Below are positions 1-64,000 of a DNA stretch of 64,000 nt, one piece after another. Below the pieces are notes generated by a model that had not been told where the DNA came from, made no database searches, and saw only the letters and a list, made by a program, of their open reading frames with translations. Positions within the stretch are counted from its first letter, which is position 1. Every line of letters starts with the position of its first letter. Source of the DNA: Acidimicrobiaceae bacterium (GTDB taxonomy: Bacteria > Actinomycetota > Acidimicrobiia > Acidimicrobiales > Aldehydirespiratoraceae); contig VXTM01000029.1 of assembly GCA_009837445.1 (NCBI GenBank), positions 1 through 64,000 on the forward strand. The letters run 5' to 3'. The translations under genes were made by a program, and so were the position numbers.

Positions 1-55
1 GACGGGGCTTCGCCCCATTGTCGGTCGGCCGTTCCTCGCCGCCACCCCCCGGCCT
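1..55. repeat. Dispersed 55-bp intergenic repeat, copy 1
   Basis: These 55 bases recur without a mismatch at 7389-7443. The first part holds a short hairpin (GGGGC, loop TTC, GCCCC). In the second copy this hairpin sits inside a longer stem; here the outer left arm is cut off by the window edge. The second half, positions 22-55, is repeated again at 71-104. No protein is supported on either strand in 1-129, so this reads as a noncoding repeat family rather than gene sequence. Confidence 0.85.
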
Positions 56-70
56 ACCCGGTCGCTGCTT

Positions 71-104
71 CGGTCGGCCGTTCCTCGCCGCCACCCCCCG
101 GCCT
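71..104. repeat. Partial tandem copy of the dispersed repeat
   Basis: Identical over 34 bases to positions 22-55, that is, the second half of the 55-bp repeat, offset by 49 bases. It lacks the hairpin half. It lies just beyond the 3' end of the MaoC-like gene, which is on the minus strand. Confidence 0.8.
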
Positions 105-129
105 TGCCGGTCGCGGCGCGGCACCCTCG

Positions 130-1107
130 TCAGGGGGCGGCTGCTATGGGGGTCCAGTCGAGGATCTTGTCGGGGTCTTCGGACCGGTGGGCGAAGCCCT
201 CGACCTTTACTGCGAAGGCTCGACCTGATCCGGCTGGGGCGACATCGAGGAGGGTGTGGCGGAACGACAGCTGATCGCCCTCGAAGGCGGGGCCGGGGTG
301 GTCGCAGCCGTGCCACCCCACCACCGTGGCCATGCCCGGCAGCACCCGCGAGAGCGATGCCTGGGCCAGGCCCACAACGTGGCCCCCGTACACGAGTCGC
401 TGCGGGTAGGGGGACTCGGCCGCGTCACGGTGAACCATGGCCAGGTTGTTGGTCAGGCGGACCAGTGCGAGGGCGTTGTCCACAACGTCCCGGGCCGGAT
501 CGTCGACGGCGGTGCCTGGCTTCCAGTCGGTGCCGGGACCGAGGACGCTGAAATCCCAGCTCTCCGGCACGAGTCCCGTGTAAGACGCGAGGTCCAGCGG
601 TGTTGCCGCCCCGAGGTCATCGTTGTGGCCAGGCTGCTCGTCGTCGGCCTGGGGCAACAGCGGGGCTCGCCGGTAGGTGATGGCCAGCTCCCCGTCGGCG
701 GTGGTGACGATGTCCACCAGCACCTTGCCCCGGTGACGGCGTCCGGGACGGGGGCGGCTGTCGGCCAGGGCGACCACAGTGACGGTGGTGGCCAAGGACT
801 GCCCGATGAACACCGGCCGCAGGAACCGCAGGTCGCGATAGAAGAGATTGGCGATTACACGCCTGGTGACGGTGGTGCTGTGCCCGGTGGACAGGTGCAT
901 GACCAGCGCCGGGCTGGCCAGACGGCCGGGCTCGCCCGTCACGGCAGCACACACCGCTGGGTCCATCACCATCGGCAGCCGTTCGCCCACCATCGACTGG
1001 TAGAGGGCGGCCATTCCCTCGTCGACCACCACCGACGGCTGCCGGGGCAGGACCTGACCCACGCTGAGGTCCTCGTAGTACGGCCCGTCAAGCGGAATCA
1101 CGACCAC
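130..1107 (-). CDS. MaoC-like (hot-dog fold) hydratase/dehydratase family protein
   Basis: About 325 residues. The size and pattern suit a two-lobed MaoC-like protein: an N-terminal half opening GPYYEDLSVGQVLPRQP and a C-terminal half with LVYGGHVVGLAQASLSRVLP and FRHTLLDV. Such proteins usually hydrate enoyl-CoA esters or bind acyl-CoA in fatty acid or polyketide metabolism; the substrate here is not readable. The frame runs much further upstream, but the family pattern begins near GPYYED, so I chose GTG 1107. GTG 1101 and ATG 1161 are also possible, and no strong ribosome site separates them. The N-terminal region faces the divergent AbiEi-like gene across an AT-rich gap containing a repeat. 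Confidence 0.75.
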   Translation of the reverse strand: MVVIPLDGPYYEDLSVGQVLPRQPSVVVDEGMAALYQSMVGERLPMVMDPAVCAAVTGEPGRLASPALVMHLSTGHSTTVTRRVIANLFYRDLRFLRPVFIGQSLATTVTVVALADSRPRPGRRHRGKVLVDIVTTADGELAITYRRAPLLPQADDEQPGHNDDLGAATPLDLASYTGLVPESWDFSVLGPGTDWKPGTAVDDPARDVVDNALALVRLTNNLAMVHRDAAESPYPQRLVYGGHVVGLAQASLSRVLPGMATVVGWHGCDHPGPAFEGDQLSFRHTLLDVAPAGSGRAFAVKVEGFAHRSEDPDKILDWTPIAAAP

Positions 1108-1138
1108 GCAGACTACGGGCTGCGCAGAGGATCGTCCG

Positions 1139-1173
1139 AAATAGGTAGAGAAACCCGTCATATAGAATGGAAA
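1139..1173. repeat. Imperfect flanking repeat, copy A (upstream of AbiEi-like gene)
   Basis: Matches 2175-2209 at 28 of 35 positions by direct base-by-base comparison. The shared core is GTAGAGAAAC, one variable base, CGTC, one variable base, TATAGA. It lies in the divergent promoter region between the MaoC-like gene and the AbiEi-like gene. An AT-rich stretch with a candidate -10 (TATAAC, 1210-1215) follows before the start codon at 1236. Confidence 0.65.
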
Positions 1174-1235
1174 TCTACTCCCATTTGGAGACTGTAGATT
1201 GATATAGCATATAACTACATGAACAGCTACATTCA

Positions 1236-2201
1236 ATGCCTGTGAGACGGCGCCAGGGCGAAGACGAAGTCCTCGCACGCATGAGGCAGCAGCACGGGCT
1301 GATCGGCCGGTCCCAAGCCCTAGAGTCCGGTATGACGAGCGGCCAGATCGAGCGGCGCCTGCGAACCGGCCAATGGCGGCGGGCGGCCCGCGGCGTGTAC
1401 CAGCACGCCGCAACCGATCGGACCCGACTCTCGAGGCTGCTCGCCGTGTGCCTCGCCCACGATGCGCTCGCCAGCCACACGTCGGCCGCGGCCATCCACA
1501 ACATCGACGGATACACACTCGAACGCATCGAGGTTGTGGTGGCGGCGGGCCGCAAGCTGTCGGTCAAGGGCGCCCGGATCCACAAGTCGACCCAGATGGA
1601 TCTGGCTCGATCCACCGTGCGCATGGCCATACCCGTGACCGGCGTGGCGCGTACCGTGCTCGACTTAGCCGCAGTGGTTAACCGCGAGCGGTTGGACGAC
1701 ACCATTGACGCCGTGGTGCGGGACGGGCGGCTGCGGCTCTGGGACCTCTACCAGGTGCTCGTCTCCCATGCCCGCCGGGGGCGGAACGGCTGCGGTGCCC
1801 TCCGAGCCGCTCTGGACGCTCGCATGGGTGACGGAGGAGTGCCGCTGAGCCGATGGAGCCGGATGGTGGCGGACCTGCTGGTCGAGTCCGGGCTCGGCCA
1901 GCCCCGCTTCGAGTACCCGGTTCACGCCTTTGGCGGCGACTTCATCGCTCAGGTCGACCTGGCATACCCGGACCGCAGGCTCGCCATCGAGCTCGACAGC
2001 GTGCGCTGGCATCACAACCTTCGCAGCTTCAGCCACGACCGCCAGCGCCGCAACCGGCTGCTGCTCGCCGGCTGGGACGTGCTCAACTTCACGTGGGACG
2101 ACTACTCCCGACGTCCCAACCAGCTTTGTGCCGCCGTGGCCGCTGCCCTCGCGCCAGCCGTACCGAGTTCTACCAAATCAGTAGAGAAACACGTCGTATA
2201 G
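1236..2201 (+). CDS. AbiEi-type antitoxin-domain protein with C-terminal DUF559-like nuclease fold
   Basis: 321 residues. The N-terminus (about 10-60) has the winged-helix pattern of type IV antitoxin AbiEi relatives (GLIGRSQALESGMTSGQIER, then RGVYQ). The middle resembles the AbiEi core (SHTSAAAIHNIDG, VARTVLDLA). The C-terminus (about 215-300) has a restriction-like core, with VDLAYPDRRLAIELDS supplying the D...E-x-D motif and RNRLLLAGWDVLNFTWDD matching DUF559/Vsr-like proteins. Family members are common, often solitary, in actinobacteria; their function is mostly unproven. No AbiEii-type nucleotidyltransferase toxin lies nearby. The last codons run through a palindrome and repeat copy B. 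Start ATG 1236 chosen. Confidence 0.8.
   Translation: MPVRRRQGEDEVLARMRQQHGLIGRSQALESGMTSGQIERRLRTGQWRRAARGVYQHAATDRTRLSRLLAVCLAHDALASHTSAAAIHNIDGYTLERIEVVVAAGRKLSVKGARIHKSTQMDLARSTVRMAIPVTGVARTVLDLAAVVNRERLDDTIDAVVRDGRLRLWDLYQVLVSHARRGRNGCGALRAALDARMGDGGVPLSRWSRMVADLLVESGLGQPRFEYPVHAFGGDFIAQVDLAYPDRRLAIELDSVRWHHNLRSFSHDRQRRNRLLLAGWDVLNFTWDDYSRRPNQLCAAVAAALAPAVPSSTKSVEKHVV
2168..2185. promoter_or_regulatory. Palindrome resembling the FitAB-type operator at 41.88 kb
   Basis: TTCTACCAAATCAGTAGA. The arms TCTAC (2169-2173) and GTAGA (2181-2185) are complementary. It matches the palindrome at 41878-41895, which sits upstream of a toxin-antitoxin pair, at 17 of 18 bases. Here it lies inside the last codons of the AbiEi-like gene and touches repeat copy B. 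That it binds a regulator is inference. Confidence 0.5.
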
Positions 2202-2209
2202 AGGGAAAA
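2175..2209. repeat. Imperfect flanking repeat, copy B (3' end of AbiEi-like gene)
   Basis: Partner of 1139-1173 (28 of 35 bases identical, same orientation, 1,036 bases apart). It spans the stop codon at 2199-2201 and runs into the convergent intergenic gap before the M24-like gene. The two copies bracket the AbiEi-like gene almost exactly. Confidence 0.65.
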
Positions 2210-2236
2210 CCGTCACAGATTTAGGTTCGGCTGGCG

Positions 2237-3172
2237 TTATGGCCGTGCTGAGAGCACGACCGGGGTGCTGGCGGTGACGTGAATCACGTCGCGGCGGTTG
2301 CCGTCGGTGACGCTGAGTACCATGTCGGCTTCGAGCCGCTCGCCGAGACCGACTTGCGGGCCGATCACCGGACGCTCGAAGCCCATGCCGAGGCCCCTGA
2401 CCAGCCAGTCGTTGGCAGTCGCGGCCGCGGCCAGGTCAGCATGGGTTGCGCCGTCGCGGCAGGCGTCGGCCAGAGCTGTCGAGCCAGCGCGACGGCCGTC
2501 CACGAAGACACCGCCCACTCCCCCCTCGTACAGGTCACGGATCACTCCGATGTCGACGGAGAGCCCGTCGCCGCGACGCTCGGCCCGTATGCCCGACGAC
2601 GGGACTGTCACCCCCCGCGCGGCCAACGCCTCGATGGCCGATGCGACCGGATCAGCGCTCTCACCGGCGTTGAGCGCGGCCTCCGCCCCGACCCAGGCGG
2701 CCCGGCAAGCTCTAGCGATCGCCTCGACCTCGCCGGGCAGCTTGTGGCGACGCACGCCGGCCATCAGGTCATCGGCTGCCACCACGTCGGCGTCGGGGGC
2801 GAAATGGGCCGCGGCCCGGTCGAACGACGGCGTCAACTCGTCCACGCCGATGCGACCCGCCCCCGCCAGGCCGTCGATGGCCGCCATGGACGCGGCCATG
2901 ATGCGTGGATTCCAGGTGAGGGGGTAGAGATCGTCGAAGCTCATCGGGGGCTCGATGCCGTCGTCCCAGCTCGACAAGGCGTGGACCCGCCCGGTGGCCC
3001 CGACCACTATGCAGCCCGCCCCGAAGGGGCGGGTACCGGCCGTCCAGAGCCGGCGCATGCCGCACACGTATCCCGCATTGTCCTGGCGTCCCAGCACGAG
3101 CACGTCGACGCCGGCGGCGGTCATAGCATCCAACACCCGCTCCCGCCGGGCCGTCACCAGGTCGGTGCTCAT
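2237..3172 (-). CDS. M24 (creatinase/aminopeptidase P-like) family protein, apparently catalytically degenerate
   Basis: 311 residues. It has a creatinase-type N-domain (RRERVLDAMTAAGVDVLVL) and a shortened pita-bread C-domain. The site where active M24 enzymes have D-x-G-x(n)-D reads VDIGVIRDLYEGG. The metal-binding histidine motif HGxGL is replaced by WLVRGLGMGFERP, and the C-terminal FEP and E-x-E ligands are missing. I infer it does not bind the usual metal pair and may act as a partner or regulator. Its start overlaps the stop of the preceding intact M24 gene by 4 bases (ATGA), so the two are translationally coupled and may form a heteromer. Confidence 0.75.
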   Translation of the reverse strand: MSTDLVTARRERVLDAMTAAGVDVLVLGRQDNAGYVCGMRRLWTAGTRPFGAGCIVVGATGRVHALSSWDDGIEPPMSFDDLYPLTWNPRIMAASMAAIDGLAGAGRIGVDELTPSFDRAAAHFAPDADVVAADDLMAGVRRHKLPGEVEAIARACRAAWVGAEAALNAGESADPVASAIEALAARGVTVPSSGIRAERRGDGLSVDIGVIRDLYEGGVGGVFVDGRRAGSTALADACRDGATHADLAAAATANDWLVRGLGMGFERPVIGPQVGLGERLEADMVLSVTDGNRRDVIHVTASTPVVLSARP

Positions 3173-4407
3173 GTACCGAACGGCTCGTAGTGGTGGCCGC
3201 GGCCTAACCGGCGCCAGCCGTCACCGGTCACCGCGACGACCTCCTCGGCCCGGTAGCCGCCCACCCCGTCGGCCCAGATGACCGGCTCGAATACCAGCAC
3301 CATGCCCGCCTCCAGCTCGTAGCCGTCGTCGAAGGCCTGGCCCAGGTCGGTGCCGATTATGGGCATCTCAGCACTCTCCAAGCCGGTTCCGTGGGCCAGG
3401 TAGAACTGCGGTAACCACGGCGTCTCGTCCGGCTCGACAGCCCGGGCGGCCCGGCCGACGTCGCCGAGGGTGGCTCCGGGCCGGACCGCGGCCAGCGACG
3501 CCTCCAGCACCGCCATCCAACGGTCGAACAGCGACCGCTCGGCCGCGTTCGGATCCCGACCGGGCACCCATGTGCATCCGAAGTCGGACATGTAGCCGTG
3601 CCAGCCCACGCCGGCGTCCACCCACACCAGGTCGCCCTCGGAGAACACCGGGTTGTCGACCCCGGTGGGGAAGGCCACATGGCCGGTGGAGGTACGGGGA
3701 CCGCCGTCGCGGTGCAGCGGCATGGGCTGGAAGATCGGGTCGATCTCGTTGCGATGATCGGAGCCTGGCTCCGACTCGCCCTCCCGCAGGGCGGCTAGGA
3801 ACACACCCGCCACTTCGGCCCGGGTGGCGCCGGGAACGCAGGCGGCCCGGGCCTCTGCCATGGCTCGCTCAGTGTGCCGCTGGGACTGGTCGATGCAGGC
3901 CAGTTCGTCGGCGGTCTTGATCACCCGGGCCGGCCCCAGTACCCGGCTGGCGTCAACCAGCTCCGCGCCGTCAAGAACCCCCGTCCGGGCCATGGCGCCG
4001 GTCACCGCGTCCACCGCCACCCGGCGGCCGGTCACGTCGCCGAGGACCTCGGCGATGGCCGCGCCGACCGCGGCTGCTCCGTCATCGAGTTCCGGCCACA
4101 GCAGAGCACCCAGGTCCGCACCGGCCGCAACCGCCTCGCCAACTTCGCCGTGTGCATGGAGCCGGGCTGGACCGTCCGCCGCGCCCACGATGGCCACCGC
4201 GCGGCAGTGATTGGCGTGACTGGCGTCAACCGCCTCAGGAACATGCCCGGTGGCGTAGGTCACGTGGGGTCCATGCATCAGCACCGCCCCGTCCACACCC
4301 TGAGCCCGCATCTGCGCACGCAGCCGGCCCAGCCGCTCCGATCCCATACGGCCCGGATCAGGCGCCGGCGATGCGACCTCATCCACCGGGGCGCCGTCGC
4401 CGCTCAT
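3169..4407 (-). CDS. M24 family metallopeptidase (Xaa-Pro aminopeptidase-like)
   Basis: About 412 residues from ATG 4407. An N-terminal creatinase-like domain (RLGRLRAQMRAQGVDGAVLM) precedes a full M24 catalytic domain. All five expected metal ligands can be placed: two Asp in VWVDAGVGWHGYMSDFG (about 262 and 273), His in AHGTGLESAEMP (about 339), Glu in VFEPVIW (about 373) and Glu in YRAEEVV (about 385). Members cleave X-Pro peptides or hydrolyse related C-N bonds such as creatine; the substrate is not readable. It is the first gene of a two-gene operon with a degenerate paralogue. The frame continues upstream to 4473 but lacks family similarity there. Confidence 0.85.
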   Translation of the reverse strand: MSGDGAPVDEVASPAPDPGRMGSERLGRLRAQMRAQGVDGAVLMHGPHVTYATGHVPEAVDASHANHCRAVAIVGAADGPARLHAHGEVGEAVAAGADLGALLWPELDDGAAAVGAAIAEVLGDVTGRRVAVDAVTGAMARTGVLDGAELVDASRVLGPARVIKTADELACIDQSQRHTERAMAEARAACVPGATRAEVAGVFLAALREGESEPGSDHRNEIDPIFQPMPLHRDGGPRTSTGHVAFPTGVDNPVFSEGDLVWVDAGVGWHGYMSDFGCTWVPGRDPNAAERSLFDRWMAVLEASLAAVRPGATLGDVGRAARAVEPDETPWLPQFYLAHGTGLESAEMPIIGTDLGQAFDDGYELEAGMVLVFEPVIWADGVGGYRAEEVVAVTGDGWRRLGRGHHYEPFGT

Positions 4408-4527
4408 CGCATCACTATGCCCCGTAGCGGATTCGATCGCGAACAGCCATGCGCTACCGCTTCCCGACAACAACAGCCTCAGGGCATAATCTGGCCCCGC
4501 TCAGACGTAGAAGGAGGCGCAGCCGCA

Positions 4528-6096
<1,569 letters not shown>

Positions 6097-6182
6097 CGAC
6101 AGCCGATCGGCCGCTGGTGGGCCGCTAGGAAGCCACTGGTCGGTAGGCCCCCGCATTCGAGGATCGCCTACAGTGAGCGCTC

Positions 6183-7334
6183 ATGCGGACGGGGGTGTTC
6201 CTCTTCGGCGGCGTGGAGCTGTCAGACGCCGGCGCCGGGCCCCCCGCCCCCACCGACCGTCGCTTCGACCACAAGGAGGTGTGGCGGGCCACTGAGCGGA
6301 TCATCGACATGGCGGTGGCGTGCGACCAGCTGGGGTTCGACTCGTACTGGCTGACCGAGCACCACTTCCAGCACGAGGGCTACGAGGTGATCCCCAACGG
6401 GATCCTGGTGGGAACCATCGTCGCCGAGCGCACCGAGCAGATCCGCATCGGCATGGCGTTCAACATCGTGCCCCAGTGGCATCCCCTGAGGCTGGCCGAG
6501 GACTTCGCCACCATGCACAACATCTCCGGCGGTCGCGGCATCCTCGGCGTGGGCCGGGGGACGGTGCCCCGCGAGGCCGAGACGCTGGGCACCAAGATCG
6601 GCAGCTTCGACAACCCCGACAAGGCCGCCGCCGACGAACTCAACCGCAAGCAGTTCGACGAGGCCATGGAAGTCATACAGCTGGCCTTGGACAACGAGTC
6701 CTTCAGCTTCCACGGCGACGTCTACGACTTCCCGCCGGCGGGCATCCCCGACCGGGGCGGCTTCGTCTCCGAGCTGTCGCTGGTGCCCCGACCCCTGTAC
6801 CCATACGAGATCTGGCAGGCCGCCAAGTCGCCGGCCACCCTCGAGCAGATCCCCCGCTGCGGTTGGGGCGGGGTGTTCTGGAACTACCACCACTCCTTCA
6901 TCAAAGAGCGCTGGGAGCAGTTCGCCGAGCGGTACCACGCCTACCATGGCCGGGAACTGGCTCCGGGCGAGAACCGGCTGCTGGTGCAGTGCCTCCGGGT
7001 GGAGGACACCTACGAGGACGCAGTCGCATCGGTGCGCGACGGCCACGACGAACTCTGGAAGTTCCTCGGTCCCTACGGCTGGAGCAAGGGCTACATGGGC
7101 CCCGACGGCAAGCCGGCCAAGCCGGGGCTGATCCCCACCCTGGAGACGTCCATCGAGCAGAAGACCTGGCTGGTCGGCAGTCCCGAGCAGGTCGCCGAGA
7201 CCATCAGCTGGCGCGACGAGCAGATCGGGCTCGAGAACCTGCTGCTCTTTCCGGCCATGCCTGGGGACCCCTACGAGAAGGTCGAGGAGCAGTTGCACCG
7301 CATCGCCGAGGAAGTGCTGCCCTTGCTGCCTTAG
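6183..7334 (+). CDS. Luciferase-like flavin-dependent monooxygenase family protein
   Basis: 383 residues. It shows the bacterial luciferase-like TIM-barrel pattern: LGFDSYWLTEHHFQHEGY, IRIGMAFNIVPQWHPLRLAE and GRGILGVGRGTVPREAE, with a C-terminal VGSPEQVAETISW. These enzymes use FMNH2 or F420 to oxidise a wide range of substrates. The unusually conserved aromatic and His content in the N-terminal part suits the FMN-type branch, but the cofactor cannot be decided. ATG 6183 begins about 87 bases after the acyl-CoA ligase on the same strand, so co-transcription is possible. A hairpin-bearing repeat lies downstream at 7383. Confidence 0.85.
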   Translation: MRTGVFLFGGVELSDAGAGPPAPTDRRFDHKEVWRATERIIDMAVACDQLGFDSYWLTEHHFQHEGYEVIPNGILVGTIVAERTEQIRIGMAFNIVPQWHPLRLAEDFATMHNISGGRGILGVGRGTVPREAETLGTKIGSFDNPDKAAADELNRKQFDEAMEVIQLALDNESFSFHGDVYDFPPAGIPDRGGFVSELSLVPRPLYPYEIWQAAKSPATLEQIPRCGWGGVFWNYHHSFIKERWEQFAERYHAYHGRELAPGENRLLVQCLRVEDTYEDAVASVRDGHDELWKFLGPYGWSKGYMGPDGKPAKPGLIPTLETSIEQKTWLVGSPEQVAETISWRDEQIGLENLLLFPAMPGDPYEKVEEQLHRIAEEVLPLLP

Positions 7335-7382
7335 TCGGCGGCAGGGGTCGTTCCGGCCGGCGGGTCCTGTCGTCGAGGCCGT

Positions 7383-7443
7383 CCGACCGACGGGGCTTCG
7401 CCCCATTGTCGGTCGGCCGTTCCTCGCCGCCACCCCCCGGCCT
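7383..7443. repeat. Dispersed repeat, copy 2, with a long hairpin
   Basis: Positions 7389-7443 equal positions 1-55 exactly. Including upstream bases, the left part folds into a strong hairpin: CCGACCGAC (7383-7391) pairs with GTCGGTCGG (7408-7416), and GGGGC (7392-7396) with GCCCC (7400-7404), leaving a TTC loop and an ATT bulge. It lies in the 194-base gap between the luciferase-like gene and the nitroreductase. It could act as a transcript end or processing signal, but it has no U-tract. Nothing else is recognised in this gap apart from the ribosome site before 7529. Confidence 0.8.
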
Positions 7444-7528
7444 GTCGGGCCGCGTCTCCCGGCCTACCGGTTCGTGGTTGTACGTCGTAGGGTCTGACTG
7501 CTTCGACCCCTATGCAGGAGGCCACCTG

Positions 7529-8218
7529 ATGCTGGGACTGTCCGCCGACGAGCTGCTAACGACAACCCGGGCGGTGCGCAAGCGTCTGGACTTCGACCGT
7601 CCCGTCGACCCCGAGCTGATCACCGAGTGCCTCGACATCGCGCTGCAGGCCCCGACCGGGGGCAACCTCCAGGACTGGCAATGGGTGGTGGTGACCGACC
7701 CGGCCAAGAAGGCGGCGCTGGCCGAGCTGTACCGCCAGTCGTGGGCTTCCTACGTGGAGTCGCCCTACTTCCCCACCAACGCCCCGCCCCGCAAGGACCC
7801 CGTGGTGCAGGCGTCATTCGAACGGATCGCGGACTCGGCCCAGTACCTCGCCGACAACCTCGAACGGGCCCCGGCGTTCCTGATCCCGTGCCTGGCCGTG
7901 AGACGCGTCGACCGGCCGTCATGGGGCGGGGCGGCGTCGAGGCTCGGCTCGGTGATCCAGGCGTCGTGGAGCTTCATGCTGGCCGCACGGGAGCGGGGAC
8001 TGGGCACATGCTGGACCACGCTGCATCTGGCGTACGAGCAGCAGGCCGCTGAGATCCTTCAGATCCCCTACGAGGACTGCACGCAGGTCGCCCTCATCCC
8101 CATCGCCCATACCATCGGCACCGACTTCCGGCCGGGACTCCGCAAGCCGATGTCGGCGGTCCTGCACTGGGACGCCTGGGAGGGCACCCCGCCGTCCGGA
8201 GGCGAATCCACGTCGTGA
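7529..8218 (+). CDS. Nitroreductase family protein, first gene of the biotin gene run
   Basis: 229 residues from ATG 7529, with CAGGAGG at 7515-7521. The N-terminus TTRAVRKRLDFDRPV and ALQAPTGGNLQDWQWVVV are the classic nitroreductase FMN-binding pattern, and ERGLGTCWTTLHL matches the C-terminal helix region. The family reduces nitro groups, enones or flavins with NAD(P)H and FMN; some members are dehalogenases or lyases. The TGA stop overlaps the GTG start of bioA (GTGA, 8215-8218), so it is translationally coupled to biotin synthesis genes. A role in biotin metabolism is inference from position only. Confidence 0.85.
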   Translation: MLGLSADELLTTTRAVRKRLDFDRPVDPELITECLDIALQAPTGGNLQDWQWVVVTDPAKKAALAELYRQSWASYVESPYFPTNAPPRKDPVVQASFERIADSAQYLADNLERAPAFLIPCLAVRRVDRPSWGGAASRLGSVIQASWSFMLAARERGLGTCWTTLHLAYEQQAAEILQIPYEDCTQVALIPIAHTIGTDFRPGLRKPMSAVLHWDAWEGTPPSGGESTS

Positions 8219-9543
8219 GCCGGTCCGAGCGTGCCGGGGGCGCTACCGCTGCGGAGTGGGCCCGGCGCGACGCCGCGGCGGTGTGGCACGGCTTCACCCA
8301 GATGGCCGTCTACGAGGACTCCACGCCGATCATCGTGGAACGGGGCGAGGGCAACTACGTCTACGACACCGACGGCCGCCGCTACTTGGACGCCATCTCG
8401 TCGCTGTGGGTGATCACCCTCGGCCACGCCGACGCCGACCTGAACCGGGCCGCCCGCGAGCAGCTCGACCGCATCAGCCACTCCACCCTGCTCGGCAACG
8501 GCAACACGGCCGCCATCACCCTGGCCGAAGCCCTCACCGACGTGGTACCGGTGACCGACCCCCATTTCCTGTTCGCGTCAGACGGCGCGGCCGCGGTGGA
8601 ACAGGCGATCAAGATCGCCTTCCAGTACTGGCACAACCAGGGCGTCACCGACCGCACCGCCTACCTGGCCCTCGGTCAGGCCTATCACGGCGACTCGGTC
8701 GGGTCGCTGTCGGTGGGCGACGGCGGCTTCGGCACCGACCTCTTCGACCCGCTGCGGTTCCCGGTGATACGCACCCCCGGCTACGACGACGCCGACTGGG
8801 TGTCCAAGGCCATCGCAGCGCTCGACAGGCACCACCGGAGACTGGCCGCAGTCGTGATCGAGCCGCTGGTGCAGGGCGCCGCCGGGATGCTGGTGACCGA
8901 CCCCGAGCCGGTGGCCGCCTTCGCGACGGCGGTCCAGGCCCGGGGAGTGCCGCTCATCTGCGATGAGGTGGCCACCGGGTTCGGCCGCACCGGCGCGCTG
9001 TTCGCCAGCGAGCTGTGCGGGATCCGGCCCGACCTGATGTGCCTGGGCAAAGGCATCACCGGCGGCTACCTGCCCCTGTCGGCCACCGTGGCCGCCTCCC
9101 ACGTGTACGAGGCCTTCCTGGGCGAGGATCTCGGACCCCGCACCTTTTACCACGGCCACTCCTACAGCGGGAACGCCCTGGCGTGCGCGGTGGCCGCCCG
9201 CCATCTGGAGTTGATCACCGAGCGCGGCCTGATCGATGCGGCCCGTCGCGCCGCCGGGCGCCTCGGCGCGGCTCTTGATCCGGTCACGGCCCTGCCCGCG
9301 GTGAGGGAGGTGCGTCGCAGAGGCCTCATGACAGGCATCGAGCTAGACCCGCCTCCGGGTGCCTCAAGGTGGGGCCGCAAGGTGTGCGCTGCGGCGGTGA
9401 GAGCCGGCGTGCTGCTGCGGCCGCTGGGTGACGTGGTGGTGGTGATGCCCCCGCTGTCGATCACCGACGACGAGATCGACACGATCGCTCGGACCCTGGT
9501 CGCAGCCATCACCGAAGTGGCCGGCAAGGAAGCCTGCCCATGA
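8215..9543 (+). CDS. bioA: Adenosylmethionine--8-amino-7-oxononanoate aminotransferase
   Basis: 442 residues, class III PLP aminotransferase. It converts 8-amino-7-oxononanoate to 7,8-diaminononanoate in biotin synthesis, with S-adenosylmethionine as usual amino donor. Supporting motifs are YEDSTPIIVERGEGNYVYD near the start, LWVITLGHADADLNRA, AYHGDSVGSLSVGD, ICDEVATGFGRTG and the PLP lysine in CLGKGITGG (about Lys279), followed by FYHGHSYSGNALACA. Length fits BioA (about 430). It starts with GTG overlapping the nitroreductase stop and ends overlapping the bioF start (ATGA). The bioF and bioD neighbours confirm the assignment over other class III enzymes. Confidence 0.92.
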   Translation: MSRSERAGGATAAEWARRDAAAVWHGFTQMAVYEDSTPIIVERGEGNYVYDTDGRRYLDAISSLWVITLGHADADLNRAAREQLDRISHSTLLGNGNTAAITLAEALTDVVPVTDPHFLFASDGAAAVEQAIKIAFQYWHNQGVTDRTAYLALGQAYHGDSVGSLSVGDGGFGTDLFDPLRFPVIRTPGYDDADWVSKAIAALDRHHRRLAAVVIEPLVQGAAGMLVTDPEPVAAFATAVQARGVPLICDEVATGFGRTGALFASELCGIRPDLMCLGKGITGGYLPLSATVAASHVYEAFLGEDLGPRTFYHGHSYSGNALACAVAARHLELITERGLIDAARRAAGRLGAALDPVTALPAVREVRRRGLMTGIELDPPPGASRWGRKVCAAAVRAGVLLRPLGDVVVVMPPLSITDDEIDTIARTLVAAITEVAGKEACP

Positions 9544-10664
9544 CCGCCAGTGGGTGGGACCAGGTCGCGGCGGACGCCCTGCAGGCGGTGGCCGCCGCCA
9601 ACCAGCTGCGCCGACCCCGGGACCTCGACAGCGGCGCACCGGACACGGTGCTGTCGAGCACCGGCCAGCCGGTCGTGTCGTTCGCTTCCAACGACTATCT
9701 CGGGCTCACCCAGCACCCAGCCGTGCGGGCCGCGGCGGGGGAAGCAATCGACGCCTACGGCGCCGGTTCGGGATCGGCTCGCCTGATCGTGGGGTCCCGC
9801 CCGGTTCACAGCCGGCTCGAGGAGCGCATCGCCGCCTGGCGGCGCACCGAGGCGGCCGTGCTGTTCACCACCGGGTACGCAGCCAATCTGGGGGTGCTCG
9901 ACACCATGGGCCGGTGGGCGTCGGTGATCTGCTCCGACGAACTCAACCACGCCTCCATCATCGACGGGTGCCGCCTGGCCCGGGCGCCGACACGCGTCTA
10001 CGCCCACTGCGACGCGGCGGCCGTCGATCGGCTGCTGGGCGATGCCGGCGGCCCCGGAATAGTTGTCAGCGACTCGGTCTTCTCCATGGACGGGGACCTC
10101 GCGCCGCTGGCCGACCTCTCCTCGGTGTGCGCCGATCACGGCGCGCTTCTCATCCTCGACGACGCCCACCTCGTGCTGGACCATCCCGAGCCGCTCCATC
10201 CGGGCTGCCGCGTGCTCAGGGTGGGCACTCTCTCCAAGGCCGTCGGATCGCTGGGCGGCTTCGTGTGCGGGCCCAGGACCTTCACCGACCTGCTCGTCAA
10301 CAAGGCCCGCTCCTACATCTTCACCACTGCGGCCGCGCCGGCCGCGGCGGCGGCTGCTATTGCCGCCATCGACGTGATCGACTCCGAGGACGGCGAAAGG
10401 CTCAAGGCGCGGCTCAGGGCCAACATCGACCGTATCCGGCCCGGCCACCGGAGCCCGATCATCCCGATCATCGTCGGCGACGAGGATCAGGCCCTGGCCG
10501 CGTCCGCAGCGCTGGCCACCGAGGGCATCCTGGTGCCCGCCATCCGGCCCCCCACCGTGCCGGTAGGTACCTCGCGGCTGCGGGTCACGGTCTCGGCCGC
10601 CCACACCGACGACGACCTGAAACGGCTCACCGAGGCCCTCCACCGCGCCGGAATCGATGCCTGA
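9540..10664 (+). CDS. bioF: 8-amino-7-oxononanoate synthase
   Basis: 374 residues. An alpha-oxoamine synthase that condenses pimeloyl-ACP or pimeloyl-CoA with L-alanine, the first committed ring-forming step of biotin synthesis. Motifs are [51 protein letters not shown] and the PLP lysine in [13 protein letters not shown] (about Lys233). The canonical DEAH is DDAH here. Length matches BioF (about 385), and paralogues such as KBL are less likely because it sits between bioA and bioD. ATGA overlap with bioA upstream and an 8-base overlap with bioD downstream show tight coupling. Confidence 0.93.
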
Positions 10665-11352
10665 CTCACCGGCCGCGCCCGGGGGCCGGCACCCCGGCGG
10701 CACCCGCATCGTCTTCGTCGCCGGAACCGGGACCGAGGTCGGCAAGACCTGGGCCGCGGCGGGTCTGGCCCGGCTGCTGAAGGGCTCGGGGCTAGCCGTC
10801 GCGGCCAACAAGCCGGTGCAGTCCTACGACCCCAACACCGGTGATCCGACCGACGCCGAGGTCCTGGCCGCAGCCACCGGGCAGGACCCCGACACAGTCT
10901 GCCCGCCCGACTACTCCTACCCGGTGCCGCTGGCCCCACCCATGGCGGCCGGCAAGCTACAGAGGGCCTGCCCCACCCTCGACGAGATGGCCTCGAACTG
11001 CCGCTTCGCGGCCACGGTGGACGTGGGCCTGGTGGAGGGCGTGGGCGGCCTCTACTCGCCGATCGCCTCGGACGGGCACAACCTGGACCTGGTCGAGAGA
11101 ATCCAGCCCGATCTGGTGATCGTGGTGGCGTCAGCCGAGCTCGGCGGCATCCACGACGCCATGGCCTGCACGCTCCCGCTGTCGGCATTCGACCGGGCCG
11201 TCTTCTGCAACCGGTTCGATTCCCGGACCGAGGTCCACGGCCTGAACGTCAGGTGGCTGCGCGACACTGGCCTCGAAGTAGCAACCAGCCTGGCCGAATT
11301 GACCGAAATCGTGCGCACACACTCTCGAAGCCGGTTCGGCGGCGGCGCTTGA
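10657..11352 (+). CDS. bioD: Dethiobiotin synthetase
   Basis: 231 residues. It closes the ureido ring of dethiobiotin from diaminononanoate, CO2 and ATP. The P-loop FVAGTGTEVGKTW (about 22-34), the substrate lysine motif NKPVQSYD and the VEGVGGLYSPI motif with its conserved Glu fit BioD. The residues between are somewhat divergent, and TDAEVLAAATG replaces the commoner SDA motif. Last gene of the bioA-bioF-bioD run. The final enzyme, biotin synthase (bioB), is not within this window, so it must be elsewhere if the pathway is complete. Confidence 0.9.
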   Translation: MPDSPAAPGGRHPGGTRIVFVAGTGTEVGKTWAAAGLARLLKGSGLAVAANKPVQSYDPNTGDPTDAEVLAAATGQDPDTVCPPDYSYPVPLAPPMAAGKLQRACPTLDEMASNCRFAATVDVGLVEGVGGLYSPIASDGHNLDLVERIQPDLVIVVASAELGGIHDAMACTLPLSAFDRAVFCNRFDSRTEVHGLNVRWLRDTGLEVATSLAELTEIVRTHSRSRFGGGA

Positions 11353-11356
11353 TCTA

Positions 11357-13054
11357 GTGTCACTGAGTGGCATGAGCCTGCAAGTCAGCGACAAGCTTCA
11401 AGGACTGCGGGGAGACGTGTTCGGCGGGCTGACCGCGGCCGTGGTCGCCCTGCCGCTGTCCCTCGCCTTCGGTGTCGCTTCAGGGTTGGGGGCGATCGAG
11501 GGGCTGTACAGCGCCGTCGTGGTGGGCATGCTCGCCGCGCTGCTGGGCGGATCGAGGACCCAGATCTCGGGACCCACCGCGCCGCTGTCGGTGGCCATGG
11601 CGGTGGTGTTCGTCGATTACGCCGACGGCGACCTGGCCAAGGCGCTGGCCATCGTGGTGATGGCCGGGATCATCCAGGTGCTGCTCGGAGCGCTACGACT
11701 GGGCAGCTTCGTGGCCTACACGCCCTACGCGGTGGTGTCGGGATTCACCTCCGCCGTCGGTGTGATCATCATCGTGGTCCAGGTGCTTCCCTTCTTCGGG
11801 ACCGAGGTGGCCCTCGGCGGGGCCCTCAAGTCGCTACGGTCATGGCCCGACGCGGTGGCCAATGTCGATTCGAGCGCGCTCGCGCTCGGCCTCGTCACCC
11901 TGGCGGTGTGCATCTTCTGGCCGGGGCAGCTGAAGAGGTTCCTGCCGCCGTCGGTGGCTGCCCTGATCATCGGGACTCTCGTGGGTGTGCTGTGGCTGAC
12001 CAGCGCGCCCACCATCGGGGAAGTGCCCACCGGCCTCCCCGACCTACACACGCCCGAACTCGTTCTCGGCGACCTGGGCAACGCCCTAGCCGCCGCGGTC
12101 ACGCTCGCCCTGCTCGGCTCCATCAACAGCCTCCTAACCGCCAGGGTGGCGGACTCGCTCACCCGCGAGAGCCACGACCCCAACCGTGAGCTGATGGGCG
12201 TGGGCGTCGCCAATGTGCTGGTGGCGTTCGTCGGTGGCGTCCCGGGCGCGGGGGCCACGTCGTGCACGGTGGCCAACGTGCGGGCCGGCGGTCGCTCCAG
12301 GGCGTCCGGGGTGCTGTGCGCCACCATCCTGGCCGCGCTTGTCCTGGGACTGGGACGCTACGTCGGCTCCATACCGCACGCGGTCCTGGCCGGGATCCTC
12401 ATCAAGATCGGGTTCGACATAATCGACTGGCGCTATCTCTCCCACATCCACCGCGTCCCGCGGGAGAACGTGGTGGTGCTGGCGCTGACCCTGGGCCTGT
12501 CCATCATCTCGGATCTCGTGATCGCGGTGGCGGTCGGCCTGGTGGTGGCGGCGCTGACCGGAGCCCGCCAGGTGGAGCGGCTCGAACTGGACAAGGTGAT
12601 CTCGACCCCGCTGCTCGACATGACCTTCCTGGCCGACCCCGAAGCGGACGACGGTGACGACGACGACCCGTTCGCCGGCCTCAACCTAAGCCTCGACGAT
12701 GACGACGACAGCGACCCGTTCGCAGCCCGCTGCGGGCTGCTATCGCTGCGGGGCAGCTTCACCGCGGCCTCGTCGACGAGGCTCTTCAAGGTCATCAACC
12801 ACGACATGGCCGAGCACGAGGTGGTGATCTTCGACTTCACCGACACCGTCCACATCGACGACAGCGCCGCCCTGGCGATCGGTCAGCTGGCGGACACGGC
12901 GCGCGACGCCGACACCCAGTGCATCGTCATGGGCATGTCCGGCATGACCGGCACCAGCCTGCACGCCCTCAACGTCCTGCGTGAGATCCCCGAGGACCAC
13001 TTCGTCGAGAACCTCGACGAAGCCCGAGTCATCGCCAAGCGCCTGCTCGACTAG
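11357..13054 (+). CDS. SulP family anion transporter with C-terminal STAS domain
   Basis: 565 residues from GTG 11357 (ATG 11372 is an equally good start). The first roughly 420 residues form about ten or more hydrophobic helices with SulP signatures near the N-terminus (GGLTAAVVALPLSLAFGVAS, GLYSAVVVGMLAALLGGSRT). The C-terminus is a STAS domain with VVIFDFTDTVHIDDSAALAI. SulP proteins move sulfate, bicarbonate or other anions. Unusually, an Asp-rich hydrophilic insert at about 429-456 joins the membrane part to the STAS domain. It follows bioD by only 4 bases, so it may be read with the biotin genes; bicarbonate supply would suit bioD but is only a guess. Confidence 0.88.
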   Translation: MSLSGMSLQVSDKLQGLRGDVFGGLTAAVVALPLSLAFGVASGLGAIEGLYSAVVVGMLAALLGGSRTQISGPTAPLSVAMAVVFVDYADGDLAKALAIVVMAGIIQVLLGALRLGSFVAYTPYAVVSGFTSAVGVIIIVVQVLPFFGTEVALGGALKSLRSWPDAVANVDSSALALGLVTLAVCIFWPGQLKRFLPPSVAALIIGTLVGVLWLTSAPTIGEVPTGLPDLHTPELVLGDLGNALAAAVTLALLGSINSLLTARVADSLTRESHDPNRELMGVGVANVLVAFVGGVPGAGATSCTVANVRAGGRSRASGVLCATILAALVLGLGRYVGSIPHAVLAGILIKIGFDIIDWRYLSHIHRVPRENVVVLALTLGLSIISDLVIAVAVGLVVAALTGARQVERLELDKVISTPLLDMTFLADPEADDGDDDDPFAGLNLSLDDDDDSDPFAARCGLLSLRGSFTAASSTRLFKVINHDMAEHEVVIFDFTDTVHIDDSAALAIGQLADTARDADTQCIVMGMSGMTGTSLHALNVLREIPEDHFVENLDEARVIAKRLLD

Positions 13055-13061
13055 CGACCGC

Positions 13062-13979
13062 TTAGAGCGTCGACAGCCGGGGCCGCTCGAGGGGGTGCAC
13101 GGGGTGGTCGAACGGCCGCACCAGGAAGCGGCGGGCCAGCTCGAAGTATCCCCGGTAGAGGCCTGCCCCGGCGGCGGCCTCGTCGTAGCCGCCGGTGTTG
13201 TCGGCGTGGGCCGACAGCCGGTACCAGGGCACGCCCGGGTCGGCGTGGTGGACGTGGTGGAGGTTGTTGTAGAGGTACAGCATGCTGAAGAACCGCCCCG
13301 ACCGCACCACCGCCGATCGGGTGGCGCCCTCCACCCAGCGGTGCTCGCAGTAGGACCTCATGAGGGTCCCCGCGTTCCCGAGGTAGGTGGCACCCAGCAC
13401 GTACTGCCACCAGGGCACCCCCATCACCATGACCACGAAGAGGGTCAGCGCGGTCGCAGCCACAATGTGGGCGGCCCACCACCGGGCCAGTTCCCGGTCG
13501 CCACGGCGGATCTCGCGGGCCTGGTGGGCTAGCACGCCCGCGATGTAGCGGATCGGTCCCAGCACCAGGCGACCCAGCAGCGTGTGGTGGGCGACCACGA
13601 TGGCGCGGCGAACCCGGCCCATCGACTCCCAGGCCTCCGCGGTCACGTAGAAGCTCTCGCTGTCGTCGGTCGGATCGGTCAGTTCGGGGCAGTCGTGATG
13701 CTCCCAGTGGTAGCGCCGGTAAACCAGGTACGGCAGGTGCAGCGATACCGGCAACGAGCCCACTAGGGCATTCAGCCGCTGGCTGCGGAACGGGTGGCCA
13801 TGGATGGTCTCATGCTGCAGGGAGCCGTGCCACGTGGCGACCAGACCCAGCACTAGGACGGTCACCGGCCACGGCATCGAACCGTGCAGGGCCAGCGCGG
13901 CCAGCCACAGGCCGTGCACTGCGACCGCGACCGCGACCGTGCGCCACTCGACGCCCGGTCGGGTCACGTTCGCAGCCAT
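13062..13979 (-). CDS. Membrane fatty acid desaturase family protein
   Basis: About 305 residues from ATG 13979. Histidine clusters fit the di-iron integral membrane desaturase/hydroxylase superfamily: HETIHGHP, YHWEHHDCPE and NNLHHVHHADPG, with hydrophobic helices between (AVAVAVHGLWLAALAL, ALTLFVVMVMG). It would act in the membrane on acyl chains, sterol-like lipids or carotenoids; the substrate is unknown. It is convergent with the SulP gene, with 7 bases between the stops. Its start faces the divergent XRE regulator gene. Confidence 0.85.
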   Translation of the reverse strand: MAANVTRPGVEWRTVAVAVAVHGLWLAALALHGSMPWPVTVLVLGLVATWHGSLQHETIHGHPFRSQRLNALVGSLPVSLHLPYLVYRRYHWEHHDCPELTDPTDDSESFYVTAEAWESMGRVRRAIVVAHHTLLGRLVLGPIRYIAGVLAHQAREIRRGDRELARWWAAHIVAATALTLFVVMVMGVPWWQYVLGATYLGNAGTLMRSYCEHRWVEGATRSAVVRSGRFFSMLYLYNNLHHVHHADPGVPWYRLSAHADNTGGYDEAAAGAGLYRGYFELARRFLVRPFDHPVHPLERPRLSTL

Positions 13980-14110
13980 CGAACCCCCTCTATCGAAAGC
14001 GCAGTCGGATCGTCCCCCTCCACCTGCTGCCATTCAGAGTAGGGAGAGAACGCTTCGAATGAGTGATGGGATGCGCATAATTCGTAGCATTTCTGAACTA
14101 AACGCAAGCT

Positions 14111-14142
14111 ATGTGGTGAAAACACATCATCTGTCTTATACT
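14111..14142 (+). promoter_or_regulatory. Promoter and candidate operator for a leaderless XRE regulator gene
   Basis: The gap 13980-14151 is AT-rich compared with its neighbours. ATGTG (14111-14115) and CACAT (14123-14127) form an inverted repeat around GTGAAAA. A good -10, TATACT, lies at 14137-14142, with TGGTGA 17 bases before it as a weak -35. Transcription would begin around 14149-14152, right at the ATG pair, which fits a leaderless mRNA. The inverted repeat overlaps the -35, as expected for autorepression. This is pattern-based inference. Confidence 0.5.
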
Positions 14143-14151
14143 CACGACACA

Positions 14152-15003
14152 ATGATGGGTCAGGCCGAGTTCGCGAGCCGGTTCCGGGAACGGCTCCGAG
14201 AGCTTCTCGCCGACTCTGGACGATCCCAGTCGGACTTCGCGACCGAGGCCGGCATCGACCGGTCCACCCTGTCGCAGCTGCTGTCGGCCAGCGACCGCCG
14301 CCTCCCGCGAGCGGAGACTCTCGCCGCCATCGCCGAAGCCTCCGGGGCCTCGGTGGACTGGCTGCTGGGCCTCACCGACGGCGGCCCGTCCCGGGCCGAC
14401 ATCGTCCACGAGGAGTTCGCGCTGAACCTCGACGAGCTGAGCTCCCTCGACGAGACCTGGATCGACTGGCACGAGCAGTCCGCGGGCTCCAAGATCCGCA
14501 CCCTGCCCGCCTCCCTGCCCGACCTGGTCAAGACCGAGGCGGTGATCCGCCACGAAGTGCAGCGCTACGCCACGGTCAGGCCCGAGCAGCGAATCGAGAC
14601 CTCCACCGCCCCCCTGGAACTGGCCCGTGCACCGGGCAGCGACCTCGAGTGCTGCAACTCCGTCCAGGCCATCGAGGGCTTCGCCCGGGGCTGGGACGTC
14701 TGGGCCTCCCTGGAGCACCGGCACCGGGTGGCGCAGCTCGACCGGATGATCGAGCTGTGTGAGGAGCTGTACCCCACGTTCCGGTGGTTCCTGTACGACT
14801 CCCGCCAGCGCTACACCAGCGCGATCACGATCTTCGGTCTCGAGCGGGCGGTGCTGTATCTCGGCCAGATGTACATGGTCCTCAACAACCGGCGCCACGT
14901 CACGACGTTCGTGAAGCACTTCGACGACCTCATCCGGGTGGCGGTAGTACAGCCGCCCGACATGCCGCGCCTGCTGCGCAAGCTCAGATCCGAGATCACC
15001 TGA
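14152..15003 (+). CDS. XRE-family helix-turn-helix regulator with C-terminal sensor-like domain
   Basis: 283 residues from ATG 14152. An HTH occupies about residues 8-70 (SGRSQSDFATEAGIDRSTLS, then ASGASVDWLLGLT). The remaining 200 residues hold no motif I can name: SSLDETWIDWHEQSAG, then a helical C-terminus including YPTFRWFLYDSRQRY and FGLERAVLYLGQMYMVLNN, possibly ligand-binding or dimerising. The promoter has a palindrome consistent with autoregulation. It is divergent from the desaturase and 24 bases upstream of an enoyl-CoA hydratase on the same strand, so either could be its target. Confidence 0.82.
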   Translation: MMGQAEFASRFRERLRELLADSGRSQSDFATEAGIDRSTLSQLLSASDRRLPRAETLAAIAEASGASVDWLLGLTDGGPSRADIVHEEFALNLDELSSLDETWIDWHEQSAGSKIRTLPASLPDLVKTEAVIRHEVQRYATVRPEQRIETSTAPLELARAPGSDLECCNSVQAIEGFARGWDVWASLEHRHRVAQLDRMIELCEELYPTFRWFLYDSRQRYTSAITIFGLERAVLYLGQMYMVLNNRRHVTTFVKHFDDLIRVAVVQPPDMPRLLRKLRSEIT

Positions 15004-15027
15004 GACCGATCGGTAGGATTCGGGATC

Positions 15028-15873
15028 GTGGCGTCGTCTGATCGTACCGTGACCTTCGAGCCGGAGCGGTTCGAGACGATAAGGGTCGAGATCGCGGATC
15101 ATGTCTGCCGGGTGACGCTCGATCGGCCCGAGGCGATGAACGCCTTCAACGACCGGATGCGCGAGGAGGTGCGGGCCACGTGGCGGGCCCTGCGAGAACT
15201 CGACGACGTGCGAGCGGCCGTGCTCACCGCCGCGGGCGACCGGGCGTTCTGCGCGGGCATCGACCGGGACGTGGACATGCCCGCCCTCGCCGGACGCAGT
15301 GGCCTCTACGGGACGTCCAACGACTTCATGTACGACGATCCCGGCAACGACCTGGGGCCCAAGGCCTGCGACCTGTGGAAGCCGGTGATCGCGGCGGTGA
15401 ACGGCGTCTGCTGCGGCGGGGCCTTCTACCTGATCGCGGAGTGCGACATCATCATCGCGGCCGAGCACGCCACCTTCTTCGACCCCCACGTGACCTACGG
15501 CATGGCGGCCGTGTACGAGCCCATCAAGATGGCCCAGCGCATGCCGCTGGGCGAGGTGCTGCGCCTCACCCTGCTCGGCAGCCACGAACGGATGACCGCA
15601 CAGACCGCGCTGCGTATCGGGCTGGTCTCCGAGGTGGTGACCTCCGATGAGCTGCCGGAAGCCGCGGACCGGCTCGCAGCGATCATCGCGTCGCAGCCTC
15701 CCGATGCGGTCCAGGGCTCGCTGCGGGCCATCTGGGCGGCCAACGACATGGGCCGGCTCGACGCTCTAGCGATGGCTCCATCCATCCTCACCACCGGAAC
15801 CCGGCCCGAGGCGCTGGCCGAGGGCCAGAAGGCCTTCGCCACCGGCGAGCGCATCAAGCCCCGCCTTCGCTGA
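15028..15873 (+). CDS. Enoyl-CoA hydratase/isomerase family protein
   Basis: 281 residues, GTG start. Crotonase fold: VCRVTLDRPEAMNAFNDRM, the oxyanion-hole strand AAGDRAFCAGIDRDVD, and VNGVCCGGAFYLIAECD. The family handles acyl-CoA thioesters by hydration, isomerisation or related chemistry. The usual catalytic Glu positions of hydratases are not clearly present: the second motif carries HATFFDPHVTYGMA instead of a typical E-x(n)-G-x-x-P pattern. So the reaction is uncertain. It follows the XRE regulator on the same strand. Confidence 0.85.
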   Translation: MASSDRTVTFEPERFETIRVEIADHVCRVTLDRPEAMNAFNDRMREEVRATWRALRELDDVRAAVLTAAGDRAFCAGIDRDVDMPALAGRSGLYGTSNDFMYDDPGNDLGPKACDLWKPVIAAVNGVCCGGAFYLIAECDIIIAAEHATFFDPHVTYGMAAVYEPIKMAQRMPLGEVLRLTLLGSHERMTAQTALRIGLVSEVVTSDELPEAADRLAAIIASQPPDAVQGSLRAIWAANDMGRLDALAMAPSILTTGTRPEALAEGQKAFATGERIKPRLR

Positions 15874-15937
15874 GCAGAGGCCGAGCGACTAGGTTGAGCC
15901 GCCCGCCCGACCTTGCCGCCGAGCCCTGGAGCACACT

Positions 15938-16435
15938 ATGAGCGAGCCCTACCCGAACACCCTCATCTTCGTCGATTTCCCCACCGACGAGCCCGAGAAG
16001 GCGGCCGACTTCTACCGCAACGTGTTCGGCTGGGAGGTGGAGCCCCGACCAGCCGGATCGTTCTACCGGATCGTGCCCGGCCAGAACTTCAGGCTGCCCG
16101 ACGGCACCCAAGGACCGACCGGCAACCTCCACCTGGGCATCACCAACGTCGCCAACCGCCGGCCCCACCCCACCGACGAGGGCCTCGAGCCCCGGCACCT
16201 GAGCCGCGACGGCCACACCGTGCGCATCTGGATCCTCGTGTCCGGTGACGACGACATGGACGCCATCTCCGACCGGGCCGTCGCCAACGGGGCCACCGAA
16301 CTGTGGCGGCACCACTACTTCGGCGAGTTCAACGGAAGGAACAACGCCTTCAAGGACCCATGGGGCAACACGCTGGTGCTGTGGACCTACGGCGGCGACG
16401 ATCCCCAACTCCCCGAGGGATGGACAGCGGAGTAG
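15938..16435 (+). CDS. VOC family (glyoxalase/bleomycin-resistance fold) protein
   Basis: 165 residues. It opens NTLIFVDFPTDEPEKAADFY and continues RNVFGWEVEPRPAGSFYRIV, then closes with NAFKDPWGNTLVLWTYGG, the typical paired beta-alpha-beta-beta-beta modules. VOC proteins include metal-dependent dioxygenases, lyases and resistance proteins; no specific reaction can be read. It is closely similar in motif layout to the VOC gene at 45358-45750. It is followed 5 bases later by a second VOC gene and then a SnoaL-like gene, a likely three-gene operon. Confidence 0.82.
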   Translation: MSEPYPNTLIFVDFPTDEPEKAADFYRNVFGWEVEPRPAGSFYRIVPGQNFRLPDGTQGPTGNLHLGITNVANRRPHPTDEGLEPRHLSRDGHTVRIWILVSGDDDMDAISDRAVANGATELWRHHYFGEFNGRNNAFKDPWGNTLVLWTYGGDDPQLPEGWTAE

Positions 16436-16440
16436 CGGCC

Positions 16441-16920
16441 ATGACGGACACTCCCGACACCTACGCCGTGCACCCACCCCACGCGCGGTGGACCCATGTG
16501 GCGCTGCGGGTCACCGACATCGAGGCCAGCATCGAGTGGTACACCACCCACACCCCGATCAAGCTGCTGGACAAGCGGGCGGACGACGACGGGTACGGTG
16601 CCTGGCTGGGCCACGACGACTCGCCCGACAAGCCCTTCATCCTGGTCCTGGCCCAGTTCTTCCCGGAGTCCGACCCGTTCAAGGACGCCCCCATCGCCAC
16701 GCTGGCGCCCTTCGCCCACCTGGGAGTGGAGGTCACCAGCCGCGAGGAGATCGACGCCGCCGCGGAACGGGCCCGGGCGGAAGGCTGCCTGGCCATGCCG
16801 CCCACGGAGATGCCGCCCCCCATCGGCTACATCTGCATGATCAGCGACCCCGACGGCAACATGATCGAGCTGAGCTACGACCAGGGCGTGTACGCCCACG
16901 CCCAGAAGGTGATGCGCTGA
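16441..16920 (+). CDS. VOC family protein
   Basis: 159 residues from ATG 16441. ARWTHVALRVTDIEASIEWY begins the first module; GYICMISDPDGNMIELSYDQ ends the second with a typical VOC metal-ligand Glu (DPDGNxIEL). The layout resembles the VOC protein at 44837-45334, which also has GYICLIKDPDGNNVEFS, so these two may be paralogues. Second gene of the probable VOC-VOC-SnoaL operon; 5 bases after the first. Confidence 0.82.
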   Translation: MTDTPDTYAVHPPHARWTHVALRVTDIEASIEWYTTHTPIKLLDKRADDDGYGAWLGHDDSPDKPFILVLAQFFPESDPFKDAPIATLAPFAHLGVEVTSREEIDAAAERARAEGCLAMPPTEMPPPIGYICMISDPDGNMIELSYDQGVYAHAQKVMR

Positions 16921-16925
16921 ACGCA

Positions 16926-17327
16926 GTGGAGCCCGGCCCGCCCGCCAACACAGACCCGCGGGCCACCGCCGCGTCCTACCTGGCTTCGTTCGCCACCGGC
17001 GATCCGGAGGCGGTGGCCGCTCATGTGAGCGACGGCTTCTCCAACGTGCACACCAGCGCGCTGGGCCTGCCCAGCCAGGGCCGGGCCGAGTACCGCTCCC
17101 GGCTGGCCGACTTCCTGGTGACCTTCGCCGGACTGGCCTACGAGGCCGAGGAGATCATCGTCGAGGGCGACCGGGTGGCCGCGGCCTACGTGATGCGGGC
17201 CCGGGCCGACGGCAAGCCCTTCGAGATCCGCGGGGTGATGCGCCTGACGGTCCGCGACGGCCTCATCGAGCGCCGCGTCGACTACTTCGACAGCCTGAGC
17301 TTCCTGCAACAGACCGGCCAAGCCTGA
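16926..17327 (+). CDS. SnoaL-like / NTF2-fold protein
   Basis: 133 residues from GTG 16926, 5 bases after the VOC gene stop. The pattern ATAASYLASFATGDPEAVAAHV, then GRAEYRSRLADFLVTFAGLAY, VEGDRVAAAYVMRARADG and GVMRLTVRDGLIERRVDY is that of the SnoaL/NTF2-like fold (a cone-shaped pocket). Members are polyketide cyclases, isomerases, hydrolases or binding proteins. The longer open frame upstream lies over the VOC gene and is not real. Function unknown. Confidence 0.78.
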   Translation: MEPGPPANTDPRATAASYLASFATGDPEAVAAHVSDGFSNVHTSALGLPSQGRAEYRSRLADFLVTFAGLAYEAEEIIVEGDRVAAAYVMRARADGKPFEIRGVMRLTVRDGLIERRVDYFDSLSFLQQTGQA

Positions 17328-17370
17328 GTCCCCTGCCGCGTTCGACGGGTCGACCGTAGGCTCCGACCCG

Positions 17371-18972
17371 ATGCCTCCTCGAACGCGACCGATCATCGTG
17401 GCTGTGGCGCTGGTGGCGGCAGCTTGCAGCAGCACGGCCGTCGACGAGACTCCGGACGCAGCCCCGGCCACCTCCGTCGCGGTCACCACCACCACGCAAG
17501 GCTCAGCGCCCACCACGACCGAGCCGGCCGCCACACCCGCGCCCACTACAACCGAGCCGGCCCCAACGTCGGCACCCACCACCACGGCGGCACCGGAGGA
17601 ACCCGAACCCGACACAACACCGGCACCCGTACCGGAAGAACTGCCCTCGCCGACCACGACGCTGCCACCCACCGAGGCGGAGGGCCTGGGCGACAGCTTC
17701 TACCCGTTCCTGGGCAACGGCGGCTACGACGTGCTGCACTACGAAATCGACCTAGACGTCGATACGGAGATGAACGCCATCTCGGCGGTCACCTCGATCA
17801 CGGCGCAGGCCACCGAAGACCTTGAGACCTTCAACCTCGACCTGTTGGGCCTGGAGGTCCACTCGGTGGCCGTTGACGGCGCCCACGCCGAGTTCGACCG
17901 CTACGGTCACGAGCTGGCGGTCCATCCGGCAAGTCCCGTCTCAGCCAGCTCGCAGTTCGAAGTGGAGATCGTGTACTCGGGCTCACCGGAGCCGCTCGAT
18001 GATCCGGGCGTGCCCTTCGCCAGGATGGGCTGGCTCCATCGGGAAGGTGTGATCTACACCGCGAGCGAGCCTTCGGGGGCGATGACGTGGTTCCCGTCCA
18101 ACAACCACCCGACCGACAAGGCCACCTTCGAGATCCGGATAACCGTGCCCGATGGCCTGGTTGCGGCCTCCAACGGCCTCCTCACCTCAGAGAAGACCAG
18201 CGGCGGCAGAACCACCTTCGAGTGGCGGATGGACGACCCGATGGCCACTTACCTGGCCGCGGTCTACATCGGCGATTTCAAGCGGATCGACCACGGGCCG
18301 CTGTACGAGGGCGGTCCGTTGCTCCGGGACTACGTGCCCAGCGACTCCCCGCCCGAAGTGGCCGAGGCCCTTGCGGTGACCCCGGGTGTGTTCGCCTTCC
18401 TGGAAGAACTGCTCGGCCCCTACCCGTTCGACGCCTACGGGACGATCGTGATGCCGTTCCAGCTCGGCTTCGCACTCGAGAACCAGACGCTCTCCATCCA
18501 CGGACCGGCAACCATCAGTCCCGGCATCATTGCCCACGAGGCCGCGCACCAGTGGTTCGGCAACTCTGTGTCACCCGAGGACTGGCGCGAGATCTGGTTG
18601 AACGAGGGCTTCGCCACCTACCTACACCTCATGTTCGAGGCCGAGCACTTCGAAGCGGACTTCAACGAGTTCATGGGCAGGCTTCATGCACATCTGTCCA
18701 CCGAAGGCACAGGCCCGCCGAAGGGCATCGAATTGCAGGATCTGTTCGGCTTCTCGGTGTACTACCGGGGCGCGGCCACGCTGCACGCTCTTCGCCTGCA
18801 CGCCGGCGACGAGACCTTCTTCGAGATCCTGAGGGACCACTACGACCGGTCGGCCGGAGGAACCACCAACACCGCCGAGTTCCTCGCGCTGGTGGACGAG
18901 ATGGCCGGACCGGATGCGGTGGACCTGGTCGAGTCCTGGCTGTACGACGAGGCGGTCCCCGACACCCTGTGA
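17371..18972 (+). CDS. M1 family zinc aminopeptidase, predicted lipoprotein
   Basis: 533 residues. A short signal sequence ends in the lipobox VAAAC (Cys19), so the enzyme is expected on the outer face of the membrane. A Thr/Pro-rich linker covers about 35-105. Then comes an M1 N-domain (YDVLHYEIDLDVDTEMNAIS) and the catalytic domain with HEAAHQWFG (His389, Glu390, His393) and Glu412 in LNEGFATY, the exact HExxH-18-E spacing. The exopeptidase GxMEN motif is represented by FALENQT. The C-terminal helical domain of large M1 enzymes is absent, as in compact bacterial members. Probable peptide scavenging. Confidence 0.88.
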   Translation: MPPRTRPIIVAVALVAAACSSTAVDETPDAAPATSVAVTTTTQGSAPTTTEPAATPAPTTTEPAPTSAPTTTAAPEEPEPDTTPAPVPEELPSPTTTLPPTEAEGLGDSFYPFLGNGGYDVLHYEIDLDVDTEMNAISAVTSITAQATEDLETFNLDLLGLEVHSVAVDGAHAEFDRYGHELAVHPASPVSASSQFEVEIVYSGSPEPLDDPGVPFARMGWLHREGVIYTASEPSGAMTWFPSNNHPTDKATFEIRITVPDGLVAASNGLLTSEKTSGGRTTFEWRMDDPMATYLAAVYIGDFKRIDHGPLYEGGPLLRDYVPSDSPPEVAEALAVTPGVFAFLEELLGPYPFDAYGTIVMPFQLGFALENQTLSIHGPATISPGIIAHEAAHQWFGNSVSPEDWREIWLNEGFATYLHLMFEAEHFEADFNEFMGRLHAHLSTEGTGPPKGIELQDLFGFSVYYRGAATLHALRLHAGDETFFEILRDHYDRSAGGTTNTAEFLALVDEMAGPDAVDLVESWLYDEAVPDTL

Positions 18973-19015
18973 GCGGTCGAGTCGCGAACCGTCCGGACTC
19001 CGGCCTGTCCCGCCC

Positions 19016-19834
19016 ATGACCGCTGAGCGGCCCGAGGGCGAGAGGTACACCCACGGCTACCACGAGGTCATCCTGGAGTTCTACCGGCAGCGAACCGCCG
19101 AGGCGTGCGCCGCCTTCCTGCTGCCCCACCTGAAGCCCGAGGCCACGGTGCTCGACATGGGATGCGGCCCCGGCACCATCACCGTCGGGCTGGCCCGCCG
19201 GGCACGGACGGTCGTCGGGGTGGACGCTTCGGCCGAGGTGGTCGAGTCGGCCCGGCGCCGGGCCAGCGAGGAGGGCGTCGACAACGCGATCTTCGAGGTG
19301 GGCTCGGTCTACGAGCTGCCGTTCGGCGACGCGAGCTTCGACGTGGTGTACGCCCACCAGTTGATGCAGCACCTGTCCGACCCGGTCCGGGCGCTGCGGG
19401 AGGCCCGGCGAGTGCTGCGCCCCGGCGGCCTGGTGGCGGTGCGAGACTCCGACTACCGGACCATGGTCCACGCTCCGGTCGAATCGGCTCTCGAGCACTG
19501 GCTCCGCCTGTACATCGAAGTGGCCATGTCCAACGGCGGTGAGCCCCGCGCCGGGCGCTTCCTGCCCGGTTGGGTGCGAGCAGCCGGCTTCGACGATCCC
19601 GTGGTCACCGCCAGCACCACCACCTACGCCGACGCGGCCCGCCGTGAGCTATGGGGAGCTATGTGGGCCGTGCGGGTGACCGACAGCGACTTCGCCGATC
19701 ACGCCGTAGAGGGCGGGTTCGCGATGCGGAGCGACCTCGTGGCGATCTCGGCCGCCTTCCGTCGCTGGGCCGACCATCCCAACGGCTTCTGGGCCTGGCT
19801 CAACGGCGAAGTGGTCGCGACAAAGCCGAGCTAG
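19016..19834 (+). CDS. Class I SAM-dependent methyltransferase
   Basis: 272 residues from ATG 19016. SAM-binding motif I VLDMGCGPGTITVGLA (about 45-60), the acidic loop VVGVDASAEVV, motif II-like LPFGDASFDVVYAHQL and RVLRPGGLVAVRD. The ubiE/methyltransferase-11 type pattern is clear, but the acceptor is unknown. Its stop overlaps tail-to-tail by 4 bases (CTAG, 19831-19834) with the stop of the luciferase-like gene on the other strand, so there is no room for a terminator between them. Confidence 0.87.
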   Translation: MTAERPEGERYTHGYHEVILEFYRQRTAEACAAFLLPHLKPEATVLDMGCGPGTITVGLARRARTVVGVDASAEVVESARRRASEEGVDNAIFEVGSVYELPFGDASFDVVYAHQLMQHLSDPVRALREARRVLRPGGLVAVRDSDYRTMVHAPVESALEHWLRLYIEVAMSNGGEPRAGRFLPGWVRAAGFDDPVVTASTTTYADAARRELWGAMWAVRVTDSDFADHAVEGGFAMRSDLVAISAAFRRWADHPNGFWAWLNGEVVATKPS

Positions 19835-20856
19835 CGGCAGTCGTCGATCACCGACGCGAAGCCGTCGATGGTCTCGGCGTAGCCCTCAGCCGCGGAGGGG
19901 CGCAGGACTGCAGCCAGGTTGAAGCTGGCGCTGCTGAAGCCCAGATCAGTGACCGTCTTCACCTGCTCGGCAATCTCCGAGGGAGCGCCGGCTATCGCGT
20001 AGCGGCGTATCCAGTCGTCCGTGACCAGGTCGAACAGCTCCGGCGGGTCGTAGCGGTCCAGGTCGAAGTACCAGCCGGTGGCCCGGCCCAGGGCCGCGTC
20101 GATGGCGGCCAGCCGGTCGGGATCGATCTCGGCGGGCCGGATGATGGCGAGATAGTGGGCCACGTAGCGCACCACCGACCGCCGGGCCAGGTCGCCGTCG
20201 GCCGACACGCACAGCGTGAGGCGGGGGGCCACGTCGATGTCGGCCAGCTCGCGGCCGGATCGGGCAGCGCCCTCGGACAGCCAGCCGCGGTACTGCCGGG
20301 CGATCTCCGGTGTGAAGTGCCGGGCCCCCACCAGGGCGATGTCGGCCAGCTCACCGGCCAGGCGCATCACCTGGGGGCTGCGGGTGCCCACCGAGATCGG
20401 CACCGGCACCTTGGGCGGGCGCACCAGCCGGCCACCGTCGATGGGGAACATCTCCCCGTCGAAGTCGACCGTCCCGCCCGCCAGCAGGCCCTGGATGCCG
20501 ACGATGGCCTCACGCAGCGCTCGCACTGGCCTCGGGTAGTCGATCCGGAGGTCCTCAAGCCCGGCGCCCACGCCGATGCCGAGGAACATGCGCCCGCCCG
20601 ACAGCTCCTGGAGGGTGGCCACCGCGCCGGCCAGCATCGCCGGGTGGCGGGAGTAGGGGTTGGTGACCATGGAGCCAATGTGGATCCGGCTGGTGGCCTG
20701 GGCGACCAGGCCCTGCAACACAAAGCAGTCGGGCCAGAACACCACGTCCGACAGGCCGAACCGGTCGAACCCGGCCCGCTCGCACCGTCTCGCCAGCTCG
20801 ACGCAGGCGCCCGGGCCCATGCCCGGGCTGATCTCGGCTTCCAGCGTGACCGTCAT
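19831..20856 (-). CDS. Luciferase-like (LLM class) flavin/F420-dependent oxidoreductase
   Basis: 341 residues from ATG 20856. Pattern: RRCERAGFDRFGLSDVVFWP, IHIGSMVTNPYSRHPAMLAG, LSGGRMFLGIGVGAGLEDL, VPVPISVGTRSPQVMRLAGE and a C-terminal GAPSEIAEQVKTVTDLGF. This resembles the F420-dependent methylenetetrahydromethanopterin reductase-like branch found widely in actinobacteria. The substrate is not predictable. The upstream in-frame extension to 21042 is antisense to the SDR gene start and was not used. Confidence 0.85.
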   Translation of the reverse strand: MTVTLEAEISPGMGPGACVELARRCERAGFDRFGLSDVVFWPDCFVLQGLVAQATSRIHIGSMVTNPYSRHPAMLAGAVATLQELSGGRMFLGIGVGAGLEDLRIDYPRPVRALREAIVGIQGLLAGGTVDFDGEMFPIDGGRLVRPPKVPVPISVGTRSPQVMRLAGELADIALVGARHFTPEIARQYRGWLSEGAARSGRELADIDVAPRLTLCVSADGDLARRSVVRYVAHYLAIIRPAEIDPDRLAAIDAALGRATGWYFDLDRYDPPELFDLVTDDWIRRYAIAGAPSEIAEQVKTVTDLGFSSASFNLAAVLRPSAAEGYAETIDGFASVIDDCR

Positions 20857-20971
20857 AGGGTCCCCGACCTCCGCTTCGCCCCCCGCACGCCGGCCGACGA
20901 TAATCGGCGGTGCGGGTGGCGCCCCATCGGAGCGGCGCCCGCATGAGTTCGACCAGGATGCGAGGTAGACG

Positions 20972-21682
20972 ATGAGTTCAATCAGCGCAGGCGGCCGGGT
21001 GGTGATGCTGTCGGGGGCCAACCGGGGCATGGGAGCCGCCATCGCGACGAGGCTGGCCGCCGACGGGTACCGGCTCAGCCTCGGAGCCCGCCGGCTGGAC
21101 GCCCTGGCTCACGTCGCGCCCGACATCGGACCCGACCGGGTGCTGCTCAACTACCACGAGGCCACCGACTTCGACTCGGCTCGCGACTGGGTGCAGGCCA
21201 CCGTCGACCACTTCGGAGGCATCGACGTGCTGATCAACAACGCCGGCATCGTCGACCGCACCGGGCTGGAGAGCATGGAAGAGGCCGTGCTCGACGAGAT
21301 GTGGGCCGTGAACGTGAAGGGACCGCTGCGTCTCATCCGGCAGGCTCTACCCCATCTGCGCCGGTCCGGGTCGGGCCGGGTGGTCAACATGGCCTCGCTG
21401 TCGGCCAAGCGGGTGAAGGGCGACGTGATCGTGGGCTACTCCATGACCAAGTACGCGCTGCTGGCCCTGTCCCACGCGATCCGCCAGATCGGCTGGGACG
21501 ACGGCGTCCGGGTGACTGCCATCTGCCCCGGTCCGGTGGCCACCGACATGATGGATCCCGACGACGACACCATCACCCAGCCCGAGGACGTAGCCGATCT
21601 GGTGGCCACGGTGATCGCGCTGCCCAACACCGCGTCGGTGTCGGAGCTGCTCGTCGGCTGCCGGATGGAAGCCTGGGCCTGA
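20972..21682 (+). CDS. Short-chain dehydrogenase/reductase (SDR)
   Basis: 236 residues. The Rossmann motif MLSGANRGMGAAIATRLA (about 10-27), the NNAGIVD motif, a Ser in NMASLSAKR, and the YxxxK pair in GYSMTKYALL (Tyr156, Lys160) are intact, so it should be an active NAD(P)H-dependent oxidoreductase. The C-terminus TAICPGPVATDMMDP is typical. It is divergent from the luciferase-like gene, with 115 bases between the starts. Confidence 0.9.
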   Translation: MSSISAGGRVVMLSGANRGMGAAIATRLAADGYRLSLGARRLDALAHVAPDIGPDRVLLNYHEATDFDSARDWVQATVDHFGGIDVLINNAGIVDRTGLESMEEAVLDEMWAVNVKGPLRLIRQALPHLRRSGSGRVVNMASLSAKRVKGDVIVGYSMTKYALLALSHAIRQIGWDDGVRVTAICPGPVATDMMDPDDDTITQPEDVADLVATVIALPNTASVSELLVGCRMEAWA

Positions 21683-21715
21683 CGCGGCCCGCACCACCCG
21701 GCCCGGTTGGCCCGC

Positions 21716-22075
21716 TCAGTACAGCGGGATCTCCGGGTTGGGGATTAGGCGCTGCGCCTCAGGATCCACCGACAGGCGGAGGCACTCCAGGGCTAGGGCA
21801 CCGAGCAGGATCGGAGCGCCGTCCTCACTGAAGGAGACCAGCATCGGCGCCCTCTCGCCGTTGATGGCGATGTACGCCGGGCCGAGTTCCACGTCGACGA
21901 GACGCCCGTCCGCCAGCCGCATCCGGCTCTTCCGCTCCGGCTCGATCCCCAGGCCGCGCAACAGCCGGGCCGGCATGGCGCAGTAGAGGGATCCGGTGTC
22001 GACCGTCGCCTCGATGTCTGCCGATCGTTGGCCGTCGAGGGTGGACACCGTTACCGGCCACTTGAACGTACCCAT
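21716..22075 (-). CDS. Retropepsin-like aspartic protease-fold protein
   Basis: 119 residues. A clan AA pattern: ATVDTGSLYCAMPARLLRGL has the Asp-Thr-Gly catalytic triad, ADGRLVDVELGPAYI follows, and the hydrophobic-Gly motif ILLGALALECL is at the expected distance. Single-domain members must dimerise to form an active site. In bacteria these small proteins are poorly characterised. It has its own promoter at 22125-22152 and lies downstream of the LacI-type regulator on the same strand. It is convergent with the SDR gene. Confidence 0.75.
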   Translation of the reverse strand: MGTFKWPVTVSTLDGQRSADIEATVDTGSLYCAMPARLLRGLGIEPERKSRMRLADGRLVDVELGPAYIAINGERAPMLVSFSEDGAPILLGALALECLRLSVDPEAQRLIPNPEIPLY

Positions 22076-22124
22076 GGTCGATGCCTCCGCTCAGTCACTA
22101 TCGCTCCATATATGTCTACTGATA

Positions 22125-22152
22125 AATATAGGTATCTGGCAAACATTTTCAA
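22125..22152 (-). promoter_or_regulatory. Promoter for the retropepsin-like gene
   Basis: On the minus strand, -35 TTGAAA (22152-22147) and -10 TATATT (22130-22125) are separated by 16 bases, in an AT-rich gap between this gene and the LacI regulator gene. A GCGGAGG ribosome site lies just before ATG 22075. The match to consensus is good by eye; activity is inference. Confidence 0.55.
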
Positions 22153-22210
22153 TCTATTTTCGCCAAGGCCCTCGCGATCCATGTGTGGCGGCAACAGTAC
22201 GGGCGCCCAT

Positions 22211-23266
22211 TCACTCGATGGTGAGCGGTTCCTTACGGGGTGCGGTGGTTGTTCCTCTGACGGTGAGGCTTGCTGGGAAGAACTCGTGGCGCTTGGGGCC
22301 GTCGGCATGTTGGATGCGCTCTACGAGTCGTCGGGCCGACTGTTCCGCGATGGCCACCGTGCCCATGTCAACGGTCGTGAGACGGAAGGAATGCCATGAT
22401 GCCATCGGGATGTCGTCAAACCCCACGACTGACAGTTCGTCCGGGATCGCTACGCCCAGTTGGCGGGCAGCGTCCATGATCCCAATGGCGATGACATCGT
22501 TGCCAGCGATGATCGCGGTCGGGGCGTCGGCCCCCCGCAGGAGCCGATTGCAGGCCGCATAGCCCGCTTCATGACTGTATGACCCGTGGAGAGTGCGTTC
22601 GGGCGGAAGCGTGTCAGCCAGAACCGATTGAATCCCAAGAAGCCGGTGCGTCGTCGTCGAAGTGATCTCGGGGCCCATGGCCACTGCCACTTCGCGGTGT
22701 CCGAGATCCTGGAGGTGCTGAGCGGCGGCCCGGCCCGCTGAGAAGTTGTCGGGCTCCATGATGTCGACGTCAAGCCCCGGGACTGAGCGGACGCCCAGGA
22801 CGATAGGCACGCCCCGGGCGTGCAGGACTGCAGGCATGTCGCTGTCGAGCGTTGCCGACAGGATGAGCAACCCATCAAGGGACGCATCTAGCAGACTCTC
22901 GAGCCTGCTCACATCGGAGCGGCGATGCGGGGGGTCGACGATGAGCACCATCGAGTAGCCCGCGGCCGCGAATTCGCGATTGATGTCTGAGAGTAGCTGG
23001 GGGTAGTAGGCGTTGTCGATGTTGGGCACCATCACTCCGACGATGCCGGTGCGTTGTGATCGCAGGCTGCGGGCCGAACTGTTTGGCACGTAGCCGAGCT
23101 GTCGGGCAGCCAGCTTGACTTGCTCCCTGGTCGCCTGGCTGATCCGTGAGTCACCGCGCAGGGCGCGTGAGACCGTCGACTGGTGAACGCCCGTAGCGGC
23201 TGCCACCTCGCGGCTGGTCACGCGGCCTGACGGCCTGGCGAAGGGAGCGGAGTCGTCTAGAGCCAT
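22211..23266 (-). CDS. LacI family transcriptional regulator
   Basis: 351 residues. HTH at about 16-40 (TSREVAAATGVHQSTVSRAL), hinge helix NSSARSLRSQRTG, then a periplasmic-binding-protein-like sensor domain (VGVMVPNIDNAYYPQLLSDI, TAIIAGNDVIAIGIMDAARQ, LSVVGFDDIPMASW). This is the canonical layout of sugar- or metabolite-responsive repressors. It is divergent from the cluster starting at 23471, and the gap contains several ATGCAT-based inverted repeats, so it most likely controls that cluster and itself in response to the transported substrate. Confidence 0.92.
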   Translation of the reverse strand: MALDDSAPFARPSGRVTSREVAAATGVHQSTVSRALRGDSRISQATREQVKLAARQLGYVPNSSARSLRSQRTGIVGVMVPNIDNAYYPQLLSDINREFAAAGYSMVLIVDPPHRRSDVSRLESLLDASLDGLLILSATLDSDMPAVLHARGVPIVLGVRSVPGLDVDIMEPDNFSAGRAAAQHLQDLGHREVAVAMGPEITSTTTHRLLGIQSVLADTLPPERTLHGSYSHEAGYAACNRLLRGADAPTAIIAGNDVIAIGIMDAARQLGVAIPDELSVVGFDDIPMASWHSFRLTTVDMGTVAIAEQSARRLVERIQHADGPKRHEFFPASLTVRGTTTAPRKEPLTIE

Positions 23267-23310
23267 GATCGCTTGGCAACTCTACTCGCGTTGCATGCCG
23301 TCCTCGCTTT

Positions 23311-23459
23311 ATGCACAGAATATGCATATAACGCGCTGCCTTGCCGGACACTCGGTAGGGCACATAAGGCTTTGTCTGCATGCATAGCTATGGAATTGGG
23401 ACTTGATCGATCCACTCGAACCTGGGTAGTGTTCATGCATTCTGCGCATACGAATGCAT
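23311..23459. promoter_or_regulatory. Divergent regulatory region with ATGCAT-based operator candidates
   Basis: The gap 23267-23470 is AT-rich. It carries ATGCA-N7-TGCAT (23311-23327, overlapping the palindrome TATGCATA at 23321-23328), the palindrome TGCATGCA (23377-23384), and a perfect inverted repeat ATGCATTC-N9-GAATGCAT (23435-23442 and 23452-23459). A weak promoter TTGATC (23403-23408), 18 bases, TAGTGT (23427-23432) would start transcription inside the last repeat. These fit binding by the adjacent LacI-type protein; the exact operator is inference. Confidence 0.5.
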
Positions 23460-23470
23460 CGGAGTCCTCA

Positions 23471-24760
23471 TTGCATCTGCCTTCAACGGTTCTCGGAACG
23501 TACCTCAAGGCACCCCGGCTCGAGCACCGCGACGTCGACGTGACCGACACCGTGCGGGAAGTCTTGGCCGATATCGCTGTGGGCGGTGTCGCGGCCGTGC
23601 GCCAGTACAGCCAGCGATTCGATGGCTGGAATCCCGCCAGCTTTCGTGTGCAAGCCGCGGACATCCAGACCGCACGGTCTCGGACCGATGATGACCTGGT
23701 TGCCCAGATCGACGGCGCGCTCGAAAACATTCGAGCGTTCGCAGGCGCTCAGAGGGACTGCATCCGGCCGCTCGACTGTGAGATCCGACCCGGCGTTCGA
23801 CTTGGACATCGCGTGGTTCCGGTCCGCTCGGTCGGTTGCTACGTGCCTGGAGGCGGATATCCGCTCATCGCGTCGGCTCTGATGACCATCGCAGTGGCAC
23901 GGGTCGCGGGTGTCGAGCGTGTGGTCGCCTGTGCACCCGGCAAGCCCGATCAAGGAATCCACCCCGTCCAGTTGACCGCCATGGCGCGGGCGGGCGCTGA
24001 CGAGATCTACGCCATCGGTGGCATACAGGCGCTCGCAGCCATGGCCTACGGCGTCGAGGGTTTCGGGGCGCCGGTGGATCTGATCTGCGGCGCCGGCAAC
24101 GCGTATGTGGCCGAGGCAAAGCGACAGCTGTTCGGCCCGGTTGGAATCGATCTGCTAGCTGGACCTACCGAGATCCTGTTGATCGCAGATGACACCGCCG
24201 ATCCCACACTGCTCGCCTACGACCTGCTGGGCCAGGCCGAGCACGGCGTCAACAGCCCTGCAGTCCTTGTCACCACCAGCAACGTCATCGGAACGGCAAC
24301 GATCACCGAGGTCGACCGGATCCTGGCGGATGGGTACCCCACGGCGGACGTGGCGGGCCTGGCGTGGCGTGACTTCGGAGCCGTGGTGCTGTGCGAAACC
24401 CGCGAACACGCCGTGGAGGTGTCCGATGCCATGGCCCCTGAACACCTTGAAATCCATGCAGCCGATCCTGGATGGTGGCACGACGCGCTGACCAACTACG
24501 GCACGATCTTCCTGGGCGCCGATGCCACCGTCGCCTACAGCGACAAGGCAATCGGCACCAATCACGTTCTGCCGACGAGGGGCGCGGCCCGGTACACGAG
24601 CGGGCTCTGGGTAGGGAGCTTCCTCAAGACGCCCACCTACCAGGTAATCGAGGATCCGGCCGCGGCGGGACCGGTGGCAGAGGCGACAGCAGCCATCAGC
24701 GAAGCCGAAGGGATGTTCGGCCATGCCCTAACTGCCACGGTCCGCATGGACCGCCTCTAG
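23471..24760 (+). CDS. Histidinol dehydrogenase family enzyme, HpsN-like (possible sulfopropanediol or related polyol dehydrogenase)
   Basis: 429 residues from TTG 23471, which has GGAG at 23461-23464; ATG 23435 is the alternative. All HisD active-site residues appear at near-identical numbering: Gln255 and His258 in GQAEHG, Glu324-His325 in APEHLE, Asp358 in SDKAIGTNH and His418 near the C-terminus. It is therefore a zinc-, NAD-dependent dehydrogenase oxidising an alcohol to a carboxylate. The genomic setting (LacI regulator, thiamine enzyme, ABC importer, no other his genes) and the DKAIGTNHVLPT motif suggest the catabolic HpsN-type branch rather than histidine synthesis. The substrate is inferred, not shown. 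Confidence 0.82.
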   Translation: MHLPSTVLGTYLKAPRLEHRDVDVTDTVREVLADIAVGGVAAVRQYSQRFDGWNPASFRVQAADIQTARSRTDDDLVAQIDGALENIRAFAGAQRDCIRPLDCEIRPGVRLGHRVVPVRSVGCYVPGGGYPLIASALMTIAVARVAGVERVVACAPGKPDQGIHPVQLTAMARAGADEIYAIGGIQALAAMAYGVEGFGAPVDLICGAGNAYVAEAKRQLFGPVGIDLLAGPTEILLIADDTADPTLLAYDLLGQAEHGVNSPAVLVTTSNVIGTATITEVDRILADGYPTADVAGLAWRDFGAVVLCETREHAVEVSDAMAPEHLEIHAADPGWWHDALTNYGTIFLGADATVAYSDKAIGTNHVLPTRGAARYTSGLWVGSFLKTPTYQVIEDPAAAGPVAEATAAISEAEGMFGHALTATVRMDRL

Positions 24761-24849
24761 CCGTCAGGCCGTGCACGCCACCCCGATCGTCGTAGTTGAG
24801 CCACACCCACCGGTCCGCAGACGACCTACCCCAACGAAAGGACACAACC

Positions 24850-26658
24850 ATGGGCTACACCACTGGCCAGATCATCGCCCGAGCACTCAGGTGCTACGGA
24901 GCGCCCTACGTGACCGGGCTCCCGGGGCACGGAAACTGGAGCCTGCTGGACGCGTTCCTCGACGAGGGCTGCGAGTTGCCGTTCGTGCAGGTCTTCCACG
25001 AGCAGTCGGCCGTTCACATCGCCGATGCCCACTATCGGGTCACGGGTCAGCCCATCGCAGCCACCACATCGATCGGGCCCGGCACGACCAACACCGTGAT
25101 CGGCCTCGCCACCGCGTACGCGGACTCCACGTCACTGCTGCTGCTCACGGGATCAACGGCCACCCACATGCGCAACCACGGCGTGATGCAGGAACTCGAC
25201 CGATTCCACTCGCCTGACTTCCCCGCGGTGTCGGCTGCGGTCACCAAGCGCAACTTCGAGATGGTCAAGGCCATCGAGGCGCCGTTCCTGATGCATCGGG
25301 CCTTCAACGCGATGCTCTCAGGACGGCCGGGGCCGGTTCACATCGAGATCCCGCTCGATGTGCAGGTAGAGCAGGCAGACGTCGACGTGGCCGATCTGAG
25401 GTGTCGGCTCCCAGTAGGTCGGCCGCGGGCCGACAGCGACGCCGTTGAAGCCGCGGTGCGACTGCTGGTCTCGGCTGAACGGCCCTGCATAGTCGCCGGA
25501 GGTGGAGCCGTGATGTCCGACGCCGCTCCAGAGCTGAAGTCCTTGGTGGAGCGGCTCAGCATCCCGGTCGTCTACACCTGGAACGGCAAGGGGGCGCTCC
25601 CCGACGACCATCCCCTCAACGCGGGCACCGCGGGCTGGCCCGGCTCCCTTCCCGGCAACACGATCGCCGCGAATGCCGATGTCGTGCTCTCGCTCGGGTG
25701 CAAGTTCACGGACTGGTCCGCGTCGTCTTGGCGTCGTGGAGCGACGTTCTCGCTGCCGCCGGGCAGGCTCGTTCAAGTCGACATCGATGCCGTCGAGATC
25801 GGAAAGAACTACCCGGCAGAAGTCGGTGTCGTCGCGGATGTGAAGTCCGCCCTGAGCGACATGCTGGCCGTCCTGTCACCAGAGGACGACCGCCGTGCCG
25901 CCCGTCGACGTTCGGCCTACCTGGACGAACTTGCCGGACTCAAGAAGCGCTGGGTGGAGGTGCTCGGCCCCCGACGCGACCACGCCGGATCTCCCATGAC
26001 GATGCTGCGAGTGCTGCATGAGTTGCGCCAGGTGCTACCCAGAGAAGGCATCGTGACCGTCGGATCAGGGCATCCGCAGTCCTCCACGAAGCAAGCCTTT
26101 CCGATCTATGAGCCCCGCACCCATATAACCTCCGGCAGCTTCTCCCCAATGGGGTTCGCGGTGCCAGCCGCGATCGGAGCCAAGCTGGCGAGACCCGACA
26201 CACCGGTGGTGTGCATCGTCGGCGACGGCGACTTCATGATGACGATGCAGGAACTGGCGATCTGCGCCATGCGGGACCTGCCCGTGGTGTTCCTGATCCT
26301 CAACAACAGGGGCTTCATCTCGATCCGGGACGGCCAGAACGGACTGATGACGCGCCAGATCGGATCCGAGTTCAACGACCTGGCCGGCAACGAGTACTCC
26401 GTCGACTTCGCAGCCATGGCGCGAACCTTCGGTTTCGAGCAGGCCGCCAGGGTTACCGACCCCACCGACCTGGCCGGAGCGCTGCAGCGAGCCCTCGACT
26501 CCAACGAGCCGGCCGTCGTCGAGACCCTGATATCTCGCGACGCCTCCATCGCGGCAGCCGAGGTAGTCGGGTGGTGGGACTTCCCGCTCCTTCCCACAGC
26601 ACCGACTGAGGTGCGCGTCGACTACGAGATCGGACTCCGCGAGGAGCAGCACCTGTGA
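24850..26658 (+). CDS. Thiamine diphosphate-dependent enzyme of the acetolactate synthase/Xsc type
   Basis: 602 residues from ATG 24850 (AAAGGA upstream). Three-domain layout: PYR domain with the catalytic Glu in VFHEQSAVHIADAHYRVTG and SIGPGTTNTVIGLATAYADS; a central domain from about 195 (PCIVAGGGAVMSDAAPELK); and a PP domain with the ThDP/Mg motif VCIVGDGDFMMTMQELA and ILNNRG. This size and order fit acetolactate synthase, sulfoacetaldehyde acetyltransferase (Xsc) and related carboligases or lyases; which one cannot be settled from motifs. It lies between the dehydrogenase and an importer, and so probably acts on a downstream catabolite. Confidence 0.82.
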   Translation: MGYTTGQIIARALRCYGAPYVTGLPGHGNWSLLDAFLDEGCELPFVQVFHEQSAVHIADAHYRVTGQPIAATTSIGPGTTNTVIGLATAYADSTSLLLLTGSTATHMRNHGVMQELDRFHSPDFPAVSAAVTKRNFEMVKAIEAPFLMHRAFNAMLSGRPGPVHIEIPLDVQVEQADVDVADLRCRLPVGRPRADSDAVEAAVRLLVSAERPCIVAGGGAVMSDAAPELKSLVERLSIPVVYTWNGKGALPDDHPLNAGTAGWPGSLPGNTIAANADVVLSLGCKFTDWSASSWRRGATFSLPPGRLVQVDIDAVEIGKNYPAEVGVVADVKSALSDMLAVLSPEDDRRAARRRSAYLDELAGLKKRWVEVLGPRRDHAGSPMTMLRVLHELRQVLPREGIVTVGSGHPQSSTKQAFPIYEPRTHITSGSFSPMGFAVPAAIGAKLARPDTPVVCIVGDGDFMMTMQELAICAMRDLPVVFLILNNRGFISIRDGQNGLMTRQIGSEFNDLAGNEYSVDFAAMARTFGFEQAARVTDPTDLAGALQRALDSNEPAVVETLISRDASIAAAEVVGWWDFPLLPTAPTEVRVDYEIGLREEQHL

Positions 26659-26662
26659 GTCC

Positions 26663-27715
26663 GTGGCCTTGCCCGTGAGACAGCAATCGCCTGCGGGGAA
26701 CCTGTTGGCAACTCAGTCGCCGCGTTTCGTAGTGAGAGCCTGGGCCGTCCTGTCGCAGCGAAGGGCCAGCGCGACTCGCGCGGCCGCTGTGGTGGCTGGC
26801 GTCGCTCTCGGTGCATACATCGTCGAGAGGTCGCTCGAGATCGGTGACCGATCGCTGCTGGTGCTGCTCAACGGGCTGACGGCGGCTGGCCTCTATTTCT
26901 TGATGGCCAGCGGCTTCACGCTCGTGTTCGGGCTCGTGCGGGTCACCAACCTCGCCCACGGCGGCCTGTACCTGCTGGGCGGGTACTTCGCGCTGTCACT
27001 GCAGCGCATGACCGGCAACTGGTTCATCGCAGCAGGCCTCGGCGCGGTAGCGACAGCGGGCTTGAGCACGGTGCTGTACGTGGTGCTGCGCCGAGTGCAC
27101 GGCGACGGGCTGCCCGAGACGATGCTGACCCTCGGCGCGGCGATCGTGATGGCCGACCAGGCTCTGGCTAACTGGGGCGGTGTCCCGTCGGACCTCGAAG
27201 CACCCGCGGTGCTGCGCGGGTCGATCGACCTGCCGGGATCGGTCCTGCTGTACCCGAAATTCCGTCTCTCGGTGGTTGCGATGGCCGTGCTGGCGGGACT
27301 GTGCCTGTGGCTGCTGCTGTACAGGACGCGGCTGGGATCGACCATCCGCGCCAGCGTCGACGATCGCGACATGGTGTCGATCCTCGGGATCCGGGTGGAG
27401 TTGGTGTTCTGCACCGTGTTCGCCGTAGCTGGAGCACTCGCGGGGCTGGCCGGAGCGGCCGGCGGCACCTACCTCTCGCTAGCTCAGGGGGAGGACAACC
27501 GCATCTTGCTGGCCTCCTTGATCGTCGTCATTGCCGGTGGCCTGGGCAGCATCGGCGGAGCGGCCGTCGCCGCCGCGGTGATCGGGCTGGTTGAGGCGTT
27601 CGCGCAGACCCACCACGCGATCTTCAGCGTGCTCATCACCTTCGGGACTCTGATCGCCATTCTGGCTCTGAGGCCGCATGGAATCTTCGGTTCACGGCAA
27701 GATGACCGCGCGTAG
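26663..27715 (+). CDS. Branched-chain-amino-acid-type ABC transporter permease (LivH-like)
   Basis: 350 residues, GTG start 4 bases after the thiamine enzyme. Multiple hydrophobic helices with LivH signatures: LLNGLTAAGLYFLMASGFTL, FGLVRVTNLAHGGLYLLGGY, VRASVDDR-like IRASVDDRDMVSILGIRVE, and VVIAGGLGSIGGA near the C-terminus. The first 50 residues are an extra hydrophilic and helical lead-in, so a later start such as GTG 26732 is possible. It forms the channel with the LivM-like permease, which overlaps it by 38 bases (27678-27715). Confidence 0.88.
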   Translation: MALPVRQQSPAGNLLATQSPRFVVRAWAVLSQRRASATRAAAVVAGVALGAYIVERSLEIGDRSLLVLLNGLTAAGLYFLMASGFTLVFGLVRVTNLAHGGLYLLGGYFALSLQRMTGNWFIAAGLGAVATAGLSTVLYVVLRRVHGDGLPETMLTLGAAIVMADQALANWGGVPSDLEAPAVLRGSIDLPGSVLLYPKFRLSVVAMAVLAGLCLWLLLYRTRLGSTIRASVDDRDMVSILGIRVELVFCTVFAVAGALAGLAGAAGGTYLSLAQGEDNRILLASLIVVIAGGLGSIGGAAVAAAVIGLVEAFAQTHHAIFSVLITFGTLIAILALRPHGIFGSRQDDRA

Positions 27716-28757
27716 CAGGGCGCTGGCGTCACTAGCTGTAGCGGCCGCCGCCATCGCGGTGATGCCAGCGTTGGTCTCGGACTTCGTTCTGCTCCAGATC
27801 GCGATCAAGTCTCTGTGGCTGGGGATCGCCGGTGCCAGCTTGGCTTTCCTAATCGGGCAGGCTGGCCTGATATCGCTTGCTCAGACGGCGGTGTTCGGGG
27901 TGTCGGGATACGTGATGGCGATCCTTGTCCTCGACCACGACTGGGGCGTGTGGTTCGCGGTTGCTGTGGCTGCTGCGGCCGGGCCCATCGCTGGACTGAT
28001 CGTGGGGGTGATCAGCCGTCGCACGGCGGGTCTCTATCTCATGATGCTCACATTGGCCATCGGCGTGTTTGTGTTCTTCTTCGCGCAGCAGTACCAACCC
28101 ATCACCCGCGGTCACACGGGCTTCAACGGTTTCGACGCCCCAACGCTGTTTGGCATTGACCTGAACGACAGGCGGCCGTTGTTCTATGTCACGGCCGTGG
28201 CGGCGGTCGCGGTCGTGGCGGGCTTCAGATATGTGATGGCCACGCCGGCTGGGCTCGCCTATCGGGGGCTTCGAGACAATCCGAAGCGACTACAGGCTCT
28301 CGGTTACAGCACCGAAGCAACGACCGTCTCCGCGTTCGCGGTTTCGGGGTTCGCGGCTGGCGCTGGAGGCGTGATCTCCGTCTGGTACAACGGCGCAATC
28401 TCGCCGGGATCGATCGATCTCACCCGGACGATCGAGTTGCTCATCGTTGTGATGATCGGCGGGACGCTGCGCATCGAGGGCGCCTTCATGGGCGCCCTCG
28501 CAGTGACCTTGTTGCAGAACTACGTCAGCGATTTTACCAATCGCACCGAGACGCTCGTAGGAGCGGTATTCATGGTCGTGGTTCTGGTGTCCAGGCAGGG
28601 ACTGACAGGAATCCTGCTCGGACTCGGATCTCGAGCGCAACGGGCGCTCGGGCGGGTCCGGAGTCGCAACTCGACTCCGGATCGTTCGGTGACCGACGAC
28701 TCGCGTCGGTCACCGGAGCATGCAAGTCGGGCGGGGCAGCACGCCCCGCCCCAATAA
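27678..28757 (+). CDS. Branched-chain-amino-acid-type ABC transporter permease (LivM-like)
   Basis: 359 residues. Hydrophobic helices with LivM landmarks: GQAGLISLAQTAVFGVSGYV, LTLAIGVFVFFFAQQYQPIT, GHTGFNGFDAP, YRGLRDNPKRLQALGYSTEA and VVMIGGTLRIEGAFMGALAV. A hydrophilic tail of about 40 residues follows the last helix. Start ATG 27678 overlaps the LivH-like gene; ATG 27702 would shorten the overlap to 14 bases. Second channel subunit of the importer. Confidence 0.88.
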   Translation: MESSVHGKMTARSRALASLAVAAAAIAVMPALVSDFVLLQIAIKSLWLGIAGASLAFLIGQAGLISLAQTAVFGVSGYVMAILVLDHDWGVWFAVAVAAAAGPIAGLIVGVISRRTAGLYLMMLTLAIGVFVFFFAQQYQPITRGHTGFNGFDAPTLFGIDLNDRRPLFYVTAVAAVAVVAGFRYVMATPAGLAYRGLRDNPKRLQALGYSTEATTVSAFAVSGFAAGAGGVISVWYNGAISPGSIDLTRTIELLIVVMIGGTLRIEGAFMGALAVTLLQNYVSDFTNRTETLVGAVFMVVVLVSRQGLTGILLGLGSRAQRALGRVRSRNSTPDRSVTDDSRRSPEHASRAGQHAPPQ

Positions 28758-28775
28758 CAAGCAAGGAGACTTTCC

Positions 28776-30254
28776 ATGCGAAACCTTGGAGCGGGATGGT
28801 CGTGGCGAATACTCGCCGCCCTAGCCGCGGTGGTCGTGCTCGCCGCATCCTGCGGCGACGACGACAGCACCGCAGACACACCCAGCGCCGGCACTGAGCC
28901 GGTGGAGGCCCCCGCCGGTGCTACCGACACCGACGGGGGCGCAGATGCTGACGACTCCATGGAGGAACCCTCGGCTAGCGACGCTGAGGTATCGAGTGAC
29001 GATTCCAGTGACAGCTCCACCAGCGATGAGAGCGACTCATCAGATGACGCCAGCACCGCGGAGGCTACCGAGCCCATCACCATCGGAGCCATTTCCACAC
29101 TCGACGGCCCCTTCGCGGCCCTCGGTGACTTCTCGATGCACGGCGTGAAGCTCGCCCTGCTCGAGTATGGCGGGACCCTCGACGGTGACGCGACCCGCGA
29201 CACCGTCACGGGTGCGGAAGTCGCCGGCGTGCCGATCGAGTTGGTGATCGAGGGCTCTGACGCAACCCCTGATGTCGCCGTGGAGGCGACCCGCAGGATG
29301 GTCGAGCAAGACGGCGCGAACATCATCATCGGGCCATTGTCCGGCGACGAGGGCCTAGCGCTGAAGGACTACATCCGCGAGCACCCTGACGTGACCCTCG
29401 TCAACGGCACTTCGGCATCGCAGGACCTGACACTGCGCGACCCGGCCCCGAACGTCTTCCGTTTCGGCGGCGACGGCGCCATGTGGACCTTCGGCGTTGG
29501 GACATATGCATACGAGGAACTCGGTCATCGACGCATCGCCACAGTGGCCGAGGACTATTCGTATCCCTATGACCAGGTCGGCGCGGTCCTGACCGAGTTC
29601 TGCGCGCTGGGAGGAACTGTCGCTGAGCGGATCTGGGTTCCGCTAGGCACCCAGGACTACTCGTCGTTCGTGGCGCAGATCCCCGACGACGTCGATGCGG
29701 TCTTCTTCGCCATGGGTGGCACCGACGCCATCAACTTCGTCAAGCAGTACGACGAGTTCACCGGCCAGGCCATACCGCTCATCGCGGGCCCCACCGCGGT
29801 AGACCAGTCAGTGCTCAACGAACTGGGGTCACGGGCCGAGGGGCTAGTCTCGTCCGGTCCCGTAGTGGACGATTCCGGACTAGCCGAGTTCGACGCGTTC
29901 GCCGAATACCTGGACGACGTGTTCCCCGGGCAGACGCCCAACATCTTCAACGTCTACTACTACGTGGCCACCAAGTCCGCCCTTCAGGCCCTCGAAGAGG
30001 TCGGAGGCGACTTGAGCGACGCGAGCGCTGCCTTCCAGGCCGCTTTGGCCCAACAGAGCTGGACAACACCCATCGGCCCGGTGGTGCTCGACGACAACCG
30101 CCAGGCGGTGGTCGACATGTATCTGCGCCGCGTGACCGACGGCGCGCAGGCCACCATCGAGACGCTGCCCCTGGTCAATGCCACATTGGGCTTTGAGCGC
30201 GACGCATACATCGCCCAGGGCAGCTTCAGCCGCGACAACCCGTCCTGCGGCTGA
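28776..30254 (+). CDS. Periplasmic-binding-protein type I substrate-binding lipoprotein of the importer
   Basis: 492 residues, ribosome site AAGGAG before ATG 28776. Signal peptide with lipobox LAASC (Cys25), then a Ser/Asp/Glu-rich linker to about residue 98. The ligand-binding domain starts ITIGAISTLDGPFAALGDFS and continues NIIIGPLSGDEGLALKDYI, LVNGTSASQDLTL and VFFAMGGTDAINFVKQY, the Leu/Ile/Val-binding fold. The importer class carries amino acids, amides, urea, aromatics and other small acids, so the ligand cannot be named. The long acidic linker is unusual in composition. Confidence 0.88.
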   Translation: MRNLGAGWSWRILAALAAVVVLAASCGDDDSTADTPSAGTEPVEAPAGATDTDGGADADDSMEEPSASDAEVSSDDSSDSSTSDESDSSDDASTAEATEPITIGAISTLDGPFAALGDFSMHGVKLALLEYGGTLDGDATRDTVTGAEVAGVPIELVIEGSDATPDVAVEATRRMVEQDGANIIIGPLSGDEGLALKDYIREHPDVTLVNGTSASQDLTLRDPAPNVFRFGGDGAMWTFGVGTYAYEELGHRRIATVAEDYSYPYDQVGAVLTEFCALGGTVAERIWVPLGTQDYSSFVAQIPDDVDAVFFAMGGTDAINFVKQYDEFTGQAIPLIAGPTAVDQSVLNELGSRAEGLVSSGPVVDDSGLAEFDAFAEYLDDVFPGQTPNIFNVYYYVATKSALQALEEVGGDLSDASAAFQAALAQQSWTTPIGPVVLDDNRQAVVDMYLRRVTDGAQATIETLPLVNATLGFERDAYIAQGSFSRDNPSCG

Positions 30255-30285
30255 TCTAGATGAGCCTCGCGAGGTGCTCCCCGGT

Positions 30286-31113
30286 GTGACCTTAAACGTG
30301 CACGCCCGGGACGCGCTCCAGAACCCCCCTCTTCGCGTCGAGCGCGTGTCGCGCTCCTTCGGCGGCCTTCGAGCCGTCGATGGCATCAGCTTCGACGTGG
30401 CTGCCGGGGAGCACCTCGCGGTACTCGGACCCAATGGTGCAGGCAAGTCGACCCTGTTCAACGTGATCTGCGGCGATCTGTTGCCGGACTCGGGTCGTGT
30501 ACTGCTGAACGGCGAGGACGTGACCTCGCTGGCGCTGCACCATCGGGTCCGACGGGGTCTGGGCCGCACATACCAGACCTCGTCGGTGTTCGCCGGCCTT
30601 AGCGTCGCGGAACACATTGCACTGGCCCTCAGAGGACCCATTAGCGGCCGATTAGCGTTGTCGATGCGCTCTCGCGAACGCCGCGAGGTAGCGCGCTCGA
30701 CTGAGCGCTTGGTAGCCCTGGTCGGGCTCGACGGCCGCTCGGCCGCCCCTGCCAGCGAGCTGAGCCATGGAGAGCTGCGCCAACTCGAGATAGGCATGGC
30801 ACTGGCCCCGAACCCCGATGTGATCCTCCTTGACGAACCAGCGGCGGGTCTGTCCGCCGACGAGCGGACGAGATTGACGGAGCTGCTGTTGAACCTCTCC
30901 GACACAGTCGCCACCGTCCTGGTGGAGCACGACATGGATGTAGCACTCACGGTCGCCGATCGGGTGATCGTGCTTGAGTCCGGCTCGATGATCGCCAAGG
31001 GCTCACCCAGCCAGATCGAGTCCGATCCGCTCGTGCGTGCCGTCTACCTGGGCGAGCAGCACAAGGCCCGCTCCGCGCGTTCCTCCGGCCCACGGGCAGA
31101 ACTCGACCGATGA
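30286..31113 (+). CDS. ABC transporter ATP-binding protein (LivG-like)
   Basis: 275 residues from GTG 30286 (GTG 30274 possible). Walker A LGPNGAGKSTLFN, Q-loop region GRTYQTSSVFAGLSV, signature LSHGELRQLEIGMAL (the usual SGG replaced by SHG), Walker B DVILLDEPAAGLS and H-loop VEHDMDVAL. The insert between Q-loop and signature with LVALVGLDGRSAAPAS is typical of LivG. It overlaps the LivF-like gene by 4 bases (ATGA). Confidence 0.9.
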   Translation: MTLNVHARDALQNPPLRVERVSRSFGGLRAVDGISFDVAAGEHLAVLGPNGAGKSTLFNVICGDLLPDSGRVLLNGEDVTSLALHHRVRRGLGRTYQTSSVFAGLSVAEHIALALRGPISGRLALSMRSRERREVARSTERLVALVGLDGRSAAPASELSHGELRQLEIGMALAPNPDVILLDEPAAGLSADERTRLTELLLNLSDTVATVLVEHDMDVALTVADRVIVLESGSMIAKGSPSQIESDPLVRAVYLGEQHKARSARSSGPRAELDR

Positions 31114-31832
31114 GCGACCAAGTCCTCCTACGGGTCGACGTGACCAGTGCCGCCTATGGCACGGCTCAAGTGCTTCAAGGCGTCAGCTTCGAGATGGGCC
31201 ACGAGAGAATTGCCATCGTGGGCCGCAACGGCATGGGCAAGTCGACCCTCTGCAAGGTAGTGACCGGCCTTCACCGCACCGCGCACGGGTCCGTGTTTCT
31301 CGATGGCACCCAGCTCTTGGGCCGAAGCGCTGCATTCGTTGGACGCGCCGGCGTGGGCTATGTGCCCCAAGGCCGACGCGTCTTCGCCAGCCTTACTGTC
31401 GATGAGCACTTCACCATGCTCGGACCACACCGGGACCCGAGTTGGCCACCGCAGCGCGTCTATGACCTGTTCCCGCAGCTTGCGCGGCGACGGCGTAGCC
31501 TCGCCAGCAACCTCTCTGGGGGAGAGCAACAAATGCTGGCCATTGGCAGAGCCGTGGCCGTGGGACCCAGGCTGCTGATCATGGACGAGCCTTCCGAAGG
31601 TCTCGCGCCACTGGTCGTGGACGGACTCATCGACGCTTGCTCCAGCCTGCTCAACGCAGGCGAGATGGGGATACTCGTCGTCGAGCAGAACCTCCACGCA
31701 GCTGTACGCCTCGCCGATCGGATCATGGTGATGGTCCGGGGCCAGATCATCATCGACATGACCACCGACGAGTTCCTAGCTCGTACAGACCTACAGGAAG
31801 CCCACCTCGGCGTCAGCGGTTCTCGTGACTGA
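31110..31832 (+). CDS. ABC transporter ATP-binding protein (LivF-like)
   Basis: 240 residues, ATGA overlap with the previous gene. Walker A VGRNGMGKSTLCK, Q-loop VGYVPQGRRVFASLTV, signature LSGGEQQMLAIGRA, Walker B LLIMDEPSEGLAPLVV and H-loop VEQNLHAAV, all typical of LivF. Last gene of the seven-gene plus-strand cluster that begins at 23471. It is convergent with the DEAD-box helicase gene, with 54 bases between the stops. Confidence 0.9.
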   Translation: MSDQVLLRVDVTSAAYGTAQVLQGVSFEMGHERIAIVGRNGMGKSTLCKVVTGLHRTAHGSVFLDGTQLLGRSAAFVGRAGVGYVPQGRRVFASLTVDEHFTMLGPHRDPSWPPQRVYDLFPQLARRRRSLASNLSGGEQQMLAIGRAVAVGPRLLIMDEPSEGLAPLVVDGLIDACSSLLNAGEMGILVVEQNLHAAVRLADRIMVMVRGQIIIDMTTDEFLARTDLQEAHLGVSGSRD

Positions 31833-31886
31833 TTCAGTCTCGGGACCAGCGATGGATGCAAGCTGCGGCCGATCAGCTGGTGCCAA

Positions 31887-33248
31887 TCAGGTGCCCGTCT
31901 TGGCCAGTGTCTGCTTGCGGGTGTTGGCCGGCCTCGGCCTGCGGTTGTTGTTCCGGCGGCGACGTGACTGGTTCTTAGCGCCTGGGCGCTGAGACTTGCG
32001 AGGTCGCGGCTTGGGGGCCGAGCCTCGCGGCTTGGGACCGGTGCGTCGCGGCCGCGAGTCCGCCGCGGGCTGACGCTTCTTCTCGGCCCGAACAGCGGGA
32101 GCCACGGAGCGATCCACGCCACCGTCGAGCCGCCGGACGGCACTCAGATCCACATCGGTGACCGGCTGCTGGATGTCGAGCTCGCGCTGCATCTGCCGCA
32201 GTTCCTTGACCTGATCGGGCTGCACGAGCGACACCACGACCCCGCCCCTGCCGGCCCTTGCGGTCCGTCCCGAGCGATGGAGGTAGGTCTTGTGGTCGGC
32301 GGGAGCGTCGTAGTGCACGACGGCGCTCACGCCCTCCACATGGATGCCCCGGGCGGCGACATCGGTGGCGATCAGCGCCTGGACCCTGCCGGCCGCGAAG
32401 GCCTCCAGTGCCCGGGTCCGCTGGTTCTGGCTGCGTCCGCCGTGGATCGCGGCCGTCTGGACGCCCATCCGATCGAGCCGGCGGGCCAGCCGGTCGCAGC
32501 CGTGGCGGGTCCGGCAGAACACGATCGCCGAGCCGGAGGCCGACACCACGTCGGCGGTGACCTCGGTGCGTTCGTTGTTGGCCACGTTCCAGAACACGTG
32601 GTCGGCCGCCACGACGTCGGGCGTCTCCTCGCCCACCTCGCAACGGACCGGGCGGTACTGGTAGTCGCGGGTGAGCGACGCCACATCACCGTCGAGCGTG
32701 GCTGAGAACAGCATCGTCTGGGGCTCCGGCGCGGTCTGGTCGAGCAGGCGCCGCACCGCTGGGATGAACCCCATGTCGGCCATCCGGTCGGCCTCGTCTA
32801 TGACGATCCGATCCACTGCGGACAGGCTGACCTCACGCTGATCGATCAGGTCCTCGAGGCGGCCGGGGCAGGCCACCAGGATGTCGACGCCTCGGCGCAA
32901 CGCCCTGCGCTGGGCGTCGTAGCCCACGCCGCCGTAGACGACGGCCACTCGGACATCGCCGGCGAAGGACTGGATCTCGGTCTTGATCTGGTCGGCCAGC
33001 TCGCGGGTGGGAGCCAGAACCAGTGCCCTGGGCTCGTGCGGCACGGCCCGGTCGACGTTGGCAACCAGCGGGATGCCGAAGGCCAGGGTCTTGCCCGACC
33101 CGGTGGGGGCGCGGCCGCAGATGTCGTATCCGGCCAGGGCGTCGACCAGGACGGCCGACTGGATCTCGAACGGCTCGCTGATGCCGCGCCGCTTGAGGGC
33201 GCGGCCTATGGATTCGGGGACGCCCAACTGGGCGAAGGTGGGGGACAT
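31887..33248 (-). CDS. DEAD-box ATP-dependent RNA helicase (RhlE/DeaD-like)
   Basis: 453 residues. Ordered helicase motifs: Q motif FAQLGVPESIGRALKRRGIS, motif I GRAPTGSGKTLAFG, Ia LAPTRELADQI, II VIDEADRMADMGF, III LFSATLDG, then in the second RecA domain IATDVAARGIHVEGV and VI YLHRSGRTARAGRGG. The C-terminal 80 residues are Lys/Arg/Pro-rich (RGSAPKPRPRKSQRPGAKN), a basic tail that may bind RNA. It is expected to unwind structured RNA in ribosome assembly or cold adaptation. Confidence 0.92.
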   Translation of the reverse strand: MSPTFAQLGVPESIGRALKRRGISEPFEIQSAVLVDALAGYDICGRAPTGSGKTLAFGIPLVANVDRAVPHEPRALVLAPTRELADQIKTEIQSFAGDVRVAVVYGGVGYDAQRRALRRGVDILVACPGRLEDLIDQREVSLSAVDRIVIDEADRMADMGFIPAVRRLLDQTAPEPQTMLFSATLDGDVASLTRDYQYRPVRCEVGEETPDVVAADHVFWNVANNERTEVTADVVSASGSAIVFCRTRHGCDRLARRLDRMGVQTAAIHGGRSQNQRTRALEAFAAGRVQALIATDVAARGIHVEGVSAVVHYDAPADHKTYLHRSGRTARAGRGGVVVSLVQPDQVKELRQMQRELDIQQPVTDVDLSAVRRLDGGVDRSVAPAVRAEKKRQPAADSRPRRTGPKPRGSAPKPRPRKSQRPGAKNQSRRRRNNNRRPRPANTRKQTLAKTGT

Positions 33249-33464
33249 TCTTCTCCTTGCCCGCGTCGTGCAGGCCAGTCACAGGTTCGGTGATGCCTCG
33301 ATGAGTCAGGAGGCCTTGCAGGTGTCGGGTTGGTTCACGATGACCGGAAGAACCAACACCCGTCTGCGAACCCGCCAGCCGGACGTCCCGACTGGATATC
33401 CACAGGCTACCGGCAGAGGCGCCGCGATCCTCGACCGCCGCCGCCCGCGCCCCGCGCCTATGGC

Positions 33465-34922
33465 TCAGCCACCGCTCCAGAGGCCCTCGCGCTCGAGGCC
33501 GGCCATTACCTCCTCGATGCCGGCCCGAAGGGTGTCGACCAGCCAGTCGATCTGCTCGGTGGTGAGGACCAAGGGCGGCGACAGCACGTTGAATCGCCCG
33601 ATGGGACGCACGAGCAGGCCCCGGGCGTCGCAGGCGTCGGAGATGCGGCGGCCGATCTCAACCTCGGGGGGGAACATCTCCTTGGTGGCCTTGTCGGCCA
33701 CGTTCTCCAAGCACATCATGAAGCACTTTCCCCGTACGTCGCCGACGATGGGCAGGTCGGCGAGGCTGTGCAGGCGCTCCTCAAAGTAGGGGCCGGCAGT
33801 GCGCACATGCCCGCAGATGTCCTCGCGCTCGAAGATCTCGATGTTGGCCAGCGCGGCCGCGCACGACACCGGATGCCCGGAGTAGGTGTAGCCGTGGGCG
33901 AACTCGGCACCGGGTGCCTGCGGCACCGAGATCACTTCGTAGATGTCGTCGGAGAGCAGGCTGGCCGACAGGGGCGCGTATCCGGAGGTGAGCCCCTTGG
34001 CGGTACTGATGATGTCGGGCTGGATGCCGAAGACGTCCTGGCTGGCGAAGAAGTGGCCGAGCCGCCCGAAGGCGGTCACCACCTCGTCGGACACGTAGAG
34101 GATCCCGTACTCGCGGCAGGCCTCCCGCATCCTCGGCAGGTAGCCGGGTGGGGGCACCAGCACGCCGCCAGCCCCCATGATGGGCTCGGCGAAGAAGGCG
34201 GCCACGCTGTCCGGCCCCAGCGCTTCGACCTTGGCCCTGAACTCAGCGACTAGGTGGTCGGTGTACTCCTCCGGGGTCATGCCCTCGGATCGGCGGTAGA
34301 GGTCGGGGCCCTCGACCCGGGTGATGAGCGGCTCGCCGATGATGTCGAAGCCGATGTGGTCGTAGGCCACCCCGGTGAGCGACATGGCCAGGTAGCTGGA
34401 GCCGTGGTAGCCGTTGACCCTAGTGATGATGGTCTTCTTGTTCGTCTGGCCGAGACGGTTGAAGTAGAAGTGGATGATCCTCACGGCGGTGTCGTTGGCG
34501 TCGGATCCGGACAGGCCGAAGAATGCGTGGTTGAGGTTGCCGGGTGCCAGCGAGGTCAGCTTGTGGGCCAGCGTGGCCCCCGGCACCGACGTGGTGTTGG
34601 TGAACGGCGAGTAGTAGGCCAGCCTGCGGGCCTGCTCGGCCATGGCGTCGGCGATCTCGGCCCGGCCGTAGCCGGCGTTGACGCACCACAGGCCGCCCTG
34701 GGCGTCGAGGTAACGCTTCCCGTCGGAGTCGTAGACGTAGGCGCCCTCGGACTCGGCCATCACCAGGGCGCCCTCGGAGTCCCACACGGCGAAGTCGGTG
34801 AAGGGATGGATGTAGTGGTCGACGTCCTTGCGCCACAGGTCGGCGGTGTCGTAGGCGTCGAAGCGGCTCGGTGCGGACTGCACCACCGCGGGCACGCTGT
34901 CTCCGAACACGGTGTCGGTCAT
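33465..34922 (-). CDS. Class III PLP-dependent aminotransferase (omega-amino acid or taurine-pyruvate type)
   Basis: 485 residues. Fold-type I pattern: AYVYDSDGKRYLDAQGGLWC, VNAGYGRAEIADAM, FFGLSGSDANDTAVRII, RVNGYHGSSYLAMSLTG, YVSDEVVTAFGRLG, the PLP lysine in ISTAKGLTSGYAPLSA and GYTYSGHPVSCAAALAN. The length and LWxxDVDHYxHPFTDF opening resemble putrescine-, beta-alanine- or taurine-pyruvate aminotransferases. It would move an amino group from an omega-amino compound to pyruvate. The 216-base gap upstream of the helicase gene holds nothing I can recognise. Confidence 0.85.
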   Translation of the reverse strand: MTDTVFGDSVPAVVQSAPSRFDAYDTADLWRKDVDHYIHPFTDFAVWDSEGALVMAESEGAYVYDSDGKRYLDAQGGLWCVNAGYGRAEIADAMAEQARRLAYYSPFTNTTSVPGATLAHKLTSLAPGNLNHAFFGLSGSDANDTAVRIIHFYFNRLGQTNKKTIITRVNGYHGSSYLAMSLTGVAYDHIGFDIIGEPLITRVEGPDLYRRSEGMTPEEYTDHLVAEFRAKVEALGPDSVAAFFAEPIMGAGGVLVPPPGYLPRMREACREYGILYVSDEVVTAFGRLGHFFASQDVFGIQPDIISTAKGLTSGYAPLSASLLSDDIYEVISVPQAPGAEFAHGYTYSGHPVSCAAALANIEIFEREDICGHVRTAGPYFEERLHSLADLPIVGDVRGKCFMMCLENVADKATKEMFPPEVEIGRRISDACDARGLLVRPIGRFNVLSPPLVLTTEQIDWLVDTLRAGIEEVMAGLEREGLWSGG

Positions 34923-35000
34923 GGGTCTCCTCCGGGGCCGCTCACTCCCCGCCGGACGCTAGCGCGGCGCCGCTCCCCCCGAAATTCGGGTGTGGGGTGC

Positions 35001-35933
35001 TTAGAGGGCGGCGACGACCTCGGTCATGAATCGTTCGGCGATCTCAGGGGCCTGCTGGGGCGACATGTTGAAGCCGGGGATGATCAGCTCGTCGGTGCCG
35101 GCTGAGACATAGGCAGCCACCTGCTCGACCAACTGCGCCGGCGTGCCCACCAGCACCGGCCTTCCGATGCTGCGGCTCTGGAGCCGGGCGGCCTGGGCCT
35201 CCGAGTCGCATAGTTGCAGGATGACCGCGGTCGAACGGGCGATGGTGGCCGGGTCGCGGCCTGCGGCGTCGCAGAGCCGGTCGATGAGCGCATTGAAGTA
35301 GCCCATGTCAGCGACGGTGCACCAACCGTTCCATTCGTGACCCCAGCGAACCATGGTGGGGATGGTGCGGCGCTCGCCCCGGCCGCCGATCATGATGGGC
35401 AGCGGATCCTGCACCGGCTTGGGCACCAGAGGAGCTCCCTCGAGCCGGTAGTGGGTGCCTTGGAAGTCGGTGCGCTCATTGGCGAACAGGCCGGTGATGA
35501 CAGCGCAGGCCTCATCCAGCATGTCGGCCCGGTCCCGGACCGTGCCGAAGGCGATGCCGTATCGCCGGTGCTCGTTCTCCTGCCATCCGGCGCCCAGGCC
35601 GAGCACCAGCCTTCCGCCGCTGATCTGGTCGACGGTGGCCGCCTGCTTTGCCAGCACAGCCGGATGTCGGTAGGTGTTCCCGGTGACCATGGCCCCGAGG
35701 CGCACCCGGGGCACCGCCGCGGCCAGCCCGGCCAGCATGGTCCAGCATTCCTGGGTGGGCAGGAGTTCCGGTTCAACTCCGGGGGGCTCGGTGCCGTCGC
35801 CGTAGCCCCCTTCGGGAGGCATGAAGTGGTCGGGCAGCCACAGGCCGTCCCAGCCGCTGGCCTCAGCGGCCCGGCCAACGGCCAGGGTCTCTTCCCAGGT
35901 GTGGGCCGTCGAAGGCCAGAACCCGAATCGCAT
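35001..35933 (-). CDS. LLM class F420-dependent oxidoreductase
   Basis: 310 residues. MRFGFWPSTAHTWEETLAVG, AEASGWDGLWLPDHFMPP, VRLGAMVTGNTYRHPAVLAK, SGGRLVLGLGAGWQENEHRR and the C-terminal VGTPAQLVEQVAAYVSAGTD match F420-dependent luciferase-like oxidoreductases of actinobacteria. The substrate is unknown. It is followed on the same strand, after 67 bases, by the class III aminotransferase, and preceded by a small VOC gene 18 bases away, so these could form one transcript. Confidence 0.85.
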   Translation of the reverse strand: MRFGFWPSTAHTWEETLAVGRAAEASGWDGLWLPDHFMPPEGGYGDGTEPPGVEPELLPTQECWTMLAGLAAAVPRVRLGAMVTGNTYRHPAVLAKQAATVDQISGGRLVLGLGAGWQENEHRRYGIAFGTVRDRADMLDEACAVITGLFANERTDFQGTHYRLEGAPLVPKPVQDPLPIMIGGRGERRTIPTMVRWGHEWNGWCTVADMGYFNALIDRLCDAAGRDPATIARSTAVILQLCDSEAQAARLQSRSIGRPVLVGTPAQLVEQVAAYVSAGTDELIIPGFNMSPQQAPEIAERFMTEVVAAL

Positions 35934-35951
35934 AGCTCGACTTCCTAGCCG

Positions 35952-36317
35952 CTACTGGGCGGTGACTATCTCGAAGAGGATGATCCTCAGGCCGTCGGGG
36001 GCGGCCACCTCGAGGCTCTTGTGGCCCCACGGCTGCATCTCAGGCGGGCGCACGATCTCGGCACCCGCGGCGACCAGCCGGGCGTGCTCGGCGTCGGCGT
36101 CGGTGATCTCCCACGACACCGTCACACCCGTCACTCCGGGACTGTCCCATCCGCTGCCGTCCTCGATGACCTCGATGCGGCCGGCGTTCGCCAGAAAGAT
36201 CGTCCCTCTGAAGATCTCGCCGAAGGACCGCTCAACCTCCAGGCCCATCACATCGGTGAAGAACCCCACGGTGGCGTCGTAGTCGTTAGCGACGAATATG
36301 ACTCTGAACTCTGCCAT
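35952..36317 (-). CDS. Small VOC family protein
   Basis: 121 residues, one VOC domain: FRVIFVANDYDATVGFFTDV, then GVTVSWEITDADAEHARLVA and PWGHKSLEVAAPDGLRIILF. It may be a glyoxalase-like enzyme or resistance protein; no reaction can be assigned. First gene of a possible minus-strand run with the LLM oxidoreductase and aminotransferase. Its start is divergent from the exporter gene at 36376. Confidence 0.8.
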   Translation of the reverse strand: MAEFRVIFVANDYDATVGFFTDVMGLEVERSFGEIFRGTIFLANAGRIEVIEDGSGWDSPGVTGVTVSWEITDADAEHARLVAAGAEIVRPPEMQPWGHKSLEVAAPDGLRIILFEIVTAQ

Positions 36318-36375
36318 GGTCCGACCCTACCGGTCATCCATTCGCTCCTATCAGCTCGGCCTCTAGGTTGGTGCC

Positions 36376-37653
36376 ATGGCGAAGGGGGCCATGAGCGGCC
36401 TGCTGCGCGCCGAGGACTGGGTCTCGGTGTGGATGGGCGCCGCCATCATCGCTCTGGTCGTGGTAGGCGTTCGACCGGAGAAGGCCGGCCTGTCCTGCAG
36501 CGACGGCATCGGCGGGCTGTTCTCCGGCAGCAGCCTGGCAACGACGCTGGCAGTCGGCGCCGCGCTGCTGGTGCTGTGCCTCACCGGAGTCCGGCTCATG
36601 GACGGCTCGGTCCGCGGCTTCGCTCCGGGCTTCGCCGGGCTGTTCGTGCTGGCCTGGGCGGCACGGGCCGTGTCCTGCGACCCCGCCCTGAGCGACCGCG
36701 GCGTCAACTACGCCATCACCTCGCTGGCGCTGGGGCTGTTCATCTCCAACGTGATCGGGGTGCCGGGCTGGCTCCGCGCCGCCATGCGCACCGAGTACTA
36801 CATCAAGGCCGGCCTGGTGATCCTGGGCTCGAGCGTGCTGTTCAGCCGGGTGCTTGAGGCCGGCATGTACGGCATGGTGCAGGCCGCCGCGGTCATCGCA
36901 GTGATCTGGTACCTGTGCTTCTGGATCGCCCGCAAGCTCAGGGTGGACGAGGAGTTCTCAGCCATGATGGCCACCGCGGTGTCGATCTGCGGGGTGTCGG
37001 CCGCCATCGCGGCCTGCGGGGCCATCGCCGGGGACCGCAAGAAGCTCTCGTACGTGACCTCGCTGGTGCTGGTGGTCGCCGCTCCGATGATGATCCTGAT
37101 GCCCCTGGCGGTGGACTGGCTCGGGCTCTCGGACATCGTCGGCGGAGCCTGGATCGGCGGCACTATCGACACCACCGGAGCGGTGGTGGTGGCCGGCGAG
37201 AGCATCGGCGACTCGGCCACCAACGCGGCCACCATCGTCAAGCTCTCCCAGAACGCCCTGCTGGGCGTGGCCGCCTTCGGCCTGTCGGTCTGGTGGACGG
37301 TGCGGGGCGGCGCCTCGGGGGCGGAGACGCCCGAGGTGTCGGCGGCCGTGATCTGGGAGCGGTTCCCGAAGTTCGTGCTCGGCTTCCTGGCGACCTCGTT
37401 GCTGTTCTCCTTCGGGCTCAGCGACGCGCTGGTGGACGCCACCTCGGGAGTGCTGAAGGGCATGAGGACGTGGCTGTTCGCGCTGGCGTTCGTGTGCATC
37501 GGCCTGGAGACCCGGCTGCGTGACCTGCTGTCGATGCAGGGCGGCCGGCCCGCGGTGGCGTTCGTGGTCGCCCAGGCCGCCAACGTAGCGTGGACGCTGC
37601 TGCTGGCCTGGCTGCTGTTCGGCGGCTCGATCTTCGCGGTACCCGACCTGTAG
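36376..37653 (+). CDS. Putative sulfate/sulfite exporter family (YeiH/PSE-like) membrane protein
   Basis: 425 residues, about ten hydrophobic helices. The family pattern is clear: YYIKAGLVILGSSVLFSRVL, ARKLRVDEEFSAMMATAVSI, CGVSAAIAACGAIAGDRKK and GAWIGGTIDTTGAVVVAGES. The family (YeiH; the PSE family that includes SuyZ from sulfolactate-degrading Paracoccus) is thought to export sulfate or sulfite, though few members are tested. A role in removing sulfite made from an organosulfonate would suit the 23-31 kb cluster, but the genes are 5 kb apart. Confidence 0.83.
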   Translation: MAKGAMSGLLRAEDWVSVWMGAAIIALVVVGVRPEKAGLSCSDGIGGLFSGSSLATTLAVGAALLVLCLTGVRLMDGSVRGFAPGFAGLFVLAWAARAVSCDPALSDRGVNYAITSLALGLFISNVIGVPGWLRAAMRTEYYIKAGLVILGSSVLFSRVLEAGMYGMVQAAAVIAVIWYLCFWIARKLRVDEEFSAMMATAVSICGVSAAIAACGAIAGDRKKLSYVTSLVLVVAAPMMILMPLAVDWLGLSDIVGGAWIGGTIDTTGAVVVAGESIGDSATNAATIVKLSQNALLGVAAFGLSVWWTVRGGASGAETPEVSAAVIWERFPKFVLGFLATSLLFSFGLSDALVDATSGVLKGMRTWLFALAFVCIGLETRLRDLLSMQGGRPAVAFVVAQAANVAWTLLLAWLLFGGSIFAVPDL

Positions 37654-37657
37654 CGGG

Positions 37658-39052
37658 CTAGAGCATCGGGTACTTGGCCTTGTCGGGGAGGCCGGAACGG
37701 GCGGTGATGGCCTCGCCAGCGGCCTGGCAGCGGGCGTAGAAGGTGTCCTCGTCGATGGTGATCATGCGGCCGGCGTCCACCACCTTGGCCCCGTCCACGA
37801 ACACGGTGTGCACCCCCCGGCCGTCGGCCGACCACACCAGCTGGTTCATCACGTTGAGCAGGGGGCGCCACTCGGGCCGGTCGGTGTCGTGCAGCACCAC
37901 GTCGGCCTTCTTGCCTGCTTCCAGCGAGCCGATCTCGTCGGACATGAGCATGGTGCGGGCCCCGCCGAGGGTGGCCATCTCGTATGCCTTCTCGGCCGGG
38001 AACATCTGGGGGTCCATGCGGGCGTCCTTGAACAGGCCGGCCACCAGGTACGTGGCCCGGTGCATGTCGGCGTAGTTGGATGCGTTGTTGCCGTCGATGC
38101 CAATGCTCACGTTGATGCCCCGCATCACCATCTCGGGGATCTTGCCGATCTGGGTGACGCCGTAGCTGACCTTGAGCGCTGTGGTGGGACAGTGCTCGAC
38201 CGAGCACCCGGCTTCGGCAATCACGTCGATCTCGTTGTCGTCGACCTGCACGCAGTGGGTCACCGAGGTGTCGGCGCCGAGCACGCCCAGCTCGCCCAGG
38301 TGGATCATGGGTCGCTGCCCGAACTCGGCGATGAAGGTGTCGGGGTCGAGCTTGGCCGGGCTCATGTGGAAGTTGAGGCCCACGCCGTGGTGGTCGGCGG
38401 CCTCCCGGGCGGCCCGCCACAGCGGATCCGAGCAGGTGGTGTGGCCCACCACCATCGACCACGCCTCCAGCCGCCCGCCGGCGGTGCCGCGGTGGCGCTC
38501 GATGGTGTCGTTGATGTTGGCGATGGCCGTGTCGGTGCTCTGGCGGTAGACGTCGGGCTCTGGCGGCAGGTCCCACACCCATTTGCCGATGCGGCCCCGG
38601 ATGCCCGCCTCCACGAGGCCGTCCATCACCTCGTCGGTGAACCGGATGGTGCCCGCCTCCAGGAAGGCGGTGGTGCCCGACTTGAGCATCTCGACCGCGG
38701 CCAGCTGGGCCGACAGGCGCTCCTCCTCGGCGGTGTACACCGAGTAGAGGGGGCACAGCCACATGAACACGTTCTCCTCGAAGGGCGTGTCGTCGGGCAC
38801 GTAGCCCCGGGTGAGGGGCTCACCGGTGATGTGGATGTGGGTGTTGATCAGGCCGGGGGTGACCACGAACCGGTCACCGCCCACGGTCTCGGCCGCCTCG
38901 TAGGCCGCCTCCAGGTCCGACGCCTTGCCCACGGCCACGATCTCGTTGCCCCTGATGGCCACCGCGCCGTGGCGGATAATGTCGCGGGTCGGGTTCATGG
39001 TCACCACGTACCAGCCCTTGATCAGGGTGTCGATGCGCTCCCGCTCGCTCAT
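37658..39052 (-). CDS. Amidohydrolase family protein (TRZ/ATZ, cytosine deaminase-like)
   Basis: 464 residues. The metal-binding HxH is in TPGLINTHIHITGEPLTRGY. Further ligands are likely in LNFHMSPAKL and VEHCPTTALK, with the aspartate in SIGIDGNNASNYADM; the C-terminal composite domain has IGSLEAGKKADVVL. These deaminate or dehalogenate ring or amidine substrates. It is a paralogue of the gene at 48192-49607, with similar opening, HxH and closing motifs. It is convergent with the exporter gene (4 bases between the stops), and follows the O-methyltransferase-like gene on the same strand by 33 bases. Confidence 0.87.
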   Translation of the reverse strand: MSERERIDTLIKGWYVVTMNPTRDIIRHGAVAIRGNEIVAVGKASDLEAAYEAAETVGGDRFVVTPGLINTHIHITGEPLTRGYVPDDTPFEENVFMWLCPLYSVYTAEEERLSAQLAAVEMLKSGTTAFLEAGTIRFTDEVMDGLVEAGIRGRIGKWVWDLPPEPDVYRQSTDTAIANINDTIERHRGTAGGRLEAWSMVVGHTTCSDPLWRAAREAADHHGVGLNFHMSPAKLDPDTFIAEFGQRPMIHLGELGVLGADTSVTHCVQVDDNEIDVIAEAGCSVEHCPTTALKVSYGVTQIGKIPEMVMRGINVSIGIDGNNASNYADMHRATYLVAGLFKDARMDPQMFPAEKAYEMATLGGARTMLMSDEIGSLEAGKKADVVLHDTDRPEWRPLLNVMNQLVWSADGRGVHTVFVDGAKVVDAGRMITIDEDTFYARCQAAGEAITARSGLPDKAKYPML

Positions 39053-39085
39053 TTGCTGTCTCCTGCCGGCAGTGGTGGTTGGGGT

Positions 39086-40123
39086 TCAGTCTCTGGGCTT
39101 GGAGGCCACGTAGGCGAATTGGAAGCCGATGGGCTCGATCAGCCGCAGCGCCTCGAAGCCAGCGCCCCTTAGCCAGCCGGTGGCTGTCTCGGTGGTGACG
39201 CCGAAGCCGTTGACGGTGCTGGCCATCATGGTCATGCCCATCAGCACCGCGTGGGGGTTGGTCTTGTGGTTGGGTCCGACGAAGTAGTCGGCCAGCACCA
39301 CCCGCCCCTCGGGGCGCAGGGCTGCGAAGGCCCGCTCCACCAGATGGCGGGCGCCGTCCGGGCCCTCGGTGCGGCAGACGTGGCCCAGCACGACGATGTC
39401 GTAGGCGCCGTCCTCCAACGGGACCGCGTGGAAGTCGCCGGGACGGAACTCGCAGCGGTCGGCCACGCCGTGCTCGGCCGTCTTGCGCCGGGCCACGTCG
39501 ATCACCCCGTCGAGGTCGTTGACGGTGGCACGGCCATCGGCGCAGGCCTGGAGCATGGCGATCGACCAGGGCGCGCCGCCCGCGCCGAGGTCGAGGATCC
39601 TGGGTGCAGCCAGGGCGCTGTAGCGCATCTTGAAGTCGGCGCGGCTGGCGCAGCGCCACATTGTGGTGAACGTCCCCTCAACCAGGGGCACGTAGAAGGC
39701 GGCCGGGTCGTCGTCGATGGGGGTGGCCGGCCGGCCCGAGCGGACGGTGTCGGCCAGCCGGGTCCAGTTCACGTGCGGTCCGGGCGCCACGGGTATGAGT
39801 CCGGCCATCGAGGCCGCGCCGTCGACGAGCAGGTAACGGCGAGCGGCGTCGTTGAGCTTGAAGCCGTCGACCACCCGGTCGAGCAGGCCGAGGGCCACCA
39901 CCGAGTCCAGCAGCGATTCCAGGTGCAGTTCCGGAAGGCCGAGCCGCCCGGCCAGTTCCCCCGCCGTCGTGCCGGCGTCCGGAGCCTCGTCCAAGGCCTC
40001 GAACACGCCGAGTTCCAGGGCGGCCAGCAGCACGTGGTACCGGCCCAGACCCTCGATCACCGCCCACACCGGCGCGGCCGCGGGAGGCTTGTAGTCCGTG
40101 AACGGCCGGCCCGTATGGGCCAT
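39086..40123 (-). CDS. O-methyltransferase family 2-like SAM methyltransferase
   Basis: 345 residues from ATG 40123. A dimerisation-type N-terminus (LAALELGVFEALDEAPDAGT, AGRLGLPELHLESLLDSVVA) precedes a SAM-binding domain (PRILDLGAGGAPWSIAMLQA, FHAVPLEDGAYDIVVLGHVC, ALRPEGRVVLADYFV). This layout matches O-methyltransferases of secondary metabolism. The substrate is unknown. It lies directly upstream of the amidohydrolase and was possibly co-transcribed with it. The in-frame upstream extension to 40210 is unsupported. Confidence 0.83.
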   Translation of the reverse strand: MAHTGRPFTDYKPPAAAPVWAVIEGLGRYHVLLAALELGVFEALDEAPDAGTTAGELAGRLGLPELHLESLLDSVVALGLLDRVVDGFKLNDAARRYLLVDGAASMAGLIPVAPGPHVNWTRLADTVRSGRPATPIDDDPAAFYVPLVEGTFTTMWRCASRADFKMRYSALAAPRILDLGAGGAPWSIAMLQACADGRATVNDLDGVIDVARRKTAEHGVADRCEFRPGDFHAVPLEDGAYDIVVLGHVCRTEGPDGARHLVERAFAALRPEGRVVLADYFVGPNHKTNPHAVLMGMTMMASTVNGFGVTTETATGWLRGAGFEALRLIEPIGFQFAYVASKPRD

Positions 40124-40224
40124 CGTGTGGGTCTTCTTCAACTCCGGATAAGGAGCATCCCTAGGACCTTCAAACATCGGCGCCAATGATTGTTGATCGC
40201 CGACCAGCATCCACCAGCGGAACG

Positions 40225-41265
40225 CTATTGGCGGGTGCCTCCTGAGTCGGTGAGGAGGCGGGCGGCTAGACGGGCGGTGCCGTTGAGGACCCGGTTGCGG
40301 CCGTCATTGCAGGCGACCAGCACGGCGTGGCGGCGGTCGCTGTCGATGAGGGCGGCGGTCGACCACATCGTGTTGGAGCCCTGCATCACGTACGCGGCCC
40401 CCGGCAGAGTGCGAGTCCTTAGCCAGCCCATGGCCATTCCGTACTCGCCGCCATGGGGTGTCTGCAAGAGGTGATCGACGGTGCTGTCACGCAGCAGGTT
40501 CGAGCCTCCGACCATGAAGACCCGCACGAACTTGGCCCAGTCAGCCATGGTGATATGCATCGTTCCGGCGGCCGAGAACACCGCAGGGTTGTCGCTGAAG
40601 GGATCGGAGGGGTCTGCGGGCGGCCCGGCCAGGAGGCCGAAGTCGCCGAACCGGAACCTCGCCGGATGGCCCCAGATCTCACCGGGCGGGCCGAAGCCGG
40701 CCGACTCGATACCGAGCGGTGCCAGCACATGGGTGTCCAGGGCCTGCTCGAATGTCGCTCCAGCCAGGCGGTCGATGGCCGCACCGACGACGATGAGTCC
40801 CAGGTTCGAGTAGCTGACCTCACCGGGTCGATCCGGCGGATCGCCCAGTGCCTGCCTGGCGGCGTCGGTGCGCTGGTCGGCTAGGGGCCGGGAGTCGTCC
40901 CAAGCCTGCTTCATCTGGTCCGGGCTCAGGTTCGCCTTGAACCCGGCCCGGCACCAGAACACCGAGTCGACGGTCTGCCCTGTCCAGTCGGGATGCATGT
41001 CGCCGTCGAGGTCGGCCAGGGCCTGCCCCAACGGCATGTCCCACTCAGCGTGACCGAGCTCCACCAGGCGGCCCCACAGCGCCGCGGTGGAGGTCTTGGT
41101 GCACGAACCGATGTGCCATCGATCCGACACCAGCGCGGGATCTCGGCTGCCCCGCCGCCGGACACCGACCACATGTTCCTCGACAGGGCCTTCAGCAGGG
41201 ACCAGCGCCGCAGTCACCGCAGAAACACGGCGTCGCTGCACGAACCGTCGGAGGAGTTCGTCCAT
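40225..41265 (-). CDS. Serine hydrolase of the beta-lactamase (class C)/penicillin-binding fold
   Basis: 346 residues. The nucleophile motif SxxK is in HIGSCTKTSTAALWG (about 52-56), the second motif YxN is in VSYSNLGLIVVGAAID, and the third motif appears as MQGSNTMW in place of HxG. These enzymes are esterases, D-amino-peptidases or beta-lactamase relatives. No signal peptide is visible, so it is probably cytoplasmic. It is followed by nothing on the same strand for 100 bases. The third-motif change makes a typical beta-lactamase less likely. Confidence 0.82.
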   Translation of the reverse strand: MDELLRRFVQRRRVSAVTAALVPAEGPVEEHVVGVRRRGSRDPALVSDRWHIGSCTKTSTAALWGRLVELGHAEWDMPLGQALADLDGDMHPDWTGQTVDSVFWCRAGFKANLSPDQMKQAWDDSRPLADQRTDAARQALGDPPDRPGEVSYSNLGLIVVGAAIDRLAGATFEQALDTHVLAPLGIESAGFGPPGEIWGHPARFRFGDFGLLAGPPADPSDPFSDNPAVFSAAGTMHITMADWAKFVRVFMVGGSNLLRDSTVDHLLQTPHGGEYGMAMGWLRTRTLPGAAYVMQGSNTMWSTAALIDSDRRHAVLVACNDGRNRVLNGTARLAARLLTDSGGTRQ

Positions 41266-41286
41266 GCGGGCAGTGACCAGCGTCGC

Positions 41287-41661
41287 CTACCAGGGGCGCA
41301 GTATCTCGACGCGGTCGCTGGCGACCTCGTCGGAAGCGGTGAACAGGGGAAGCTCCAACTGCTCAGCCAGGATCAGGGCCGACCACGAGTCGAGCGCGTC
41401 GACCGCATCCAGGCCAGCCCGGGCGAGTGTCTCCGCCACGAAGATTCGGACCGGGAACCACTCGTCCACAAGCGACAACGTGAGCCCCATCTCCACCTGG
41501 ATGGTCTCCGGCCTGCCCTCATAGCGAGACGCCAAGAACCGCCCGACCGTGATCGACGACCAGTCAAGAGCCAGAAGCTCGGTGTAGGGCAGGGCATTGC
41601 CTTCGAGGGCTCCAGCCGCTGCCAGGACTCCGCCCGCGTCGCAGACGACACTACGAGGCAT
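41287..41661 (-). CDS. PIN-domain toxin of a FitAB/VapBC-like pair
   Basis: 124 residues. Acidic residues in the right order for a PIN nuclease: SVVCDAGGVLAAAGALEG (first Asp), LDAVDALDSWSALILAEQLE (central Asp) and LPLFTASDEVASDR (last Asp). PIN toxins cut tRNA or mRNA. The first Asp is followed by AGG rather than the more usual S/T, a modest departure. Its start overlaps the antitoxin stop by 11 bases, as is usual in such pairs. Confidence 0.75.
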   Translation of the reverse strand: MPRSVVCDAGGVLAAAGALEGNALPYTELLALDWSSITVGRFLASRYEGRPETIQVEMGLTLSLVDEWFPVRIFVAETLARAGLDAVDALDSWSALILAEQLELPLFTASDEVASDRVEILRPW

Positions 41662-41863
41662 CCATGTCCCGCAGTCGCTGCCGTATGGCCAGAAACTCAG
41701 CTCTGCTCATGGGTTCACGGCCACTGACCAACTCGGCAGGCGAGCGCCGCGACGCGATGCGCGTCAGCTCGTTGCGAAGATACTGCTGGACCGACAGGCC
41801 CGCCGCGGCCGCCTGTTCCTTGAGCCGCCGCGCTACATCGTCATCGAGATCCTTAATATTCAT
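41651..41863 (-). CDS. Ribbon-helix-helix antitoxin (FitA-like)
   Basis: 70 residues from ATG 41863. The N-terminal RHH pattern MNIKDLDDDVARRLKEQAAA is followed by GLSVQQYLRNELTRIASR, then a C-terminal toxin-binding tail (EPMSRAEFLAIRQRLRDMDA). It should bind the palindrome at 41878-41896 just upstream and repress the pair. A much longer open frame upstream is antisense to the M20 amidase and not real. Confidence 0.85.
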   Translation of the reverse strand: MNIKDLDDDVARRLKEQAAAAGLSVQQYLRNELTRIASRRSPAELVSGREPMSRAEFLAIRQRLRDMDAS

Positions 41864-41877
41864 GTCCACCTCCGTCG

Positions 41878-41896
41878 TTCTACCAAATCGGTAGAA
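41878..41896 (-). promoter_or_regulatory. Operator palindrome of the PIN/RHH pair
   Basis: TTCTACC-AAATC-GGTAGAA, a perfect 7-base inverted repeat 14 bases upstream of the antitoxin ATG. Position and symmetry suit the operator bound by the ribbon-helix-helix antitoxin and its toxin complex. A near-identical sequence occurs at 2168-2185. Confidence 0.7.
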
Positions 41897-41989
41897 GTCC
41901 GTCAACACTGCCCGAGCGCACCTCCGTGGCCAGGCCGGCAGTTCTCGAGTGATGCGGCTCCTCATGGACGACATGAGAGAATTCGAGCC

Positions 41990-43225
41990 ATGACCGACTT
42001 GCACATCGATCCGGAGCGGCTTTGGTCGCGGCTGATGGACATGGCCGAGGTGGGGGCCACCCCCGCCGGGGGATCGAACCGGCAGGCGCTGTCGGACGAC
42101 GACAGGGCCGGACGGGAGCTGTTTATCGGATGGGCTGAGCAAGCCGGCTGCTCGATCGAGTTGGACGGGGTGGGCAACCTGTTCGCCCGGCGGCCGGGCA
42201 CGGACCTCGATGCCCTTCCGGTGGTGCTTGGCAGCCATCTCGACACCCAGCCCACCGGCGGGCGGTTCGACGGCGTGTACGGCGTGCTGGGCGGGCTTGA
42301 GGTGGTCGAGGCGCTCAACGACCACGCCGTTGAGACCCGAGCCCCAGTGGAGGTGGCGGTGTGGACCAACGAGGAGGGTTCCCGCTTCCCGGTGTCGATG
42401 ATGGGCTCCGCGGTGTGGGCCGGTGTGCTGCCGCTGGACGAGGTTCGGGCCATCGGTGACCGCTCGGGCATCACCGTGGGCGACGAGCTCGACCGCCTCG
42501 GCTGGGCCGGCGCCGCCGCGTTCGGCAAGCCGCTGGGCGCGTACCTGGAACTGCATATTGAGCAGGGGCCGATCCTGGAGGCCAGCGGCTCATCGATCGG
42601 GGTGGTCACCGGGGTGCAGGGGATCCGCTGGTTCAGGGTAACCATCGAAGGGTTCCCGGCCCACGCCGGCACCACGCCCATGGACCGCCGCCACGACCCC
42701 GCCCGCCCGGTGGCCGACGCCCTGAGCGGGATCTACGAGATGGCCGCCGCCCACGCCCCGCAGGTGCGGCTGACCCCGGCGATGTTCTCTTCCGAGCCGG
42801 TGTCGTCCAACACCGTTCCGGCCCATATCACGTTCACCATCGACATGCGCCACCCCGACGCCGAGATCCTGGAGAACCTGGACGCGGCCCTGCGGAGCCT
42901 GGTGGCCGATGCCGCCGACGCCCACGGCTGCGGGCACCGGATCGAGGTCATCAACGACTGCGCTCCGGTCGTGTTCGATCCGAGGTGCGTCGACGCGGTG
43001 GAGGCAGCCGCCCGACGCTGCGGCTTCGCCCACGAGCGTATCGGCTCGGGCGCAGGCCATGACGCCTGCCATGTGGCCCTAAAGGCACCGGCGGGGATGA
43101 TCTTCGTGCCCTGCCAGGGCGGGCTGTCGCACAACGAGGCCGAGTCGATCGAGCCCGACGCCGCCGGCCGGGGTGCCGAGGTCCTGCTACACGCCGCCCT
43201 GGACCTGGCCGGCACGGTCGGCTGA
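41990..43225 (+). CDS. M20-family amidase (N-carbamoyl-L-amino-acid hydrolase/allantoate amidohydrolase type)
   Basis: 411 residues from ATG 41990. Zinc-ligand motifs run in order: VVLGSHLDTQPTGGRFDGVY (His, Asp), WTNEEGSRFPVSM (Glu-Glu), YLELHIEQGPILEASG (His-Glu) and MIFVPCQGGLSHNEAE (C-terminal His). The dimerisation lid has RWFRVTIEGFPAHAGTTPMD. These hydrolyse N-carbamoyl amino acids, ureido acids or allantoate, releasing CO2 and ammonia. With the amidohydrolases and acetamidase nearby it suggests use of C-N compounds. Confidence 0.9.
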   Translation: MTDLHIDPERLWSRLMDMAEVGATPAGGSNRQALSDDDRAGRELFIGWAEQAGCSIELDGVGNLFARRPGTDLDALPVVLGSHLDTQPTGGRFDGVYGVLGGLEVVEALNDHAVETRAPVEVAVWTNEEGSRFPVSMMGSAVWAGVLPLDEVRAIGDRSGITVGDELDRLGWAGAAAFGKPLGAYLELHIEQGPILEASGSSIGVVTGVQGIRWFRVTIEGFPAHAGTTPMDRRHDPARPVADALSGIYEMAAAHAPQVRLTPAMFSSEPVSSNTVPAHITFTIDMRHPDAEILENLDAALRSLVADAADAHGCGHRIEVINDCAPVVFDPRCVDAVEAAARRCGFAHERIGSGAGHDACHVALKAPAGMIFVPCQGGLSHNEAESIEPDAAGRGAEVLLHAALDLAGTVG

Positions 43226-43232
43226 GACACCC

Positions 43233-44279
43233 TCAGGGGCGTAGCAGGATCTTTCCGAAGAAGTCGCTCTCCAGCATCTTCTGCTGGGCCGCGGCCGCCT
43301 CGTCCAGCGGGAACTCCGAGTCGATCACCGCAGTGAACCGGCCCGCGGCGACTTCCGTGCAGAAGGTTTCCCACAGCGGCCCCATCTCGTCGGGCCGGTA
43401 CGGGTCCGAACCCAGGATCCGCAGCCCGTTGTGGAACAGGTGGCCCAGCGAACCGATGGTGGCGGTGTCGCCGGAGGCGTTTCCGCAGTTGACCAGCCGG
43501 CCCCCGATGGCCAGCGAGAACATCGACTGGGTGAACAGGGCGGTGCCCACATGGTCGAACACCATGTCCACGCCCCGGCCCTCGGTCACCCCCATGGCCC
43601 AGCCGGTCACGTCGCCGGTGCGGTTGTTGAGCACGTGGTCGGCGCCGAGCTCAAGGGCCAGCTCGCACTTGGCGTCGGTACCGGCGGTGGCCAACACGGT
43701 GGCGCCCGCGTGCTTGGCCAGCTGGATGCCGGCCACCGACACGCCCGACCCGGCGGCGTGGACCATCACCGTCTCGCCCTCTGAGAGGCCGCCCGTGTTG
43801 AACAGGGCATGCCCGGCCGTGAGCCACACCGTGGGGAACGTGGCCGCCTGCTCCAGCGACACGCCGTCCGGCACGCGGTAGCAGTGCGAGGCCGGGACCA
43901 GGCACTTCTCGGCGTACCCGCCGTCGAGCGTCGCTCCCAGGATGCCGAGCTCGCCGTAGAGGTCGCCGAGGCCCGCATGCTTCGAGTTCTCGGGCACTCC
44001 GGCCATGGACGGGTCCGCCACCACCCTGTCGCCGGGCTTCCACTGGGTGACGGCCGCGCCGACCTCAGACACCACGCCGGCGATGTCCATGCCGGCGATG
44101 TGGGGGAACGTGAACCCCGGCATGTAGTACCAGCCGTTGCGCTGGAGCAGGTCGAGCCGGTTGAGCGCGGTGGCCGCTACGTCCAGCACCACGTCACTAT
44201 CGCCGGGAACCGGGTCGTCAACGTCGGTGTACTCCAGCACCTCGGGCCCTCCCGAGGCGCGGTACATCATCGCTTTCAT
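43233..44279 (-). CDS. Zinc-type MDR alcohol dehydrogenase/quinone reductase family protein
   Basis: 348 residues. GroES-like N-domain (YTDVDDPVPGDSDVVLDVAA, FPHIAGMDIAGVVSEVG) and Rossmann domain (VMVHAAGSGVSVAGIQLAKH, ATAGTDAKCELALELGADH). The catalytic zinc Cys at the GHD/GxE position is missing, which places it with quinone oxidoreductase-like members using NADPH without zinc. Substrate unknown. It is convergent with the M20 amidase, only 7 bases between stops. Confidence 0.85.
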   Translation of the reverse strand: MKAMMYRASGGPEVLEYTDVDDPVPGDSDVVLDVAATALNRLDLLQRNGWYYMPGFTFPHIAGMDIAGVVSEVGAAVTQWKPGDRVVADPSMAGVPENSKHAGLGDLYGELGILGATLDGGYAEKCLVPASHCYRVPDGVSLEQAATFPTVWLTAGHALFNTGGLSEGETVMVHAAGSGVSVAGIQLAKHAGATVLATAGTDAKCELALELGADHVLNNRTGDVTGWAMGVTEGRGVDMVFDHVGTALFTQSMFSLAIGGRLVNCGNASGDTATIGSLGHLFHNGLRILGSDPYRPDEMGPLWETFCTEVAAGRFTAVIDSEFPLDEAAAAQQKMLESDFFGKILLRP

Positions 44280-44306
44280 AAGTCAGTCGATCCCTCTCTG
44301 CGTCGC

Positions 44307-44330
44307 GGGCGGCCTTGAGTTAAGCCGCCC
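44307..44330. terminator. Hairpin between two minus-strand genes
   Basis: GGGCGGC (44307-44313) and GCCGCCC (44324-44330) form a 7-base GC stem with a 10-base loop. It lies just after the stop of the VOC gene at 44343 and before the MDR start on the minus strand. There is no U-tract, so termination is only a suggestion. Confidence 0.45.
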
Positions 44331-44342
44331 TCAGCGGCGTTG

Positions 44343-44711
44343 TTAGCCGTGGCCCTCGTCGGGGGTGGCGCCCCACTCGATGATCTGCAGCATGTTGCCG
44401 TCGGGGTCGGCGACGGTGCCGATGAGCCCGAAGGGCATCTGCTCGACCTCGCGCACCCATGAGGCCCCCTGCTCCTTGAGGTGCGCCTCGAGGCCCCGGC
44501 AGTCGCCCACGTCGAGGTTGAGGATTATCCGGTGCCCGTTCTCGTTGGGGCCCGAGACCTCGCTGTGCTCCTCGATGAAGAGTTGGATGCCGCCGAACAC
44601 GAACGCGCCCATCTCGTTCTCGTCGGGACCGAAGCAGGCCCGGTACCAGTCCTTCATGGCGTCTACCTGCGACGACCCCACAAGGATGCTGCCCAGATTC
44701 GGTGCTGACAT
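44343..44711 (-). CDS. VOC family protein
   Basis: 122 residues from ATG 44711, with CCTCCT (a reversed AGGAGG) at 44718-44723. SILVGSSQVDAMKDWYRACF starts the first half and GTVADPDGNMLQIIEWG ends the second, with the VOC metal-ligand Glu pattern. It is one of three VOC genes within 1.4 kb on alternating strands, so they are probably independent rather than one operon. Confidence 0.8.
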   Translation of the reverse strand: MSAPNLGSILVGSSQVDAMKDWYRACFGPDENEMGAFVFGGIQLFIEEHSEVSGPNENGHRIILNLDVGDCRGLEAHLKEQGASWVREVEQMPFGLIGTVADPDGNMLQIIEWGATPDEGHG

Positions 44712-44836
44712 TGGATTCCTCCTGATCACGAGCCGATGGCCGGACGGTATGTCCAACGAGCCAACCGGACCAAATCCGCCCGCCTCAGCCAGGGTCGAGG
44801 CTCGCCGATAATGTCGGACCCACAGGGGGTCGCGCC

Positions 44837-45334
44837 ATGACTGACACCGTCGCATCCAGCGCTGAGGCCGCGTCCTCAGCCGCCGAGCCGCCGCCGTCGC
44901 TGCTCACCCACATTGCGCTGCCGGTGCGCAGCCTCGACGACACGCTCGCGTTCTACGAGAAGTTCACCACCCTGGTGAAGATCTCCGAGCGCCACGATCC
45001 CGAGACCAGGATGCGCACCGCCTGGCTGGCCAACGAGCGCGACATCACCACGCCGGGGGCGGCCCGCTTCGTGATCGTGCTTATGGAGGGCGCGCTGCCC
45101 AAGCAGATCACCGGCGACATCGTTGAGGAGTACGGCTTCCTGACCTCCATCGCCCACCTGGGCATCTCGCTCGACACCCGGGACCAGGTCGACGAGGTGG
45201 CCCGGCTGGCCGACGAGGACGGCTGCCTGGTGCTCGGCCCGATGTACCGCAACCCGGACGTGGGCTACATCTGCCTGATCAAGGACCCCGACGGCAACAA
45301 CGTCGAGTTCTCGGTGGAGCAGGTCCTGGGCTGA
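44837..45334 (+). CDS. VOC family protein
   Basis: 165 residues. After a flexible Ala/Ser-rich N-terminus (about 1-20), LLTHIALPVRSLDDTLAFYE starts the domain and GYICLIKDPDGNNVEFSVEQ ends it. It resembles the protein at 16441-16920 in this last motif, and both read TxxxARxxDEDGCL or similar in the middle. The likely function is a lyase or dioxygenase with an unknown substrate. Confidence 0.8.
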   Translation: MTDTVASSAEAASSAAEPPPSLLTHIALPVRSLDDTLAFYEKFTTLVKISERHDPETRMRTAWLANERDITTPGAARFVIVLMEGALPKQITGDIVEEYGFLTSIAHLGISLDTRDQVDEVARLADEDGCLVLGPMYRNPDVGYICLIKDPDGNNVEFSVEQVLG

Positions 45335-45357
45335 CTGCCCGGGTCCTGCCCGGCGGC

Positions 45358-45750
45358 TCAGGCGTTCTTCTCGGAGGCCGAGCCGGGCACGTAGGTGCCC
45401 TTGTTGCGCCACAGCACGACCTCGTTGCCCCACGGGTCGCGGAAGCCGGCGTGGCGGGCGTCGAACTCCTCCCAGTAGACCTCGTCCCACATCTTGGTGG
45501 CGCCCATCTCGATGGCGAGGGCGAGCCTGTCGGGCGGATCGGCGACCATCACGTAGATGCGGGGTACCGGGCCGCTCACCGGGGTGGTCTCCAGGTGGAT
45601 TCCCAGGTTGGGCTTCACGCCCGGCAGCACTTCGTGGAACTCACCGGCAGGCCGGCGCTTGTACTTCCAGTCGAACAGCGTCTCGTAGAACTGCGAGGTG
45701 GCCTCGGGGTCGGGCGTGGGCAGATCGACGAAGATCAGCGGGTTCACCAT
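45358..45750 (-). CDS. VOC family protein
   Basis: 130 residues. NPLIFVDLPTPDPEATSQFY, then ETLFDWKYKRRPAGEFHEVL and FRDPWGNEVVLWRNKGTY. The layout, including the DPWGN motif, is close to the protein at 15938-16435, so these are probably paralogues. It is convergent with the VOC gene to its left and lies 38 bases after the FGGY kinase stop on the other side. Confidence 0.82.
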   Translation of the reverse strand: MVNPLIFVDLPTPDPEATSQFYETLFDWKYKRRPAGEFHEVLPGVKPNLGIHLETTPVSGPVPRIYVMVADPPDRLALAIEMGATKMWDEVYWEEFDARHAGFRDPWGNEVVLWRNKGTYVPGSASEKNA

Positions 45751-45788
45751 GGTGGTCTCCTCGTTGCTGAACAGTGGTGCCGACCACG

Positions 45789-47114
45789 CTAGACCGCACC
45801 GTCAAGTCGGGCGACTGCGGCGTCGCCGAGAGCTACGAACCGCTCGTAGCCGGCCCGGTAGGCGTCGTCGGGGGACGGCTCAATACGAGTCATGGCCGCC
45901 AGCGGCCACGAGTCCGAGCGCTCGGCACCGACGGGGTCCCACCACCCCAGCGCCGAGCCGGCCGTCAGCGCGCAGCCGTGGGCCGAGAGCTGATCGGGCC
46001 GGTCCGCCATGTCCACCTCGACTTCGAGGATCGACGCCTTGATCGAGCACCACAGGCGGCTGAGCGCGGGCGAGCCTCCGCAGCACATGACATCCATCTC
46101 CACGCCGGAGTCCCGCAGGTCCTCGTGGATGTGCCGCAGGCCGTAGCCGGCCGCCTCCAGCACGGCCCGGGCGATCTCGGCCACGCCAGCATTGAAGGTA
46201 AGCCCGTGGATCTCCCCTCTCAGGCGGGCCTCCCACCGGGGAGCCCGTTCGCCGTCGTGGTAGGGCAAGACCAGCAACCCGCCTGCACCGGGAGCCACCC
46301 CTTCGGCCACACCCAGCAACTCCTCGATGGATCGGCCCGACATGGCAGACCACCACTCCAGCAGCTGCCCGTGCCCGTTCGTGGCCCCCCCGACCACCTC
46401 GACCCCCGCCACCGGGCTGAAGAAGGCGAGCATGTCGGGTGGCCGCTTCGCTGCGTCCACAGCCACGCCCAAGCCGCCGGTACGGCCCCCGGGATCGTGG
46501 CCCCTACGGTGAGTGAAGAGCCCTCCGGCCCAGAAGCTCATGTAGGCGTCGTTGGACGCGCTCACTAGTGGGGTGCCGGCCGCCAGGCCCAGCGAGCCGT
46601 CGCAGTCGCCGATGACCGTGCCCACCTCCACCCGGTTGCCGTAGCCCGGGATGGTCTCCTCGCCGGGCCACAGCCCCTGGATGTCGCCGGCGCCGAGGCA
46701 GCGCAGCGCCCAGTCCCAGATCTGGGCTCCCTCCAGCGGGCGTCCCACCTCGTCGCTGAGGAACTCGAGTTGGGCGAGGTGGTGTTCGGTGCGGCCCAGG
46801 CCGTTCCCGGCCGGATGGCGGCAGGTGGCGGCCATCCCCTCGGTCGCGGCGCCCCCGCGGCCCGCCAACGGCACGGTCGTGGGGCTCTGCCCGCCGACCC
46901 CCACCGCGGCGATCTCCAGCCCGGACTCGTTGACCCGGGCCAGCAGGCGACCCAGACCGTCGAGCCAGGCGGCGGGGTCGGCCCGGCCCGGGGGCCAGGA
47001 CAGGGCTCCCTCGAACGGTTCGTACATCCAGAGCTTGACGTCGCCGCCGGGGGCGAGCGCCACGGCGCGGGCCCCGCCGGTTCCCAGATCGACCCCGACA
47101 ACAACCGGACTCAC
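45789..47114 (-). CDS. FGGY family carbohydrate kinase (xylulokinase-like)
   Basis: 441 residues. The phosphate-binding start VVVGVDLGTGGARAVALAPG and the C-terminal nucleotide site VMCCGGSPALSRLWCSIKAS (Gly-Gly-x-Ser type) mark the sugar kinase/actin fold. GGLGVAVDAAKRP and LLVLPYHDGERAPRWEARLR match the middle of xylulokinase-type members. FGGY kinases phosphorylate sugars and polyols. It lies downstream of a zinc alcohol dehydrogenase on the same strand (31 bases), suggesting polyol oxidation followed by sugar phosphorylation. Confidence 0.85.
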   Translation of the reverse strand: MSPVVVGVDLGTGGARAVALAPGGDVKLWMYEPFEGALSWPPGRADPAAWLDGLGRLLARVNESGLEIAAVGVGGQSPTTVPLAGRGGAATEGMAATCRHPAGNGLGRTEHHLAQLEFLSDEVGRPLEGAQIWDWALRCLGAGDIQGLWPGEETIPGYGNRVEVGTVIGDCDGSLGLAAGTPLVSASNDAYMSFWAGGLFTHRRGHDPGGRTGGLGVAVDAAKRPPDMLAFFSPVAGVEVVGGATNGHGQLLEWWSAMSGRSIEELLGVAEGVAPGAGGLLVLPYHDGERAPRWEARLRGEIHGLTFNAGVAEIARAVLEAAGYGLRHIHEDLRDSGVEMDVMCCGGSPALSRLWCSIKASILEVEVDMADRPDQLSAHGCALTAGSALGWWDPVGAERSDSWPLAAMTRIEPSPDDAYRAGYERFVALGDAAVARLDGAV

Positions 47115-47145
47115 AACTCGCCTTCCGCGCTTCGAAAATGGGCGC

Positions 47146-48162
47146 TCAGCCCACCATCACCCGGTAGACGGGCTGCTCGACGGTCAGGGCCAGAGCGTCG
47201 GCCACGTCGGCCAAGCCGTAGCGGGCCGTGACCAAGCGGTCCAGGTCGGCGGCCAGGGCGCCCGATTGCAGCAGGCCGGCGGCGGTCCGCCAGTCCTCGG
47301 GCTCCTGGCTGAACACGCCGATTATGGACAGTTCGTGGTGGTGGATGCGGTCGGCGCCCACCGACGCCATTACGTCTTTGGGGAAGGCCCCGTAGAGGAC
47401 CACTGCGCCGGCGTCGTCGCACAGGTCCATAGCGAGCTCCACTGCGCCAGGGACGCCGGCGGTGACGAAGACGGTGTCGTGCTGACCCAGCCACCCGGAC
47501 AGGTCATCGGGGCCGGAGGTCCTATCAGCCCCGGCCTCGGCCGCCTCAGCCCGGCGCTGGTCGCTCACGTCGATCAGGCCGACCGAGGCCGCGCCCCAGG
47601 CCCGGCAGAGAGCCAGATGGAGGCGACCCATGTAGCCCGCGCCGATGACAGCCACCCGGTCGCCCGCCCGGAAGCCGCTCAACCGCACCGAGTGCACCAC
47701 GCAGGCCACCGGCTCGCCCATGGCGGCGTGCTCGACGGGGATCTCGCCCACGCAGTAGGTCTGGGCCGCAGCCACTCTCACGATCTCGGCGAGACCGGCC
47801 CCCATCGAGATGGTGCCGTCGCTGAGCGTCCCGCCCTGGGGTCGCTTGCACAGCGCGCTGCGGCCCCGGCGGCACATGTGGCAGGTGCCGCACCGGGTGA
47901 GCAGGTCCATGGTGACCAGGTCGCCGACCTGCGGGGCTCCGGGGAGCGACGCCACCGCCTCGCCCGCCTCCACGACGCGGCCTGCGGCCTCATGGCCCGG
48001 GGCGACGGGATAGATCTGCTTCGTCCCGGCGAACAGGCGGCGCTCCATGGTGCACAGGCCGCAGGTGCCCACCTCTATCAACACGTCCTCGGGGCCGGGA
48101 TGGGGCCTGGGCTCGTCGCGGAGTTCGACCGCTCCCGGTCCGGTGACCACTGCTACCTGCAT
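47146..48162 (-). CDS. Zinc-dependent medium-chain alcohol/polyol dehydrogenase
   Basis: 338 residues from ATG 48162. Catalytic zinc ligands sit in EVGTCGLCTMERRLFAG (Cys) and VAPGHEAAGRVVEAGEA (His-Glu); the structural zinc cluster is LLTRCGTCHMCRRGRSALCK (four Cys). The Rossmann motif is VAVIGAGYMGRLHLAL. This fits threonine/sorbitol dehydrogenase-like enzymes that oxidise a secondary alcohol with NAD. It lies between the amidohydrolase (30 bases upstream) and the FGGY kinase. Confidence 0.87.
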   Translation of the reverse strand: MQVAVVTGPGAVELRDEPRPHPGPEDVLIEVGTCGLCTMERRLFAGTKQIYPVAPGHEAAGRVVEAGEAVASLPGAPQVGDLVTMDLLTRCGTCHMCRRGRSALCKRPQGGTLSDGTISMGAGLAEIVRVAAAQTYCVGEIPVEHAAMGEPVACVVHSVRLSGFRAGDRVAVIGAGYMGRLHLALCRAWGAASVGLIDVSDQRRAEAAEAGADRTSGPDDLSGWLGQHDTVFVTAGVPGAVELAMDLCDDAGAVVLYGAFPKDVMASVGADRIHHHELSIIGVFSQEPEDWRTAAGLLQSGALAADLDRLVTARYGLADVADALALTVEQPVYRVMVG

Positions 48163-48191
48163 GACGCTCCTAACTCGGCGGTGCCGCGACT

Positions 48192-49607
48192 CTAGGCACT
48201 CGGAATGTGGGGCCAGCGATGGGGGATCTCGAGTCCGGCCCTCTCCAGCAGCGACTGCTGGGCGGCGGTGGCCTCGACCCGCAGGTCGGCGACGTCCACC
48301 GTCGTGCAGGTGCCGTCGGAGATGACGAGCCGTCCCGCCACCACCACGTCGCGTACCGAGCGCCCGTCGGTCCCCCACACGAGATGAAGCACCGTCTCGC
48401 CTCGGGGCGCCCAGCCGATCGACGACGTGTCGTGTACCACCATGTCGGCCTGCTTGCCCGGCTCGAGGCTGCCGATCCGGTCGTCCATGCCGATGGCGGC
48501 AGCCCCGGCGATGGTGGCCAGCTCGAATGCGGTGTGGGCGCCGAAGCGCTCAGGATCGACCCGGGTGTCGCGGGCCAGTCCGGCAGCCAGCGCCGCCGTC
48601 CGGAGGATGTCGGAGGTGTCGCCGGCGTTGGACGCGTCGCAGCCGAGGGCCACCCTTCCTCCCCGTTCCACGATCTCGGCGTGGCGTCCCTGACCGGCCA
48701 CTCCCTGGCCCAGGCGCAGGTACGCCCACGGGCAATAGGCGATAGCCGTCGATGTGCTCAGCACCAGCTCCACCTCGGAGTCGTCGAGCCAGACGCCGTG
48801 ACCCACCAGCAGGTGCGGTCCCAGAACGCCCAGCGCGTCCAGGTGGACCAGGGGCCGGCGGCCGGTGCGGGCCAGGTACCGCTCGGGATCCGACGAGGTG
48901 GGCGACATGTGCATGGTGAGTCCGGTGCCCAGGTCCCGGGCCAGGTCGGCGGCTCCGGCCAGGAGCTCGTCGGAGGCGAGATCGTGACCCACCAGCGTCA
49001 CCCAGCCGTCGATGAGCCCGCCGCCGGAGAAGGAGTCCACCACCTCGCGCTGGCGGTCGAGCGTCTCGCCGGCCGGAGCGGTGAACGGACCCTCCTCAAT
49101 GTCCCAGCCCCAGACGCCCATCGTGCCGCGGATGCCAGCCCGCCTCATCCCGGCCGCGGCCCGGTGGGGGTTGGCCACCGTGCCCGCCTCCACCACGGTG
49201 GTGACCCCGTTGGCCAGGTTCTCGACCGAGGACAGCACCGCCGACAGCTCGTCATCGTCGCCGGTGTGGGCCCCGTGAGCCGGCACCGACCACTCGAAGA
49301 TCGACGCCCCCGGGGGCAGGAGATCGGGGATGCAGCTGCGGATGAGAGGATCACCGGTCAGGTGCTGGTGGGCGTTGACCATCCCGGGCGTGACCACGCA
49401 GCCGGTGGCGTCGATCACCTCGGCCTCGGGATAGCGACCGGCCAGTTCCGTGCTCGAGCCGACCGCGGCGATCACATCGCCGGCCACCGCCACCGCCCCG
49501 CCTACAAGCACCTCCCGGGCCGGGTTCATGGTCACCACGTCCCCGCCCGCCACCAGGAGCGTCACCGGGGCCGGCGCGGGGGTGTTGTCGGCTGTCTCGA
49601 CGGTCAC
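48192..49607 (-). CDS. Amidohydrolase family protein (TRZ/ATZ, cytosine deaminase-like), paralogue
   Basis: 471 residues. It opens LLVAGGDVVTMNPAREVLVG; HxH is in TPGMVNAHQHLTGDPLIRS, further ligands are likely near LTMHMSPTSS and LLVGHGVWLDD, and the Asp is in VALGCDASNAGDTSDI, closing IGSLEPGKQADMVVHDTS. The same landmarks occur in the gene at 37658, so the two are paralogues at about 10 kb distance. It heads a probable operon with the alcohol dehydrogenase and FGGY kinase, and its start is divergent from the acetamidase gene. Confidence 0.87.
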   Translation of the reverse strand: MTVETADNTPAPAPVTLLVAGGDVVTMNPAREVLVGGAVAVAGDVIAAVGSSTELAGRYPEAEVIDATGCVVTPGMVNAHQHLTGDPLIRSCIPDLLPPGASIFEWSVPAHGAHTGDDDELSAVLSSVENLANGVTTVVEAGTVANPHRAAAGMRRAGIRGTMGVWGWDIEEGPFTAPAGETLDRQREVVDSFSGGGLIDGWVTLVGHDLASDELLAGAADLARDLGTGLTMHMSPTSSDPERYLARTGRRPLVHLDALGVLGPHLLVGHGVWLDDSEVELVLSTSTAIAYCPWAYLRLGQGVAGQGRHAEIVERGGRVALGCDASNAGDTSDILRTAALAAGLARDTRVDPERFGAHTAFELATIAGAAAIGMDDRIGSLEPGKQADMVVHDTSSIGWAPRGETVLHLVWGTDGRSVRDVVVAGRLVISDGTCTTVDVADLRVEATAAQQSLLERAGLEIPHRWPHIPSA

Positions 49608-49634
49608 CGCCGCCGAGCATAGGCGGATGCGGCC

Positions 49635-50825
49635 ATGCGAGAATCAGCGGGTGCGGCACCGCTCGGACCCTCCGACCCAGCGGAATATGGCCTCCTCGGG
49701 AGCGCCCGGGACTGGCGTGGCCCGGCCGTGATCCTGAACCCTGGCCAGGGCCGCATCGACAGCGACCACTACCTCCCGGTCACGCCGGAGACCAGCCGGT
49801 GGGGCTGGTGGCCGAACCGGCAGACCGCGCCGGTGATGTCGGTGGACAGCGGGACCGTCGTCACGGTGGACACCCTGTCGCACGAGGGGATCCTCGAGGA
49901 TCAAGGCCGTGATCCGGCCGCGTTCTTCGGTGCCCGTGGCATCGACCGGTTCGGGGTGCTCGAAGACGCCGTCGAGATGGCCCGGTATGTGCCCCACACC
50001 TTCGGTGTGGACGGTCCCCATGTGGTGACCGGCCCGATCAACCTTCGGGGCGCCGAACCCGGCGACCTGCTGCAGGTTGACGTGCTGGGCTTCGCGCTGA
50101 GGGTGCCCTACGGCGTCACATCCAACCGGCACGGGTTGGGGGCGCTGCCCGGCGAGATGCCCGACGGCGACGAGCCGCCGGACACGCTCACGCCCGGCAC
50201 CGAACACGGCACCGTGTCGGTGTTCACCGAGGTGGAAGGCGATGCCGAACGGGGTACGGCCGTGCTGCGCTACGGCACCGACAGCATGGTGCGCTACCCG
50301 ATCGCGCCTTTCCTCGGGATGATGGGCGTGGCCCCCGACGTCGACGAGCCGGTCGCCACCCGGCCACCGGGCCGCCACGGCGGCAACATCGACATCAAGC
50401 ACCTGGTGCAGGGCGCCACGCTGTACCTCCCGGTCCAGGTGCCCGGAGCCGGCTTCGCGGTGGGCGACCCCCACTTCGCCCAAGGCAACGGCGAGGTGGC
50501 TCTGACCGCGCTGGAGGGCTCCCTGAGGGCCGATCTGCGCCTGTCGGTGCTATGTGGACCCGAGGCCCGTCGCGCCTGCGGGCTGATCGAGAACCCCTTC
50601 GGCGAGACCGACGACCACTGGATAGCAGTCGGGCTGCACGCCGACCTCGACGAGGCAATGCGTGAGGCGGCGCGGGAGGCCCTGCGCTTCTGCGAGAGCC
50701 GGCTGGGCCTGCCCCGCCACATCGCCTACGCCTACCTGAGCTGCGCGGCCGATTTTGAGGTCACCCAGGTGGTCAACGAGGTGAAGGGCGTCCACTGCCT
50801 CATCGCCAAGCGCGACTTCATGTAG
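49635..50825 (+). CDS. Acetamidase/formamidase family protein
   Basis: 396 residues. The family pattern is clear: VDTLSHEGILEDQG, LLQVDVLGFALRVPYGVTSN, then GVAPDVDEPVATRPPGRHGG NID region, and GDPHFAQGNGEVALTALEGS, which supplies the characteristic GDxHxxQGxGE motif. These release ammonia from short amides such as formamide and acetamide. It overlaps tail-to-tail by 8 bases with the MFS gene on the other strand. Divergent from the amidohydrolase operon by 27 bases, so both promoters share a very short gap. Confidence 0.87.
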   Translation: MRESAGAAPLGPSDPAEYGLLGSARDWRGPAVILNPGQGRIDSDHYLPVTPETSRWGWWPNRQTAPVMSVDSGTVVTVDTLSHEGILEDQGRDPAAFFGARGIDRFGVLEDAVEMARYVPHTFGVDGPHVVTGPINLRGAEPGDLLQVDVLGFALRVPYGVTSNRHGLGALPGEMPDGDEPPDTLTPGTEHGTVSVFTEVEGDAERGTAVLRYGTDSMVRYPIAPFLGMMGVAPDVDEPVATRPPGRHGGNIDIKHLVQGATLYLPVQVPGAGFAVGDPHFAQGNGEVALTALEGSLRADLRLSVLCGPEARRACGLIENPFGETDDHWIAVGLHADLDEAMREAAREALRFCESRLGLPRHIAYAYLSCAADFEVTQVVNEVKGVHCLIAKRDFM

Positions 50826-52029
50826 ACACATCGGGGCGGGGGGCGTCGGGGCCCGAGGCAGGCACGGTGCCCCGGATGCGCAGCCAGCCCGCCACCACCA
50901 GCGTCAAGACGGTCAGGCCGACCGCGGCCCAGGTGGGACCGGGTCCGAAACTGTCATACAGCCAGGCCGCCGGAAGCGCCGCCGCGCCCGCTCCGGCCAC
51001 TTCGGCCGCGCCCATCAGACCCAGCGCGGCCGCCTGCCGCTGCTCCGGCACGGCCCGGGCCACCACCGCGTGGGCCGCGGTGAAGCCGTAGCCGTCACCG
51101 AAGCCCACCAGCACCATCGCCACCACGATCGGGACCACGCCGGGAATCACGCCGTAGGTCATCGTCAGGAAGCTCACCACCACAAGCCCGGCCATCGTCA
51201 CCCGCACCGGTCCCACCCGGTCGGCAAGACGCCCTGCTCGCCGCCCCACCAGCATTATCGGCAGAGCGACCACCGTGAAGGCGATCCCGGTCTCGGCCGC
51301 GCCGGCACCCCGGTCGGCGAACATCACCGGCAGCACCGCCTCCCAGGCGCCGATGACCATGAAGTAGCCGCCCACCATGATCAGCGCGCCCTGAAGGCGT
51401 CGCAAGGACAGCAGGTCGAACGACGTCGCCCGCCGGGAGGCATCGAGCAAGCCCCGGTCCGGCGGCAGGCGCACCGCAACCGGAATGAACAGCAGCATGG
51501 CCCCGGCGAACACCGCGAACGGCGTCCGGATCCCGCCGACCCCGACCAGCAGGGCCGTCAGCACCGGCCCGAAGATGAACCCGGTGGTCTCGGCCACCAC
51601 CATCCGCCCGAGGTTCTCCCCGGCCCGGGCCGGATCGTGAACCGATGCCGCCCGGCGCACACCCGGAAGGATGAGCCCTCCCCCGAATCCGAGAACAGCC
51701 CTGCTCAACACCCAGACAGCCAGACCCTCGGCGAACACCATCATCAGCATGGCCGCCGCGCTGAGACCGATCCCCGCGGTGGCCATCGTCCGGGCATGGC
51801 CCATGTCGGCCAGCCGGGCCAGTGCGACCTGCGACACGAAGGCCGCCACGAAACCGCTGGCCACCATCACGCCGATGCCGGTGCCGCTGAAGCCCAGTTG
51901 GTCGCGCAGCTCGCCGAGCACGGTGACGATCCCGCCGATGCCGCCTGCGGTGACCCCCATCAGCACCTGGAACGGCAGCAGGTCGTTACGGAATCGCCGG
52001 CGCGGGGCTGCGCCGGCCCGGTCGGTCAA
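50818..52029 (-). CDS. Major facilitator superfamily transporter
   Basis: 403 residues, about twelve hydrophobic helices. The MFS loop 2-3 signature is present as ALARLADMGHARTMATAGIG, and the equivalent in the second half as GRRAGRLADRVGPVRVTMAG. It is the last gene of the seven-gene minus-strand cluster starting at 56973, separated by 4 bases from the gene before it. Import of the cluster's substrate or export of a product would both fit. Confidence 0.87.
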   Translation of the reverse strand: MTDRAGAAPRRRFRNDLLPFQVLMGVTAGGIGGIVTVLGELRDQLGFSGTGIGVMVASGFVAAFVSQVALARLADMGHARTMATAGIGLSAAAMLMMVFAEGLAVWVLSRAVLGFGGGLILPGVRRAASVHDPARAGENLGRMVVAETTGFIFGPVLTALLVGVGGIRTPFAVFAGAMLLFIPVAVRLPPDRGLLDASRRATSFDLLSLRRLQGALIMVGGYFMVIGAWEAVLPVMFADRGAGAAETGIAFTVVALPIMLVGRRAGRLADRVGPVRVTMAGLVVVSFLTMTYGVIPGVVPIVVAMVLVGFGDGYGFTAAHAVVARAVPEQRQAAALGLMGAAEVAGAGAAALPAAWLYDSFGPGPTWAAVGLTVLTLVVAGWLRIRGTVPASGPDAPRPDVST

Positions 52030-52033
52030 GGAC

Positions 52034-52348
52034 TCAGACCTCTTTGAGCAGCAGGTCGCTGGTCTGGCCCGAGACGAACAGCTCGCTGCCCGCTTTGAGG
52101 ATCTCCCGGTATCCGTCCTCGGTACCGATCCGCTCCAGGAACTCGTCGAGGGTGCCCAGATCGGGCGCGTCGATCATCCAGTAGACCTTGCCGTAGGCGC
52201 CGTAGGCCTCCATCCACGACGTGACCGTCACCCGGTCGGGGTCGGCCGCAGCCATGTAGGCGGTGTACCGCTGGATCCACTCCCGCACCCGGGCCACGTC
52301 GCTGGAGTCGACCTGGGCCTTGCGAACCATCCTCACCATTGCCGTCAC
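52034..52348 (-). CDS. Small uncharacterised protein, possible dimeric alpha/beta-barrel fold
   Basis: 104 residues, no family recognised with certainty. VRMVRKAQVDSSDVARVREW then VTVTSWMEAYGAYGKVYWMI and LDEFLERIGTEDGYREILKA suggest a beta-alpha-beta-beta layout as in NIPSNAP or EthD-like small proteins that act as dimers. Its start overlaps the DUF1989 gene by 4 bases and it ends 4 bases before the MFS gene, so it is firmly part of the cluster. Confidence 0.6.
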   Translation of the reverse strand: MTAMVRMVRKAQVDSSDVARVREWIQRYTAYMAAADPDRVTVTSWMEAYGAYGKVYWMIDAPDLGTLDEFLERIGTEDGYREILKAGSELFVSGQTSDLLLKEV

Positions 52349-52983
52349 TTCCCTTCCCGAACTTGGAGGCCTATCCGCTTAGGTTCGCCGCCGTTGGACG
52401 CCGATGTCTCGCTGGGGCAGGCCGACACCGCGGCCAGCACGTCGATCTCGGCCCGCAGATCGATGTAGTCGCCGGCGGCGGCCGGCGACTCCCGGAACAC
52501 GAGCCGCTGCTCTTCCACCACGTCGGTGTACATGAACACGTTGAACACATCGGGGATCAGGTCGGGGTCCACGCCCCAGGGCCTGACCGCCTCCTCAAGG
52601 TTGCCCTGGCAGGTCCGGTGGCCCGATTCGATGCCGTCGCGGACGGCGTACACGCCGGCCGAGCAGCGTCCCCCGTTCCAGGCGAAGTGGACGCCGACCG
52701 GGTCGTCGATCACCGTCATCATCGGCCGCTCGTAGGGTGGCCGGGACCACAGAGTGGTGATCCTGCGCATCGTCCCGGTGCCGGCCAGCATGTTCAGCGC
52801 CACCGTCTGCCCGGCGTGGTAGCCCTCGCGCGGGTTGTCGAGGGCCAGGAACGTGGAGTCGGCCACCTGGGGCCCGTCCAGCGCGATGATCCGCAGCACC
52901 TGGCCGGCCCGGACCTCCACGGCCCGGCCTTCGCAGCGGGGCACGATCACCTCCTGGAGGATCACCCGGTCGGCAGGGGTCAT
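52345..52983 (-). CDS. DUF1989 (urea carboxylase-associated/aminomethyltransferase-like) protein
   Basis: 212 residues. ILQEVIVPRCEGRAVEVRAG, then IIALDGPQVADSTFLALDN, MRRITTLWSRPP and VFMYTDVVEEQRLVFRESPA match the DUF1989 family. Members are often beside urea carboxylase or glycine cleavage-type genes and one branch is linked to uracil or amide use; the reaction is not settled. Its start codon region is duplicated 38 bases upstream (see 52969-53022). It lies 71 bases after the Rieske alpha gene and is coupled to the small gene after it. Confidence 0.78.
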   Translation of the reverse strand: MTPADRVILQEVIVPRCEGRAVEVRAGQVLRIIALDGPQVADSTFLALDNPREGYHAGQTVALNMLAGTGTMRRITTLWSRPPYERPMMTVIDDPVGVHFAWNGGRCSAGVYAVRDGIESGHRTCQGNLEEAVRPWGVDPDLIPDVFNVFMYTDVVEEQRLVFRESPAAAGDYIDLRAEIDVLAAVSACPSETSASNGGEPKRIGLQVREGK

Positions 52984-53022
52984 GACGACGCCTCGCCTGT
53001 CACGCCGTCGGCAGGGGTCATG
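52969..53022 (-). repeat. 16-bp direct repeat duplicating the DUF1989 start region
   Basis: GTCGGCAGGGGTCATG occurs at 52969-52984 and again at 53007-53022, 38 bases apart. On the minus strand both copies read ATG ACC CCT GCC GAC. The upstream copy starts a 13-codon frame (MTPADGVTGEASS) whose stop overlaps the real ATG as ATGA. This looks like a small tandem duplication that made an upstream mini-frame. Confidence 0.65.
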
Positions 53023-53054
53023 CAGTCACTTCGAGGTTGCGCTGGCAAGCGTGA

Positions 53055-54386
53055 TCATGCGGCCACTTCGCAGGTGACCTCGCCCGCCGCGGCCGTCGTC
53101 AGCTTCACATCCGACGACATCAGCTCGAGCCAGGCCCGCAGGTAGCCCCGCATCGGCCCCTCATAGGTGACCGGCGCCCTGACCACGCCGTCGGCAGAGA
53201 CCTCCTCGGCATCGTGCCCGAGCCCCTTGCTCATGTCCACCCATTCCACCTCGGCGATGGCCAAGCCCTCCTGGCAACGCTCGAAGAGCTCCAGATCGTC
53301 AGGATTCCCGAGACTGGGGAAGTCCTCCGCAATCCGCATCCGCAGCACGTTCACCTCGTCGGGAGCGCCTTCCGCAGCCACCATCCAGGTGTGGAGCCGG
53401 GTCTCCGCCACGCTGACCGGGTCGACCGTTTCGAAGTGGTTGCCCTTGATGAGCAGGTTGGGGAAGATCGACAGGTTGATCATCGATCCCGGCGCCACCT
53501 CCAGCACGTCGGCGGCGTCATCGCCGCAGGCTTGCTCGATCTGCGCGGCGTACCACTCCCGCCCCGGCACCGGCCGCTGCGTCTCCCAGAACGACTGGTG
53601 CAGGCCGGGCCTCTGGTCCACGAACATGTGACCGTTGCCGAGGTCGGCTCCGTACATGCCGGTGTCGTCGGGACTGGCCTTGAACTGCGACAGTGACCGG
53701 GCGCCGCCGTGCTGGCGCTCGTTGAGGATCACGAAGCTCCGATGGGCGAAGGTGGGGTGCAGCCCGTCGCCGGCGTTGTCCCAGGCCAGCTTCCAGTTGC
53801 CCCGGTAGATCATGCGCTGGCAGTTGCGCACCGCTATTCGCCCCGACGGGGACCGGTCCACGAACCCGTCGATCAGCGGCCCGGCCGGGCCCAGCCACTC
53901 AGCGAGGCTGGGCGCATCGAGGTTGAGCGTGCCGAAGATCAGGCCCCGGTAGGTCCCGAGCCTCGGCACCTGAGCCAGGCCGTGGCCGGCCTTATGGAAG
54001 TCGGCCGGGTAGCCCTCGGGGTAGGGCACGTTGACCAGGTCGCCCCGGTTGGAGTAGGTCCAGCCGTGGTAGGAGCACTGGAAGCGCCGGGCCGAGCCGC
54101 ACTCGGCCTGGCACACGATCGAAGCCCGGTGAGCGCACCGGTTGAACAGTGCGTGCAGGCCGCCGTCGGAGTCGCGGGTGATGATCAGGGGACGCAGACC
54201 CATGCGCGACGCCAGGAAGTCGTTCGGATCGGGCACCTGGCTCTCGTGGGCCAGGTAGACCCAGGCCCCTCCGAACACCTTCGACATCTCGGCGTTGAAG
54301 ACATCTGCGTCGGTGTAGATGGAGCGATGGACCCGATCGGGCTGGACCAGTGCGTCGAGAGCGTTCATAGCGGCACCTTGCGGCAT
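53055..54386 (-). CDS. Rieske non-heme iron oxygenase alpha subunit (first of two)
   Basis: 443 residues (ATG 54368 is an alternative start). The Rieske 2Fe-2S site is FNRCAHRASIVCQAEC (Cys84, His86) and QCSYHGWTYSNRG (Cys104, His107). The mononuclear iron site is WDNAGDGLHPTFAHRSF, with bridging Asp and two His. Alpha subunits activate O2 for ring cis-dihydroxylation or demethylation. It is directly downstream of its likely beta subunit (14 bases). No ferredoxin or reductase gene is in the cluster, so electrons must come from elsewhere. Confidence 0.9.
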   Translation of the reverse strand: MPQGAAMNALDALVQPDRVHRSIYTDADVFNAEMSKVFGGAWVYLAHESQVPDPNDFLASRMGLRPLIITRDSDGGLHALFNRCAHRASIVCQAECGSARRFQCSYHGWTYSNRGDLVNVPYPEGYPADFHKAGHGLAQVPRLGTYRGLIFGTLNLDAPSLAEWLGPAGPLIDGFVDRSPSGRIAVRNCQRMIYRGNWKLAWDNAGDGLHPTFAHRSFVILNERQHGGARSLSQFKASPDDTGMYGADLGNGHMFVDQRPGLHQSFWETQRPVPGREWYAAQIEQACGDDAADVLEVAPGSMINLSIFPNLLIKGNHFETVDPVSVAETRLHTWMVAAEGAPDEVNVLRMRIAEDFPSLGNPDDLELFERCQEGLAIAEVEWVDMSKGLGHDAEEVSADGVVRAPVTYEGPMRGYLRAWLELMSSDVKLTTAAAGEVTCEVAA

Positions 54387-54400
54387 CTACCTTGCGGCAT

Positions 54401-54964
54401 CTATAGCACGAATGAGAACTTGCGGACGTCGCCGCGGCTGTCCACCAGCCGCACGATCTTGAACCTGATCGACCACTCGTCGCCCAGCGAGGCGAACACG
54501 TAGTCGTTGCGGCTGGCGAACGGGGTCAGCCGGTCCTTGCGATGCTCCCACACCACCGTCGAGCACCGGGCCAGCGTCTCGCCGCCGTCCAGCGGCCAGG
54601 CCTCGGTGTTGGACACGATCCGGCAGGTACGCGACGGCGGCTCCTGGGCGTGGGCCCACCCGGTCTCCAGCAGCCCGATGCGGTCCTCCATGCGGCGGCG
54701 GTCGTCGAGCAGGTAGGAGACCTGGCCCCGGGGGTCGCCGTCAGGGTCGAGCGGTACCCAGTAGACGCAGTCGTCGGTGAACCGTTCCAGCCAGTCGCGG
54801 TAGCAGCGGTCGTCCAGCAGGCGGGCCTCATGGTGGAGGGCCTGCTCGACGGCCGGGCGCAGTTCGGTGTGGCCCGGCCCCGGATCGGGCCGTCCCGCCG
54901 ACAGCAGGTCCACCAGCCGCTGGTACAGGCGATCGTCCACCGGTGACGCCGCCTGGGGGGCCAT
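54401..54964 (-). CDS. Aromatic-ring-hydroxylating dioxygenase beta subunit
   Basis: 187 residues. VEQALHHEARLLDDRCYRDW opens the small cone-shaped subunit fold, followed by LERFTDDCVYWVP, VSYLLDDRRRMEDRIGLLET and a C-terminal SRNDYVFASLGDEWSIRFKI. The beta subunit has a structural role in alpha3-beta3 oxygenases. Only one is present for two alpha genes. It lies 5 bases after the aldolase gene and 14 before the first alpha gene. Confidence 0.88.
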   Translation of the reverse strand: MAPQAASPVDDRLYQRLVDLLSAGRPDPGPGHTELRPAVEQALHHEARLLDDRCYRDWLERFTDDCVYWVPLDPDGDPRGQVSYLLDDRRRMEDRIGLLETGWAHAQEPPSRTCRIVSNTEAWPLDGGETLARCSTVVWEHRKDRLTPFASRNDYVFASLGDEWSIRFKIVRLVDSRGDVRKFSFVL

Positions 54965-54969
54965 CGGCC

Positions 54970-55767
54970 CTACTCCTCACCCTCTCCGGCGCCGTGGACG
55001 GCCTCCAGCAGCCGGCCGACCAGCGCGGCCGGGTCGTCGGAGCCCCATACGTTGCGGCCGAAGGCGACGCCGGCGCCGCCGGCCTCGACCACGCCGCGAG
55101 CCAGTGCGACCACCTTGTCCTCGTCGTCGACCTTCGGGCCGCCGAGGGCCACCACCGGCGCCGGGCACGCTTCGGCCACCGCTGCGAACTCCTCGGACGG
55201 GCCGGGGCACATGGTCTTGACGATGTCGGCGCCGAGCTCGACAGCCAGCCGGGCGCCGCGGCCCACGTTCTCGGCGGTCCAGGGCACCGTCCGGGGCCAG
55301 CCGCCGGGTATCGACTCGGCCATCACCGGCAGGCCAAGCAGCTCGCACTCGGCCGCGAGCCTGGCCAGGCGCTGCAGCGAGTGCTGCTCGTCGGGCGTGC
55401 CCGGGAACACCATGATCACCACCGCGTCAGCGCCGAGAACCATGGCCTGCTCAGCCGTATAGAGCAGCGACGTCGTGTCGGCGGCAGGCGGGTCGCCCAG
55501 ATCGGAGATCCCACCGTCGACCCGCAGCACCAGCCCCGCGCCGGCGAAGTCCTCGGGGCGGGCTCGGGCCAGCTGCCAGGTGGCCAGCACCGCGTCGGGC
55601 CCGCCCGACGCGATGGAGGCCGCCGCCGAGGGCGCGACGCCCATGCCCATGTAGGAGGGGTGGTCCATGGCCACGAACACGGCCCGGCCGTCGGCCCGGA
55701 AGATGTGCCGGAACCGGCGGCGCTTGCCGGCCGATACGGCCGAGAGCGGAGCACTCGTGCTGTTCAT
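54970..55767 (-). CDS. DhnA-type class I aldolase (FBP aldolase/LsrF family)
   Basis: 265 residues. RRFRHIFRADGRAVFVAMDH opens the barrel as in DhnA and LsrF. The Schiff-base lysine is likely in LAVELGADIVKTMCPGPSEE; VVALGGPKVDDEDKVVALAR and GGAGVAFGRNVWGSDDP form the phosphate or carboxylate end. Members cleave or join C-C bonds of sugar phosphates or act as thiolases (LsrF). Sitting between two Rieske oxygenase subunits, it may act on a ring-opened product; that is inference. Confidence 0.82.
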   Translation of the reverse strand: MNSTSAPLSAVSAGKRRRFRHIFRADGRAVFVAMDHPSYMGMGVAPSAAASIASGGPDAVLATWQLARARPEDFAGAGLVLRVDGGISDLGDPPAADTTSLLYTAEQAMVLGADAVVIMVFPGTPDEQHSLQRLARLAAECELLGLPVMAESIPGGWPRTVPWTAENVGRGARLAVELGADIVKTMCPGPSEEFAAVAEACPAPVVALGGPKVDDEDKVVALARGVVEAGGAGVAFGRNVWGSDDPAALVGRLLEAVHGAGEGEE

Positions 55768-55791
55768 GGGTCGATCGATCCGTCCTGTTCG

Positions 55792-56973
55792 CTAATCCGC
55801 TGGCAGCGGTGCGCTGAACTCGTCATCAGCCAGGGGCGTCGCCACATCGGCGCGCACCAGCTTCATCACGTGCGCGGCCCGGCCCTCCCAGGTGGAGGCC
55901 GGACCCACCCGGTAGAAGGGCGACCGCAGGTTGTTCATCAGCACGGTCACCATGTCGGTGTCCTCGCGGTTGGTGACGGCCAGGCGGTCCAACTCGAAGT
56001 CCTGCTCCTCGATCGACTTGCCGATCCCGTAGATGCGGCTGAACAGCCGGGTGCGGTCCGGCGCGATGGGATCGGCCCGCACCAGGATGAGCTGGGTGGG
56101 ATACGGCAGCGGTGTGAGGTTGGGGTAGATGTAGTCGGCGTAGTGGCCCAGGAGCTGCTCGGCGGTGAGGTCGGTGCGCCCTCCGGTGGCGTCCTCCTCG
56201 TCGGAATGGGGCTTGAAGCCGCTGCAGGTGCGACCCTCGAAGCGCACGATGGTGTCCATCTGCTTGCGCAGCTTGTTGAGCCGACGGTGGACGAAGCGGA
56301 CGTGGTAGTCGTCGTTGGAGTTCTCGGCGAAGGCCTTCCAGTTGATCGGGTAGGTCTGGTCGAGTTCCCGGTGGTACCGGGTGAAGGTGTCGAAGTTGTA
56401 GAGGTCGTAGCGCTGGGCCAGCGGGGCGATCCACTCCCGGAACGGGGGCGCCTTCCGTGACAGGCATCCGAACACGAGCTTGTCCCAGGCCAACTCGATG
56501 CGTATCTCCACCAAGCCGTAGTCGGAGGTGGGCATGCCGTCGGGGTACATGCGAGCCCGGTCGGGGATGCCGATGAGCTGGCCGTCGATGGCGTATGCCC
56601 AGTTGTGGTAGGGGCAGGTCATGGTCTTGCCGCAGTTGCCGGCCGGCTCGAACAGCAGCCCCGACGCCCGGTGGCGGCAGTTGTTGAGGAATCCCCGCAC
56701 CGAGCCGTCCTCCTGGCGGATCACCATCACCGGCTGGTAACCGATGGTGCCGGTGATGTAGTCGCCGGGCTCGGCCAGGTCCTCGGTGTCGCCCAGCCAC
56801 ACCCAGGACCGCCCGAACACCCGCACCATCTCCAGGTCGAACAGGTCTTGGTCGAACACCTCGTAGGGCTGCAGCATGGGGCTGTCGAGCGGGGCGTTCA
56901 CCAGGCCGGTGGTCTCGGCCACCCTGCGCTGCAGACGCTCCACCGCCGGCTCATGCTCCAGGTCCGCGATCAT
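55792..56973 (-). CDS. Rieske non-heme iron oxygenase alpha subunit (second)
   Basis: 393 residues. The Rieske site is NNCRHRASGLLFEPAG (Cys99, His101) and CPYHNWAYAIDGQ (Cys120, His123). The iron site is FAENSNDDYHVRFVHRR, with Asp and two His. It differs in its iron-site residues from the alpha subunit at 53055, so the two likely have different substrates or different partners. It heads the seven-gene minus-strand cluster. The promoter would lie in 56974-57057, which separates it from the divergent AT-rich island. Confidence 0.9.
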   Translation of the reverse strand: MIADLEHEPAVERLQRRVAETTGLVNAPLDSPMLQPYEVFDQDLFDLEMVRVFGRSWVWLGDTEDLAEPGDYITGTIGYQPVMVIRQEDGSVRGFLNNCRHRASGLLFEPAGNCGKTMTCPYHNWAYAIDGQLIGIPDRARMYPDGMPTSDYGLVEIRIELAWDKLVFGCLSRKAPPFREWIAPLAQRYDLYNFDTFTRYHRELDQTYPINWKAFAENSNDDYHVRFVHRRLNKLRKQMDTIVRFEGRTCSGFKPHSDEEDATGGRTDLTAEQLLGHYADYIYPNLTPLPYPTQLILVRADPIAPDRTRLFSRIYGIGKSIEEQDFELDRLAVTNREDTDMVTVLMNNLRSPFYRVGPASTWEGRAAHVMKLVRADVATPLADDEFSAPLPAD

Positions 56974-57057
56974 GCCGCGACCCTACCGGAGCACACAGAA
57001 CCCAGTCCAAACCCGCAGAGCAAGGTCGCCCGAAGTACGCTCCGCTAGCGTCAGCGT

Positions 57058-57753
57058 GTGACCTTGGACCAGCACACTACGACCACGAACGGCGTCGGCG
57101 TGCCGCTGGCTGAACGCAGGCTCACTCGCGCGCTCGACGCCGAAGCGACGCACGTTCTCCCCCCAGGCCCAGGCCGTTCACTGCTTCACCTTAGGGAGGT
57201 AGAACTAGGCACCGGGCGCCCAGACTCGATCCTGATTGTGCTCTCAATGGCAGGCCTCCAAGCGCGCCGTCATGCCCGTCTCCGGCTCCCTTCACTGGCC
57301 CACGCTCGTGTTCTTGACGCAATTCGCGTCGGTAAGTCAGCCGGATACTCTGCTAGCCACATCGCCCAACTCACCAGCGAGCTGCGTGAGTCTGACTGGA
57401 TCTGTGGTAATCGACGTGTTCGGAACGTCTCAAATCTGATTCACCGATCTCTTACGATTGAGGCCAAGATGGCCGACTGGCGAACTGGGATAGGCCAGCT
57501 CTCAAAGGCGCGGTGGGCCAGCCATGAGGCTGCCTTACTCATGCCGTACGAGACGCAGCACCGCGTTCCCCGACGGACACTTCGACACAATCGCCTTGGT
57601 CTGCTAGTCGTACAAGATGGTGAGGTGAGATATCGGATTCAACCTCGAAGTCTTGAACTCAGTTGGATGGCTGACATATGGCTTACAGAGCTTGCCATCA
57701 GATTCCTGGAGGCTCACGATGCTCAGAGGTCTTCATCAGCCACGAATCGTTGA
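57058..57753 (+). CDS. Unknown protein with wHTH-like and PD-(D/E)xK-like features
   Basis: 231 residues, GTG start. No family recognised. The middle (about 80-125) looks like a winged helix (AHARVLDAIRVGKSAGYSAS, IAQLTSELRESDW). The next part has SLTIEAKMADWRTGIGQLSK, an E-x-K motif followed by a Gln-bearing helix, as in restriction-like nucleases, then RLGLLVVQDGEVRYRI. An earlier Asp in PDSILIVLSM could complete the site. It is AT-rich compared with its neighbours. Its last 31 bases overlap the 3' end of the convergent gene at 57723, so the two transcripts overlap. Nuclease activity is only a suggestion. Confidence 0.6.
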   Translation: MTLDQHTTTTNGVGVPLAERRLTRALDAEATHVLPPGPGRSLLHLREVELGTGRPDSILIVLSMAGLQARRHARLRLPSLAHARVLDAIRVGKSAGYSASHIAQLTSELRESDWICGNRRVRNVSNLIHRSLTIEAKMADWRTGIGQLSKARWASHEAALLMPYETQHRVPRRTLRHNRLGLLVVQDGEVRYRIQPRSLELSWMADIWLTELAIRFLEAHDAQRSSSATNR

Positions 57754-58874
57754 ACAGCTTCAGTCAGAGCAAGGAGGCGGCGCCGATGCGCTGCGTCCAT
57801 ATATACGCCCGCACCAGTCAGATCGTCAATGAGCTCCACTGCACTATCTAGACGCTGCTGAACATCGACAACACGTTCAGACACATCCGCATCCTCGTCT
57901 AAGCTCTGGTGAAGCCGAGCCATCGCATCGAGGTGCTGATCCCAGGAATCCGCAATCCCCCAAGTGTCTTCACGGACGAGTCCACGTCTCTCATCACTAT
58001 CAGGAAAGACACGAGCCCCTTCACGGCTACGAGCTATGCCAATGGCTTCATCTGTCCGGCCTATAGCGCTCAGCAAGGACTGAACAAGAATACGAGGATT
58101 TGCCTGGCGTCCGCCACTCTGTGGTACCCATTTGCCTGTTGTCCACATCCGTAATGAATGATACCAGCCCGTAGCAGCACCTGTCGCCCCCACGGCAACC
58201 CCCAGCAACCCAGCAATATCTGAGTAACCCCAAAGAACATCATACTCGTTATATACAGACAATGTGTGAATGACTCTAAGTATATTCGCGAGGCGCTCCG
58301 GTTCCCATTGAAGTGGATACGTCCTTCCTGAGGTACCAACAATCAGATAGATCCCAGTTGCATCGAGCCTTGTGAGAGCATCCATGTACCGTTGAGTCTG
58401 CTCCCAATCCGAAAAGGCTGAATCTTCCGCGACCAGAGAAACATAAACGGGCCTATCAGCCTCGGAAATAGTAGCGCGTGCGTACTGCAGACTCAGTGGT
58501 GTCCAAACATCACCAAACGACACTTGATATGGAGTCGGAGCAATAATCTCTTCCATCGAGAGGTGTTGATTCGTCGCTACCACCTCGGACACATGATCAG
58601 CAATCTCACCAGGAGATACAAACCACGATATCTCACCAAAGTCTAGCCCATTCGATTCATGGCAGCGGGCCACTCCGCCAGAGATCGTATGCACATACAA
58701 CTGTGGATCGAGAAGAGACGACACACCTAAACCGTGTATCATTCGAGCAGTCGATGTTAATGTTGCGAGTTCTTCATCAGCTGGACTCAGTACGACCCCA
58801 CTAAGTAGTCCAGTACGGGCAACAGTCTCTATCTTGGAGGCCTTGCCAAAGCCGTGTTGGATCCAGAACGTCAT
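57723..58874 (-). CDS. Unknown protein with TIM-barrel-like pattern, coupled to a Ser/Thr kinase
   Basis: 383 residues from ATG 58874 (GTG 58880 is possible). No family recognised. Alternating strands and helices (TFWIQHGFGKASKIETVART, GVVLSPADEELATLTSTARM, RPVYVSLVAEDSAFSDWEQT, GIYLIVGTSGRTYPLQWEP, VLWGYSDIAGLLGVAVGATG) suggest a TIM barrel of about 270 residues, then a helical tail (VVDVQQRLDSAVELIDDL). The start overlaps the kinase stop (ATGA), with GAGGAG just upstream. Coupling suggests it is a kinase substrate or effector. It is AT-rich compared with the chromosome around it. Confidence 0.6.
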   Translation of the reverse strand: MTFWIQHGFGKASKIETVARTGLLSGVVLSPADEELATLTSTARMIHGLGVSSLLDPQLYVHTISGGVARCHESNGLDFGEISWFVSPGEIADHVSEVVATNQHLSMEEIIAPTPYQVSFGDVWTPLSLQYARATISEADRPVYVSLVAEDSAFSDWEQTQRYMDALTRLDATGIYLIVGTSGRTYPLQWEPERLANILRVIHTLSVYNEYDVLWGYSDIAGLLGVAVGATGAATGWYHSLRMWTTGKWVPQSGGRQANPRILVQSLLSAIGRTDEAIGIARSREGARVFPDSDERRGLVREDTWGIADSWDQHLDAMARLHQSLDEDADVSERVVDVQQRLDSAVELIDDLTGAGVYMDAAHRRRLLALTEAVQRFVADEDL

Positions 58875-59737
58875 TGACACTCCTCAAGAGCCTCCCGAAG
58901 GTGCTCAAATTTCCTATAACGACGGCTTACTGATGCGCTCAGAAGCCTACCTAGAACCCGTTGCATTCCGACCGACACATTAGTATCACAAAGTGCACTA
59001 CGATCATAGTTCCCTTTGCTCAATCGCTCAATGTAGCCTTCCGGGTCTGTTGGATTGAACGGGTGAGAACCAGTCATAGCCTCAAAGGCAACGATTCCGA
59101 TCTGGAACAAATCGGTCCGGAAGTCGATTGAAGCATTCATGCGAAAATCAAACTGCTCCGGTGCAGCATAGGTCGGTGTCTTAGGAGATTGGCCCCAATG
59201 TTCTGTCAGCGGAGTCAGATCCTGAAAGTATGCAATTCCAAGGTCAAGCAAGACAGGGCGATCAGACTCATCAAAAACAATATTCGTGGGTTTGATGTCA
59301 CGATGAACAACCTTGTTCTGTGCCAAGACGTCAGCCGCATCAACTAGGTCACTGATGAGATCACGACACTTACTCTCAGGCCAAGGAGTGCCCAGGTGAT
59401 CAGCTAGGGTTCCTCCACTAAAGAACGGTTCACTGTACCAGACGTAGGAATTCTCTCCCACTGGTCGAACATCGGGGCCATCCACGATTTCCACGATGCG
59501 CGGGTGGCTGATTGCTCGCATGCCTTCGATTTCGCGCCGGATTCTCTCAGGCAAGCTCACAGCACCCTCAAGTGCTTCATCCGGGAGAGGCTCGCGTATT
59601 ATCTTTAGGACGCGCTGATCCTCTCCGAGGATATGGAAGGCTGACTTCATGCCGCCTTCGCCTAAGGGCCTCTCACCCAACTGGAACTCCGGAAACGCCG
59701 ACATCACATCGGACATTCTGAGTGGTTGAGTGTTCAC
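58871..59737 (-). CDS. Soluble Hanks-type serine/threonine protein kinase
   Basis: 288 residues, GTG 59737 with a strong GGAGGGG site. Kinase motifs: Gly-loop LGEGGMKSAFHIL (about 25-37), VLKIIRE (Lys45), alpha-C Glu near 69, VVHRDIKPTNIVF (catalytic Asp147, Asn152), LLDLGIAYF (DLG in place of DFG, Asp165) and AAPEQFD. All catalytic residues are present. There is no transmembrane segment and no PASTA or other sensor domain, unlike most actinobacterial kinases. It is coupled to the unknown TIM-barrel-like gene and lies in an AT-rich island. Confidence 0.85.
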   Translation of the reverse strand: MNTQPLRMSDVMSAFPEFQLGERPLGEGGMKSAFHILGEDQRVLKIIREPLPDEALEGAVSLPERIRREIEGMRAISHPRIVEIVDGPDVRPVGENSYVWYSEPFFSGGTLADHLGTPWPESKCRDLISDLVDAADVLAQNKVVHRDIKPTNIVFDESDRPVLLDLGIAYFQDLTPLTEHWGQSPKTPTYAAPEQFDFRMNASIDFRTDLFQIGIVAFEAMTGSHPFNPTDPEGYIERLSKGNYDRSALCDTNVSVGMQRVLGRLLSASVSRRYRKFEHLREALEECQ

Positions 59738-59981
59738 CGTTACCCCTCCTCGACGGCGGCTCGAAGAGCAGTCATGTCATCACGACACCCACCTTCTGTG
59801 GATTGAGTCAGGCGCCCCACTCTTCGGCGCTGTAACAGCTGCAGTGACACCATCACATGGCATTCTCCAGGTTCATATTTTCTCAGGCATGTCATCGTGC
59901 TTACGGCCTACAGTTCTACGAGACTCTCAGAATGGTGGTGTCGATAGATCTATCGGCATCACAGAGGATTCTAACCTAGAA

Positions 59982-60887
59982 CTAGTCGTAGGCGCTTCGA
60001 GGCCGAGCCGACCATCCAGATCGACCGATCTGTCGCATGGCCGGACCCAGCCGGGCCATCTGCTCGGAGTAGCGGGCCATGCCTACGCTATGCCAGTTGC
60101 CATGACCGGGAAACACCCATTCCACCAGCAGTTCGGCTAGCCGGTCCATCGAGTCGGCCAGCACCTCCCAGGAGTGGAACATCGCGCCAGCGAAGACGTC
60201 GAGTTCGTCCCGCCGGTGGTTCCAGTGCAGGGTGTCGCCGGTGAGAAGCCACCGCTCGTCGATTTGGAACACAACCGAGCCCGCGGTGTGGCCCGGAGTG
60301 GGAACCGACGCCACGCCCGGTGCGACATCGGTGATCTCGTCGCCTTTCAGGACGACTGTGGCGTAGGGCGCGGCATCGGCATCGGCCTCGTGGATCCACA
60401 CGTTGGCGCCATAACGGTCGGCCCAGCGGTCGGCGTCAGCCACGTCGTCGCGGTGGCTCAAGAGCACGTGACGCACCCCGCCGAGTCCGTCTATGGACTC
60501 GGCCAGTCCCCGCGTGAACCGAGGCGAGTCGACCATCAGGTTCCCGTCGGGTCGGGGCACCAGGTATGAATGGGCGCCGAAGGAGGACCGGGCGTTGTGC
60601 CCCAGCGCGTAGACGCCCGGTGTCAGCTCGAACGGGAATGCGGGCTGGGGCGGCCGGCGGGTCTCGCTGGTGCCGATGGACTGCGTGGGACAGGCCACCG
60701 CAGCCCGCCACAACGCCGAGACCTCTTCAGGGCTCTGAGGCTGTCGAGCCACAAAGGATAGTCCCTCGTCGTCCCTGTCAATGAGCCCGGGCGCCCAGTG
60801 CCGGGCCGCGTCGCAGCGGATGCAGCGAGTATCGACGAACCAAGACCCCTCAGCGTTGTCCGGATGCACCAAGTCGACTCGAGCCAT
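59982..60887 (-). CDS. MBL-fold metallo-hydrolase with an N-terminal ferredoxin-like Cys domain
   Basis: 301 residues. An N-terminal 75-residue domain has CIRCDAARHWAPG and AVACPTQSIG, four spaced Cys as in a minimal 4Fe-4S or zinc domain. The MBL domain follows: VRHVLLSHRDDVADADRWAD, where the usual HxHxDH reads SHRDDVAD, then SVPTPGHTAGSVVFQ (His), WLLTGDTLHW (Asp) and WVFPGHGNWHSVG (His). The first His of the motif is changed to Ser, so only part of the metal site is seen. Members hydrolyse esters or lactams, or bind oxidised species. The gap 59738-59981 before it (244 bases, AT-rich) holds no gene I can support. Confidence 0.8.
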   Translation of the reverse strand: MARVDLVHPDNAEGSWFVDTRCIRCDAARHWAPGLIDRDDEGLSFVARQPQSPEEVSALWRAAVACPTQSIGTSETRRPPQPAFPFELTPGVYALGHNARSSFGAHSYLVPRPDGNLMVDSPRFTRGLAESIDGLGGVRHVLLSHRDDVADADRWADRYGANVWIHEADADAAPYATVVLKGDEITDVAPGVASVPTPGHTAGSVVFQIDERWLLTGDTLHWNHRRDELDVFAGAMFHSWEVLADSMDRLAELLVEWVFPGHGNWHSVGMARYSEQMARLGPAMRQIGRSGWSARPRSAYD

Positions 60888-61450
60888 CGCCTACACCTCG
60901 AGGGGCATCTCAGAGTCCATGGCGATGCCCACACACGAATCCTAGGGCACAACTCGCAACGACATTCTGGCCCCAAGGAGATCCGTACAGCACCCGCTCT
61001 GCGCGCCGATGACACGAGCCAACCGTGCTCCTACGAACGCTTGCTAAGCAATGGCTAGGAGGAGCTCGGCGGGATGGGGCTCGGGTCGAGTTGATTGTGT
61101 CTGGTCGCCGAGTGCACCCGGTTCAGCCCCCAGGCGAGTCAGCTGCTGCCGACCGTTGATGACCGCTCCGGTGGCGGACCGTGATGGTGCGTCGGCGGCG
61201 TGCGCGGGCCCCTGGCGGATCTGCTTAGGCGGTTCGATCATGTGAGGACCCCGCCCCTCGAGCACCTCCCGCCTGCCCTGATGGGTACACCTACGGTCGC
61301 AGGCCCAGCCCGACAACATCATGTCGTCAATTGGTTCGTGGGCCAGCCTTGTGACAACGCCTCGATGTGTCGGCCCTGACCATCCACATGTTCGCGCCAC
61401 AGCCCCGCAGGCTTAGCGGTCCGGCTAGGGATCGTCTACGGTGCCGGGTG
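60888..61450. other. Gene-poor stretch
   Basis: No protein with recognisable features is supported here on either strand. The open frames present are short, low in recognisable motifs and overlap each other. I see no tRNA, no transposase motif and no clear terminal inverted repeats. The region leads into the structured element at 61451. It could be a decayed gene or mobile element too far degraded to name. Confidence 0.5.
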
Positions 61451-61561
61451 CCGTTCCAACGCCGGGGGGATCTTGCCGAAACCCCCGGTACCAGTCCAGC
61501 CACATAAGGGGTGGAGGGCGTCGCCATGGTTCCCTTCGGGGCTGGACAGGCGTTGGAACGG
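61451..61561 (+). ncRNA. Candidate structured RNA, three-way junction, upstream of the DUF2510 gene
   Basis: An outer stem of 13 bases pairs CCGTTCCAACGCC (61451-61463) with GGCGTTGGAACGG (61549-61561) perfectly. Inside lie two further stems: CCGGGGG (61462-61468, sharing two bases with the outer stem) with CCCCCGG (61482-61488), and GTCCAGCC (61494-61501) with GGCTGGAC (61540-61547). The latter encloses AAGGG (61506-61510) with CCCTT (61532-61536). This gives a compact three-way junction 37 bases before ATG 61599. No known riboswitch or RNA family is recognised. Confidence 0.6.
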
Positions 61562-61598
61562 CAAACCGACACCCAACCCCGCACCGGAGGGAGCCACC

Positions 61599-62348
61599 AT
61601 GCCCGACAGCGATCCCCAGCTGGGCGAGTGGCATCCCGACCCGACCGGCCGTTTCAAGCTGCGCTGGCAGCGTTCATCAGGCGAGTGGACACACCACGTC
61701 TACGACCACGACGGCGGCTCCCACACCGACCCCTACACGCCCGAACCGCCGCCGAAGCCACGGCGGAAGCGCAAGATTTGGCGGCGGGTGTTCATCGCAT
61801 GGGGTGTAGTGATGGTCCTGATTTTCGTGATGGCTGCCGTAGGAGCACTGATCGAATCGGACCCCGACCCCGCGGCCACCGCCCCGCCCACCACCACAAG
61901 GTCAGCGGCTGTCACACAGGAGCCTGTCGATCCGACCACGGCAAGGGCCGTCGAGCGGGACACAACGACCACGACACGTCGCACCACAACAACCACGACA
62001 GTGCGGCGCACCACGACCACCGCTCCTGCGGCGACCGATGAGGAATGCAGCGCCCGAGCGACCGCGTTCGCGATACTGCTCCCCGAAGTCACCGACTGGT
62101 TCGACACGCTGGCGCTGCAAGCCTCAATCGGTGACCTCTACGGAATGCAGGAAACCTACGACCTCCTCAAATGGGCGATGGTGGACCTGCCCGGCCTGAG
62201 CCGCGAACTGCTCGATGACTGCGGACACCATTTGACCGAATCTGAGCTGCGCGATGCTCGCAGCGGTCTGCGCCAAGCCGAGTCAGGATGGCGTGAGATC
62301 CAAGCCGTGTGCCGGTCTGACCTAGCCGCGCTGGGGTTCGACTGCTGA
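61599..62348 (+). CDS. DUF2510-domain single-pass membrane protein
   Basis: 249 residues from ATG 61599, with GGAGG at 61586-61590. Residues about 8-42 (GEWHPDPTGRFKLRWQRSSG, then WTHHVYDHDGG) match the short DUF2510 domain. A Lys/Arg-rich stop (PRRKRKIWRR) precedes one hydrophobic helix (about 64-88). Then comes a Thr/Arg-rich linker and an extracytoplasmic helical domain (SARATAFAILLPEVTDWFDT, LLDDCGHHLTESELRDARSG) with three Cys. The function of DUF2510 proteins is unknown; they often face the membrane cytoplasmic side as modules. The structured RNA upstream may control it. Confidence 0.75.
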   Translation: MPDSDPQLGEWHPDPTGRFKLRWQRSSGEWTHHVYDHDGGSHTDPYTPEPPPKPRRKRKIWRRVFIAWGVVMVLIFVMAAVGALIESDPDPAATAPPTTTRSAAVTQEPVDPTTARAVERDTTTTTRRTTTTTTVRRTTTTAPAATDEECSARATAFAILLPEVTDWFDTLALQASIGDLYGMQETYDLLKWAMVDLPGLSRELLDDCGHHLTESELRDARSGLRQAESGWREIQAVCRSDLAALGFDC

Positions 62349-62380
62349 GCACTACCCGAGTAGCGGAGCACCGTGAGTTC

Positions 62381-62554
62381 ATGACTGAACCGAAGCCCCC
62401 GGATCGGCGGGACGGCTGGGACGACCGCGATTACACCCCCACCCGGCCGAGCTACAAGAATCCAATCACCCTCCAAGGGATCGAAGACACCATCCCCGAG
62501 GACCTAACCAACGCCGTCCTTAACTACCGACCACACCGCCATGATCAATCCTGA
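62381..62554 (+). CDS. Small unknown protein
   Basis: 57 residues from ATG 62381 to TGA 62552-62554. It begins MTEPKPPDRRDGWDDRDYTP and continues NPITLQGIEDTIPEDLTNAV. It is hydrophilic, Asp/Arg/Pro-rich, with no family recognised. It starts 32 bases after the DUF2510 gene and overlaps the following small lipoprotein gene by 14 bases, so the three could be one transcript. Short, so moderate confidence. Confidence 0.5.
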   Translation: MTEPKPPDRRDGWDDRDYTPTRPSYKNPITLQGIEDTIPEDLTNAVLNYRPHRHDQS

Positions 62555-62786
62555 CCCCGAGCCTTCATCACCAAGACAGTGGAGAGTCGCCATAGCCACA
62601 GCGGCAATAGCCGTGCTCGGCCTATGGGCCTGCCAAAGCACCACAAGTGACGACCCAACACCACAAGCCGAGAAATGCACCGAGTATGAGGGATATGCCT
62701 GGGCAGGCGACTCATGCACAGCCCGCAAACGCGCTGCCTGCCGCGACGCCGAAGCCACCCTCGGCATTAGACCGTCCCATTGCTAG
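62541..62786 (+). CDS. Small predicted lipoprotein
   Basis: 81 residues from ATG 62541, overlapping the preceding small frame by 14 bases. An N-terminal hydrophobic stretch (WRVAIATAAIAVLGLW, about 14-29) ends in LWAC (Cys31), a plausible lipobox. The mature part has four more Cys (KCTEYEGYAWAGDSCTARKR, then AACRDAEATLG and a C-terminal Cys), suggesting disulfides outside the cell. No family recognised. Confidence 0.55.
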   Translation: MINPDPEPSSPRQWRVAIATAAIAVLGLWACQSTTSDDPTPQAEKCTEYEGYAWAGDSCTARKRAACRDAEATLGIRPSHC

Positions 62787-62862
62787 AAGGGCTTCGACAC
62801 CATCCCATCTGAGCCCCTCAAGACAGATCAATCATTTCTGCTCGACGCCTTTCGCTGCCCGG

Positions 62863-63255
62863 TCAGTGCTGGAGTTCGACCTCGCAACGGATGCCGGGAG
62901 CCTTGGCCAGTCGCTGGTCGGAGGTCAGCAGCGTCGCTCCCGTCGCCTCGGCCAGAGCGACGTAGGCGGCGTCGTAGACAGTGAGATTGTCCCGAAGCTC
63001 CCAGCAGCGCGGCAGCAGTACCCGGTGATCACAACGGGTCACGGGCAAGACCGCGAGGTATCGCAGGGCGGACTGGGCCAGCGCTTCGGCGAGCCCCCCA
63101 CGGCGCACCAGCCCCCTCAGAGCCGAAGCGACCTCGAGGTCGAGCAGGTGCGGTGCCAGTGCCGCCTCCCGGGTGATGCGCCGCAGGGCCTCAAGATTGC
63201 GATCGCTCGATCCGCCGACGGCCTCGGTTGCCACGCTGGCATCGACAACGATCAA
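62863..63255 (-). CDS. PIN-domain toxin (VapC-like)
   Basis: 130 residues from TTG 63255, which overlaps the antitoxin TGA (TTGA, 63255-63252). PIN acidic motifs are in order: IVVDASVATEAV (first Asp), LAPHLLDLEVASALRGLVRR (Glu), DNLTVYDAAYVALAEATGA (Asp) and LLTSDQRLAKAPGI (last Asp). This is a standard VapC pattern, expected to act as an RNase blocked by its antitoxin. Its length and spacing are normal. Confidence 0.88.
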   Translation of the reverse strand: MIVVDASVATEAVGGSSDRNLEALRRITREAALAPHLLDLEVASALRGLVRRGGLAEALAQSALRYLAVLPVTRCDHRVLLPRCWELRDNLTVYDAAYVALAEATGATLLTSDQRLAKAPGIRCEVELQH

Positions 63256-63494
63256 TGCGACTCGCGATCGGCCCGGATGATGTCCACGATCAGCTGCGGG
63301 TCGAGATCCGACGAGCCATGGGCGAGAGCCTCCACCCGTTTGCGAGCGAGCAATTCCTCCGCGCTGGCGAGGTCCGCCTGCCGGCACACCGCGTCCAGCA
63401 TGAACTGCTGTAGCGATTGGCCCGCGGCGGCGGCGCGAACCCGGAGCTTGCGATGGACATCGTCGGGGATGTGCTTGATCTGGATGGTGGCCAT
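63252..63494 (-). CDS. Ribbon-helix-helix antitoxin (FitA/VapB-like)
   Basis: 80 residues. RHH pattern MATIQIKHIPDDVHRKLRVR then AAAAGQSLQQFMLDAVCRQA, with a toxin-binding C-terminus (LDPQLIVDIIRADRESH). Upstream, 63511-63538 has repeated TAGCGC/AGCGCT elements in the likely promoter, an operator candidate. Its stop overlaps the toxin start. Confidence 0.87.
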   Translation of the reverse strand: MATIQIKHIPDDVHRKLRVRAAAAGQSLQQFMLDAVCRQADLASAEELLARKRVEALAHGSSDLDPQLIVDIIRADRESH

Positions 63495-63605
63495 GGGTCA
63501 ACAGTAGCGCCAATCTGACGCTAATAGCGCTAATCAGAGTGGACTGAGCCGTTTTGCGATGCCTCGCAGCAGCAAGCCTTACGCAAGTGCGACAATGCGA
63601 TCTGC

Positions 63606-64000
63606 ATGAGTGCATCCAACGCAGACGAGGCGATCCGGTACGAGCCGGACGAGCCGTGCCCTCCGCTGATCGCCCTGGGCGTTGGGCTTCAGGGTGTCAT
63701 GCTGGTGCTGGCGACGATCGTGCTGATCGTGGCCATCACCGCCCGGGCAGGCGGCCAGGACAATAGCTACCTCACGTGGGCCGTTTTCGCCTCCCTGGTA
63801 ATCGCCGGAGGCCTCACCGCGCTGCAGGCAGGCCGCGTCGGGCGGTTCGGCGCGGGGCACATCCTGATCATGGGACCGACGCCCAACTATGTCGCCGTCT
63901 CGGTGCTGGCCCTGGCGGCGGGCGGGCCGGCCCTGCTGGCCAGCCTCACCGTGGCGGCCGCGCTGTTCTACCTGTTGCTGTCGGTCTGGCTCCCGCTGCT
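63606..64000 (+). CDS. NCS2-type (xanthine/uracil permease family) membrane transporter, partial
   Basis: The first 131 residues are present; the gene continues past the window end. After a hydrophilic start (EAIRYEPDEPCPPLIALG) there are hydrophobic helices (GLQGVMLVLATIVLIVAITA, TWAVFASLVIAGGLTALQAG). The motif VGRFGAGHILIMGPTPNYVA matches the NCS2 loop region where members carry substrate-site residues. Likely a nucleobase or related ring permease; the divergent PIN/RHH pair lies just upstream. Confidence 0.75.
   Translation, partial: MSASNADEAIRYEPDEPCPPLIALGVGLQGVMLVLATIVLIVAITARAGGQDNSYLTWAVFASLVIAGGLTALQAGRVGRFGAGHILIMGPTPNYVAVSVLALAAGGPALLASLTVAAALFYLLLSVWLPL

Follow-up and report, generated by a model that had tools for sequence, protein, structure and literature searches.

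Within the 64,000-nucleotide stretch of an Acidimicrobiaceae genome that we analysed (the window), a gene for an AbiEi-like protein with a nuclease domain lies between two direct copies of a palindromic repeat of about 53 bp. We consider it probable that the gene moves together with its two repeats as a small mobile unit, in which the repeats are the cognate element of the protein, an arrangement like that of a REPtron but with an unrelated nuclease. Gene and repeats were inserted into a host operon as a unit, elements of this kind are dispersed and differ in presence and absence between related genomes, element type is paired with gene lineage, and the protein has a predicted nuclease fold with conserved residues. 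Gene and palindrome are associated; the protein would be the agent that mobilises them.

A sequence-only reading of this DNA had reported a pair of 35-base repeats, and we confirmed it. Positions 1139-1173 and 2175-2209 are identical at 28 of 35 bases in register on the same strand, 1,036 bases apart, with one copy 5' of the gene and the other across its stop codon (2199-2201), as that reading had placed them. The local-alignment score between the two flanks was 38, against a maximum of 27 in dinucleotide shuffles (0 of 5000 as high), and control pairings, which matched flanks from different loci, scored no higher than 32. Judged from dispersed copies in a related genome, G009, the repeat unit, which we call type A, is longer than 35 bases and measures about 53 bp (Table 1). 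In the G009 copies the outer arms are close to CCGAAATC...GATTTCGG. The two window copies have diverged from each other and have inverted outer arms; the inverted pairing is weak and the naive stem score is low on both sides of the gene. When up to 3 mismatches were allowed, the core pattern of type A was absent elsewhere in the window's own genome.

Table 1. Features of the window that bear on the insertion and on type-A dispersal.
Feature	Position	Strand	Basis
MaoC-like host gene; directly after the Creatinase_N gene in six relatives	133..1119	-	operon comparison
Upstream type-A copy, ~53-bp palindromic element; left end of insertion	~1136..1189	+	arms CCGAAAT / ATTTGG; right end inferred
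A+T-rich leader from upstream repeat to start codon; presumably promoter	1190..1235	+	sequence reading
AbiEi-like module (residues ~1-198) and predicted Vsr/EDxHD-type nuclease domain (~202-309), 321 aa	1236..2201	+	Pfam, predicted fold
Downstream ~53-bp copy; right end of insertion, overlaps stop codon	~2173..2225	+	repeat comparison
Creatinase_N-domain (M24-like) host gene, partner of MaoC gene in interrupted operon	2237..3172	-	operon comparison
Repeat-free site; G009 has solo type-A element (C14:192370-192417)	9545..9555	.	collinear alignment
Repeat-free site; G009 has 93-bp insertion with type-A element (C14:174900-174952)	37651..37658	.	collinear alignment
Repeat-free site; G009 carries type-C palindrome	43215..43235	.	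collinear alignment

Eight genomes of the genus, the window's own included, hold the host operon (locus A) with a strong match. In six of them (G001, G006, G007, G010, G012 and G014) the gene and repeats are absent and a short repeat-free spacer separates the Creatinase_N and MaoC-like genes. The window and G009 carry the AbiEi-nuclease gene with both repeats between the host genes; the G009 orthologue is 78% identical to the window protein and is likewise flanked by two type-A repeats. Since the operon is uninterrupted in six of eight genomes and the G009 orthologue has repeats of the same type, the gene and its repeats act together as a single insertion. The sequence-only reading had proposed that the repeats could be the recombination footprint of a mobile cassette. 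The uninterrupted operon agrees with a mobile cassette, but the idea of a footprint left in the target did not hold: a search of the relatives for empty sites holding one repeat found none among the six, so the repeats came with the insertion. With all six empty sites repeat-free, a target-site duplication made when the gene inserted is rejected as the origin of the repeats. The other possibility raised by the sequence-only reading, that the protein itself may bind the two repeats, would fit these observations.

We searched 16 genomes of the genus for the type-A repeat. G009 gave 17 matches, and after the copies and a syntenic stretch had been read it holds 19 type-A copies with sharp ends, of which 17 are solo and two flank the gene. 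G013, which lacks the orthologous gene, gave four weak matches (E 0.003-0.07, best 0.0028), three of them near full length; in the 13 remaining genomes without an orthologue there was no match at E <= 0.1. In the window's genome, G000, the two copies at the gene are the only ones; one of the search hits there is a chance match of 18 bases, and the upstream copy has diverged too far to be picked up in this way. The type-A system may be at rest in this genome. The sequence-only reading had named a wide occurrence of the repeats outside the gene as a refutation of its proposals, and in G009 they do occur widely. However, since the type is almost confined to genomes that hold the gene, this dispersal suggests that the repeat family is paired with the gene and is not a coincidence. 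Contig 14 of G009 aligns collinearly with the window, the long pieces being 89-94% identical, and sites at which G009 carries an element and the window does not are listed in Table 1. Two window stretches, ~21066-31936 (~10.9 kb) and 57018-63587 (6.5 kb), have no counterpart on that contig and may be strain-specific islands.

Forty further members of the gene family were fetched with their flanks (41 in all, several of them orthologues at one locus). A direct repeat that beat every control pairing was present at 13 of the 41. At 16 the same palindrome type was recognised on both sides of the gene and at 9 on one side; a further 2 had a strong match on one flank and a weak one on the other, and 14 had none that we recognised. 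The consensus sequences behind these labels were built partly from the same flanks, so that at some loci one side matches by construction and the opposite side tests the label; no second-best type scores above 27. The label T53 of L059 depends on a weak match (score 27, next 21), and behind label C of L042 and L044 one of the two sides is weak. In the window's genome a paralogue on contig 41 is bracketed by two identical 53-bp copies of T53, a sequence unlike type A. The same genome contains a 5'-truncated family member (L003 / L066, G000:C42:47326-47913) with a TB palindrome directly downstream, and six solo TB copies elsewhere.

Five of the seven palindrome types searched are dispersed (T53, TB, A, TD and TG33, the type of G033). 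The dispersed types are mostly intergenic and are polymorphic in presence and absence between relatives. We found that solo copies numbered 12, 4 and 0 in the gene-bearing genomes against 0-5 elsewhere for T53, 6, 15 and 13 against 0-5 for TB, 16, 9 and 19 against 0-3 (plus 12 in G008) for TD, 0, 1, 3 and 0 against 0-2 for T40, and 0 and 17 against 0-3 for type A. When gene-bearing genomes were permuted within these five types, solo copies were enriched where the cognate gene occurs (p = 2e-4); the counts were merged by hand at E <= 1e-3, with type A taken from the reading of the G009 copies and G013 entered with 3 of its four weak matches, and the 16 genomes are not fully independent because they are related. 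T53 and TB are present in low number in some genomes without the gene, and G002, whose gene is labelled T53, has zero solo copies at E <= 1e-3. T40 shows little dispersal and scarcely any preference for the four genomes that bear its gene. The prediction that its dispersal would be confined to G005, G010, G011 and G013 largely failed, with few copies in every genome.

The same pattern was observed in another family of the order, all genomes compared being of this one order. In G033 the gene L069 (35-36% identical) is flanked by a different kind of palindrome, which occurs at 22 places, two of them at the gene; six of seven comparison genomes have none and the seventh has one weak match. The type of L065 in G016 was found at the gene only, without solo copies, and in none of 8 other genomes. 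Named records that fit the protein family are metagenome-assembled genomes of Acidimicrobiaceae/Acidimicrobiia (10 loci), and one distant plasmid relative is from Tsukamurella (28% identity).

The palindromes could instead be an unrelated MITE whose enzyme was not found, with AbiEi-DUF559 genes riding between two copies. Mobilisation by the protein is something we infer, and our transposase search covered the Y1 family only. In addition, TD elements abound in G008, with 12 solo copies (L227, L235, L241, L247 and L252 among them), and a TD gene was not detected there; gene loss, an assembly gap or movement by a relative of the gene are possible reasons for these orphan elements. What keeps this explanation alive is that every palindrome type was found beside a family gene, so that types without such a gene may have been missed and a search bias is possible. 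However, a MITE with its own enzyme does not account for different types going with different lineages of one gene family, in another bacterial family as well, nor for the enrichment of solo copies where the matching lineage is present. We therefore hold it to be very unlikely.

To relate element type to gene lineage we used a maximum-likelihood tree that covered 34 of the 41 proteins and left out the fragments L066, L068, L070, L072 and L074 and the distant L067 and L071. Each type with two or more rows occupies one side of a branch on this tree. The 11 labels together need 10 changes, which is the minimum, while shuffled labels need 23.7 on average and were as low in 0 of 200 shuffles. Orthology alone would explain part of this agreement. 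Locus B, recognised by common flanking genes, houses two gene lineages, whose palindromes are TB in the first and T40 in the second. The sister group of the T40 lineage consists of type-E genes from a different locus (support 97/96). Locus C has two groups, with types C and T53; on the protein tree they are separate clades, and support for the C group is only moderate (91/67). Two lineages with two types at one locus indicate that element type tracks gene lineage more than locus. When L106, L107 and L112 of type C are compared with the T53 consensus, the outer arms differ and a central TGGGcactggacACCCA stretch is common to both, as if arms and core had evolved or recombined separately.

The elements are ~41-54 bp long with long outer arms. 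Arm covariation was clearly above shuffles in two of the five types examined, TG33 (12 double changes against a shuffle mean of 3.6, 0 of 500 as many) and TB (20 against 12.9, 7 of 500 as many), and not in T53, TA and TD. The naive stem score exceeded the 99% control level in 11 of 33 gene 3' flanks (p = 1e-4), and the 5' flanks showed no group excess (7 of 33, p = 0.30). Tandem direct copies are spaced by 60 bp in TD and by 72 bp in the T53 elements of G009. From 272 palindrome matches, 176 distinct copies with enough flank were examined for target-site duplication; at least 6 bases were shared between the 30-base flanks in 50 of them (28.4%) against 23.0% in the control, a weak excess. Suggestive single sites include TGATGC, duplicated at a stop/start overlap in G000 and G004 and imperfectly in G013 in comparison with G014, and AGCCGGCC/AGCGGCC in G009 in comparison with the window. 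What is apparently one orthologous intergenic site holds an element at L111 (G013) and at L135, L137, L139, L174 and L177, the type being either T53 or TB, which suggests an insertion hot spot. L131 has a TB element where its relative L074 has a terminator-like hairpin, with complementary bases around it, and some other TB copies are similar.

Solo copies were intergenic in 120 of 136 callable cases, with 37 in convergent, 70 in tandem and 13 in divergent intervals; the reference intergenic bases were 2191 convergent, 8043 tandem and 4883 divergent. These counts come from a rough gene caller, which missed the MaoC and M24 genes at the window start, and 15 further copies lay too near an end. 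The convergent excess and divergent deficit suggest that the elements favour gene ends, and speak against operators. It is quite unlikely, in our judgement, that an AbiEi-type repressor uses the palindromes as operators, looping DNA between the two at its own gene and controlling a regulon elsewhere, with the nuclease as an accessory. The AbiEi-like half of the protein, the dyad symmetry of the elements and the pairing of protein lineage with site type are what such a regulator would lead one to expect. However, the placement of the copies, the tandem dimers and trimers, the differing presence of the element at orthologous sites and the conservation of the nuclease residues argue against it.

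The window protein is predicted to combine an AbiEi-like module with a Vsr/EDxHD-type nuclease. AbiEi_4 scores 31.1 bits in it, above the Pfam cut-off of 25, while MTES_1575 (32.8 bits, cut-off 38.2) and DUF559 (17.5 bits, cut-off 20.6) remain below theirs; AbiEi_4 and MTES_1575 both match at E <= 0.01 in each of 32 aligned family members, and an NCBIfam search gave no match. A passage of PMC3710099 describes MTES_1575 as a Vsr-type nuclease domain in giant defence-like proteins. The AlphaFold model of the window protein is good (pLDDT 89.2). In this model residues 4-197 resemble the Streptococcus AbiEi antitoxin structure 6y8q (Z 13.4, rmsd 3.2, 183 aligned), and residues 205-309 resemble the catalytic domain of the homing endonuclease I-Bth0305I, 3r3p (Z 12.2, rmsd 2.4, 95 aligned), followed by a Neisseria endonuclease-like protein, 3hrl (Z 11.4), and Vsr, 1cw0 (Z 10.6, rmsd 2.1, 99 aligned). 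By sequence too 3r3p is the best solved relative, though weak (E 0.002). D241, E252, H259, D268 and R271 are invariant across 32 family sequences and would make up the catalytic set. In profile alignments 3hrl has an equal partner for D241, E252 and H259, whereas I-Bth0305I has one for E252 only and lacks a counterpart to D241 and H259.

The AbiEi fold is shared with the antitoxins of type IV toxin-antitoxin systems, and PADLOC AbiEi models match the window protein (best E 1.5e-21), as would be expected of an ordinary solitary AbiEi/DUF559 defence or toxin-antitoxin passenger whose repeats are due to chance or are terminator-like. However, the window protein differs from AbiEi antitoxins in carrying its own nuclease domain. 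The three neighbouring genes tested gave no match to an AbiEii toxin or to any defence gene, unlike AbiE systems with their AbiEii nucleotidyltransferase; the genes that adjoin it are the MaoC-like and Creatinase_N/M24 genes. Moreover, the repeats beat all shuffles, and a passenger leaves the dispersed, lineage-matched repeats unexplained. We find this explanation barely credible.

The likeness to I-Bth0305I raises the question of homing, in which the solo palindromes would be cleavage targets that are old or were spread otherwise, the gene would copy itself into a cut palindrome, and the flanking copies would be homology arms. The closest solved nuclease is a homing endonuclease and, according to a passage of PMC3943268, I-Bth0305I is reported to act as a dimer on a long target of nearly 60 bp. 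Homing would also suit the flanking copies that are identical, such as T53 in G000, and locus B, which is common to two gene lineages. However, the six empty sites at locus A are palindrome-free, which indicates that the insertion there was not into a solo copy, and homing alone does not predict more solo copies where the gene is present. In further contrast to EDxHD homing endonucleases, the window gene was not seen in an intron or intein, its protein is fused to an AbiEi-like module, and it is flanked by a repeat that is dispersed in a relative. Homing is thus unlikely, though it retains some weight.

In the mobile-unit reading, the AbiEi-like half would probably bind the ~50-bp dyad-symmetric element as a dimer, comparable to the dimer reported for I-Bth0305I. 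The Vsr/EDxHD-type domain would nick or cut DNA at or near the element, and new copies of the element could thereby arise at other chromosomal sites, for the most part intergenic ones. Where two copies flank the gene, the gene would travel along. Binding, dimer formation, cutting and copying are putative steps, and the protein is the putative agent.

This arrangement resembles the REP-RAYT or TnpA_REP systems (REPtrons) in its short palindromic intergenic elements dispersed in the genome, its single enzyme gene flanked by cognate elements, its link of element type to enzyme lineage and its tandem clusters. REPtrons, however, use an HUH/Y1 enzyme, whereas the window protein has a predicted Vsr-type fold. 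A Y1/RAYT transposase gene (PF01797) was found in none of the 16 genus genomes, while the control search gave a signal in 5 of 14, and so this is not a classical REPtron. The GTAG/CGTC foot of REPtron elements is absent at the consensus foot of the five types examined here; GTAG occurs inside types A and B, not at the hairpin foot. In BIMEs, REPs are combined in inverse orientation (as a part of PMC8266576 has it), whereas the tandem copies here are direct. Since the anatomy is REPtron-like and the defining HUH enzyme is absent, we regard the unit as a variant of the known REPtron kind.

In IS200/IS605 elements, as in the window, two imperfect palindromes in direct orientation bracket a gene. 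Those elements differ in having a Y1 transposase, the gene class missing from the genus genomes searched, where the nuclease here is of predicted Vsr type.

We give an even chance to the broader proposition that REP-like palindromes arose a second time without HUH, through AbiEi/DUF559 nucleases with lineage-specific ~50-bp palindromes, with actinobacterial spread and a new Vsr/EDxHD-type transposition chemistry. In the open-licence literature, no paper title among the matches listed joined the AbiEi/DUF559 protein family to dispersed palindromic repeats. If the proposition is true, there is a second, unrelated enzymatic route by which tiny palindromes spread in bacterial genomes, and a gene family now annotated as antitoxin, defence or unknown gains a function. 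It would also predict that natural nucleases recognising very long (~50 bp) and varied sequences are numerous, with cognate sites that can be read from the genome. Proof that the enzyme moves the repeats would justify calling the system "categorically new". Close relatives display the elements, the genes and the empty sites, which makes a direct test feasible.

The window also contains a repeat family separate from the gene-linked palindromes. Three exact copies of a 33-base G+C-rich sequence, with 0 expected by chance, lie at 22-54, 71-103 and 7410-7442, two of them close together at the contig start.

Follow-up and report, generated by a model that had tools for sequence, protein, structure and literature searches.

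A pseudoknotted leader RNA with a predicted two-state Shine-Dalgarno exchange, found before exported and membrane protein genes of Acidimicrobiia

The 64,000-nucleotide stretch of Acidimicrobiaceae DNA analysed here (contig VXTM01000029.1, referred to as the window) contains, shortly ahead of a membrane protein gene, a noncoding segment (61451-61561) that has raised the question of whether it encodes a cis-regulatory RNA, a small RNA or the remnant of a mobile element end, the three options left by the original prediction. The segment folds at −65.7 kcal/mol, compared to a mean of −45.5 kcal/mol for shuffled sequences (z −5.8; 0 of 200 shuffles). Its closing stem P1 is perfect as had been noticed, but comprises 15 instead of 13 bp, whereas both internal stems (P2, about 61464-61486, and P3, 61494-61501 with 61540-61547) as well as the gap of 37 bases between 61561 and the ATG at 61599 have been found as described. 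The extent of 111 bases is appropriate for the junction, but the functional unit runs on to the Shine-Dalgarno (SD) sequence and the start codon, which had been omitted. The three-way junction accounts for the 5' two thirds of a leader RNA of ∼150 nt, which reaches from the predicted transcription start to the start codon (Table 1).

Table 1. Parts of the leader RNA and of the adjoining gene in the window, with the evidence for each.
Feature	Position	Strand	Evidence or remark
-10 promoter box TACGGT	61437-61442	+	Predicted transcription start ∼7 nt downstream, at the first base of P1; TANNNT in homologues
P1, 5' strand of the closing stem, 15 bp	61449-61463	+	Compensatory changes at 13/13 modelled pairs
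P2 hairpin, loop CUUGCCG	61464-61488	+	Compensatory changes at 5/5 modelled pairs
P3, 5' strand	61494-61501	+	Compensatory changes at 7/7 modelled pairs
Strand A, in the P3 loop; partner A' (pk1) or alternatively strand C (P4, anti-anti-SD)	61508-61523	+	Permutation tests
Strand C, GGUUCCCUUCGG, anti-SD strand	61528-61539	+	12 bp with 61584-61595; pair counts
P3, 3' strand, immediately 3' of C	61540-61547	+	Partner of 61494-61501
P1, 3' strand	61549-61563	+	Perfect complement of 61449-61463
Linker strand A', pk1 partner of A	61566-61580	+	Permutation test
Strand C', CCGGAGGGAGCC, SD sequence, pk2 partner of C	61584-61595	+	Pair counts
Regulated gene, 249-aa predicted single-TM protein with Thr/Pro-rich linker	61599-62348	+	Without Pfam match

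Blastn searches over 60 relatives have returned partial matches from the same genus, mostly covering the 3' half and the SD region. Read together with their flanks, the good matches all lie before start codons and share a common plan, in which P1, P2 and P3, with GGYUCCCUUCGG in the P3 loop, are followed by CCGRAGGGAGCC ahead of the start codon. A degenerate pattern of strands C and C' has matched, within the window's family, in the window's genus only, and the reversed pattern has given 0 matches. Applied to named genomes, the same pattern has led to Acidimicrobiia MAGs, including Candidatus Poriferisocius and records with the prefixes RHO, IRC, COS and APA, in addition to chance matches without P1. 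These prefixes would fit the sponge hosts sampled in PMC8163846, and the carriers, judged on the named records, are mostly sponge-associated actinobacteria. A covariance model started from 8 sequences has been enlarged to 37 (alignment A4) and then 57 (A5), and searches of the order have been positive in 15 of 397 genomes with model R1 and in 26 of 397, from four families, with model R3. A fifth carrier family lies outside the order but inside the class Acidimicrobiia, and in a phylum sample of 296 genomes the window's own genome has been the sole carrier. Carrier genomes hold one to six copies; the five copies in the window's genome comprise the studied element on contig C31, two on C7 and one each on C46 and C39. 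In Candidatus Poriferisocius anaerobius (L077), two divergent copies lie within 1.3 kb at 1821-1957 (−) and 2983-3122 (+). A true presence in Terriglobia and Gemmatimonadetes (L079 and L089) has been rejected: each of these genomes, of 5.7 and 6.2 Mb, holds one copy, and the gene behind L089 resembles that behind L032 of the window's genus, so that mis-binning of sponge contigs explains these cases most simply. The L079 and L089 contigs both come from the metagenome series SB0661, and the Acidimicrobiia-like L089 gene makes mis-binning probable.

The original prediction had made the fold depend on compensatory changes among homologues, and these have been found at all modelled pairs of P1, P2 and P3. 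In the A5 alignment (56 distinct sequences), 95.6% of the pair cells form and 32 of 37 pairs change on both sides, whereby the pair counts of P1-P3 derive from alignments fitted to that same structure. Cells with changes on both sides number 430 against 106 in shuffles, the sequences being related and the cell counts therefore not independent events. When the structure is slid along the alignment, pairing falls to 36-50%, and the covariation score of 0.573 drops to 0.180 in shuffles and to at most 0.115 in the slid versions. The domain from P1 to P1' reaches a mean z of −6.4 over 54 homologues; we have relied on this value and on the covariation rather than on permutation figures for P1 and P3, which are biased as the stems had been chosen for best pairing. 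The sequences of P1 are wholly different between copies while complementarity is kept. Because the P1 sequence is free, an independent alignment by MAFFT and RNAalifold has missed the stems and recovered pk2 only. P2 is absent from some distant members, and its loop commonly reads GCCR in close relatives. Only two unpaired positions stand out as conserved, a C (93%) three bases ahead of strand C and, behind P1, an A (73%); the nucleotides of the junction and the loops are otherwise poorly conserved.

Beyond the nested stems, the P3-loop strand C, GGYUCCCUUCGG, pairs with the SD strand to form pk2, which is 97-98% paired although its pairs have never been entered in any covariance model. Changes on both sides occur at 7 of its 12 pairs; one family has lost one pair in concert on both sides (GGUCCC with GGGACC), and further compensated forms have been found outside the models in L173 (GGUCCUCCUCGG with CCGAGGAGGACC) and L166 (GGUCUCCUUCGG with CCGAAGGAGGCC). 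Its mean stability of −24.8 kcal/mol exceeds the −11.0 kcal/mol of the SD with the 16S anti-SD. For pk1, formed by strand A and the linker after P1, own partners have beaten all 20000 permutations (44 sequences). A third helix, P4, would combine A with C: the hairpin of C with real A is more stable than those with shuffled A (mean z −1.62, n = 44), and own C fits better than the C of other members, a fit reached in 19 of 20000 permutations. P1, P2, P3, pk1 and pk2 are thus borne out by sequence comparison, whereas P4 is moderately supported, at a level far below pk1 and pk2, and could partly reflect the G-richness of A. In the window, the nested minimum-energy fold, in which pseudoknots are impossible, corresponds to the A:C state. 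Since A cannot pair with C while A:A' or C:SD exists, the leader would possess two mutually exclusive states. Two further contacts noticed by eye have been discarded, namely a kissing of the P2-loop GCCR with strand C, which appears in one clade while P2 or the loop motif is absent elsewhere, and a pairing of the CAU ahead of strand C with the start codon, which does not track start-codon changes.

The position of the element relative to promoter and gene is equally regular. TANNNT is located 12-15 nt ahead of P1 in 48 of 54 homologues, many of which show TTG at the -35 position, and from this fixed distance of the -10 box we expect the RNA to start at P1. On the 3' side, nearly all homologues run to the SD, followed by ATG, GTG or TTG within a few bases. 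A small RNA is unlikely for an element that continues into the SD and the start codon, while the cis-regulatory option has gained strong support from the constant location before a gene, the compensatory changes in all stems, the SD pairing and the fixed promoter place.

Most genes behind the RNA encode predicted exported or membrane proteins. A strongly hydrophobic stretch within the first 80 residues has been found in 32 of 39 non-redundant downstream proteins compared to 23 of the 120 ORFs that served as background (p 2e-12), where the exported or membrane call is a simple hydrophobicity rule and the background ORFs are crude. Lipobox-like signals are likewise enriched, in 11 of 39 compared to 6 of 120. 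Of the nine loci found only by the R3 search, seven again start, by eye, like exported, lipo- or TM proteins. Pfam has assigned S-layer homology, RCC1 repeats, trypsin-like, TM2, DUF732 and DUF4352 domains to some of the proteins; the others have no match above cut-off. For the window's own gene, the predicted membrane protein has been retained with a single TM segment, but the DUF2510 assignment has been dropped, as no such Pfam match exists at E ≤ 5. An exception to the trend comes from one clade (L021, L025, L030 and L031), where a short ORF of 27-31 codons (MPETA... or similar) behind the leader overlaps the start of a long ResIII-type helicase gene, and may be a leader peptide with translational coupling. 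The lipoproteins behind the RNA in L110, L023 and L028 share the motif LGNRFEWC...W or similar without a Pfam family, and are possibly an undescribed protein family. Past the regulated gene, the window holds a small putative lipoprotein gene (62541-62786, +; 81 aa, Cys-rich, no Pfam match above cut-off) and, 0.5 kb away, a pair of FitA-like ribbon-helix-helix antitoxin and PIN-domain toxin (62863-63494, −).

We hold with very high confidence that the RNA is real and with high confidence that it acts on the gene behind it, and it is probably a cis-acting leader that controls translation initiation of this gene by a strand exchange between two states. Transcription would start at P1, and P1, P2 and P3 would form the three-way junction. 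In one state, A would pair with the adjoining C (P4), leaving the SD free and the gene translated; in the other, A would pair with the linker behind P1 (pk1), and the released C would form ∼12 bp with the SD (pk2), which would keep the ribosome off. P3, pk1 and pk2 could presumably meet in a second three-way junction. Judged from the sequences, hiding of the SD appears as the best-supported mechanism of translation control. The exchange itself is likely, and we infer its use as a switch in which pk2 would represent the OFF state. The balance between the states would be set by a cell-envelope- or host-related signal, which may consist of a ligand, a protein or some physical stimulus. In its widest and more tentative form, this is a signal-sensing leader class that exchanges four strands (SD, anti-SD, anti-anti-SD and the competitor of the latter) and coordinates an exported and membrane protein regulon in sponge-associated Acidimicrobiia in response to an envelope- or host-derived ligand.

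The two-state leader would include a strict metabolite riboswitch as a special case, in which one small molecule, bound in a pocket of junction and pseudoknots, would stabilise one state. Although the complex conserved fold with its two pseudoknots, the several copies per genome and the SD within the expression platform are all compatible with such a pocket, we consider it rather unlikely given that very few unpaired bases are conserved, that P2 can be absent, and that no enzyme or transporter shared among the downstream genes has been found by Pfam that could point to a metabolite. The poor conservation of unpaired bases favours an architecture-driven control over a classic small-molecule pocket, although a ligand may still take part. 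About equally doubtful is the other special case, in which an RNA-binding protein, a trans-acting RNA or temperature (as for an RNA thermometer) sets the two states. No conserved protein-binding motif has been seen besides strands C and C', and simple melting could not open a GC-rich 12-bp SD helix of about −25 kcal/mol; nevertheless, a conserved architecture with free sequence and targets that form a regulon-like functional group of membrane and exported proteins would suit this explanation.

A structural 5' end, mainly protecting the mRNA or fixing a low translation without any switching, appears improbable. P1 starts at the predicted +1, as is the case in 5'-stem mRNA stabilisers, but pk1 and pk2 would be superfluous for protection and yet are kept by compensatory change, and an A:C alternative would be pointless. 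That the locus is a mobile element end (for example a REP or IS200-like hairpin), a decayed repeat or a decayed coding sequence can hardly be upheld. The 15-bp inverted repeat and a TTG-started frame that reads through the element into the gene had spoken for such an origin; however, P1 differs completely among copies while it stays complementary, the flanks are unrelated, the exact element occurs as a single copy in its own genome with no near-identical copies at unrelated sites, and the exact-pattern search of viral contigs has given 0 matches. The lengths from P1 to the start codon, moreover, vary freely and not in threes. An integron attC site, which the P1 palindrome resembles, has also been rejected: integron integrase matches are below the model cut-off and of the same kind in all control genomes, and the element ends at an SD.

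The two-state leader is best read as a new class of cis-acting translational regulator without an Rfam family. The original prediction had recognised no RNA family in it, and Rfam 15 (4227 families) has yielded no match in the window at the gathering threshold and none in 61300-61700 at E ≤ 1, and in 20 divergent homologues nothing on the element, with a tRNA elsewhere as the only match. In the literature, we have found no paper linking Acidimicrobiia to an uncharacterised riboswitch candidate. The family comes with a covariance model that is ready for use, a defined target set and a mechanism of two states that lends itself to testing. Regulation at this level is almost unexplored in host-associated bacteria, and a large, strongly covarying leader RNA before exported and membrane protein genes of uncultured, mostly sponge-associated actinobacteria could give access to it. 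With its free sequence and rigid architecture, the family is also well suited to exploring the limits of divergence among pseudoknotted switches.

Among known systems, the actinobacterial c-di-AMP (ydaO) riboswitch is likewise a multi-copy leader before cell-envelope protein genes, but the folds are unrelated, and the ydaO Rfam family has no match in the window or its relatives. Flavivirus xrRNAs also possess a three-way junction in which the loop of the third stem reaches past the closing stem to pair with bases on its 3' side; the likeness is one of topology alone, as the present leader is bacterial, located at an mRNA 5' end and covers the SD. In the SAM-II, preQ1-II, preQ1-III and c-di-GMP-II riboswitches, the SD is hidden in a pseudoknot with an upstream loop directly before the start codon, as proposed for the SD strand here. 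The leader departs from these types in that its P1-P2-P3 junction is larger, two helices connect the loop with the tail, few unpaired bases are conserved and Rfam has given no sequence or structure match. In the anti-SD/anti-anti-SD platforms of riboswitches and T-boxes, exclusive pairings determine whether the anti-SD is joined to the SD or to another strand, and the leader would resemble them in the mutually exclusive pairings of its anti-SD strand. It has no T-box match in the Rfam search, and differs from these platforms in two respects: the anti-SD is carried by the loop of one of the junction's stems, and its competitor A can also pair with A' in the tail.
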